From Mesostigma viride (lineage: Eukaryota > Streptophyta > Mesostigmatophyceae > Mesostigmatales > Mesostigmataceae), in contig RPFO01002136.1 in NCBI GenBank assembly GCA_009746045.1, positions 90,250 to 154,249 on the forward strand: DNA of 64,000 nt. The letters are read 5' to 3'. The notes beneath the pieces were generated by a model that saw only the letters and a program-made list of their open reading frames with translations, had not been told where the DNA came from and made no database searches. This document shows positions 1 through 64,000 of this stretch, piece by piece; position 1 is the first letter of the stretch; each line of letters begins with the position of its first letter. Position numbers and translations under genes: made by a program.

Positions 1-488
1 CATGAAAATAGGGCGCGATTCAGCGAGCCACGTGCCAACATTTACCCATGTACAGAAAGGAGTGGGCCTTTTTCTAAACGTTCCAGTCACTTCAGTGTAG
101 TTGAATGAGAGAAATGGCGGCAGTGCTGGGAGAGACAGTAAATATGGAAAAAGCACGTTGCCTGGCCGGCTCCATGGACTAGCAAAGTGACACCCGGCAC
201 ACACGTCACTTGAAGATCCGCAAGCAAAGCAAAGGTTCCAAACGCCTCACAGAACCAAGAAAAAAAGGGAGGGGCGGAGGGCGGGCTGGCCCAAAAAGAA
301 AGTTATTCTTTCCCCTCTCGCAAGTTTGGAAATAATCAGCACACCATGCCACATGGCAGGCCACCAAAGTTCCCGCCCTTCAACACACACACACACAGCC
401 AATGTCGACAAGACAAGTGTCAGCGACTGGGCCGAGTCATGCTATCTTGCCTACCAATCACGGACACTCGTAGACCAGCAAACCAGAA
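1..488. other. left edge, no gene recognised
   Basis: No convincing exon is seen. It lies just 3' of the ankyrin gene's stop codon, so part is probably its 3' UTR. A short (AC)n tract lies at 385-396. Confidence 0.4.
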
Positions 489-3400
489 TCAAGAGCCGTG
501 GGAGTGTGGCCTGTTTTCTTGATTTCGCATCTGCCCAACAGTGTCCTTGATCATGTCAGCAGATTTCAACCCAGATGATAATGCTGCAATGTCCGCTGCG
601 TACACCAGGTTGGCATAGACGTTGGCCAAGTTGGACATTAGAAAGCACGCGAAGGCGCTGGATTTAGAGGCGACTTCGACTGTTTCTTCAAAGCCGGCAT
701 GCTAGGTTGACATGAATATGCCATGCACAAGGTTCGCATAACGGTAGTACGCAGCCCCAGGGTTACCAAAACAACATCTGTGACACCACCGCGAGGGCTT
801 AGCATAGCATCTGGGGATGGGAAGAGTTCTAAGCAAACTTAGTTTCGAGGGTGCCAGTGTTGCAAGTAGTATGTTCCAAAATATCGATTGGCGATGACTT
901 GCCAACCTGGCTAGGGGGGTATATGTTTAGCTGCCAGATGGCCGACCAGCCAGCTGTTGGTGTCATATATTGCAAAGGCAGTAGCTCCCAGAAACAGCAA
1001 GCACCGCTCAAGGTAAAGCGTCATTCGTGCAGGCTTAGGAGCGCACTTACGCTGTCCTTGGCCTCCAGGCTCATCCCCTTGGCCTCCACCAGGTACTTGA
1101 CCAGCTCCAGGTTGCCTCCTCTAGTAGCAGCGAAGAGCAGCGCGTTGCGGCCATACTGCATTACACAAAGCCATGAAAGCCACAGCGAGCAGCATACCAC
1201 TGTTTGATTTTCACACAGATACTACTATGTATTTGGCAACAAAAAGGACAAGCATGACCAAATGCAGGCAAGCATGGGTCATGGCAGTGTCTCAGGGATT
1301 GCACCACGTGGCCACAAGAAATGTTGCCAACTCAACTGAAGTCCATGGGGGTTCACAAAAAGTATCCGCTCAGTACGCGATGGCAGCGAAACACGAGGCA
1401 TGGCCAGGACCTCAGCCAAGGACAGATGAGACCAGCAGTCATGCACCCAAGAGTGCAACCCAATCGCCAAGGCACCTAGAAAGCGGGCGCTGAAAACCGT
1501 TAGTCAACACAGGGTTAAGGTTGCTATGCTGCTTCATTAGGGAGCAGTTCCACGTCTTACCTTGCTCGTGGCCCCAAGGCTCATCCCCTTGCCCTCCAGG
1601 TACTTGACCAGCTCCAAGTGGCCTCCTCGGGCAGCGACAAGAAGTGCATTCTCATCAGTCTGTCTTGTGTAGAGGTGGTGCAAACCGCAGCAGCCAGTTT
1701 TTCAAACCGGGCAGCATGGAAGCGGGTAAAAATCTTTAGCAAGAGAGATACTACTTTGTACTTGGCAGTGGTACAGCGGCCACACACCACGGCGACCCAA
1801 CTTAGGACACTAATGCCTGCATGGAATACCCCAAGATGGGGCTGCCATTCCCCGGCATAAAGCACTCACAATGTGGATGCAGTGGTCGTTGGGCCGCTGG
1901 ACCTTGTGAGGTGGGGAGACGAAGAACCCAGCCGTGGCTTGGTTCATACTATGCACCAGCTAGAAGAAGTGAACCTTACTTCCCATCCCTTGCCGAAACC
2001 CTTTGCAAACCAGGTACCTGTGGCTGGGCATAGGCTGGGCACTATGTGACCAACCTACCATGTACAAATGTATGCGCGCCAGGTAACTGCAAGACGTGAG
2101 ACCAGGCAGATGATCGTGCCATATGGTTCCATTCTAAAAAGGCACGTACGATGTCCTTGGCCTCCAGGTCCATCCCCTCGTCCTCCACAAGGTACTTGAC
2201 CAGCTCCAGGTTGCCTCCTTTAGCAGCAAAATGAAGCACGGTGCCGTCATACTGCATAGCAACGGGAAAAGACGATGACGGAAAATAGGTTTACAAGATT
2301 GCAAGTGGGATAAGGCAGTTCAGGGTAACTGACCTGGGCAGGCACAGTGCACATCCCACGCTCCGTAGTGGTCCAAATGGTGGGGAGAGTGTGAGGAAGT
2401 GCGCGGGTATCTGCGGTGTTTTGTCGTTTTAAAACAACAGGTCGTATTTTCTCTGCAGGTTCCATGGACTTGGCCCATTTGGGGGGACAACAAATGACAG
2501 GATGGAGCGGACACAAAGTCCAGGCCCAGGCGCAGTGGTGTGCTGTCAGCCTCGACTTGCTTTGGTGCCTGACCATGAATTCTGGCAAACGCATCAAATG
2601 CTCCCGTATGGGAATGACAAAGTATAAACTACTGATACGTTATAGATTTTGCCTAGCTCAACAAGATCATTAACATATACCAGCCTGCCGAGTTCACGCT
2701 GTTGGAAGCCAGCCAGCTACTTAGGCGTGGCAAGTGCTCACATTTGCATGACCTTGTCTGCTGCAGACAAGTTTGCTAGCGGAAAACACAATACGGCCAA
2801 CAATGACTGTTACGTAGATCATCAGGACAGAAAAGGTAGACCATGTACTGGCTCAGGAAGGGAACATGGAGCTCCAATATACCCAAGCATGCAGCAACCA
2901 AGGAGACGTATATATGCCCTGTGTTGGTAGTAGTAGTATCCACTTGGCATGCGGATGCATTTTCTTCCCTGGTGCCATCGACAAGCTTGCTGGATAAGTC
3001 CGACGAAGCCATGTCTGTGTAAGCACTGACATCTTGCCAGCATCAAAGACTGGAATGAAGGCATCTGTTCCTCGAATGTTTAGAGGGTAGAATGTTAGGG
3101 ATTTTAGCAGCTTATACTGTCATGGTCAATGCAGTTCATTTGCTCCGGTGTGTCAAACCCTCGGAACAATAATATAGCAATAGCAATGCCTCTGGATATG
3201 GGAGGTACTGAGACAAGCATTCGACACGCGACTGGGCATAGGCTGGGCACTATGTGGCCAACGCGCCGACAAAATCATGCAAATTAAAGGCAATAAATTA
3301 ATGCAATGAAGAAGTGCGTCCAACCAGATAAGTTTGTCAAAGGCTGCCATGACAATGTCGGTGAGACAACAAGTACGCACCCTGCAACATGTGGCGTCAG

Positions 3401-6400
3401 AAGTACAGGTGTGAGCACTTGCCTCGTCCTTGGCGTCCAGGCTCATCCCCTTGTCCTCCACCAGGTACCTGACCAGTTCCAGGTTGCCTCCCGTAGCAGC
3501 GTGAAGAAGTGCATTTTTCTCCTTCTGTTTGCGTTAGTGCACGGAGGGGAATTGCAGCAAGCAGCACATTGCAATAATGGGTAAATGCCAACCTTGGCAT
3601 AGCTTATTTAATTCATGAGCCTAGAAACATGCATACGTAAAAAAAGCTTATGGCAGAAAGGTATAATAGATCAATCAGGACAGAAGGGAAAATAGATCAT
3701 CAGGACAAAAAAGGTAGACTATGTACTGGCTCAGGAAGGGAACATGTAGCTCCAATATGCCCAAGCATGCAGCAACCAAGGAGACGTATATATGCCCTGT
3801 GTTGGTAGTAGTAGTATCCACTTGGCATGCGGATGCATTTTCTTCCCTGGTGCCATCGACAAGCTTGCTGGATAAGTCCGACGAAGCCATGTCCGTGTAA
3901 GCACTGACATCTTGCCAGCATCAAAGACTGGAATGAAGGCATCTGTTCCTCGAATGTTTAGAGGGTAGAATGTTAGGGATTTTAGCAGCTTATACTGTCA
4001 TGGTCAATGCAGTTCATTTGCTCCGGTGTGTCAAACCCTCGGAACAATAATATAGCAATAGCAATGCCTCTGGATATGGGAGGTACTGAGACAAGCATTC
4101 GACACGCGACTGGGCATAGGCTGGGCACTATGTGGCCAACGCGCCGACAAAATCATGCAAATTAAAGGCAATAAATTAATGCAATGAAGAAGTGCGTCCA
4201 ACCAGATAAGTTTGTCAAAGGCTGCCATGACAATGTCGGTGAGACAACAAGTACGCACCATGCAACGTGTGGCGTCAGAAGTACAGGTGTGAGCACTTGC
4301 CTCGTCCTTGGCCTCCAGGCTCATCCCCTTGTCCTCCACCAGGTACCTGACCAGTTCCAGGTTGCCTCCCTTAGCAGCGTGAAGAAGTGCATTTTTCTCC
4401 TTCTGTTTGCGTTAGTGCACGGAGGGGAATTGCAGCAAGCAGCACATTGCAATAATGGGTAAATGCCAACCTTGGCATAGCTTATTTAATTCATGAGCCT
4501 AGAAACATGCATACATAAAAAAAGCTTATGGCAGAAAGGTATAATAGATCAATCAGGACAGAAGGGAAAATAGATCATCAGGACAAAAAAGGTAGACTAT
4601 GTACTGGCTCAGGAAGGGAACATGTAGCTCCAATATACCCAAGCATGCAGCAACCAAGGAGACGTATATATGCCCTGTGTTGGTAGTAGTAGTATCCACT
4701 TGGCATGCGGATGCATTTTCTTCCCTGGTGCCATCGACAAGCTTGCTGGATAAGTCCGACGAAGCCATGTCCGTGTAAGCACTGACATCTTGCCAGCATC
4801 AAAGACTGGAATGAAGGCATCTGTTCCTCGAATGTTTAGAGGGTAGAATGTTAGGGATTTTAGCAGCTTATACTGTCATGGTCGATGCAGTTCATTTGCT
4901 CCGGTGTGTCAGACCCTCGGAACAATAATATAGCAATAGCAATGCCTCTGGATATGGGAGGTACTGAGACAAGCATTCGACACGCGACTGGGCATAGGCT
5001 GGGCACTATGTGGCCAACGCGCCGACAAAATCATGCAAATTAAAGGCAATAAATTAATGCAATGAAGAAGTGCGTCCAACCAGATAAGTTTGTCAAAGGC
5101 TGCCATGACAATGTCGGTGAGACAACAAGTACGCACCCTGCAACATGTGGCGTCAGAAGTACAGGTGTGAGCACTTGCCTCGTCCTTGGCCTCCAGGCTC
5201 ATCCCCTTGTCCTCCACCAGGTACCTGACCAGTTCCAGGTTGCCTCCCGTAGCAGCGTGAAGAAGTGCATTTTTCTCCTTCTGTTTGCGTTAGTGCACGG
5301 AGGGGAATTGCAGCAAGCAGCACATTGAAATAATGGGCAAATGCCAACTTTGGCATAGCTTATTTAATTCATGAGCCTAGAAACATGCATACGTAAAAAA
5401 AGCTTATGGCAGAAAAGTATTAAAACGCGACTATTCCTGCTATAGCGGATGTGTAACACCAACACTCAAACGGTGGGTAAAAGGCGCCCACATATGCCCA
5501 GGGATCGGCAAGCCCATCAAAACGCATTTCTTTATACCTCGCTCACGATGACCAAGTGAAGAGGACCACTAGGGTCAGTCCGAAATGGGGACCGTAAACC
5601 AAGGGTATGATCCATGAGTAGCATTTCTCACAAGTTCAAGGTTGCCGGCTCATATGCTACTATACTAAGCTTCCCCCCAAAAAAGAACCTGGTGCAGTGT
5701 GTATTAATTAGCCGAGCATTAAAATGGTAATTATCTTATTAATTGAATAAGATTACATATAGCCCAGAAGTTATGCAGTCATGGAGTGATATCCACTACT
5801 GGTCAGGCAATACACAACTAGACATGTGTAGAGCTGCAAAACGCTAAGCTGTAAGTGGCATTGTTCCAGAATGGCAACCTTCCCCAGCGCCATCGGCATC
5901 ACCGTGCGGGTGTAAGAAATATTTGTAAACTTATCAAACTAAAAGATGCTTGTACTCTCCGCATGCACGTTGCCTTCTTGCTACGCTGCAGTTCTAAGCT
6001 TTGCACATCAGCTGCCAGCGTTTTACAACGCCCCCTTTACTAACCTTATCCTTGGCCAACATATCTGCACCCCCTGCGATGAGGTGCTGAACCACATCCA
6101 GATGGCCCTTTGCGCAGGCAAGGTGCAGTAAAGTTCTCCGCTTCTGCACGCAGCACCAGCAGACAGGGCTCATGAGACTTATGGGCGAACGGGGGCGACC
6201 CAACAAAACTGTGAGCCCACCATTTATGAGCAAACAAGAGGTGTAAGCATCCTTGAGAGATGCTTGATTTAGTGAGACGATGCAGTTGAGGGTCCCTGAG
6301 CATTTGCAATATTTCAACAAAAACAAATGAAATTACACCCCCTCACTCCCAAGAATCACCAGTCTTTATTGGAACAATGAGTGGACTGGGCCATCATGAA

Positions 6401-9400
6401 TAAATGGCAAGGTGGAACCGAATAAGAAACAACTCAGCACGTAGTGCATGCCCCCAGCAACCGAGAAAAAAAGGGTGGGTGGGCGGGTGAAAAAAAATAC
6501 CTAGACGACAAACTGCCGTTGGCTATATAAACCCCCTTCGGCCAAGCAGGACAGACGTCGACAACTGTCATCCACGTTCCGTGTAACGTCAGACTTGCGG
6601 CACAAACTCCTTAAGAATTACACAAGCTGTGAACTATTCTTACTCCTAGTTTCAAAGCCGACTAGGGCTTGCCACGCAAAATGCTTTCGTCACAAAATAT
6701 GGCCACTGACAAGTGGCGACCGTCGCGACACTAGCATGTGACGCCGGTTTTTCAGGAATGTCGTTACACATTCCGCACTAGCTGCCTAAGGACTAGTGGT
6801 GCGCGGCCGGACCAAGGGCAGCCAGCCCACAATTTCCCATATTTAATTTATGACTTAATTGTCTGACGCCTGAAACCCGTGCGGTCGGCGGGACATAAAA
6901 CCGGGGTCTATCCCAGCCGCCTGCGGCGGTCTCTCTCGTACCACTATACTTAACTATTTTCAAAGAAATCCGAGCAAAGACACCAGCAGCATAACGGTGG
7001 ATGATTTCTGGATCTCCGGACATGGCATGCATAGGATTATACAATGTGGAAATTCAACGATAATACTTTCAACCAGCAAGTGTGCACGGGTCCTAAGTAA
7101 CGGTTACAAGCGAAGGCATCATCTGTGGTAGCAACTTCATACAGGTTTATGGCTTTCAGAAGGTTCAAAAGTCGGGCATGCTGCGTGGGTAACGGCCAAG
7201 TTGCCTCATACCCGGCACCTACCACCACGAGTCTTTGCAACCAGGATGCCGGAAGCCACAGCTAAACCGTGGTCACCTACTTCTTAAGTTAGCAAGCTAC
7301 GAGCAGCCATAGTAGAATAAAGCTATACTTGAATTCATGCGCAAGTTTTCATGGATGATAATCGTGTACCTATGCAGGTGACCAAAAACTTCCAGCAAGC
7401 TTGTGAGCAGTGCGACCATACTAGGGCATAGCAAAAAAAAGGATACAAGTGTCTATATTGAAGTAGTTAGGGGTAATACTAGATTTTGTGCAAGTAACGT
7501 TGGCAAAAGCGTGTGGGGCAACTGTTCCTACACAAGCCTGGAAGGAACACTAAACTTGGGCTTGTGGCAAATAATCTCTTAAATTTTGTTTACAAATGCC
7601 AAGTGCATCGCTAAAACGCGTGATGCAAATTGATTGATGTGTAGGTTTGACTTGAATTAAATGTGATGACATGCTCAGATAAATACCTCAGAAGCAAGGT
7701 CAAGTAGACTTGCATGGTCGGGCATGCTCTTAACCTCCCGCATTCATCTAAGCATGATCCAGGACTCCAGGTGTAAACGGCAAGAGCACACCATTCCAGG
7801 TATTGAGATGACACCGTCACAAATTTACCTTGTCCTTGACCTCCTTGTCAGCGCCCTGGCTGATAAGGTGCTGGACGACATCCGCATGGCCGTTTGTCAC
7901 CGCAAGAATCAGCGGGGTGTCCCAAACCTGCATATGGCAGGCAGAGAAATTCAAGATACAGTCCCAGACCGAACATGGAATCCTTTCCTCTAGTTACTTC
8001 ATGCCCTCTAATCAAGCATCAGCACTAAGCTCCTGGTAAACCTGAAATATTCCGCTCATACGTACAGTCTCTGACCAATTGCCATACCTGACGTTTACTA
8101 AGCAGTGATTGTCAAATAAGAATGTCAGTAATGTCCTCTCATCTGCTTCTATAGTCTCCACAGCCATATTTGCGAAAGAACGGCTGCTTCTGACTGACAG
8201 CTGCAGCAATTCTGACACATCTCCATCTTCACCCACAGGCTGCCTTGCTTTCAACGCCTTGGTATGAGCCCTCAAATGACAGGGAGACAAGCAGCAAATG
8301 GAGTTCTTCAGCAGGCAGGCTCATCAAAAAATGAATCCACTTAAGTTTTTCTGGCTGGAGGAACTAAACTACCCCGCACCTTGTTCTTGGCCTCCAGGTT
8401 GGCACCAATGGCCACCAGACACTTGGCGATATCCAGGCGACCCTCCTTGGACGCCTCATGCAACGGGGTGTTCATTTCCTGTGTCATGCCACCATAGCAA
8501 GAACAGCCGAAGCAGTAGAAACCGCAAACCATCTCAGGGCATGCATTGTCAAACATATCATGGCCATGCTGCTGGAAGGTTCGCAATCCTTTGAAAATTT
8601 TACACCGCCTTTCCTTAATGCTCTCCGGGTGGGCAAGAGCGGGCTACCCAGTTGAAACACCAGCAAGTGTTTAAGTCAAAGAAAGTGCAAACCTGGGTAC
8701 CTTGTTACCGGATGTGAGTTCTGTGAGAAAAAAGCCCCAGTCCTGTTTATTCCATTCCCGTTAATGGATAAGTTGAAGCTGCCACTGTTATTCATCAGCA
8801 TGGATCCTCGACTATCGAAAGCCATGCTCCTTCTGGATTGGTGGTGTTTATGATAAGTTATTGAAACATCCACAGCAGGATATGGTCAGTCAGCAGGGCA
8901 TTAGCGCACTGCCATTGCTGCGAAATACTGGCGGCAACCCTGTCCACTGCGGATTGCCAAGGGATACTTTATATGGTGCCATCAAAATGCCATCAAGTGC
9001 TCACCTCATCCCGTCTGTCCATCACCATCTTCAAAGCCTCTACCATTCCCTTCATCTGCCCCTCCAGCTCTGCAGCTTTGGATAGGGAGGCTGACGACTC
9101 AGCTGCTTTCTCAGCCAAAGCCTGCTCTGCCGCAGCCGCCCTGGCTTGGAGACGCTGGAGCTCCTCCGCTGACGCGCGTGATGCCTCGGAATTCCGCTGC
9201 GCCTGCTTCTTCCAGAATTCGACCTGTGACTTGAAGGCATCAGCCCCAGCCTCAGGATATGCGTTTTCAGGAGACAGGCTCACAGTCCCATTTCTAAAAT
9301 TGGATGGGTCTTGTGATGCCTGCGCCTCTGGATGCTCCTTTGAAGCCTCCTTGCCTCCTTGTCCGATGCATGCGTCCAGCTTGCTGCTGATCTCGGCAAG

Positions 9401-9872
9401 CCTCTGCTCAACCCTCTCTAATTCTTGCGTGTGGTGTTGGCAGCAGCATGGCTTGCTGCCCCCCGATGCGCTTTCCTGAAAGCGACGTTAGCAAGACGAT
9501 GTCAAGGATCGCAAGGCTCATTACAGTCATGATATCTGAAGAACGTGCAAACCGTAGCAGTAAGACTTAGAGCATGATCAGCAGCTGCTTGCCATGACAT
9601 TTGACCAGTATAGTGGAACTGGATTTAATGTATTCCACGAGGTTAGTCGCTCCTATTCGAGCAAGAGCTGGCAAAGTAAAATTCACAAATATCGAAGAAA
9701 TATAGCATTATCAATTTTTCGAAGTCGTCCAAACTTCACCGTCTAGTAACACTAGTACTGAGAACTCTACTTAAGCAACCTGGAGGAGGATGACGCCACT
9801 AGCGTCGATAGAAACGGGAGATGAGTCGATGCTTTGCCCTCCATTTTCATTTTTCAATGAAACAAGATCCAT
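489..9872 (-). CDS. ankyrin-repeat protein with N-terminal coiled coil
   Basis: Twelve exons are proposed, in transcript order: 9780-9872, 9005-9475, 8380-8478, 7829-7927, 6045-6143, 5179-5280, 4301-4402, 3423-3524, 2150-2251, 1561-1659, 1051-1155, 489-701 (561 aa). Every length is a multiple of three and every junction is phase 0. Exon 2 codes an Ala/Glu/Gln-rich coiled coil (for example EELQRLQARAAAAEQALAEK). Exons 3-11 each code one ankyrin repeat of 33-35 residues, with cores such as TPLHEASKEGRLDIAKCLV and NALLHAATGGNLELV. The last exon is hydrophobic, then polar, and ends at a TGA. Ankyrin repeats bind partner proteins; no catalytic domain is visible, so the partner is unknown. Exons 6-8 are near-identical copies with GC-AG donors. 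The first and last exons are the least certain: the start exon has a modest donor (CAG|GTTGCT) and the terminal exon rests on an open frame after a TAG acceptor. Confidence 0.75.
2815..5420. repeat. 878-bp tandem triplication inside the ankyrin gene
   Basis: Units run 2815-3692, 3693-4570 and 4571 to about 5420 (the last is slightly short), with exact 878-bp spacing and only a few substitutions. Each unit carries one complete ankyrin exon (3423-3524, 4301-4402, 5179-5280) plus flanking intron. Middle-copy differences include AAKGGN for AATGGN; the first copy has LDAKDE where the others have LEAKDE. Near identity of the introns implies a recent duplication or ongoing conversion. Because each exon is phase 0-0, any unit number keeps the frame. 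Confidence 0.95.
6144..7828 (-). other. long intron of the ankyrin gene
   Basis: A 1685-bp interval lies between two ankyrin exons, the longest in this gene. I saw no exon, no transposon protein and no clear terminal repeats in it. Confidence 0.5.
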
Positions 9873-10297
9873 GTTGCAGTCAAAACTTGAAGGCGCTCTA
9901 TCACTAGCCAGCAAATACACAGGAGCAACCCCCAACGAGCTGGAGGTGTTTCTATGATTGACTCGCAATGAGGAAAATATCTAGAAGAATTCACGTTTTT
10001 TCAGGCAGTAACGTGCTCTGATACCCCAGCGCTATGCCTGCCAGGCTTCGGGTCTTTTCCACCATACATTAAATTGTTGTAATTGGCTACAAACGTTCCA
10101 AGTTATTCAAGTAGCAGAGGAATTCTTCTTACAAAAATTCGGCAAGTGGACCTTGCTGGCCCAGCAAGATTAAACTAACATTTAGACGATCCAGGAACGA
10201 GTGCCTACGTAGAAAGCAGAAATTGACATACGAACATGAACCCGTAAAGATTTGGTTTCTTGAAGGCCTATCGAGACGTGTCGCTGGAAGAAAAACG
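9873..10297. other. interval between ankyrin gene and LINE
   Basis: Presumed 5' flank of the minus-strand ankyrin gene. No open exon or clear promoter element was recognised. Confidence 0.4.
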
Positions 10298-10311
10298 CTT
10301 TGGCAAGATTT
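10298..10311. repeat. target-site duplication, left copy
   Basis: CTTTGGCAAGATTT here recurs at 17262-17275, bracketing the LINE. The last T merges with the poly-T that is the element's poly-A tail on the minus strand. Confidence 0.8.
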
Positions 10312-10395
10312 TTTTTTTTTTCCGGTGAAATGGGTGTTAGTTTATTTCCATATCAAGTAACGTGCGTGTTTGCAACTTGCCCGTTGAAACTCTAC

Positions 10396-10596
10396 GGCGG
10401 AGCCAATTTTCGGAAGAACCTCACCCTTATGCTTGCAAATTCGGGACAAATTCGGTGGATGTATGTATGGATGTATGTATGTATGGATGGATTGACGGAT
10501 TTTCATCCCCTATTCCTATGTTTTCTCACGTGTACGGCCTTATAAGCTTCGCCAATTCTGGCGAACCTGACGGTTCTTCCGAAAATTGGCTCCGCC
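10396..10596. repeat. 25-bp perfect inverted repeat in LINE 3' UTR
   Basis: The arms are 10396-10420 (starts GGCGGAGCCAATTTTC) and 10572-10596, exact reverse complements separated by 151 bp. The loop contains an ATGT/GGATGT microsatellite (10457-10492) and a smaller hairpin, CGCCA-ATTC-TGGCG, near 10549-10562. LINE 3' ends often fold into structures recognised by their reverse transcriptase; that role is inferred here. Confidence 0.85.
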
Positions 10597-10673
10597 TGAT
10601 AACAGTTAAGGTGACCCAGGTATGCCAAAAATAGCCTGAAATGCCTAGTTTTGCCTAAATTGGGGTGCCCGCA

Positions 10674-13600
10674 TTAATAAGGCGCGCCCTGCGACCAAGG
10701 TAGCCATTGTACTGTAGATATATCGTCATCCGGCATACGTGTAAAGACCTGGTTCATGCCCATGAGTGCATGGAAGACTTCCAGGGGGCTGGGGGTGTCA
10801 TTGTTAGGGCCCGGGTCCCATACTTTGTGTTGTTCCGTCGCCAGGAGCCAGTAACGACGCATAGCCAGGTTCCAAGAGGAGATAAACCGGCGGACCACGG
10901 CACCTCTCGTGTACGCGGCACGTAACGTGAATACGGTCTCGTTGCGAACTTGCCATATGGTGTGAAGCATCGTCGTGCGTAGCCATATCCATGCCATCTG
11001 GTTGGCTGTGAGGCTCGCGTCCCGTAATCCCGTGATGCCGAAAATAACCGTAGATAGTGTGACGGTGGTGGGGGGAGCTGTAATAGCCATCCACTTGGCC
11101 CATATACCCAGCAGCCATTGCCAAACCCCGGCGAGTTGGCAGTCCAGAAATCTGTGCTCAATTGTTTCATCTGGAAAGTTGCATAAGCACGCCGCCGCGT
11201 GGGAGTACCGGTGGTGCAATTGGGAATTGACCCCGATGGCCCGATGCATAAGCAGGTGCTGGACGTCGGTGGCCCGTTTGTCAACCAATGGGTGATCAAC
11301 TGCCAAGGTAATGTTCTTGATCCAGGTGTAGCCCGGCCACTCGGGGTGCCAGCGGAGGCGACCCGGGTGCATCCTATGATTTTTATGTAGAAGTAGCCGG
11401 TATCCCCAGTCTGCCGTGTACTCGAAAAGGCACTTCGTCATGGGGGTGCCGCCAGATGTGAGGACCCACCCAAATTCTAGCGGGTCTAGAGCAAGCGTGT
11501 CCAGTCGCCCTTTGCCAACATGTAGCCATGTGGTGTCGCGTATCACTGTGGTGGGGTCCAAGGGTAACATGCACGCCTGTGACAGTGACCACGGGACCAC
11601 TCGAATGCGGTGACATTGAAATGCTGGAATGTAGGCGTACGATGTAATCAATTTGCCGAGAAGTCCTTGACCGTCGGGTGTCTCCTGGAGCAATTGTATG
11701 GTAACGCCCGTCGACGCGACCGCAACGATGCAGCCCTTATGTATGGGCGTGTCGCGATCCGGGTAATAGCTCACCCATTCCCCGACTTGTAGGGGTTTGC
11801 GTGGGGTTGTCATGAGGGTATGCCATCCTGCGGGAATTGCTTGTAGAAGGTTGTCCCAAGCTGGTCGGCTGGGCATGTTTGCGATCCACGCACTGATTTC
11901 CGTGTATGTTAGGAGGCGATATCGGTCACCGTCAGCCGCGTATAAATCGATGATTCGCGTAACCGGCGGGTTGGCCGTCAAAAAGCCCTCATATGGGTTG
12001 CGGCCGCTTAAAACACCAAACACATTATGCTCACTATCGCGCAGCAAATCATTGAAATATAATGGTTGGCGTGCCACCTCTTCCCGCGTGGTAGGGTGAG
12101 CAATTCTGTCCGGTTTTAGGTTCTTATAACCTTTCCACATACGTGCCCAGTACCATGATAAGCCTTTATACGAAGTGAGCGCACATGTAAGTATTGCTGC
12201 CCCCAAGTGCCATGATGTACCATTGTTGTGGGTATAGGTTGTGGCGAAAGCTTCTTGTGCCAACATACAACCAGGGTGTGCGTTTACGCCTATGAAAGCG
12301 GTTAGGATCTGTTTGGTGTACACTGACCATAAGCGCCACTCCATATTATGTAAGCCCAAGCCTCCTTGAACCCATGGCATATAGGACATGTCCCGATCGA
12401 TCCATCCCGGCACCGTGTGTGTTATGATACCCTGCTGTTTCCAAACAAAATTGCTGCCGATTCGTTGGATGATCTTGGTGGTGTACTCGTTAGGTGGGTG
12501 ACCTTGGCAGTAGTAGAGCACTTTGGAGAATAACATTTGGTTGGTGATGAGGACCCTGCCCCGTAGGCTGAGACGGGGAACCGCTGCCCATCTTGATGCC
12601 GCTTGGAGCATGCCTGTGAGTTTGCCACTGTGTGTTGTGTTGTCATACAAAAAGGTGGGGTGTTCAGCAAGACGTCCATCCATAGTGCAACCGATAGGGC
12701 AGTTGTGTAATAGGTGGTGACCGTCTGGCTGGACCCATGTCACAGGCAGATTAGGGAGTGATAAGCGGGGGGAGGATCCTCTCCCGATGTGCAGCCCCGT
12801 GGACTTTTGCACGTTACACCGCTGTTGAGAGGCCATAGAGTATGTCGTGATATTCTCCATGATAGCATGCACATCGGTAGTGGAGGTGCAGACATTAGTG
12901 GTGTCATCAACATAAGCAGTTTGGAACAAACCTCGCGGTTTACCTTGGATGGGGAAGCCCCTGATCCTGTTGTCGCGAGCGTGCAAAAAGAACAGCCCGG
13001 CATGCGCAAGAAGAAACAGGAGCGGGGACATGCAGTCGCCTTGTGGGAGTGACCTAGAGCTAGTGCCTGTGCGTGAGAAGTGCCCGTTTAGGAGTAGGGT
13101 CCATGAGAGCGATTGAATCATACCGATGGTGACATGCGTGAAAGTGCCACCAAATCCGAAACCGCGCAATGTCTTCTCAAGGTAGTCCCAACACATGCGG
13201 TCAAAAGCTTTTTTGAAATCCCAGAATAGTATGATGCCGAGTATGTTGTGGCGCCACGCTTTTTCCACTATGTCCATAAGCATGGTAATGCTATCGTTTA
13301 TGTGTAGGTTAGCGCGGAAGCCGACTTGTTCCGGACCGATTAGGTCGTCGAGTACTGTGTAAATGCGTAGTTGTAGTATTTTACTGATGATTTTGTACGC
13401 AACCGTGAGTAGTCGTATGGGACGGTAGTTTTGCCATTGAGTTTTAGACCCCTTTTTAAATATGAGGATTAGTGCGGTTTCTGCCCAGTTGCCAGGGACG
13501 ATACCTGTGCGCCATACTTCGAGGACGCATTTGTAAAAGCCGGCAGAAAGGTCGGGCCAAAACTTCCTCCAAAATTCTACAGGGATGCCGTCCACTCCGG

Positions 13601-15080
13601 GTGCACTACCGAGTTTGATTTTGAGCATAGCAGCCTGTGTCTCAGCTTGTGTGGGTGTCTGATCTAGTTCTTGCTGCTGCGTGGTGGTGAGGCGCCGTGG
13701 TATCGCCTGAAGGACTTGGTGGATAGCTTGAGGTGCTTGAGGGTGCGGTTTACTTCGGAATAGCTTCGTAAAATATTGATGACCGCTGTTTAGTATGGAA
13801 TGGGTGTCGGTGTGGATGCCCTGGTCGTCGTGAATTTCAGTTATCAGCGTGTGTGTTCGTTGCTTCGGGAGGAGTGCAAAATATTCTTTATTCATTTTTT
13901 CCCCCGTTGTGTGCCACCAAAGGTTTTCCGCATCTATGGCGTTAGCGTGTCTTTCGTATCGTAGTTTGTCCAAGGCTAGCTGGGCTTGTTGCATTTTCGC
14001 CATGTCATAAGTAGTGAGTGTTTGCTTAAGTTGTAGACGATTGACAATACGTTCGTAACATCGGTATTCATGGCCTTTCTGTTGTCTAAGCTCAGCAGTG
14101 TATTTCTTAGAAAGTTGCAGTACATGTTGTAGGCCGGCTTGCATCCATCGACAATGATCGGTATAGTGAGGGATGCTGGCCACCCACTCTCGCCAAAAAG
14201 CTTTTACTTGAGCCGTGAATGTTTGATCCCTCAATAAGTCTCGGTTGAAGCGGGGGATACCGGGTCCCCGCGTCGGTGGGGTGTGGTGCGTTAAGGTGAT
14301 AATACAAGGGTAGTGGTCCGAAAGAGTGATAGAGCGATCTACCCTAGCATGACATACAAGGTCCGCCCAAGCGTGCGTGGCATAGATTCTGTCTAGACGG
14401 CGTGTGATGCGGTGACCGTCGCGTGTTGCAAGCCAAGTGTGGTCGTTGTCCCTGGAGCGCAGTAGGTCGTGTAGGTTAAGCTCTAGTAGCTGTTCGTGAA
14501 AGGGGTTTGTACGTGATTGAGGGTGCGCCGCCATGTCTAGATTGAAATCACCCATCAATATGACCTCCAGGCCGTGGGAAATAATGGCGTGGATCATCTG
14601 AAACATGTCTTTGAAAAAATTATGTTGTTCAGCTGGGTCGGTTGGGGCGTAAATTGAAAGAAGGTACCCCTGCTTGCTACCCCAGGTGATGTGCTGTCGT
14701 ACCCAGCGGCCTTGCCATTGAGCCGCCGCCGTATCTACCGGTTGGGACCAAGTGTGGCAGGTGAGGTGTGAGGAAGCCGTTTTACGGTATTGAATCAAAG
14801 CTGTGCCCCCCTGGGTTCCTCGCGCCCAAGCCCATCGACTCTCACTATTAGGAGCTAGTGCTCTCACTGCTTTGTTGGCCGTGACCCCGGGGCCTTGAAT
14901 TTTATGCTCTTGCAGGCCCAGCCAGATCTCATGGGCTGGGCCGCCGTAGCCCTGCAGTAATGATGCGAGGTGAAGGGTTAATTGCTTGATACGAGTAGTA
15001 TTGGGAATGCCATTAGCAGTACGTACTCCATAGCTATTGAGACCACGTACATTCCATGATACTATGGTGAGTTGGCTCAT
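10674..15080 (-). CDS. LINE ORF2: APE endonuclease / reverse transcriptase
   Basis: A 1468-residue polyprotein starting at an ATG 27 bp after the ORF1 stop. The N-terminal apurinic-like endonuclease shows SWNVRGLN (about 8-15), QEHK (57-60), YAP (144), GDFN (177-180), RRLDRIY (227-233) and SDHY (254-257). The reverse transcriptase shows SAPGVDGIP (492-500), WDFKKAFD (620-627), LPQGD (678-682) and the YVDD active site (723-726). Near residue 1260-1330 lies a zf-RVT-like region with the Cys/His series CLCNFPDETIEHRFLDC. The endonuclease nicks the target and the RT primes on it. All catalytic motifs look intact and no stop interrupts the frame. Confidence 0.95.
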   Translation of the reverse strand: MSQLTIVSWNVRGLNSYGVRTANGIPNTTRIKQLTLHLASLLQGYGGPAHEIWLGLQEHKIQGPGVTANKAVRALAPNSESRWAWARGTQGGTALIQYRKTASSHLTCHTWSQPVDTAAAQWQGRWVRQHITWGSKQGYLLSIYAPTDPAEQHNFFKDMFQMIHAIISHGLEVILMGDFNLDMAAHPQSRTNPFHEQLLELNLHDLLRSRDNDHTWLATRDGHRITRRLDRIYATHAWADLVCHARVDRSITLSDHYPCIITLTHHTPPTRGPGIPRFNRDLLRDQTFTAQVKAFWREWVASIPHYTDHCRWMQAGLQHVLQLSKKYTAELRQQKGHEYRCYERIVNRLQLKQTLTTYDMAKMQQAQLALDKLRYERHANAIDAENLWWHTTGEKMNKEYFALLPKQRTHTLITEIHDDQGIHTDTHSILNSGHQYFTKLFRSKPHPQAPQAIHQVLQAIPRRLTTTQQQELDQTPTQAETQAAMLKIKLGSAPGVDGIPVEFWRKFWPDLSAGFYKCVLEVWRTGIVPGNWAETALILIFKKGSKTQWQNYRPIRLLTVAYKIISKILQLRIYTVLDDLIGPEQVGFRANLHINDSITMLMDIVEKAWRHNILGIILFWDFKKAFDRMCWDYLEKTLRGFGFGGTFTHVTIGMIQSLSWTLLLNGHFSRTGTSSRSLPQGDCMSPLLFLLAHAGLFFLHARDNRIRGFPIQGKPRGLFQTAYVDDTTNVCTSTTDVHAIMENITTYSMASQQRCNVQKSTGLHIGRGSSPRLSLPNLPVTWVQPDGHHLLHNCPIGCTMDGRLAEHPTFLYDNTTHSGKLTGMLQAASRWAAVPRLSLRGRVLITNQMLFSKVLYYCQGHPPNEYTTKIIQRIGSNFVWKQQGIITHTVPGWIDRDMSYMPWVQGGLGLHNMEWRLWSVYTKQILTAFIGVNAHPGCMLAQEAFATTYTHNNGTSWHLGAAILTCALTSYKGLSWYWARMWKGYKNLKPDRIAHPTTREEVARQPLYFNDLLRDSEHNVFGVLSGRNPYEGFLTANPPVTRIIDLYAADGDRYRLLTYTEISAWIANMPSRPAWDNLLQAIPAGWHTLMTTPRKPLQVGEWVSYYPDRDTPIHKGCIVAVASTGVTIQLLQETPDGQGLLGKLITSYAYIPAFQCHRIRVVPWSLSQACMLPLDPTTVIRDTTWLHVGKGRLDTLALDPLEFGWVLTSGGTPMTKCLFEYTADWGYRLLLHKNHRMHPGRLRWHPEWPGYTWIKNITLAVDHPLVDKRATDVQHLLMHRAIGVNSQLHHRYSHAAACLCNFPDETIEHRFLDCQLAGVWQWLLGIWAKWMAITAPPTTVTLSTVIFGITGLRDASLTANQMAWIWLRTTMLHTIWQVRNETVFTLRAAYTRGAVVRRFISSWNLAMRRYWLLATEQHKVWDPGPNNDTPSPLEVFHALMGMNQVFTRMPDDDISTVQWLPWSQGAPY

Positions 15081-15107
15081 GTTAGTGGCGTATCAGGCAG
15101 GTCTTAC

Positions 15108-16754
15108 CTAGTCACGGTGGGCGCGGCCGCCACGTCCGTTGCGTCCGGCGCCGCCACGGATGTCCAGGCCGGTGTTGTGAGTGACCCCGGTGGCTGCCGG
15201 CCGGGCGCGCTTAGTTCCTTGCCCCGGCGCCTCCGTGTCCATGTGTTCCCCGATCTCGTCCCCCTCCTCAAGATTCTCCGGTAGGCTGAGCTCTGCCCCG
15301 TTGGCGGCGTTGGGAATGTGCAGCGGCGATCCCGGTGGCTCGGTGTCCGCGGTTGGCTGGTCCTTGCGGCGGACAGGCCTGTACTGTGGCCAGGGGGTGC
15401 TGCTGCCCTCGAAAAGTTGCTTCTTGGACGTTAGTAGCCATCGCCCGGCCGCATCCGGTATCTTGCCCGTGTCATCTGGCTGGTATGTGCCTGGGAGGAG
15501 GATCTTCACTAGGTCAATTCCCCTCCTGGGACCCCCATTCTCAACGTGGGCCATGTGAAGGGTGGGGGTTTCCGGGTTGAGTGTGACCAGTGGGTTCAGC
15601 GCCAGGCTGTCAATGTGCATCTGCGCGTCGGTCCAGAAGTCGAGTGGGCGTTGTGTTTTGTACCCACGAGGTTCCCAGACGTACAGGTAGGGTTCGTTGG
15701 CCTCGTTGAGCGGGCAGAAAATGGAGTCCTCGTTGCCGGTTGAGGTGATGAGAAGGTGGAGCTTGAGGGCAATCCTTGCCCCCGCCGGCATACCCAGGTC
15801 GTGACAGACCCTCCAGTCGGCCAGTCCGTTCCAGAGGAAGCGGTTGATATCCTCTCCCATGGTTGTGTTCCGGCTGCCGTTGGGATCCTGGGCATTATCG
15901 GGGCGCGGTGTGGGGCCGAGGTTGGCATGAGCCATGCGGTCCTTCTTAGCCCTGTTAGCCGTGGACCTGTGCGGGCAGTCCTTAGGCTCATGTTCCCGGC
16001 TCCTCATGCAGCTGGTGCACACCGGGCGCTCCATGTCGATCTGCGTGGTGATCTTGTGGTTGCTGGCGATCTTGCCGGAGTTGTCGTGAGTTTGCACCGT
16101 GATGATGTCCGGAATGCAGCGGGGCCCATCCTCCGAGTAGCCGCCCGGCATGCCGTAGATCAGGTTTAGACCGTCTCCTGTAAGCCCACGTGCCGGGTCG
16201 AAGTTGGGTGTGAACCCCATGGCTGCGGAGTTCACCTTGATTTCTTCTTTTGCGGCCCGTGATGCTTTGCCTTGAACGGATTCCTCGTAGAGCGCCGGGT
16301 TCGACGGCGTGCCCCAGGGTCTGATAAGCATAGGTATCACCGCAATGTCGCGTGTTTCTGCCGGTAAGTGCGACAGAGTGAGGGTGAATTCGGCACCACT
16401 GTACTCGGGCTGGTACTTGTGAAGCCGGAAGACCTTGGGGCCCACCATGATGGACGGGTTGCCCTTGCCGTGGACGTAAGCTTTAAGAACTGCCTCAGCA
16501 GCTTCTGCGGATGGGAAGCGTACATGGAAGTTTGGTTGGTTTTTTACGCCGCCCACTATTATACCGCCCCGCTCGGCCATCAGCTTCCTCAGCTCATTCC
16601 TGTCAGAGACCGAAGCATCCATGCCGTGTAGGATGATGACCAAGATTTTCTCTGTAGATGCTTGAAGCGCAGCTTTCAATTCAGGGGACGGTGGAACTTT
16701 GCCATGGACAAGGTCGGTGTGGCTCATGGCGTACGGGGCCTGCGGGGCAACCAT
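15108..16754 (-). CDS. LINE ORF1: RNA-binding protein with zinc knuckle
   Basis: A 548-residue ORF1-type protein that would coat the LINE RNA. The frame is open to 16775, but the first ATG is at 16754 in a good context (TCCATGG). Residues near 40-115 look like an RRM fold (ILVIILHGMDASV, then NFHVRFPSAEAAEAVL). A zinc-knuckle-like motif, CTSCMRSREHEPKDC, lies near residues 246-260; it has five rather than four residues before the His. The C-terminus is Arg/Gly-rich (GRNGRGGR), typical of nucleic-acid binding. ORF2 follows after 27 bp, so translation of ORF2 probably depends on reinitiation or a similar mechanism (inference). Confidence 0.88.
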   Translation of the reverse strand: MVAPQAPYAMSHTDLVHGKVPPSPELKAALQASTEKILVIILHGMDASVSDRNELRKLMAERGGIIVGGVKNQPNFHVRFPSAEAAEAVLKAYVHGKGNPSIMVGPKVFRLHKYQPEYSGAEFTLTLSHLPAETRDIAVIPMLIRPWGTPSNPALYEESVQGKASRAAKEEIKVNSAAMGFTPNFDPARGLTGDGLNLIYGMPGGYSEDGPRCIPDIITVQTHDNSGKIASNHKITTQIDMERPVCTSCMRSREHEPKDCPHRSTANRAKKDRMAHANLGPTPRPDNAQDPNGSRNTTMGEDINRFLWNGLADWRVCHDLGMPAGARIALKLHLLITSTGNEDSIFCPLNEANEPYLYVWEPRGYKTQRPLDFWTDAQMHIDSLALNPLVTLNPETPTLHMAHVENGGPRRGIDLVKILLPGTYQPDDTGKIPDAAGRWLLTSKKQLFEGSSTPWPQYRPVRRKDQPTADTEPPGSPLHIPNAANGAELSLPENLEEGDEIGEHMDTEAPGQGTKRARPAATGVTHNTGLDIRGGAGRNGRGGRAHRD

Positions 16755-17261
16755 GGAAAAGCGCAGACAAACCACAAACGAGGAAGAATGTCAGTGTCGG
16801 GTGGTGGTGGGGTGCCGGAATTGAGCTGATGGGTGATGACCATGGGTGGAAGCCTCATTGCCTTGCCGTGTCTAGCAATGACGGCAGATCTCAGGGGGGG
16901 TTTCTAGGCGAAGTCGAATCGCCAGGGAAGGCGTTAGTGGTTCCTCCACTAAACCGCCAGTGCATGGTAATTCCGTAACCAGGGGTTAAAGTGTGTCGTC
17001 CGCACCTGCGGTAAGGGGGTATTTGCATAGTCAGGAAACCCAGCACCTGCCGGGTATGCACTGACCATAGCTTGTACCGTCCTACGAACAGCACTTTACC
17101 CGTAATCCAACCGCAATCCGGGCTAGCCGTCATGAGAACAATGTGGTTTGCAGGTGCTTACGTACCCACGTAAGACAGCCTGTGACCGACATGGACCGCA
17201 TGGCGGCTAGCCTCAAAGGTTGCGGGCAAGAGGGAGCTCGTTAGACGCACCTTTTAACGAA

Positions 17262-17318
17262 CTTTGGCAAGATTTCAAGGCTTTGGCAAGATTTCAAGAC
17301 TTTGGCAAGATTTCAAGG
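17262..17318. repeat. 19-bp direct repeat x3 at LINE 5' junction
   Basis: Three tandem units of CTTTGGCAAGATTTCAAG(G/A), at 17262-17280, 17281-17299 and 17300-17318. The first 14 bp of each equal the target-site duplication left of the element. Either the site was already repeated or insertion and repair multiplied it. Confidence 0.9.
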
Positions 17319-17745
17319 CAGCATCCCACAGCATTCTGGTCTGGAGCAAGTTCATATGTCCGCTATAAGTTGCTCCACGTGGCAAGAGGAAATCGTTTTC
17401 TAAGAAATACTATACGCTGCGTTTCGCGCCAATCTTTAAGCTGCCTGTCGTAACTTTTTGTTCTATCCAACTTGGCGGTTTTATGACTCACCCAGGCCAC
17501 GATGCGCAATGCAAAAACAGGGCGCGCCATCGCTGCGGATATATTTGGATAAAGCTCTCAAGAAAGATCTTGATAATTACCCAACTTTGCTTGATATACG
17601 TTGTAGCTTTCTCTCGGAAGCACGGAGGTTGCGTATTTGGACTTTTTATTGAGTAGGGTCTCTGCCAGGCTGAGAGGTCGTCGCACCCAAACTCAATGGT
17701 CGGCAGCCAATTTTCAACATTTTGATTGATAATTTGCAAGCAATA

Positions 17746-19989
17746 ATGAATTCCGTGTACCTTACAGCAGTAGCGATCATGACGGTTCCGCAGGCAGGCA
17801 TATTTAAGCCATGTTATAGAACAGAGAGGAGAACAACACCAGTTCTCCCGTCTGCATGCCGGCCACATGGCGTTAGTCTAGGTTACTACTTAGCACCAAC
17901 TGCAAATCCCAGCGCCCCTCTCTTGCGCACTCGACGCCGCCAGCAAGTTTCATGCGAATTCGAGGATAGCCCGAAAATGTGAGCATGTGATAATCCGCTC
18001 CAAGGGTTGTGTTGTTTATCCTTCCATCCAAGAAATGTCTTTATTCTCCCATCCATCCGACAGTCGTGTGTTATATTATGTCGTTTGAGCCGTTGTGGTT
18101 GCTCCAACCTGTTATCGCCTTCGGCCTTTCGTTAACCAGGTATGTTCCTCCCGACGCCTTTGGCGGGCGCTCCCCAGAGTCCAAGATGGCATCCGTCATG
18201 AAACGCTTCTTCACGTGGACCGCCGTCCATATCGTGCTTGCCCAGCTGCAGAACGTCGCGCCCAAGCTGAACCTGCCAGAAACAGGTGCCGCGGAAAATT
18301 CGTTGGATGCCGTAAACACCAGCAACCGTATCGTCTCTGATTACGGTAAGTTAATAATGGCGGAGCCGCATCATGGCCTGACTATACACAGAGAAGATGC
18401 CATGGGCAGAAGCTTCTTATCCATTCGGTTAATCCACTCTTTTCGATTCTTTTGGGAAAATTAGGTCACGCTTGCCCCATTTGCACTCAGGCTCCATTGG
18501 CAATCTCAATGTTCCCCAAACCATGTAACTGCCAGGGTGTTACTGCGTCCCTGCATTCCCATGGTGGATGTGGCAACGCAAATTGATATGGCTCAATGGT
18601 AGAAAAATTCTGGCAATAGCCTCAGGCAGACAATTTAGATGAACGCCCGCATGTAATTAATTTCTATAAATGACAGCATTACCTCATATTGATCTCCGCC
18701 TATACATTGAGCCGTAATGGCCATGTTGCCGGCTTGCTGAGGTCCCTGCAACGTCCTAATACTATATAACACACATTCGCAGACAAACCCTTAGGAGTGA
18801 ACCTGCTAGGCAGGCATATTGCCGATGGAAAAGAGGTTGCTGCACTTGCCTTAAATGCACATCTGCTGAAGTGCTCCTCAGCGTTCCCAAGCAGATACCA
18901 ATGCATGCTTTGTTATGATTGTATGCTGCAATCCAGTATACTGTAAGTCGACCCTCCTGCTTGGTCTTCCTCGGGTGATGCACTCAAAAGCATCTCTCGC
19001 GGCTCACCCATGCAAGCACCATGGGCTGTCTGTGTTACTCCTCCAACCAGACCTGCTGTGGGACCACCTCGGGAAGGAGCCCATGCTGGACGGCGACGAA
19101 TGGATCAAGTCCCTCATGGCACGCAACCGGCTGCTTGCGGTGAGTAGCTGCTCTCTTCCCTAGAACTTGTAACATAAATTTGGCTTGGCCCTTTATTTCT
19201 CCCTCCTTGTTCAGTCGTCACACTATCAGCAATCTGTCATGATGCCCGCCATGTGGCGGTAATGGCCTCCTGCTTTGTGGGCAGAATAATTTTCCCAGGG
19301 ACATGGAAAGCATCACAAGGGAAATGTTTTCGCTTGGATAATGAAGGCTAAACAAGGGAGAAATGAAATGGTCACACCGCTGCCACAAGACTCCAGATTG
19401 TAAGTCAAAGAGCAATAGGAAGAGATGGGGAGACCTACATGAAATGTGCATATAGTGTAGCTGGCTGAAGGCAGGCATTCTCAGCTCCCCCTGCTACGGT
19501 GGCTGTTGCCACACACTCTTATGTTGCCACTAGCCACTTCCCCTGAATTAATTGTAAATATTAGTTTGGTTGACCACCTGTCTCTAATATATTGTTATTC
19601 ATAGTAACACTCAAATGCTTCTGTGATTTCCTATGTGATACCTGACTTCCTCTTTACCGCCAACCCCAACCCCATGTCCCCCAACCCCTGTCCCCACCTT
19701 CCCCCGCTTCACGCTTACTCTATATACCCTACCATGGATCACATCGCTACTCCTGCTTGCAATGGTGGGACCCGACTACCAGGTGCGCATCATGGAGGTG
19801 CGCGAGGCATATGCCAGGATGGACTTTGAGTGGGACAACGTGGAGAAGCTAGCAAAGGCCGACTTGGCGGAAAGTAACGCTCGCCTGATGACCAGCTGGT
19901 TTGTGCAGACGATGGACACCTCCAAGGCGGCCGAGTCGGAGGGAAACAACAGCAGTAATAATGAAGGAGGTGATGCGAAAGCAACTTGA
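17746..19989 (+). CDS. RBCX: RbcX, Rubisco assembly chaperone (plastid)
   Basis: Four exons are proposed: 17746-17978, 18140-18345, 19051-19139 and 19783-19989 (about 244 aa). Phases match at each join: AT|G gives KMYVPPDAFGG, G|AC gives SDYDLLWDHLG, and the last join is phase 0. The core has RbcX hallmarks: FFTWTAVHIVLAQL (helix 1), then DGDEWIKSLMARNRLLAVRI, MEVREAYARMDFEWDN and ADLAESNARLMTSWF. RbcX is a small all-helical dimer that clamps the C-terminus of the Rubisco large subunit during assembly. Exon 1 is basic and Ser/Thr/Pro/Arg-rich (LAPTANPSAPLLRTRRRQQ), as expected for a chloroplast transit peptide. The start is uncertain: in-frame ATGs lie at 17722, 17746 and 17779. The C-terminal tail is Asn/Ser/Glu-rich. 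A possible green-algal poly-A signal, TGTAA, lies at 20323-20327. Confidence 0.82.
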
Positions 19990-20411
19990 TCAGTCCTTGA
20001 TGGCCTATCTTTATCATCACACTGCGCCCATAGACGAGCAGTGGTGCCCATGACCCACCTGGTTGAGCAAAGCTTTACCCCAATGATTACATGATGACAT
20101 TACATCGGGAACCTAATGTTACCAAACCCCTGGATCTGCATGAAGGATACAAAAGGGGCGGTGTTGGGCAGAAATCCTAATTGACCTTGGATTCACATCA
20201 GTATGAATATTGGTGGAAGGCCAAAACCTGCCGCTGTGCTAACTCATGGCACATTTTCCGAGGAAGCTTCCAGCACCCCAGATCACCAAGGAACATTGAC
20301 CCGTTGGCCATTGTTTGAACTGTGTAAGGTTGGCGCCTAGCTTAATTTGAATTAGTTGGGAGATCATTAGCGGAGCATGGACGATTGCACGGTTCAAATG
20401 CATGGCAGCTT
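19990..20411. other. RbcX 3' UTR and intergenic
   Basis: No further coding signal. It contains a TGTAA motif at 20323-20327 that could be the RbcX polyadenylation signal. Confidence 0.4.
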
Positions 20412-20498
20412 ATTGCAAGGGTGAATGCTCCGTGACTCCCCAACGGGAGCACGCGTTTAATTAATTAATTAATTAACTAATTAATTAATTGCAAGGGT
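20412..20498 (-). mobile_element. 65-bp retroelement tail with 11-bp target-site duplication
   Basis: The insert at 20423-20487 consists of GTGACTCCCCAACGGGAGCA-like sequence followed by a (TTAA)n tract. It is bracketed by ATTGCAAGGGT at 20412-20422 and 20488-20498. The same hairpin-plus-tail sequence recurs inverted near 45823 and 46270. It looks like an extremely 5'-truncated non-LTR insertion. Orientation is uncertain because the tail reads as plus-sense 3' end here. Confidence 0.7.
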
Positions 20499-20639
20499 AG
20501 CAATTTACGTCAAAGACATGGTTATTTGGCTGAATCAAATCGAGACTAAGTGGGTCGTGCTCAGTCAGCTCAGAACAAAGTTGTGTGGCCATCGCGCTTG
20601 TGGCCACGAGTTGGCGTTTCTTAGCGCCAAGAACGACAT

Positions 20640-21345
20640 CTAAAATGCTTATTCATTAAAATTTGAACACTCCCTTCACGGTGGACGACGACTTGACCCT
20701 GGCGCAGCAACAACGGCGACGGGAGCTGTGGCCGACCTACCTCCAGCTCCGGCAGACCAAGGCGGGCCAGCCGGTGTACTGGAAGGGGGCGGCCATCTAC
20801 GTCGGCCACAAGCCCTGGCACGCGACCCCCTCGACCACCGCGGCCCCAGCGAATCCAGCAGCCCCAGCCTAGGGGAATACAACATGCTCAGTAGTGTAGA
20901 ATAGTTAGACAGTGGCCTTGTACATGCCCGCCTACTACAGGCACTATACCAGCTGAGGCCTAGCCTTGTAGTCATGTACATGTGTGCCTATGATGAGCCA
21001 CCCTCCTGATGATGCCTAGCTTTATTTAATTATGCAGTGCCCATGCAGGGAGTCACTCTCTGCTGAGAAGCCATGCCCTAGCTCTTGTATAGCTATGCTG
21101 ATCTTCACCACCTATGACGGGCCCCCCTTAGCTGGGTGTTGCCCGAGACTCCATGGGTGGTGCAGGTGCCCTAGTGCACCTAGAGCAAGTGTTGTTTACA
21201 TTCCCACCCTTGCAGGCCAGTAGCTTAGAATGTATTATAGGCCATATGCCCATTCTCTGGGCTATGTGCTACATATACTCCCAACGGAGTTATGTTCCTA
21301 ATTAATTAATTAATTAATTAATTAATTAATTAATTAATTAGGGAC
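20640..21345 (+). mobile_element. ORF1-only LINE-type remnant with (TTAA)n tail
   Basis: A short frame at 20663-20872 codes DDDLTLAQQQRRRELWPTYL, then LQLRQTKAGQPVYWKGAAIYVG and an HKPW end. This is the pattern of the L1 ORF1 C-terminal domain (acidic-Leu, QQxRR, W..L..LR, YW, V-Y-G). About 420 bp of non-coding sequence follows, with a small hairpin (CTCC/GGAG near 21280) and a (TTAA)n tail at 21299-21340. No RT is present, so this is either 5'-truncated with an unusual 3' region or an ORF1-only family. Homologous 3' sequence occurs inverted at 23925-24080. Confidence 0.65.
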
Positions 21346-22179
21346 CCCCTCCGTCTAGAGCAGGCACAGAAGGATGGCGGATGGCTTAGAAGGCACTAAA
21401 CTGCGCTTGATGAAGTTTACTGATCATCAGTTAGCGCACGCATGGCTGACTCCTCTGAAGGTGTGCCAAGAGTGCCCCACAGCGGAATTGAAGGCCTGAT
21501 AGGGTGTTCACGCAGAAGTTGATGGGAAATCCTAGGGCCCCAGTTAGCCCTTGATCTGCATAACTAGACATCAGTCGCTGGCATCTACGGACATGCAAGC
21601 TGGCCAAGCCAAGGGATGAATGCCTTCAACCATCCTTACTGTCCTGACCTAGTAGTAGGAGGCTAGGGCACTGGCAGAGCAGGATTGGTATGCTAGACTA
21701 CCAAGCCACCACACAAGAAATACAACTCCTCAAATAGGTTTGATACGTTGAACTTAAGACATCGAACGCTACCTAGCTCCTCCACGGAGGGAGGCATTTG
21801 GACAACAACTACTGATACTGTTGTAAGTCTGGGCATGCTTCTTGTCATCAGCTCGGCCTGCTTGCCAGCAGCATGGCCAAGTGTTCGATGACCTCTTCAC
21901 CCGCTGCGTTAAACACGGGTGATTTCACCTGGAGAAGACAGCAACACCGACATGCACGACGACGTACACATAACATGCTTAGCCACACGTTTTGTCGCAC
22001 AGGAGAAAAACTCAGCATATCTATGCGAGGCGTGGCAGGTAAACGCTACCATCAGCCGTTTCATGTGTTGCATGCCTGAGCACCTGGGCAAAATATTACC
22101 TATCACTGGGTCACGGCACAGCAATTCACATAGCTTGACATGAACCGGGCGCACAACATCCAGGGGGGGGAATGGGCTT
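21346..22179. other. intergenic, esterase 3' side
   Basis: Between the (TTAA)n tail and the stop codon of the minus-strand esterase. No gene recognised; part is likely the esterase 3' UTR. Confidence 0.4.
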
Positions 22180-25100
22180 TCACTCAATGCCAAACTTGAT
22201 CAACAGTCCTCCACCATCTCTCTGAAAAGAAGCAATCTAAAGAGAAGAATCATGCAACAGAGTGAGGGGTAAGGGGTGGGTGCATTCCAGCCTTGTAGTG
22301 TTGGGAAAAATGAGGCAGCAAAGTCGTATATACACAAGGGGCAAAACACTTACTTGGATGTTATGATGGCCCAGGTAAGGCAGCAGCGTGCCACGGAAGC
22401 TGACATCAACACGCCGCCATGAGACACGAGAGAGCCGTCGAGCCATTAAATCTGTGGGTCATCAAGGTCCAAGAGAAAAAGTGGGAGTACGTACGTTATT
22501 GGTGAGTCGCCAATAAGTCACTCGTAGGAGCCATTTATAATCGACCATGTCATTACCTTGTTAAGGATATCAGAGTAGCATTCTGCAGCTTCTCCAAACA
22601 CAGTATCTTTTGACTCGCTCACCAATCACGATCCTCCCGTGCGATAAAAGAGCTTGCTCACAGATAACTTAGAGGCACATAATGGACACCCAAGCTGCGG
22701 TTCGACATGCATCCTTCCCATACGACTGCAGGGACCTTCCTATAGACGCCACAATATCGAAAGTCTGCCCAATAAGTACCGCAAGACAGATAGAGAGGGA
22801 CAACATGGCCAAGTGAGCGTCCATTGCGAGCTGGGCTTGTCCATACTTCAGAAACAAACCTGATTCTAATGTTTACTAGGGAATACTCAGCAACAGTGCG
22901 CCCAAGAGACAATCAGCAGTGGTGAGCTTCTTTTGTTTAACTCATGCGATCTCTCGCGTGGGCAATGATTATCCTGATGCTGGCCCAAACGGTGCCACAG
23001 GCACTCCACAGAACGTTGCTCCCGCGTGGTAGCTTCAATGACCACAAGATCGTCCCGCCTCGCTACTTGTACGAGTTTCCTAGAGACGTCACCGAAGGGA
23101 GTTGGTGCCATGGCACATTCCTTAGGTTTGCGCCTTCTTCCAACCACTCAACTTCCAGGATGCACACCGCACGATCCCAGGTAGTTTATCCCAGGGTTGC
23201 CAGGCTAGCATCCAGCACCTCCCTGACATCCAGCCCAGCCCCTTCTGCCAGCCTGGGATCCATCAATCTCCGCCAGCATGTGTGCAGCGAGAGCGGTTGA
23301 ATCGAGCAAGAAAATAGCTTGCGTGGACCACCCACGCAATAGAATACAACGCAGCCAACCCAGCGAAAACACGAACCTGAGGAATACTGTGTGCTTAACA
23401 ACCAGCAATAAATGCATCTTTTGGGCTTAGAGATAGATTGGCTGCCACGCCTACTCCATACTGCGTTTTTGGAACCCAACCCTGTAGCACACCCACCAAC
23501 TAATGTGTCCTGCGGCATCCTCGCATAGTTTGCCAGGTCGTCAATATCCGGCTCGCGGCTCCTGCGCATGCTGTCGGCTCCCTTCTGGCGCGCGTCCGCT
23601 GCATGCTCCCCCTCCACATCACGCAGCAGGTACCGGTACTGTGAGCGCTGCGGCCGGCGAAGCTGCTCGATCTCGCGCCGCACCTGCGCCGATGACAGCG
23701 CAAGGAATGCCGGATGCCAGCACAGGTAAGGGCAAGGGGCAGCATAAGCAAACACGTGGCGATTTGCGGAACGGTGGTGGCTGGACAAGGCCGGTCATCA
23801 CAAATGGTATTTCCATAGGTAAAACCTGGTACATGCAGCAACAACATAAAACCAATCAAACTTAAATCATAGTGTCTCTCTGTGACAGCATCAGGTGCAC
23901 AAAACAGGTAGTCAGCAGCATTAGTTAATGAATTAATTAGGAACATAACTCCATTGGGAGTATATGTAGCAATTATCCCAGAGAAGGGGCATATGGCTTT
24001 TAATACATTCTGGGCTACTTCCTGCAAGGGTGGGAATGTAAACGACACTTGCTCTAGGTGCACCAAGGGCATCGGCACCACCATGATGTCTCAGAGCTCA
24101 ATTGAGGCCTTTCATGGGGTGGAAGTCAGCAGCATGCTCAGGTCAAGACTGCCGGTCGGCACACAAAGGCGATGGATGGAATGGGAAGCCAGCGTACAAG
24201 GGTTGGCCATCCTATAATGAAGTATTCGTGCCATGCACAGGAGATATTCGAGCAGTTCAGATGGTCCATGTCATCACTGGCACGCACCCATGATCACAGA
24301 ATTTAAAAATCTCTAGCGAAACAGGAGCCATACGAGCTACAAAACGCCAGACATGAAGCCTAGCTGACACACCAAAACTCGAAAGTCATGACTCATGAGT
24401 CTAATTACAAGGGAAGGCTGCACTGTGGCAAGTAAGTGCTTGCTCTGGTGTCACCTTAAAAAAGAGGATTGATAAACGAAGGGACAGAAGCATGAGGAAC
24501 ATATGCAGTCTTTATGTAGACAAGCAGCCAATGCTTTGGCGAAATGACATATATTACCTCCTCCAGCTGGGCCCGCGTGCGGATGCAAGAAGTCCTCCAC
24601 CCGACGATGTGGTCCCACTCCACGTTGGCGTACGCGGTGCGGTACTGGAACTGGGACAGTGCCGACCTGCGCTCGCCATGAAATACCAAGATGGTCACGG
24701 TGGGGAGAGCAGCAGCACGCATGGTGTCCGCATCAGGACAGTGCCATGTGTCAGCCTGCTCGAAACCTAGTGCTCAAGGCCATGAGAAAATGTTAGCACA
24801 CAGACATGACTCCCAGGCTCATTTTGGCATGTTCACTATGGATAGGAAAGACAACATGCATGGCTGGCGGATAAGAACGAGCACAAACTAGTAATGACTG
24901 TATTATTAGCAGCACCGGCAACAATATCAGGCACAAGGAATACGTGACGAATATGACAGGCGCTATATGACAACGAATACTTTTCCGGGGTCATTTGATA
25001 TACTGAGGCTTCAATGTCTTCTCACCAACATCCCAACCGGCTGGGGGATGCTAATGCCAATAGGAAAAGAGTCCAGGTCGGGCAGACGCACTGACTCTAA

Positions 25101-28100
25101 AAGGTATAGCGTCACCATTTTCAAGGGCATGGCAGATATGTCGCAAGCGCTCGACATGCACACCTCTGGCATAAATCATCCCAGTGCTTCGTCTATAGAT
25201 CGCAAAAACCTGATGGCTGTTTCATAGACTTGTTGAGACAGGACCTCAATGTGCTGCCTGTCTGGTACAATGTACATCCAAGAAGAAACAAGATGAGGAT
25301 GCTGGCAGCCGTATGACAAGCAGGCCAGCAGGCCAGCAGGCCAGCAGGCCAGCAGGCCAGCAGGCCAGCAGGCCAGCAGGCCAGCAGGCCAGCAGGCCAG
25401 CAGGCCAGCAGGCCAGCAGGCAAGCAGCAACACATGTCAATAGCGATCATGCTTGCAGCCATCACTCACAGGAATTTGCCTGTTTCGCAGTTTCCTGTCA
25501 TCCTCATGAGGAGAGGGGCTGCAGCAGCAGGGCTGATTGCTGCATCCTGCTTGAAGGGAACATCTCGTAGAAACAGATGCTGCCCTGTGCGCTGATATAG
25601 CACGGCTGCCACGGGGGAAGCGATGGCTTCCACTGTTGGGTGCAACAGGAAGGGCACCTGCCAAACAATCCACATGTTCATATTTGAAACACAAAGAAGA
25701 AATGCAGGATCATGTGGTCGTTCAACGTGTTTGCTGCTTCAGCGTCCAGCATACAAACTGCGGATTGCGTGAAGCGCCACACTGCGGATCGAGAGACCGA
25801 ATACGGCTGTTCCAGTAAGGGGATGCACTGAACCGTGCAAGAGGTACGAGACTAATACGGCCCAAACAAAGCCTTGCGGTTCATGATTTCCCATCAAGAT
25901 GGTCACCAGCTGCCTCGAACATGATTACTACTTTTGTTTGTATGCAACCATTTACTACATGGCCAGTCGCTTCCTGTCAGCGAACTAAGAAACGCCCTTA
26001 CAAGCAGTAAATTCCCCTAGGCACAAATAAAAAGCCAAGCCAGCCTTACTTGTAACTGTACGCTTCCCAGGTGCGGCGACGACAGCGAGACGTAATGCAG
26101 CGGGCGCAGCCCTTCAAACGGCCGGAAATCATCTGGCCGTGAAGCACCCCCTCCCCCAACTGTCGCCGAGACCAGCTTGTCCGCCCCCACGGCCACCGCA
26201 GCTTCCTCCTTGACGCCGATCGCCGCCTCGGGCGAATACAGGCACGCGGCCGCGTACCGGCAGATCAGGCCCCCCAGGGAGTGTCCCACCAGGGACAGGC
26301 TTTGCAGGCTGGGGCTGCGTCGTGAGATTTGGCGCACCTGCCTCCAGTCAAGGCACCGTTGAGGACAGCCATGGGCACGCTGAAACTCATCAGATGAAGA
26401 AAAGGGCTTCCATTGAATGTCAGTCCATGTCGTGCAGAAACACCACGAAAAGACTTTGGGAGATGTAGAAAAAGACACTGTACAAAAAGACACTATAGAA
26501 AAAGACACTGTACAAAAAGAGAGGGGAGAGGGGAGATGTAACCTTGTACATGCATGTGGTGTGAATGCTAAGCAAAAACATGACAATAGAACAAGATGAA
26601 ACTAAGGACATATCCCCGGCAAACTTCTTCTTGGCATACGTTTTGAAAGCAAGAAGCATAAACAAGACCCCTTTGGCACTTCCTAGCAAAATGGCCAGGG
26701 CAAGACAACCAAAGTCATGCATGCTATTACGTGGGACTGAAAACCAGGAGGCTGCCACATGCCACATACCTCCTCAGCAAGCCGCGTTCCTGCCACATCA
26801 ACACCTTCGAACGTTTGCAGGTACGAGTTGGCCTCGCTCACTGCGGCAAGAAACAGGGGCCGAAAAAAATGAAGGCACACACACCCTAAGGTAGTAGCAT
26901 GAATTATGACAAAAAAAAAAAAAATCCTGCAATACTTAGTCCTCATGCGACTCCATTTTCAGACTGTGCTCCCTTTGCCAAGTATCGCTTTCTTGAAGGC
27001 CTTCCCAGGCTCGCAGAGGGAGTGGAAGGCTCATAGTCTCTCTCGTTCCCACCCAGTTACAAACCTATTCCATGCTGCCCCATTCAGCCCTTGTGCAGGC
27101 GTGGGCGACTTGCTGCCGTCGTCACCTTCATAAGCAGGTCGTGTGGACCCCAGCAGCCCGTATGGTTTGCGAAAATATGATGCATGACGTGCAGTGAGGG
27201 GATTCATTGGCCCATGACACCGACCAAAAAAATTGTGAACCAACGTATGCACAATTGCTGGTATTTCGATGCTCCGTGAAGGTTTCTTGCATTTCATAAG
27301 GACCTGACAGCTAACCACCGCTGCTGTACGACACGTGTCTAGTAGGATAAATGCAAGATCGCCGGGGTATATAGAGAAACAAGCACGTAGCAACAAAAAA
27401 TCCTAGGGTAGAAACAAGCACGGGTAGGCACGGCCGCTGCAGACACCCAGCCGGCTCTACTTGGTTCAACTAGGTTAGGTTCAACTAGGTAGGCTCTACT
27501 AGGTTCAAAGCACTGCTGGTTGGAATCCACGCAGACATTGCCAGGATACCGACAGAAAGAGCCCCATCGCAAGCCATCCTGCCGTGATATCCTTGCACCT
27601 CATGTCTGCGGGCATATTAGATGCTCTGTCAAAACGCATATTGCATGGAAGACATCCCGATTGCAACTTATTTCCAAGAGCCCCGACAACGTTCCATGTG
27701 TATACCCTCCCCAAAGGCAAATTCAGCGCTGTTGGCAATGTCATGCTGACCGCAAGCAGGGGCATCCCTACCGTATACAAACGTCCCAGGGCCGAGCCGC
27801 TCTTGCAGCCGTTTGCTCGTCCAATCCCAGTCCGCCTTGCTGTTACCGACATAGCAGGTAGGTGTGTGATCCAAAGTATGGTTTAAAGTAAGTTCATCAC
27901 ATGTGCGGTCCATGTGCCCACATTAAATGCACAGGCAACCTGATACCTCCCTGTTTGTTCTAGTTGGCCAGGGAGCCACCCACTAGCTCAATTGCAACAT
28001 GGTCACCAGCCATACGGAAATACAAATCGAATGGCCCCAAAGAGACAACCACCTTCTTTGCATCCATGCCATACACGCTTTGGATGCTTAAGAGGCCATA

Positions 28101-28911
28101 ATTGTGACAGATGATAGAAGTGCTAAATATGTTATAGACGTCAAAAGGCGTTAAATGCTATAGATGCTCCCTGAAGGCAAAAAGGTCTCACCTCACATAA
28201 CCATACCTCATTGGAAGTTGAAAGACACATACCTACTTACTGCGCTAACTAATGACGCAAGGTTTGCAGCAGGTGGCTGACTGGCTTACGGGGAACCTTG
28301 GCAGAACATGTGCCGTGCATAATAGGCGTCAATGCGCGCATTTTGCCCACGTTTGCTTCATGGACGCCTAGGGCAGGCCTTCAATGCTCACCTTTACGTG
28401 CAGATTGGAAGCAGTCAAGCAAGCTGCATCAAGGATACAAGGGGGTTATGCTAAGTTTCTGATACTTTCAGCCATAGGATTACCCGTGGCTGAGAATAAT
28501 GTAGGAAGCTATGCCCTACCTCGCCATGGAAATGAGGCAACCCGGACAACAAGTAATCCATGACATTCCACAGTTATCAACAATGAACGGAAGGTATAAA
28601 GCCATGGCTGCAAAACTCGTGGCGCCTGTAGCGTGACGCCTGGCCGCATCACTGGCAGAAATGTATGAGTTGCCTTGCCTTCCAAATAAGCCGTTGGCCA
28701 ATACCACCAGATGCTCGGCGTTGACGCTCTTGTTCAAATTACAGCTCGCCGGTGTGAATGACCAACGTCTTGAAGGTCGAGATTTGTGAAGTGGTGGAGT
28801 TAGTCGTACACTTTGTCCTCGGAATTCATCAACGGATGCACGATGCCTATTAATGCCCTTCGCATTGAAAAACGCACAGCCTGCATTCATTGTCGCCCAA
28901 TTCAAAGACAT
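22180..28911 (-). CDS. DUF676-type serine esterase / lipase-like protein
   Basis: Nine exons in transcript order: 28679-28911, 27772-27839, 26770-26840, 26050-26337, 25470-25657, 24558-24666, 23497-23683, 22354-22451, 22180-22221 (427 aa, frame kept at every join). It is an alpha/beta hydrolase: HLVVLANGLFGSKADW near the oxyanion loop, TFEGVDVAGTRLAEEV, the nucleophile elbow GHSLGG, LHYVSLSSPHLG, TGQHLFLRD, PLLMRMTG, YANVEWDHIVGWRTSCIR with the likely catalytic His, and SWRRVDVSF near the end. The NG in place of HG is, as I recall, usual in plant members. The substrate is unknown; the family is annotated as putative serine esterases. The first 60 residues are basic and Ser-rich and could be a plastid targeting sequence. 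Intron 1 has a GC donor (AG|GCAAGG). An additional 5' exon is possible because a CAG precedes the start exon. It diverges from the EDEM gene over about 780 bp. Confidence 0.85.
23925..24080 (-). mobile_element. truncated (TTAA)n retroelement end in esterase intron
   Basis: The reverse complement matches 21135-21310 over most of its length, including the CATATGCC block, the ATACTCCCAACGGAG-like hairpin and the AATTAATT tail. It lies in the intron between esterase exons 6 and 7. Confidence 0.7.
25319..25423. repeat. 8-bp tandem repeat (CCAGCAGG)n
   Basis: About thirteen near-perfect units in the esterase intron 24667-25469. The reverse strand reads open as LLACWPAG repeats; this is not a gene. 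Confidence 0.95.
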
Positions 28912-29689
28912 TTCCTGCACAGAATACCGGGCATAATGACATTAACGAGATGCGATGAAAACAGAAAACAAGGACGTTCAATAGTTTAAATCATTTTCAG
29001 GCGTTTCATGCGAGGTTATCTGGGATTTGGGTGTATTGCAGACCAACTTTCGATAGCTTTTGTCAGGTCGCTTCTGGGAAATTACCTTATTTTGCGACCA
29101 GGATCACGCCAGGATAAATATTATTAATTTTGTTGGCACCGCAACGACGTGACATTTGGCAGCGTCCTGACTCCTGAGAGAAGCCCGGCGAAAATTCAGC
29201 CGATGCATTCCATGGCCATGCCGCGCGAAGTTTTCGTGCGATTGTATTGGAGGAAGGTACTACAGGGTACGAAGCAGCGTGGGTTAAGATAAGCAAATGG
29301 AATACTAGAGACCTATCCCTGTCCAGAAGTCTTATAACTGACCGTACTATTTTTCACCGTAGGAAACGTGGCAACCTTGGCAACCACGATCGGGTTCTCC
29401 TCAACAGCAGCACCGTATAAAATAGCTACTGGCATCCAGGCGATGGCGGAACCTGGCGTTGAGCCAGACATGACACGTGAGGAGAGCTTGCCGAGGTGTG
29501 GAAGGCTGTTATAGGCCTTGTGTGCCCAGACTAACAGGCTACTGTAGTGGTTGTGTGAAATGACGATGAGGATGGCGTGGAGTTCCCAGTTGACAGCTCG
29601 GTGGACACATAGCTGGAATTACGGTTGGCCCAGCGCGTTAACCCCGTAGTTATTGTAGTTCTACGTTTAGGCAGGCTGGCCTGCTCGCC
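28912..29689. promoter_or_regulatory. divergent promoter interval, esterase / EDEM
   Basis: About 780 bp between two start codons facing apart, so it should hold both promoters. No TATA box or other element could be assigned by eye. Confidence 0.4.
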
Positions 29690-44448
<14,759 letters not shown>

Positions 44449-45660
44449 CTTTCTCCCAGGTGACTTGGTTGCTTGGCGGCTATTTCCACTGCCATGAGCC
44501 CCACCTGGAGGCAGTATCTGCTCAGGCCCCATGCAGGGAATGACATCGCAGCTCTACCGGCTTTGCTGCAAAGTGGGCCCAGATGCCTGGCCACCGGGGT
44601 AATCTTGGCGAAGCATTGGTCAGAATTTCCCTCGGGTCATCTGGGGTCAGCAAAGAAACTGTGGCCATGCCTTGCAGCCTGCGAGCAGAGCTGCAGATTT
44701 ATTGACCCCCGTGAGGGCGACCACTGCCTCCCCTGCCAAGCTGCACGGGAACGGAGCTGATACTTTTTTTTTGTTTCCAGGAAACGGTGAGAGCAATTCC
44801 TCTTTCATGGGAGGCTCCCTAAAATCTCGGCAGCGGGTTCTGCAATCTGCCAATCTGAGTGCTTCTTTCTCACTTTGTTGTGCACAGGTTGCGGGAATGG
44901 TTGTCGTGGTCAGATCGTGGGAGAGGCAAAGGCGAAGCCCTTGATGTTACAATGACCAGCCGTGGTTTTTGTTGAGCGGCCAGAATCTATCTGGGTTTGT
45001 CCTTGCGTGCCACCAGTACAGTTAGTTCGCACGAAAGGGTACCCTGCATCTGTCTGATTCAGGAAAGACTCTTTGTAACACACATTGTGCCCATAGCCAA
45101 ACATGCCTATGTGTCTCTATACTAATAGCTTGTGCACATGTCAACTCCGTTATGTGCGCATACGGCACAAACGTTGACATGTATGAAGTGCACCCTTGTA
45201 CAGGTGTAGAAGTGGAAGTTGTTGCAATTATAGCAATATTATTTATTCAAACGTGGCTTTACTGTCCTTCCAGTCATTTTGCAATTGATCAATCTATACA
45301 TGTGGATCCAAGTTCCAACCCATGGGAGAATCGACTGCTGTGCTTGAAATAAACTATAATACACAAAGCCTGAATTGTGACATGATTACTTGTTGAGGCT
45401 GTATAAGCTTTTGAAAAAATCTATTATACATGTGAGACACCTGTTCCTGGACGTACGCATGGCGGTCCAACGCCATGCCTGAGGATTAGAGCAGTTACAT
45501 CGGAGATGAAAGGCGCGACGATCGCAGAAGCCGCGTGGCTGTGTGCAGGAAGATCTGCATATGGAGATCCAGATCAGTAACGGCGAACACGGCGTGGCTG
45601 ACCGGGTGGTGGATGATCGAAAACAGACAGCGCGCCTGGATTGATTATTTAATCCCCAAA
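44449..45660. other. EDEM 3' UTR and intergenic
   Basis: No exon or transposon protein recognised. A TGTAA at 45074-45078 is a candidate poly-A signal. Confidence 0.4.
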
Positions 45661-45785
45661 GGGGACACGAGGCTAATTAATTAACACGTTACTGCGTCAC
45701 GGGAGCAAAGTCCTCAGGGAAATTAATACAGCTGCACATGTGGGCAAAGTAATGCTATCTACTTAATGCTAATTAATTAATTAAT
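45661..45785 (-). mobile_element. short truncated LINE end with (TTAA)n
   Basis: The reverse complement reads CTGAGGACTTTGCTCCCGTG, then ACGCAGTAACGTG and TTAATTAATTA, matching the 3' end at 50570-50620. GCTAATTAATTAA occurs at both sides (45673 and about 45768) and may be its target-site duplication. Confidence 0.6.
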
Positions 45786-46340
45786 TAATTAATTAATTAA
45801 TTAATGAGAGATGAATTAATTAAACACGTGCTCCCGTTGGGGAGACTGTCACGGAGCACCTATGTGTACGTGCACAACAACGGGTATAGGGGGCAGAGAC
45901 CCCCCCCCTTAATCCCCTCATCACGCCACAGGGGGCTCAATCGGACCCGTCTAACTATAAACGATCGGCGGGGCATCCCCTGTGGGTGCAATTAATATGT
46001 CCCGCGTGTGAGCATTGTATTGCTATGGAGACGTGAAAAACAAGCATCCGGTGCTAGGCGAAGCGCATAGCTAGGCTGGCTGATGTCTGTTAGTAGGCTA
46101 TGCATATGGCTGGTTAGTAGGCTGGTTAGTAGGCTATGCATGGCAACGTTCTGCCCTGCATTGGCGTTGCCGGTTATGGGATGGCGATGTCAAGTTTGCA
46201 TCATGTTAATGCTAATGCATCATCTGGTGTGGATCCCATCATATAGGCATTATTACATTAATTAATTAATGAAACTCGTGCTCCCGTTGGGGAGTCATCG
46301 ACGGAGCACCGAAGTGCTTTTAATCCCTGTATGTGCACAA
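45769..46340. mobile_element. (TTAA)n elements: one copy plus the left part of a second
   Basis: Two copies of a (TTAA)n tract are each followed by CGTGCTCCCGTTGGGGAG and a CGGAGCACC block (45823 and 46272). The first continues through GTGCACAAC and GGGCAGAGACCCCC into about 200 bp. The second stops at ATGTGCACAA (46331-46340), where a LINE has inserted; its continuation resumes at 50631. Confidence 0.75.
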
Positions 46341-46932
46341 GCTCGGCGTGGCCCAAAGCGTCGTCATCAAAACGGCACGACGGCTCGGCGGCCCCACCGC
46401 CCCTGTCTTGGTGGAATTCCACTGCAAGGAGGACAAACTGCAGGTGCAGAAGGCCCGCCGGAACCTCCACGATACCCAACTGAGCATCGACGATTACTAT
46501 ACCCCGGAGCAGCTTGAGGCCCGGGCTGCCGCTTTGAACCGGCCGGAGGTCCACGAGGCTCGGGCAGCCAAGCAGGCCAACCCGCAACTACGGTGCAGCA
46601 TCTATGCCCGCCTCTTTAATGGCGTCTTCATCGTCCGCATTAACGGCCAGGACCTTCCTCCAATGACGGCGACCCCCATGGATACCGCCGTGCCAGCGCC
46701 CCAGCCCCTGCTCGGCCCCCGCCGTCACCGCCATCGCCACCGGCATCGACGGTCACCTGCTCCCCAGCACGTGTGGGGATCCGCCGGGGCAACTTCAGCT
46801 CAGGTATGGCTGCCAGGCTTGGCCGTCCCCCTAATAAATTCGTTCGCTTTGCACCTGAGCCGGAGCCCGCGCTGCGAACCCTTCTCTCCTATCAATGACG
46901 ACGCTCGCGGCCCCGCGGCTCCGCGGCTTTAG
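46341..46932 (+). pseudogene. LINE ORF1 C-terminal fragment
   Basis: The frame lacks its own start because the element is truncated in the ORF. It shows an L1 ORF1-like C-terminal domain: VLVEFHCKEDKLQVQKARRN, then LSIDDYYTPEQLEARAAALN and a YARLFNGVFIVRING end. A His/Arg/Pro-rich tail follows. It overlaps the start of the ORF2 frame. Confidence 0.65.
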
Positions 46933-49900
46933 CAGTGGGATCTGCCTAACTCCCCTTCCCGCCCCTTTGCCTTCGCAGCCCTCGGGCTGTCGGAGAGAGA
47001 GCACCGGGTCGGCAGTGAGCCAGGTTCGCCCCGCCTCGCGCGGCCGCCTCCGAAACCTCCTCAGACTGCACGCATTTCTTATGCGTGCAGACGCAGACTC
47101 ATTCTACCTGGCCACCCGAGCCAACCGTCGGCGTCGCCTCGACGCGTTGGCAGGAAGAATCGAAACGGTGATTGAAAGCATAAGTCCCCAACCCGCCCCC
47201 CCTACCCCACCACCTCCACCCCCACCCCCATCACCACCCTGCTCCATCTCCGCCCCCACCCCCGCCTGCACCCCCCTTTTCGGTCAACGCGCGCCCTTGG
47301 TCATCGCCACCTTCAACGCCCGCACGCTCCAGCCCGACGCTGACCGCTGTCACTGCCTGCGCAGTGACGACTGTCAGTGCCATCGAGTCTCCAATCTTAT
47401 TGGTTTCTGCATCGACAATAATATCGCCATCCTGGGAATCCAAGAACACAGGCGCACTGCATCGGCCCGCGGATCAACTGCCCTTGTTGCTGACGACATC
47501 GACGGCTGGCGGTTCTACTACGGAGGCGGCGACGGCACCGGGAACGGGGGCGTCGGTCTCCTCTGCTCCCCGCTCGCCGTACGCCACATGGGCGAACCCC
47601 AGCTGGTCAACGCTCGGCTCCTCGTGGCCACTTTTCATTCGATGGAGGGCCACTCGACCTACGCCCTGACGGTGGGCGTTGGTTACGCACCCCACTCCGG
47701 CCACCCAGAACAAGACCGCAAGGACTTCTTTGCAGCGCTGGAGAACCTGGCGAACGGCATCCCTGGTCGCAACTACCTCGCTCTGCTGCTGGACGCCAAC
47801 GCCACGCTACCACCGGGTACTGGCGGATGTCAGCACGCCCCCAACGGTACGGTCTCCAATGCCAACACTGAACTTTTTGCTGATTTGCTTACGACATGCG
47901 ATTTGGTCACTGCCAACACCGCTTTCCACATAGTCCAGATGCTTTGGTCACACACACCTCGCCAACTGGCACTGAACGCTGCATTGACTATGTTGTAATG
48001 CGCAAGCGTCATCAAGGATCTGTACTAGCTGCTCGCTCGCATGTGATCCCCCTGGTGCGCTCCGATCATCGCATCGTCACCGCCCGCATCCGCCTGCGAT
48101 TCCCCTCGCCCTTTCGTAAGCACGTGGCACCCCTGATTTGCGCACACTTCAGTTGCTCGAGAAATCTGACGACGCTCTGGAGGACTTCCCTGAAAAACGC
48201 GCCCACAAGCGCGCCGCAGAGGCGTTCGTCGACGCGCTGGACATCCCGGCCAGCCACGCCCAGCTGTTCGCTGCCGGCCCGGCATCGGCCCTTCGGCACC
48301 TCGCTGACAAGCTGCCCGCGGCCGGGGCCCTACTGCCCCCCCGCCGCCCGCCCCGCTTCACCAGCCTGCACCGGCTCCCCGCCGTCATCCAGGCCCGGCA
48401 AGCCCTGCGCGACAACAGCGACCCCGCCCGCTACGCCCGCCTCAAAGCCGATTACCACTCGGCCATCCGGCAGGCGACCAAGGAGCAGGAGGACCTTCAT
48501 GTCCGCGAGTACTTCGCCCACCTCAAGGACCAGCACGGCAAGTACGCCTGGACCCGCCTGCGTCACGCCCAACGGCCCGCCGGCGGCGCGCAGCCGGCGC
48601 CGCGGACGCTCTCTGGCTCACCGCAGCAGCAGCTCGACCAGTGGTATTCCTCCCAGTCCCGGCTGCTCGGCGCCCCCCCGCCGCCTCCGCCGCTTGGCCC
48701 TCTGGCGGCCGCACGCCTGGCAGTAGCACCGGCGGACGTCCCTGCGCCGCCCACGCCGCCCGCCGCTGAGCAGGACTACACGTACCCAGCCCTGACGGAA
48801 CCCCTGGCCGACCCCAACGAGCTCCCGCCGTTCACCGAGCTCGAGCTGAGCACCGCCGCCAAGCAACTCCGCTTTATGCCGCCGTTGGACCTGACCAGCT
48901 CCCAGCCCCGGTGATTAAGCTGACGGCGCTCACGGGGTTCCTGCTTGACGTCTGCAACCGGATCCTGCTTGCCGACGCGCCGCCGATTCCTGAGTGGCAG
49001 CACAGCTACCGTATTATGCTGTACAAAAACAAAGGTTCCCCTGACGACCCCGCCAACTACAGAGGAGTCTGCATCCAGAGCGCCGCACTTAAGTTGTTCA
49101 TGCGCATGATCCTCAACCGCCTTCGTTCTGCTCTCGACTGTCACCTTGGGGAAAGTCAAATGGGCTTCCGTCCTGGGCGCAACACCGTCATGGCCATCTT
49201 CGTCGCGCGTCGCCTCTTCGAGGAAATCGCTCTCCTGCAACCTGGTGAGTTTCCCGCCATCCTGATCTTCGTCGACTTCATCAAGGCTTTTGATTCTGTC
49301 CTCTGGGACGCTCTATGGGCTGTACTTGCTCGCGCTCGCGTCCCCACTCCCCTGATTACCGTCATCCGCACGCTGTATGAGGGGTCGACCACTTCGGTGC
49401 GCACTCAACACGGCATTACCCCGCCATGCCCACTGCAGACCGGCGTCTGGCAGGGTTGCGTCCTGTCGCCGTACCTGTTTATTATTGTAGTGGATTATGT
49501 TATGCGCCAGGCACGTGCTCGCTTTGCTAGCATTGCAGGCCGTGCCCCTGGCCTAGCGATCACGAACGAGCTTGGGGAAGGGGGGCCGACTAACAAGCAG
49601 AATTTACTAGCTGACCTCATTTATGCCGACGACATCACGCTCATCGAGAAGCCGGAGTCTGCCCAACTTTGGCTGGACTGCCTGGCGCTCGAGGCTCGGG
49701 CGGTTGGTCTAGAAATCAGCCCCAAAACGGAGGCCCTGGCCCTCGGCATGGCAGGGCCCCCACCCACACTCCGCCTCTTAGACGATGCCGAGGTCAACTA
49801 CCCTCCTTCAGGCCGCTTCAAGCTGCTCGGCAGTTGGCTTCCCGACTGCGAGGACGACATGACGACACGGATCGGCATGGCGTGGGCGCACCTCCATGAC

Positions 49901-50527
49901 CACCGCCGCTGGTGGAGCAACCCCGCCCTACCCCGGATCGTCAAGCGTGACCTCTTCAAGGTCGTCATTCTGACGATCCTGACCTACGGCGCCGAGACGT
50001 GGACACTGATGCAGGAGCTGGAGCAACGACTCGACGGCGCCGTCACCAAGATGCTGCTGCGCAAGGCCCTTAACATCCCCTTTGGTTTGCACATTAGTAA
50101 TGAGGATTTGTACGCTGATTTGCCCTATGTTTCCCACATTATTAGGCACAGGCGCCTGGGCCTAGCCGGGCACCTGGCCCGCACAGATCAGGTAGATACA
50201 TCAGATAGACTAGCTGGCACCAAGCCCGCCCAGCCTGGGCGATATGTCCTCACCTGGCGTGCCCCCGGCCGCGCGCGGCAGGGCCGCCACCCGTGGACTT
50301 TTCGTGATAGACTCGGCATGGACATGTGCTACACTAGACGTGACGGGCTCACCCCCGGGCAGCCTCCTGGTTTGTCTGTAATATGGAGGCAGATGGTGCG
50401 CAAGGATAGATGGCAAGTAGTGATGAAGGAGACCACCCCCAAGCCTGTGGGGGCTCCGCGTGTGACCAAGTATGGCATTCATAGCGATTCGGGCCGCGGT
50501 GCCCACACCCCTGTAACTAGGACCTAG
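46895..50527 (+). pseudogene. LINE ORF2 (endonuclease + RT), frameshifted
   Basis: The endonuclease begins near 47295 (LVIATFNARTLQ), with IQEHR, YAPHSG, LLLDANATLP and SDHRIVTARI. The frame must change near 47930, near 48150 and near 48870 to keep homology. After the last shift the RT reads YAAVGPDQLPAPVIK, MLYKNKGSPDDPANYRG, GFRPGRNT, FVDFIKAFDSVLWD, GVWQGCVLSPYLF and IYADDITLIEKPE, and ends at 50527. LLLDANA stands where GDFN is expected, a further departure in the endonuclease. At least three frameshifts make it non-functional as read. Confidence 0.85.
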
Positions 50528-50640
50528 ATGATAGCATATACCATCCATTCCGCCATCCCATGTTCCCCTCCCACTGAGGACTTATGCTCACGTGACGCAG
50601 TCACGTGTCTATTAATTAATTAATTAATTAATGTGCACAA

Positions 50641-50900
50641 CAGGAAGAAAGGGCAGAGACCCCCTTTCTCCTTCATGCGGCATGCCATGCAGAGGCATGC
50701 CACATGTACAGCTGCAATCGGACACAGTGGACCATCCGGCAAGTTCTGTGGGTGCAATGAGACCCATGTGAGCATATCATAGCAAGGAGCGTGGGCAAGT
50801 GATCTGATCATAGCCAGGAGTCACGTAGCATGGCTGTACAAGGGCTACGCTAAGGCTAGGGCTGGTTGTGTACCGTGACAGTGTTAGCGGTGCTCATGAC
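50641..50900. mobile_element. right part of the (TTAA)n element split by the LINE
   Basis: Blocks GGGCAGAGACCCCC, CAATCGGACAC, TGTGGGTGCAAT and GTGAGCATA appear in the same order as in the copy at 45861-46040. With 46258-46340 it forms the pre-insertion element. Confidence 0.7.
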
Positions 50901-51003
50901 TAGGTATGGTGGCACAGAGTGGCCAACATTCTAAGCATGGCTGCCGTGGCGGCAGTGACTACCAATGGATACAAGCTACAGTAGGGCTATTATACAAGCT
51001 ATT

Positions 51004-53187
51004 CTAGCCCGCAGGGCCGGCCGGGCGTCCACATCTTGTGGTCATGATCATCAGGGCCCCGCCCCTCCAGTACACCTTGGGCTTCTGGGGGCCCAGTGCT
51101 TGTGGCGGAGGTATATTCCGGCCACAGGTCGCCGTCGCTGCTGCTGCTGAGCGGGGGTCAGGTCGTCCTCCAGCGTCCAGGTGAGGTTGTGCAACCTCTT
51201 GCGACGATCGAGAAAGGAACCGCTGCTTACAAGTCCTCGGGGGAGGGGAAGGTGAGCAGGACTGGTGGGGGAGCCGCCTTGTCCCGTCGGTGAGTGGGGA
51301 AGGCGGTGGCACCCACGCAGTTCTACCTCACCGACCAGGCCCATGAGGTTTTGAGGAGCTGTTCCTTCTTGAGCTCGTCGAGGGTGGCTGCCGTCTCACC
51401 TGGCTTCAGACTGGGGGAAGCGACGCAGCACCATCCGGCAGTCGCGGCGAGCGCGGTCGGTGGCCTCACGTTGTTGTGCCTGGCGAAGGTCTTCAAGCTC
51501 CTGGAGTTTCGTGGCGATGGCGTCAGACTGCATGGTTGAGGCGGTCGCTGTCCGCAGCAGGTCCGCATATACTACTATAGGAGAGCGGCGGGAGGTCGCC
51601 AGCATCCTGCCGGGGAGGCTGGGATGCAATGGTGGCCGTCTGCTCCGCGGCTATCTTTGGGACCTGTGTCACTGGCTAGGGCCTCAGTGTGGGCGGTGAT
51701 GGCTTCAAGCTTCTTCATGAGCACGCCGCACCGGCTTGCCCTCCACCTGGTTGAGGTGAGAGATGTCCAAGTGCAGCGTGCATGTAGGATGCCTGCGCCG
51801 CGGTGTGCAGCGCCGTGAACTGAGGTTCAATGGAGCTTGTGGACGACTTTTATTATACGTACATGGCCACGTTGGCTAAGTCTTACAGTTACTAATGTAC
51901 ACTACTGCATGCTATATATTTCCCTACTAAGGCTGGGCCGCTGGGGCTGATCAAGCTGGGTGCTGGGGCGGCGTGCCCAGGTCGCCTGCCAGGGCTAGCT
52001 AGTGGTCGACGTATAGATGACCGCCCCGGCGCCCCCTCCACTATACCGGCTTCTTCCCTGCCGCAGTGTCTGCCGGAGCTGGAGGTAGGTCGGCCATTTA
52101 TAGCTCCCGTCGCCGTTGTTCACTGCGCCAGGGTCAAGGCGTCATCCATGGGGTGTAGGTCGAGTCCGCACGAGCCGCTTGCGGCGCTCGAGGATCAAAA
52201 GCTTGTCTGCCGTGTACTCAAAGCCCAACTGGGTGAGCCGGCAGCGGGGTCGGGCCCGCCTTACCTCGCGAGCGGGAAAGGCGGAGCCGACCTCGATCCA
52301 TCTTAATTGAGCTAAATAAAAGCAGACACCAATGAGGTCCATGGGGGCAAGGGTTTGTCGTCAAACGCCTGTGCAAGCTTCTCGGAGTTCCACCTTCCAG
52401 CTAGCAGGTCGAAGTGCTTGACGATGACGTGTTATGGCTGCATGCACTTGTCGAGCTCGGCCTCCTCGCGGAGGTCGAGCGTCTGTTGCACTTGAGCTGT
52501 GCGGCGATGGCGGAGTTGTTGTTGGTGGTGTGGCTGGGTTCAGCAGCATGGTGGCCCAGGTCTGGCCGGCCGGGGGGAGGAGCATCGTCTGCTGCCCCAG
52601 GCCATGCAGCGGGGGCTCAGTGGCTTGGCGGCAATGTCCTTCACTGCCAGCTGGGCGGTGAGGCCTGCGGTGTTAATTTGCTGGCACTCGATGGCAATCA
52701 TTGGCGTTGTCCTTGAGGCGCTTGATGATGTCACGGAGCTCCACAGGGGCGGTGATGGCGTCGGTGGTGGCGGTGGTGGCGGTGGAGGCGAGGAGGGTAC
52801 GTGGAGGCCTGCATGGCGGTGGAGATCTTTGGTGGAGAGAAGGGGGCCGGAGATTGGCAGCCAGCGTGCCGCCCACATTGGCTGCCCGACATCCGCAGCG
52901 AGGGGGGTCACGTGCTGCTCGATGGCCCGCGGAAGGTGGATGGGAGCGGAAGGTGGCTTTGGTCAAGGCCGGGCCGGAGGCCGGGGATTCAGAGGTCGTC
53001 GGGAGAGCGCTGGAGGAGAGAGAAGAGAGCGCAGAGCTGCATGAAGGCGGTGACGAAAGAAGCCGGGAAGTTTTTCAGGTCCGCAATGCGAAATTAAACC
53101 GGCCGTCCACGCCCGTGCGGAGGCGCATCTGGTCGTGGAGCTGCTGGCACAGGGCAAGGATTGCGAGGCGTGGGACCCATAAAACAC
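51004..53187 (-). mobile_element. eroded ORF1-only LINE remnants, two copies
   Basis: Minus-strand frames with many breaks encode ORF1-like pieces: DRRKRLHNLTWTLEDDLTPA then QQQQRRR (about 51100-51230), and LILERRKRLVRTRPTPHG followed by ALTLAQ and WPTYLQLRQ (about 52050-52200). Upstream frames, such as VELRDIIKRLKDNANDCHRV near 52690-52760, may be the N-terminal part. Both copies match the fragment at 20663-20872. No RT is visible. Confidence 0.6.
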
Positions 53188-53239
53188 GTGCTTCAGGATC
53201 AGTTGATTGGGGGCTGTTGAAAAAAGCCGGGCCGGTTGA

Positions 53240-54282
53240 CGTCATCTAGTCACGCTGGGTCCAGCTGGGTTCGCCAGGGCGACTGCGCTTGGGCTCAGGC
53301 GATGCTGATGGCGAGGCAAGCCCGGGGGGGACCTGGGCGACGTACCAGTGCTTCAGACTAGTGCCGGCACGTACCGCTGCCTTCCGGGCCTAAGGGCGAA
53401 GCCGCAGCCGGAGCTGCAGATGTATTTTCAGGGCTCAGCGCAGCCGCCAGGCTGCGTTGCATAGAGGAGCATTTGCTCGTCATAATATTGCGCGATAGCT
53501 TATATTCGGGAAAATATCTCAGCGTGTGCGTCTTAGAAAAACGAAGCGATTGTGATATATTCACGGCCGACTTTGGTGCCCAAACGTGAAAGTTATGAGC
53601 TCCGCCGTCAGCCATGGCTATCTCGTCAGCTCTTGTCTCCTTTATACAGGACCTTGATATGGGACCTTCATAAGTTAGGCCTCAAACCTCACTACCAAAA
53701 TTTATTCCACTGAGTTTCAAGGCCGATTCAGCTGTGATCTCAGTATACACAGCCATGCACGACTATATGGATACTTTGACGCACTATATGGATACTTTCA
53801 TAGTTTGAGTTCAACACATTCATGCAAGTCGGTGTCATGCATGAATAGTACGTTCGGGAGTAGACTGGTGCAGCTGCACAACTCTCACAGATTAAGTGTT
53901 TTGAGATCAGATGATTAACAATAAATAAAAAGCAACATGCCCGAACTACCCCTGACTTCAAAACAAATTCAAAGCACATGATTGTGACTTCGCAAACAAA
54001 AAGGCCGTTCTGCAAACAGCCTGGTTTGGATGCACTAGTACACAGCATTCGCAAGGTCCTTACTTTCTCAGGCTACTGAATGCTGCAGCATTCGTTCCAC
54101 GTCTTGCCAAGAAATATTGTCGCTGCGTGTACGTGTAATGATCTCATCTGCTTATGTTTTTGCCTGCATGGATCAGTTCTACCTGAAGCCTCATGCCGTA
54201 GCATCCCACGAGGTACCTCCTGTTGTCAGCACATACAGGTCGCTCGTATCTGTGCACACCGGTCTCAGCCGCAACGCCGCCA
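53240..54282. other. intergenic
   Basis: No gene recognised. A direct repeat of ACTATATGGATACTTT occurs near 53761 and 53783. Confidence 0.4.
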
Positions 54283-57200
54283 CTAGTCTGTCGTATCGAC
54301 ACCCACCGTCTTCTCACTTCTCCGCATCTTTCTCATGAGCCGGCGCTTGCGGCACACTGCCTGTCGAGGAGAGGCCGCCACGCTCACCGCTGCCGATGCA
54401 CGCCGACCTGCCGCCGACGCCACCGATGCGGCCGGTGGCCCGCTTCGTGCTGCCGACTCCGTGGTCATTTGGTCAGTGGATGTTGCTGATGGGATCTTGC
54501 TGGGCTGGCCGGCTGGCGGGGTCGCGGGCTGCTCCCCTGCAGGCTGCTCATCCGCCTCGCTCCGCTGCCGCTTGGCCCCAACTGGCAACCGCTCTGCAGC
54601 CTCCACGGGCTCCCCTTTCCGTTTCTGCCCTTCCTTTGCACCGCCTCCGCTGCCCTTTGCACCAACCTCCGCTGCCTCGCCCGGCACCAGCCGTCCCGAT
54701 GATGTACACACAGCTGGCTCCCCCCCTCGTGGCACCCACCCTGTCGCCCCAGCCCCACCCAGACCATCGTTGACTCCACCCTCGCCCTCAGCAGGCAGCA
54801 GCCGCGCTGCCACGCGGATGCCTCCCTGCACGCGCGGCGGTGACTGCCCTACCTGCAGCGGGGTGGCTACCTGCGGGGGCTGGCCCTGCTTGCCCACCCT
54901 CACAAACGCTCCCCCCCGCCCCGCCCACAATGACGGACCTGTGGGCACGGGGGCCGCTGCTAGCACTGGCTGTGCCCCCTGACCTTCTTGCACCCTTGAC
55001 GCAGCTGGCTGACCGGGATCCTGACCGGGTTTGAGAGCAACCCCCCCATCCACCTCAGGCAGTCGTTCCTGGGCCACTGTCGCTGAGACAATTCCTTGCC
55101 CTTCCCCTGATGTGGCCTGGGCAACAGCAGTGATGACGGCTTCCCCCTGCACCCCTGACGGCCTTGCCTGACCCGCATCGGCAGTCAGCCCCCCATTTTG
55201 CACACCTGGTGACCTTGCCTGGGCCTCCACCCCGCCTGCAACTCCCCCTTCTTGCACTCCCTGGGGTGTCGCCTGGGCTGTGTCAGCTGCAACGCCCCCT
55301 TGCGCCCCTGCTGGCGGCGGTGATGGTTGAGCGGGCCCAGCAACCGCTCCTCGTTGCGCCTCTGGTGGTCTTGCCTGGGCGGCATCAACAGGGTCAACTC
55401 CTCCTCCGTGGCCGCATGCTGGTGCTGAACAAGCGGCCACCGCTTGCTCCCCCGCTGGTGCTGCATCCGCGGCATGGGATGCATTAACTGCATCGGTCCC
55501 TATTGGCCCCGCCGACGTTGCCTGAACCTTAATAGCAGCGACAACTCCTTGCCCCCCGGGGGTGGTTGCCTCGGCGACCCCAACTCCACCCCCTCCTCCG
55601 CCTTCCCCTGCCACCGCGGATGGCCCCGTCTGGGCCAGATCGCTGTCAACCGCTCCTCCCTGCACACCTTTGTCATCACCAGGCATCGCCTGAGCCTCCG
55701 CAGCATCCACGAGCTTGCCTTTACCTCCTTGCGCTCCTGCTGATGCTCGCTCCGCCACGTTCACAGGGCCTTGTGTTTGCTCATCCGCTGACGATGCATG
55801 CGGTGGCAATGCATGCGCCACACGAACAGGGACATCAGTCCCCTGCACACCCGGGGCTGCCACCTGGACGCCTTCGGCAGGAACAATGACTCCTTGAACA
55901 ACCGGCGGCACTGCCTTGTCAACGGTAGCAGTTACACCTGTTCCTTTAGCCCCCATTGGTCTTGCCTGCCCCGCGTCAGAGGAGGAAAGCCCTTCTGGCA
56001 TTCCTGCTGGCATTGCCTGGGCTGCATGAACAGCCACTTCCCCTTGCGCCCCTGCTGGTGGTGGCTGAGGGGGCCCAACCCCTGCCCCCCATTGCACCCC
56101 CACTGGTGGTGGCTGACCGGGCCCAAGTCCCAACCCCGTAGGTAATTGCACGCCCGCAGGTGCGACCGCATCTCCCCCTCGCAGCGACACAGGGGGTGGT
56201 GGTGGTGGTGGCTGGCCCGCGCCCGCGGATGCATGGGTCGGGGGGGCGGGGAAACTTCCCACTTGTGCCCACATCGGCTGCGCCTGGGCCATGTACGTAG
56301 GGACCATAAACACTGGCGCGCCCGGTGGCGTTGCCTGGGTAAAGTTAGCACGGAGCAGGAATAATTGCATCTCCGGTGGTGGTGCCTGGGCCGGTCCGGC
56401 CCCATACCCCCCTTGTACAACCGGTGGTCTTGCCTGGGCAGCGTTGGCAAGGACACCACCCCCTTGAAAACCCAGCGGGATAGCCTGGGCAAAATTAGTG
56501 ATGACGACTCCCCCATGCAGACCGGGTGGCCCTGCCTGCGCGGCATGGGCCATGCTTCCAACCCCAGGCACCCCTGATGGCGGTGCTTCGGTCGCTCTGG
56601 CGATACCAGCCCCCCCTTGCACAACCATCGGCCATCCCCGCGTCGCCCTTGCCAGGACTTCCCCCCCATGCACACCCGGTGGCCCTGCCTGGACGGCACT
56701 AGCAAAAAATCCTGCCCCTTGCCCACCCGAAAATCTTGCCTGGACTGCATTGGCAATGGCAGTTCCCCCTTGCCCACCCAGAGGCCTCCCCAGAACAATG
56801 TTTACAGCGCCAAGTCTTTCTTGCACACCCAGCGGTCTTGCCTGCTCCCCATGGGCAGTCACCGCTCCCATGTGCCCACCGGGTCGTCTTCCCTGGGCCA
56901 ACCCAAGGGCAGCTAAGGCTCTTTCCCCGCCCGCTGGCATTGCCTGTGCATGAATAGTTGCAGGTGAAGCTCCCCCTTGCGCGATTGACGGTGTTCCTTG
57001 GGCTGCTGTCGCTGGAGCTCCTCGAAGCTCCGATGGCGCGGCCAGCAACGAATGAGCAGGCAGACCTCCTCCTTGCACCCCTGATGCCGCCGGCTGCACC
57101 CCTGGTGCTGCTGCTGTCGCCGGCACACTCCCCGCCGCGCCTAAGAGCCTGGCCTGCGTCGCCTGGCGCTCGTGCAGCAGCGCTCCCCCCCCCGCGCACT

Positions 57201-60200
57201 TCTCCTGCCAATACCTCATCATCCGCCTCAGCTTCTTCTCCTGCGCCGGCAGACGCGCAAGGAGCACGCAGCGACCAGGATCCGTGTCATCATCCGCGCA
57301 CGGGGAATGGAAGGAGCAGGCAGTAAGATAGCCACCCCCCGCAAGGTTACATGACTCCCTCAGTTGCGATGTATCAGAGCCGATGCTAACCGTGTCCGAT
57401 CCAAGGACAGGAGCCACAGTAAAATCCGCTTTCGGAGTCATGCACGAACAGAAATGTCAAACAAGTATCCCGAATAACGCGCTGCTAAGCAACTACCCCA
57501 CAAGACTTGCCAACCAGGAAACAAGGACGTGCCAAACAAACACCCCGGAAAAAATGAGGTAAGTTGGATAAATTGAGGTAAGTTGTCGCGGATTGAATAC
57601 CCTCAAACAGAAACCTGACCAAACAGAAACCTGCCAAACAGGTGCCAACATGGTGCAAGGGCTAGCCCACCGGCTGCCCTGAAGCCCCAATAAATGAGAG
57701 TGCCTCCGCCCACATAAAGGAAGGAAAGCCTTCCTGTAAGAACACCATCAGAATACAAATATAGCATAGGACGGCCTTTCACCCAACCCAGGGGCAGTAC
57801 CCCAACAGTGCCACGCACCGCGTCCGCGACATCCTTGGCCGCGAACTTCTCGCGCAGCTCCTCCAGCGCACCCAGCAGGTGCACGATGCGGGCCAGGCGT
57901 TCGGATCGATTGCCGGCGCCAACCGCCGCAGCGTCCACAAACTCCAATGCGGAGCAAAACGTGGCGGGGTTGAGCTGCGGGCAAAAGCAGGGCAAGAGCA
58001 ACACAAACGCCAGCAGAAGCGGGACAGGCAGGACCGAATCAGGCAACCGCGCGCAAGAGCTTACGAGGGAAGACAGATGCGTGGGGGGTCTGTGTGGGGA
58101 AATAATATTGCGGCAATCTACGAGGTTGCTTGCCACAGAATCACTCAAACACGATGAACAGAAGCACTCGAACACGATGAACAGACGCACTCGAACACGA
58201 TGAACAGAGGCACTCGAACACGATGAACAGAAGCACTCGAACACGATGAACAGAAGCACTCAAACACGATGAACAGAAGCACTCGAACACGATGAACAGA
58301 AGCACTCGAACACGATGAACAGAAGCACTCGAACACGATGAACAGAAGCACTCGAACACGATGAACAGAAGCACTCGAACACGATGAACAGAAGCACTCG
58401 AACACGATGAACAGAAGCACTCGAACACGATGAACAGAAGCACTCGAACACGATGAACAGAAGCACTCGAACACGATGAACAGAAGCACTCGAACACGAT
58501 GAACAGAAGCACTCGAACACGATGAACAGAGGCACTCGAACACGATGAACAGAAGCACTCGAACACGATGAACAGAAGCACTCGAACACGATGAACAGAA
58601 GCACTCGAACACGATGAACAGAGGCACTCGAACACGATGAACAGAAGCACTCGAACACGATGAACAGAAGCACTCGAACACGATGAACAGAAGCACTCGA
58701 ACACGATGAACAGAAGCACTCGAACACGATGAACAGAAGCACTCGAACACGATGAACAGAGGCACTCGAACACGATGAACAGAAGCACTCGAACACGATG
58801 AACAGAAGCACTCGAACACGATGAACAGAAGCACTCGAACACGATGAACAGAAGCACTCGAACACGATGAACAGAAGCACTCAAACACGATGAACAGAAG
58901 CACTCGAACACGATGAACAGAGGCACTCGAACACGATGAACAGAAGCACTCGAACACGATGAACAGAAGCACTCGAACACGATGAACAGAGGCACTCGAA
59001 CACGATGAACAGAAGCACTCGAACACGATGAACAGAAGCACTCGAACACGATGAACAGACGCACTCGAACACGACAAGCAAGGGGAGATACCAGTCGCAG
59101 CCACGGGGACAGAGACAGTGACAAGTGACAAACCCTCCCTCCTTACCCCGCGCTTATCGCTATCAGCACGCAGCGCGCCACACTGTCTGGAGACTCCCCG
59201 ATACAGTGACCCAAACTCTAGCCCAGCCCAATACAATGGCCCCTACAGTGGCCAAGCGCCACGTCGCCCCTCGCCGCTTCTGGCCCTTCCGCAGTCCATC
59301 ATGGAGGATGCAGGTATGTGAACGCGGTATGCTTGCATGTCCCCGTTAAAGCCTGAACCCTGAACAGTGGCCCTACCATGAAAGCCTTGCCCCGCTCATG
59401 GCTCCATCACAACAAAGCCATGTGAACGTTACTCTAGATAATGTCCCCAACGTCCCTAATGTCCCTAATGTCCCTAATGTCCCTAATGTCCCTAATGTCC
59501 CTAATGTCCCTAATGTCCCTAATGTCCCTAATGTCCCTAATGTCCCTAATGTCCCTAATGTCCCTAATGTCCCCAATGTCCCCAATGTCCCTAATGTCCC
59601 TAATGTCCCTAATGTCCCTAATGTCCCTAATGTCCCTAATGTCCCTAATGTCCCTAATGTCCCTAATGTCCCTAATGTCCCTAATGTCCCTAATGTCCCT
59701 AATGTCCCTAATGTCCCTAATGTCCCTAATGTCCCTAATGTCCCTAATGTCCCTAATGTCCCTAATGCCCCTAATGTCCCTTATGGCCCTAATGGCCCTA
59801 ATTGCCCTAATGGCCCTAATGGCCCTAATGGCCCTAGTGGCCCAAAGTACTGAGAACACACTGCCCCGCCCGTAGCTCTCAAGTACCGTGCACGCTGTAG
59901 TGGGAGAAGCACCACCCGAAGCGCTGGCGTTGGCGATGGTGTTGCTGTTGGCGTTGGCCTTGGCGCTGGCGTTGGTGAAGGCGTTGTTGTAGGCGTTGGT
60001 GTTGTTGGCGTTGGTGTTGTTGTTGGTGGTGACATGGGTGTTGTTGTGGGTGCTGGTGTCGACCTTGGTGTTGTTGTTGGCCAAATATGCACGCTTCCAA
60101 CCCTCCGTCCACCACCAGAGAAGCTCCTGCAATCTCGCCTTCTGCAAGCGAACGTCACGACGACCGGCGAGATGCTCAAGAGGGAGCGTGAGGAGGCGTA

Positions 60201-61806
60201 TGGGCGGTGCAAGTACTAAAGTTAGTACATGGTGGTCACATACATCCTATACCGCATCTGGATCATCACAGGGCAGGTCAAGGAACAGCAGGGCAAGGCG
60301 CTTGTCGCACATTCAACCACAGTTTCACCAACGACCCGCTGCACGTACGCACGCAAAACCAATGGTGGCACATCTAGCCATAGTCGCACCAATGCCACTG
60401 CCCGCGGCCACCCCCGTAACTCACCACTGTGTCACCGACCGCCAGTGGTCATGGCTGCCAAGCACTGTCGGCCGCATTTACCGCCCCCCTGCCACAATAA
60501 CCCTGCCACTCACCACCGCTTGCCGTTGCTGCCAACGTGCCACAAGCACCGCGGCTGATGGCTCATCCTGCCAGTCACCACCACCCTCACCCACCGCCAT
60601 TTTCTGCCAGTCACCACCACCCTCACCCACTGCCATCATGCTGCAACATCCTGCCGCACACACCGCGGCCGCATGCTCGGGTCGGTCGAACGACTGCCAC
60701 CGCGCGTCGAAAATACCCAGAAGGAACTGGACGCGCAACGCTCGGTCGGCCGCGTCCCCCGTGCAGGAGATTGCCGCCTCCACAAAGTCGGCCGGTGCTG
60801 AGAAGTTGGCGGCCTCGGCCTGGGGTGCAGTGCACAGTGCACCGTGTACAGTGTACAGTGAACAGTGCACAGATCTCACGTGGTGGGGTGGGACAGTCCC
60901 ACACATGCCATCAACCATCATGCTACTATACGTACAGTATACTATCCATACAAGCGAACCAGTTGCAGGCACTAGCATCATTTGCAGTGAACGTTTGAGG
61001 TGAACGCTTGCAGTGAGCGTTTGCAGTGAGTGTTTGCAGTGAGTGTTTGCAGCCAACGATGGGTGCCAAAGATTTCAGACCAGGCCTTCCCGCCAACATT
61101 TCCCGCCCATGCTCGCGGCTGATGTTCGCCTCTGATGCTTGCGGCCGATACTCCAAGCCCAGGGTTTCATCCTATGTTTGCAGGCAAGGAATTCCATGCA
61201 ACGTCGGCAATCCAGAGCTTTCCAGCCAGCACACAGAGAAGGAACCAGCAAACTGCGTGCGCATGAGGCATTCCTCAACATGCCTCTCTAAAGCAATAGC
61301 CATGGAGCGGCGGTTGCCTTTCGATGCCGTACAGTAATTCTATTCGTGGTTGTGACACTCTAGTTGGATGGGGAACCCTGTAGCCAATGAGCGGAACAAC
61401 ACTGTGAACCGGAAAGGACGCTTTGCTTACCAGGAGGGCCTCCGCGGGAGTTCTGCTCCCGCGCTCGACGGGCCCCAGCATCACGTGCAGGGTCATCATC
61501 TGCAGCCAATAGTAGCACACACAACAAGCACGGGAAAAGAGCAGGCAGGATGGTTACATGACAATGTTGGCCGCTTTTCCAGAACGTACAGGCACTTAAA
61601 AAAAACTCGGCACGAGGAGGATAGGGGCGGCTACTGAAACTCACCGATAAATATACATTATCGGTGAACTGAGACGGATGCATCGTTATCAAGTTGTTCA
61701 GCACGTTGCGAATGAAACCCTGCCGAGCCTTGGGGCCACCCCGAAAGATGCGGGCTTGTTCCACGCAGAGATACGCCCGAAGTCCCGAGTTCCCTTTGTA
61801 AGCCAT
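54283..61806 (-). CDS. unrecognised protein: paired 52-aa modules plus 17-aa repeat tail
   Basis: Five exons are proposed in transcript order: 61645-61806, 61431-61499, 60664-60819, 57819-57974, 54283-57240 (1166 aa; all phase 0). The start is MAYKGNSGLRAY in a GCCATGG context. Exons 3 and 4 are each exactly 52 codons and align: ANFSAPADFVEAAISCTGDA with ATFCSALEFVDAAAVGAGNR, then LLGIFDARWQSF with LLGALEELREKF. The last exon opens with EKKLRRMMRYWQEK and then codes dozens of degenerate 17-residue repeats, AxQAxPxGxQGGxxxAx. It ends in a basic NLS-like stretch (CRKRRLMRKMRR). I do not recognise the family; a helical scaffold with a disordered, possibly nuclear, tail is an inference. The join of exon 4 to the last exon is the weakest: the frame also has its own ATG at 57441 and could be a separate gene. 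Confidence 0.5.
58143..59077. repeat. 23-bp minisatellite, about 40 copies
   Basis: The unit is AGAAGCACTCGAACACGATG plus AAC, with AGAAG/AGAGG/AGACG variants. It lies in the intron between exons 3 and 4 of the minus-strand gene. Long SSCSSASVHRVRV frames on the minus strand come from the repeat, since three units make 69 nt without a stop. Confidence 0.96.
59442..59850. repeat. 9-bp minisatellite (AATGTCCCT)n, over 40 copies
   Basis: Nearly uniform to about 59765, then it drifts to AATGGCCCT before ending. Nine is a multiple of three, so it reads open as VPN, MSL or IRD repeats; not a gene. Confidence 0.96.
60573..60642. repeat. 34-bp direct repeat x2
   Basis: GCCAGTCACCACCACCCTCA followed by CCCAC(C/T)GCCAT occurs twice in tandem, just downstream of exon 3 of the minus-strand gene. 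Confidence 0.8.
60966..61060. repeat. short imperfect tandem repeat, GTTTGCAGTGAG type
   Basis: About six imperfect units of 15 bp (GTTTGCAGTGAGTGT and variants) in the intron between exons 2 and 3 of the minus-strand gene. Confidence 0.7.
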
Positions 61807-63794
61807 GGCCGATTCCCAGCTTCGACGCAGTCTGGACGCTGGCCCTCGAAACGGCACAAGACGCGTGGCGGCGAAGCAGTCAGGCGACCGGGATCATTAA
61901 AAATTTTAGCAACGATGCCAAGGCACCGAAGTCGCTCCTCACGCAGGACGCGGGCAGCCAAAGACGGGGAAAAAAACTGCAGCAATCCCTTCACCATAAG
62001 AAGTTCATGTCCCGTAACGTTGCACCAACTGCGATGTCATCGCGCCACAGCTTAATCCCAGGCCCCACGGGCCTGCATCAGCTTGCAACACGAGCAAAGC
62101 GACACACTTCAGGTGAAACGCCTACCCTACGTCTAACTACCGGAAAAATCCAGCCCCGAGGTGATGGATATCCTCAGATTCCCAAATTCGCAGCGAAATC
62201 CATTGCATTTTCACATCGCGATAATTCGCCGTATATAAATCCCGGCCATCATCGACAATAGCAGGCGTTGAGAAACCCAATCACCCCACAATTCCGCCGC
62301 CGCATTGCAGATTACCCCCCGAAAAAATCATTACTAGAACCCGCTATAATTAACCGCGACGCGAAAGAATCTCAGCAGTCAATGACATCAAATTAGCCGC
62401 AACGTAAATCACGGCGCGAAAGATACATTTTCCTATCGTTCAATTTTGACGGCCATGCCCTCGCCACCCAGTGCCACGTGCAGGACCGAAGTTGCCACGC
62501 GTAATACGCTGAAACCTGCTGAAACCCACCGTCCTTAGTTCCTTGAACCACAAGCTCTGTCCGTCCCGGCTAGCCAATCGCAGTTCGTCTTGGAAAATGT
62601 TTTTGATGGTTATGCCACCGTACACATTTGGCAGCGTTGAGTTGAGTTAAGTCAACTCAAGTCAACTCAACATTAACCTGAACTGAACACTTTCGGCGTT
62701 TCTGGCCGGCCGAAGCTAGCCGTTGCAGGCAAAGCGCGTAATCCCTGCCATTCTTTTTGCTTGGCTGATTTCAATCATAACCGCCCGTGTGTCACACTCG
62801 ACCTGTAATCGGCGATACTTGTTTCCGTTTCCATGTTCCATCTTTCTGGGATTTATTTGTTCCGGCGCCCAATGGCCTCTACAGTAGGACAGGCGCTTCT
62901 TTGTGAAGACTAACAAATTCTTCTTTGTGAAGACAAATATGCCTGGACGCATGGCGATCCAACGCCGTGGAAGTGAGACTAGGGTACACAGAGTGAGATC
63001 CGCCTCATGATGCGATCTCTAGTCAGGTGGGCCGGCCCCGCCCCTCAGGACGCCCAAGTTACACGAGACGCGTGGTTCTGGCGACTGCGATCCTACGGAG
63101 AACCTCTTGTGGTCGAAGTCTAGAAGCTCCAACATGCGATAGGAATTTGTTCGTCCCTTCGGCTCTTACGCCATAACTCGCCTTGTGACGAGGGGGAGGT
63201 GTGTTGCATCCCAAGGCAAAATACTGTAGCAGGATAAAGTGATCAACGTGTGACAGTCCGCCGCTGGAAGCGGACAAAACGGACAGTATTTTTAGAGTTA
63301 GCTGGTGCCGATCGGAGGGGACCGGCCCGGTCACTGTCCGTTTGGTGTGGTAGAAGTATAGTCGTGGCACACTATTTTGTACACTTCTGAGCCGACCAAG
63401 AGTCGTCAGATATTTTTGTGTGGTGCCAAACGACCCTAAGTGTGTGATCTATGTTTGTTCAGGGCCGGTTGGCCCGGTGTCTGTTCGTGTGGTCAAGAGA
63501 CAAGTTGTAGCGCGTGGCGGCGACGCACGCCACGCGGTTGTCAAAGTATATGGATGGGGAAGGTGGCCCAACCTTCCCACGCGTTCATGCTTCCTGAGCC
63601 TGCGTCATCCATTTAGTTCTTCCCCCTCTTGTCCCGATTATAGTTGGCCCCGGATCTGTTTATTATTAATGAAATAAAGACGTTGGCACGCGAGATTTCC
63701 AAGTTGCAACCCATTGTCCAACGGGTTAAAGATTCTTTCCTGATACCTTGATCAGGACCCGACCCGGGTCTGATCATCACAGGTCCGGACGTAA

Positions 63795-63797
<3 letters not shown>
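61807..63797. other. upstream region, no assigned gene
   Basis: A minus-strand open stretch at 62525-62625 (ITIKNIFQDELRLASRDGQS) ending at a GTGGGT donor looks coding-like, but no ATG or acceptor starts it in frame. GTTGAGTTGAGTTAAGTCAA at 62638-62657 forms part of a short inverted repeat. No gene could be assigned. Confidence 0.35.

Positions 63798-63838
<41 letters not shown>
63798..63838. repeat. (GT)n microsatellite
   Basis: About twenty uninterrupted GT units. Confidence 0.97.
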
Positions 63839-63840
<2 letters not shown>

Positions 63841-64000
63841 CATCCGCATGTGTGTTTTCCCTAGTACTGTATCAACTTTTCGGCCTTTTACCCTCTGTCT
63901 CGCTCCATTGTCTCGCTCCATGCTGCAGGTCTACCTAAAGAGATATATTGCCACGCGGCTCCCGCGACCTTCGCGTCTTTCCTCTCAGACCACTACCGTA

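Follow-up and report, generated by a model that had tools for sequence, protein, structure and literature searches.

A predicted ankyrin gene on the minus strand

The 64,000-nucleotide stretch of Mesostigma viride DNA analysed here (contig RPFO01002136.1, positions 90,250 to 154,249; the window, in whose coordinates all positions are given) contains what is apparently a eukaryotic, intron-rich ankyrin gene on the minus strand. Between 8478 and 1051 lie nine ankyrin exons of 99, 102 or 105 nt, each of them a multiple of three with an AG acceptor and phase 0 at both ends, as predicted from sequence. Each exon encodes one repeat, of the ankyrin rather than the LRR fold. LINEs and a second reverse transcriptase are also present in the window, and its eukaryotic character is read from the LINEs together with the introns. 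Sequence searches yielded no confirmed match among viral contigs, either with part of the ankyrin protein (14 pattern hits, 0 confirmed) or with the LINE protein (no pattern hit), nor in a further contig collection with the LINE protein (7 hits, 0 confirmed) or the second reverse transcriptase (21 hits, 0 confirmed); as the two collections consist of viral and of bacterial or archaeal sequences, few matches would be expected there. The predicted exons, beginning upstream, are:

9005..9475, minus strand: exon of 471 nt upstream of the ankyrin exons in this predicted gene, phase 0 at both ends, looks coiled-coil-like by eye
8380..8478, minus strand: ankyrin exon, 99 nt
7829..7927, minus strand: ankyrin exon, 99 nt
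6045..6143, minus strand: ankyrin exon, 99 nt, donor gttagt
5179..5280, minus strand: ankyrin exon E3, 102 nt, predicted phase 0-0, donor GC
4301..4402, minus strand: ankyrin exon E2, 102 nt, predicted phase 0-0, donor GC; T to K at residue 11
3423..3524, minus strand: ankyrin exon E1, 102 nt, predicted phase 0-0, donor GC; E to D at residue 30
2150..2251, minus strand: ankyrin exon c, 102 nt, older paralogue of the triplicated exon
1561..1659, minus strand: ankyrin exon b, 99 nt, older paralogue
1051..1155, minus strand: ankyrin exon a, 105 nt, older paralogue
489..701, minus strand: candidate terminal coding exon that includes a stop and starts in phase 0, proposed from an open frame and an AG acceptor

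The first and last of these carry on in the same phase as the ankyrin exons, and the 471-nt exon gave only a weak Pfam line, below the cut-off (fvmX2, 0.00063). The exon at 6045–6143 was missed by our motif script, whose donor rule gttagt fails, and was found by a profile search. The ankyrin profile was built from seven of the nine exons, with the near-identical E1 and E2 left out, and was run against 2011 six-frame pieces of the window; all nine exons were recovered with E values no higher than 4.5e-18, and the remaining two of the 11 pieces listed were weak (E 0.6 and 0.72). The match at E 0.72 spans 5578–5649. A relic ankyrin exon was considered at 5627–5646, where a 20-bp match was equalled by none of 100 shuffles, but 90 tests were run (five exons, nine stretches and two scorings), two of which had at most one of 100 shuffles as good, and the relic is not claimed.

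Spliced as predicted, the gene gives 530 residues (5′ start not fixed) with tandem repeats of about 33 residues that match the Ank profiles of Pfam, as in an ankyrin repeat protein: Ank_2 (5.7e-56), Ank_4 (1.4e-54) and Ank (3.1e-52) are above their curated cut-offs, and the table of eight families also holds Ank_5, Ank_3 and ANK_LRRK2, with Ank_KRIT1 below its cut-off. A MerR_1 match at residues 433–457 (3.2e-05, 24.4 bits against a cut-off of 21.6) falls in ankyrin exon a and was taken as fortuitous. Apart from ankyrin models, Pfam listed no signalling domain for the spliced prediction at E 0.001. The best PDB match of the 303-residue ankyrin part is 4rlv_A, ankyrin-1/ankyrin-2 (4.9e-67).

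Three tandem units and their junctions

An initial annotation of this DNA had described an 878-bp tandem triplication at 2815..5420, and our comparison bears this out. Three head-to-tail direct copies start at 2815, 3693 and 4571 (spacing 878 and 878), and BLAST of the first 10600 bases against the whole window aligned 2815–4542 with 3693–5420 at 98.785% over 1728 bp and 2815–3664 with 4571–5420 at 98.706% over 850 bp, both at E 0.0, a match among the three units far beyond chance. The array amounts to 2.97 units, as the third copy stops at 5420 without the last 28 nt of the 878-bp period, and these 28 nt are part of the junction. The units and junctions are:

2815..3692, minus strand: unit 1, 878 bp, right end includes most of junction J1
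3693..4570, minus strand: unit 2, 878 bp, contains J2 for the most part; may be a hybrid of units 1 and 3
4571..5420, minus strand: unit 3, 850 bp, without the junction filler
3651..3730, unstranded: junction J1, doubled stretch of about 26 nt; 80 nt identical to J2
4529..4608, unstranded: junction J2, 80 nt identical to J1

A megablast self-comparison of the whole window (matches of at least 80 bp) found no second near-identical tandem array with units this long. The other tandem arrays found by this comparison or by Tandem Repeats Finder (score at least 300, longest period 500) have periods of at most 58, with the exception of one 94-bp pair at an offset of 76, and the remaining direct megablast matches are pairs of ankyrin exons at 84.9–90.1%. 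Apart from the three copies themselves, the window has matches to the unit only in the paralogous ankyrin exons and in a 31-bp intron piece (BLAST E up to 1e-3 with low complexity masked; megablast matches of at least 80 bp).

Each unit holds one open 102-nt minus-strand exon with an AG acceptor, encoding a 34-residue ankyrin repeat; the earlier claim of one complete phase 0-0 ankyrin exon per unit thus agrees with our prediction. The further claim that each exon was copied with its introns stands in part: the units carry 608 nt of the downstream intron and 140–168 nt of the upstream intron, but not whole introns, and the breakpoints are intronic. Both outer breakpoints fall in predicted introns, 2815 being 608 nt downstream of E1 and 5420 being 140 nt upstream of E3. 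The array is therefore an exon-bearing intragenic tandem repeat, with near-identical units that contain whole exons and breakpoints in introns, the exons and introns being predicted. Because each 102-nt exon is of symmetric phase 0, the frame would be kept for one, two, three or more units if splicing is as predicted, as the initial annotation had proposed.

Two features had gone without mention there, namely the minus-strand orientation of the gene and a GC donor in all three triplicated exons. The sequence gcaagt is present at E1, E2 and E3, whereas gt is found at the remaining seven of the ten donors listed; if the GC donor is used in splicing, the introns would be of the GC–AG kind. The gcaagt donor matches the gtaagt consensus save at position +2, and splicing at the next intronic GT instead would lengthen the exon by 4 nt and put it out of frame. 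As the three exons most likely share the donor by descent, we count it as one event rather than three. GC is reported to stand in for GT at a small minority of donors, with an enrichment of GC donors in alternatively spliced genes of human, nematode and Arabidopsis (PMC2490688); since such enrichment is reported, it is possible that one to three of the triplicated exons could be skipped, giving length variants.

At J1 and J2, a stretch of about 26 nt occurs twice in slightly different form; it is single at the left flank and doubled at neither outer flank. That so peculiar a junction recurs unchanged suggests that the first duplication was probably copied in the second. When two 210-bp stretches around the outer breakpoints were compared, the longest shared word was 8 bp (CAGAAAAG, at 5410 and 2828), so exchange between long repeats is unlikely as the first step. 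A mobile element or long flanking repeat behind the first duplication was likewise set aside, there being no long homology at the outer breakpoints in this comparison within the window. The 8-bp word lies near both breakpoints, yet the junction, read by eye, is not a simple join there, and microhomology at the first duplication is only suggested.

The three units differ at 16 of 850 aligned columns, with no indels, no site in three states, and 11 transitions to 5 transversions. Private differences number five in unit 1, five in unit 2 and six in unit 3. Those private to unit 1 (2830, 2842, 2869, 3016 and 3435) lie mostly to the left, and those private to unit 3 (3128, 3156, 3572, 3582, 3593 and 3660 in unit 1 coordinates) mostly to the right. 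Only two of 30 pairs break this order, and equally extreme placements make up 8 of 462 arrangements (p 0.017), in a test that was chosen after the sites were seen and uses 11 of the 16 sites, the five private to unit 2 being left out. This suggests that unit 2 may be a hybrid of units 1 and 3 from unequal exchange. Gene conversion between units could mimic the hybrid pattern.

Variable sites are as frequent in the exon (2/102) as in the introns (14/748; Fisher p 1.0), and both exon changes among units alter the protein (T/K and E/D). There is thus no sign of selection on the added repeats yet, with small power. The Nei–Gojobori dN/dS was 0.46–0.85 in 12 comparisons with exons a, b or c, each with about 23–25 synonymous sites, which is too few for proof of selection on the ankyrin exons; one codon of exon a was dropped, plus one partner codon in comparisons with exon b. 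The three comparisons among E1–E3 have no synonymous change and give no ratio.

That the older paralogues had also been copied as intron-containing units was considered and rejected. Stretches of exons a, b and c align with the triplicated exon at 76–91% (BLAST), and the introns around them hardly align, except for one 31-bp piece. Among 28 pairs of eight intron stretches compared under two scorings with 40 shuffles, five exceeded a z of 4 under one scoring or the other, and a single one of these did so under both; we rely solely on the pair 1660–2149 and 2815–3422 (z 17.4 and 9.3), which contains the 31-bp piece. A structural RNA in this piece was also rejected, as there is no Rfam match at the gathering score in the window and the folding of two 51-nt stretches is ordinary (z −1.71 and −1.10).

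Probable growth of the array and competing explanations

Taken together, the unit, its exon and its junctions probably reflect real, recent and frame-keeping intragenic tandem growth in an ankyrin gene. We propose that the first step was a duplication with intronic breakpoints, in which non-homologous or microhomology-driven joining would have produced a junction that contains a short templated insertion. Unequal homologous exchange between the two units, or an equivalent copying, would then have copied the junction and left unit 2 as a hybrid; we are less sure of this two-step order than of growth itself. Each unit, spliced as predicted, would extend a continuous ankyrin solenoid by one repeat of 34 residues without altering the frame, so that the protein may have been lengthened recently by two whole repeats, and the GC donors might let some of the triplicated exons be skipped. 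Ankyrin solenoids tolerate added internal repeats, and the likely effect here is a longer solenoid with three nearly equal repeats. The initial annotation had spoken of repeat-protein growth caught in the act. We infer recent growth, probably in two steps, but the triplication is not of this generation, because the copies differ at 16 sites in 850 columns.

The competing explanations are not all mutually exclusive with growth or with one another. A triplication in one step, perhaps through repeated template switching, after which three equal copies mutated independently, would also mean that the array grew and differs from our preferred explanation only in the order of events. The even private differences (5, 5 and 6) and the lack of any three-state site are what it would give, while the uneven placement of the sites private to units 1 and 3 (p 0.017) is not, and we regard it as possible but doubtful. 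It is unlikely that the assembly has turned one or two genomic units into three, with the extra copies coming from the other haplotype or from errors. Units that are 98.7–98.8% identical are difficult for assemblers, and three differing unit sequences could in principle derive from two haplotypes. However, the junctions are identical, and neither outer flank repeats the stretch that occurs twice in them. Some molecule should thus contain a tandem junction, and one or both are probably genuine DNA; furthermore, read error does not sit well with the absence of indels in 850 columns and the excess of transitions. The collapsed or expanded assembly against which the initial annotation had warned is thus made less likely by the peculiar junctions and the pattern of differences, but they do not prove the exact number of three.

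The array might alternatively be in decay, with the GC donor as a damaged splice site and all three exons skipped, a situation that fits a real triplication but not growth of the protein. The presence of GC in every triplicated exon is in keeping with decay, as are the protein-altering nature of both exon differences and the similar variation of exon and intron. Against it, all three exons remain open with AG acceptors, gcaagt is otherwise consensus-like, the next intronic GT would be a frame-shifting donor, and GC is a known minority donor (PMC2490688). Decay seems improbable to us, and recent, frame-keeping growth remains our preferred explanation.

A bolder version of growth, which we consider a long shot, is that the locus is a live, hypervariable ankyrin-exon VNTR in which unit number differs between individuals and GC-donor splicing varies the repeats further. 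If so, one gene would yield ankyrin solenoids of differing length and binding surface, and the locus would be a DNA-level record of the mode proposed for long ankyrin arrays in which a unit is seeded and the same unit is then copied. Many repeat arrays are too old to reveal their mode of growth. In this one the unit, the two junctions and the placement of the differences can still be read, and the two-step mode of illegitimate intronic joining followed by homologous exchange is therefore directly testable.

Comparison with known repeat arrays

Exon-bearing tandem units in repeat proteins are already well known, and this locus is an ordinary example that leaves the current understanding of repeat-protein growth unchanged. 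A literature search found no description of the locus, but it was run without the species name and so carries little weight. The kringle IV-2 unit of LPA carries whole exons and sets the kringle number. Passages on the LPA kringle IV-2 VNTR describe a polymorphic intragenic tandem repeat that makes up a large part of the coding sequence (PMC11201333); the module is another one and its polymorphism is documented, whereas our array is read in one sequence. The triplicate region of human nebulin (NEB) is described in parts of two reports as an exon block present three times in tandem and prone to copy-number change (PMC9109913, PMC9142044). It resembles the M. viride array in that repeat-protein exons occur three times in tandem, but its block has eight exons and the unit here has one exon and one repeat.

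Among protists and algae, passages on the 90-bp LRR exon arrays of Tetrahymena report a fixed exon length, one intron phase and recent clonal expansion, with unequal crossing over proposed (PMC6564038); those arrays are LRR, phase 2 and composed of very many exons, whereas here the exons are ankyrin, phase 0 and subject to one triplication. Brown-algal LRR exon arrays are described in part of another study as growing by exon duplication (PMC11378527). They consist of 72-bp phase 2 LRR exons in a ROCO GTPase, unlike the gene here, for which no ROC or NB-ARC domain is listed at E 0.001. For human proteins, passages of one analysis report that strong recent gain or loss of units was not found (PMC3995336). 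Finally, a 'memory' has been proposed from protein sequences for large ankyrin arrays, whereby a unit that has been copied tends to be the one copied next (PMC7314423, in part); the passages there are protein-based and without DNA junctions, and the identical junctions of the M. viride array fit this mode at the DNA level.

Exon and intron divergence among the ankyrin repeats

Comparisons involving the older ankyrin exons, three predicted minus-strand paralogues of the triplicated exon, gave a synonymous divergence of ~0.21–0.56 (region 1051–5280), and despite this low divergence the introns of the older exons are barely alignable. Exon-limited gene conversion or some other homogenisation of the exons might account for the discrepancy. 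One short intron piece is common to the triplicated 878-bp unit and the intron of exon c (2150–2251), one of the older exons:

2024–2054, 31-bp piece in the intron downstream of exon c
3232–3262, also 4110–4140 and 4988–5018, its copies in the triplicated unit

The identity between 2024–2054 and 3232–3262 is 97% over 31 bp, higher than that between exon c and the triplicated exon, and none of 100 shuffles gave a match; outside this piece, the two introns scarcely align.

Upstream of the array, an intronic stretch of 20 bp (5627–5646) is similar to the part of the triplicated exon coding for GNLELVR. This likeness is not significant once the many tests are counted; the stretch is perhaps an exon relic.

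Other tandem arrays

Further arrays in the window, all with 96–97% matches, are:

32520–33192, 42 bp, 16 copies
34310–34494, 3 bp, 61.7 copies
38963–39196, 58 bp, 4.0 copies
58135–59074, 23 bp, 40.9 copies
59439–59836, 9 bp, 44.2 copies

The 42-bp, 23-bp and 9-bp arrays each have at least two open frames.

LINE-like elements and an esterase-like frame

10674–16790, minus strand, long, open LINE-like element directly upstream of the predicted ankyrin gene
46324–50527, plus strand, second LINE-like stretch, several overlapping open frames
26017–26601, minus strand, ORF with a match to DUF676, a putative serine esterase domain (4.1e-11)

The first element carries endonuclease and reverse transcriptase domains in a 1472-aa ORF, preceded by a 560-aa ORF with no Pfam match at E 0.01. 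In the second stretch, a reverse transcriptase domain lies within 48770–50524 (RVT_1, 3.7e-25). The esterase-like ORF may represent one exon from a gene resembling lipases.
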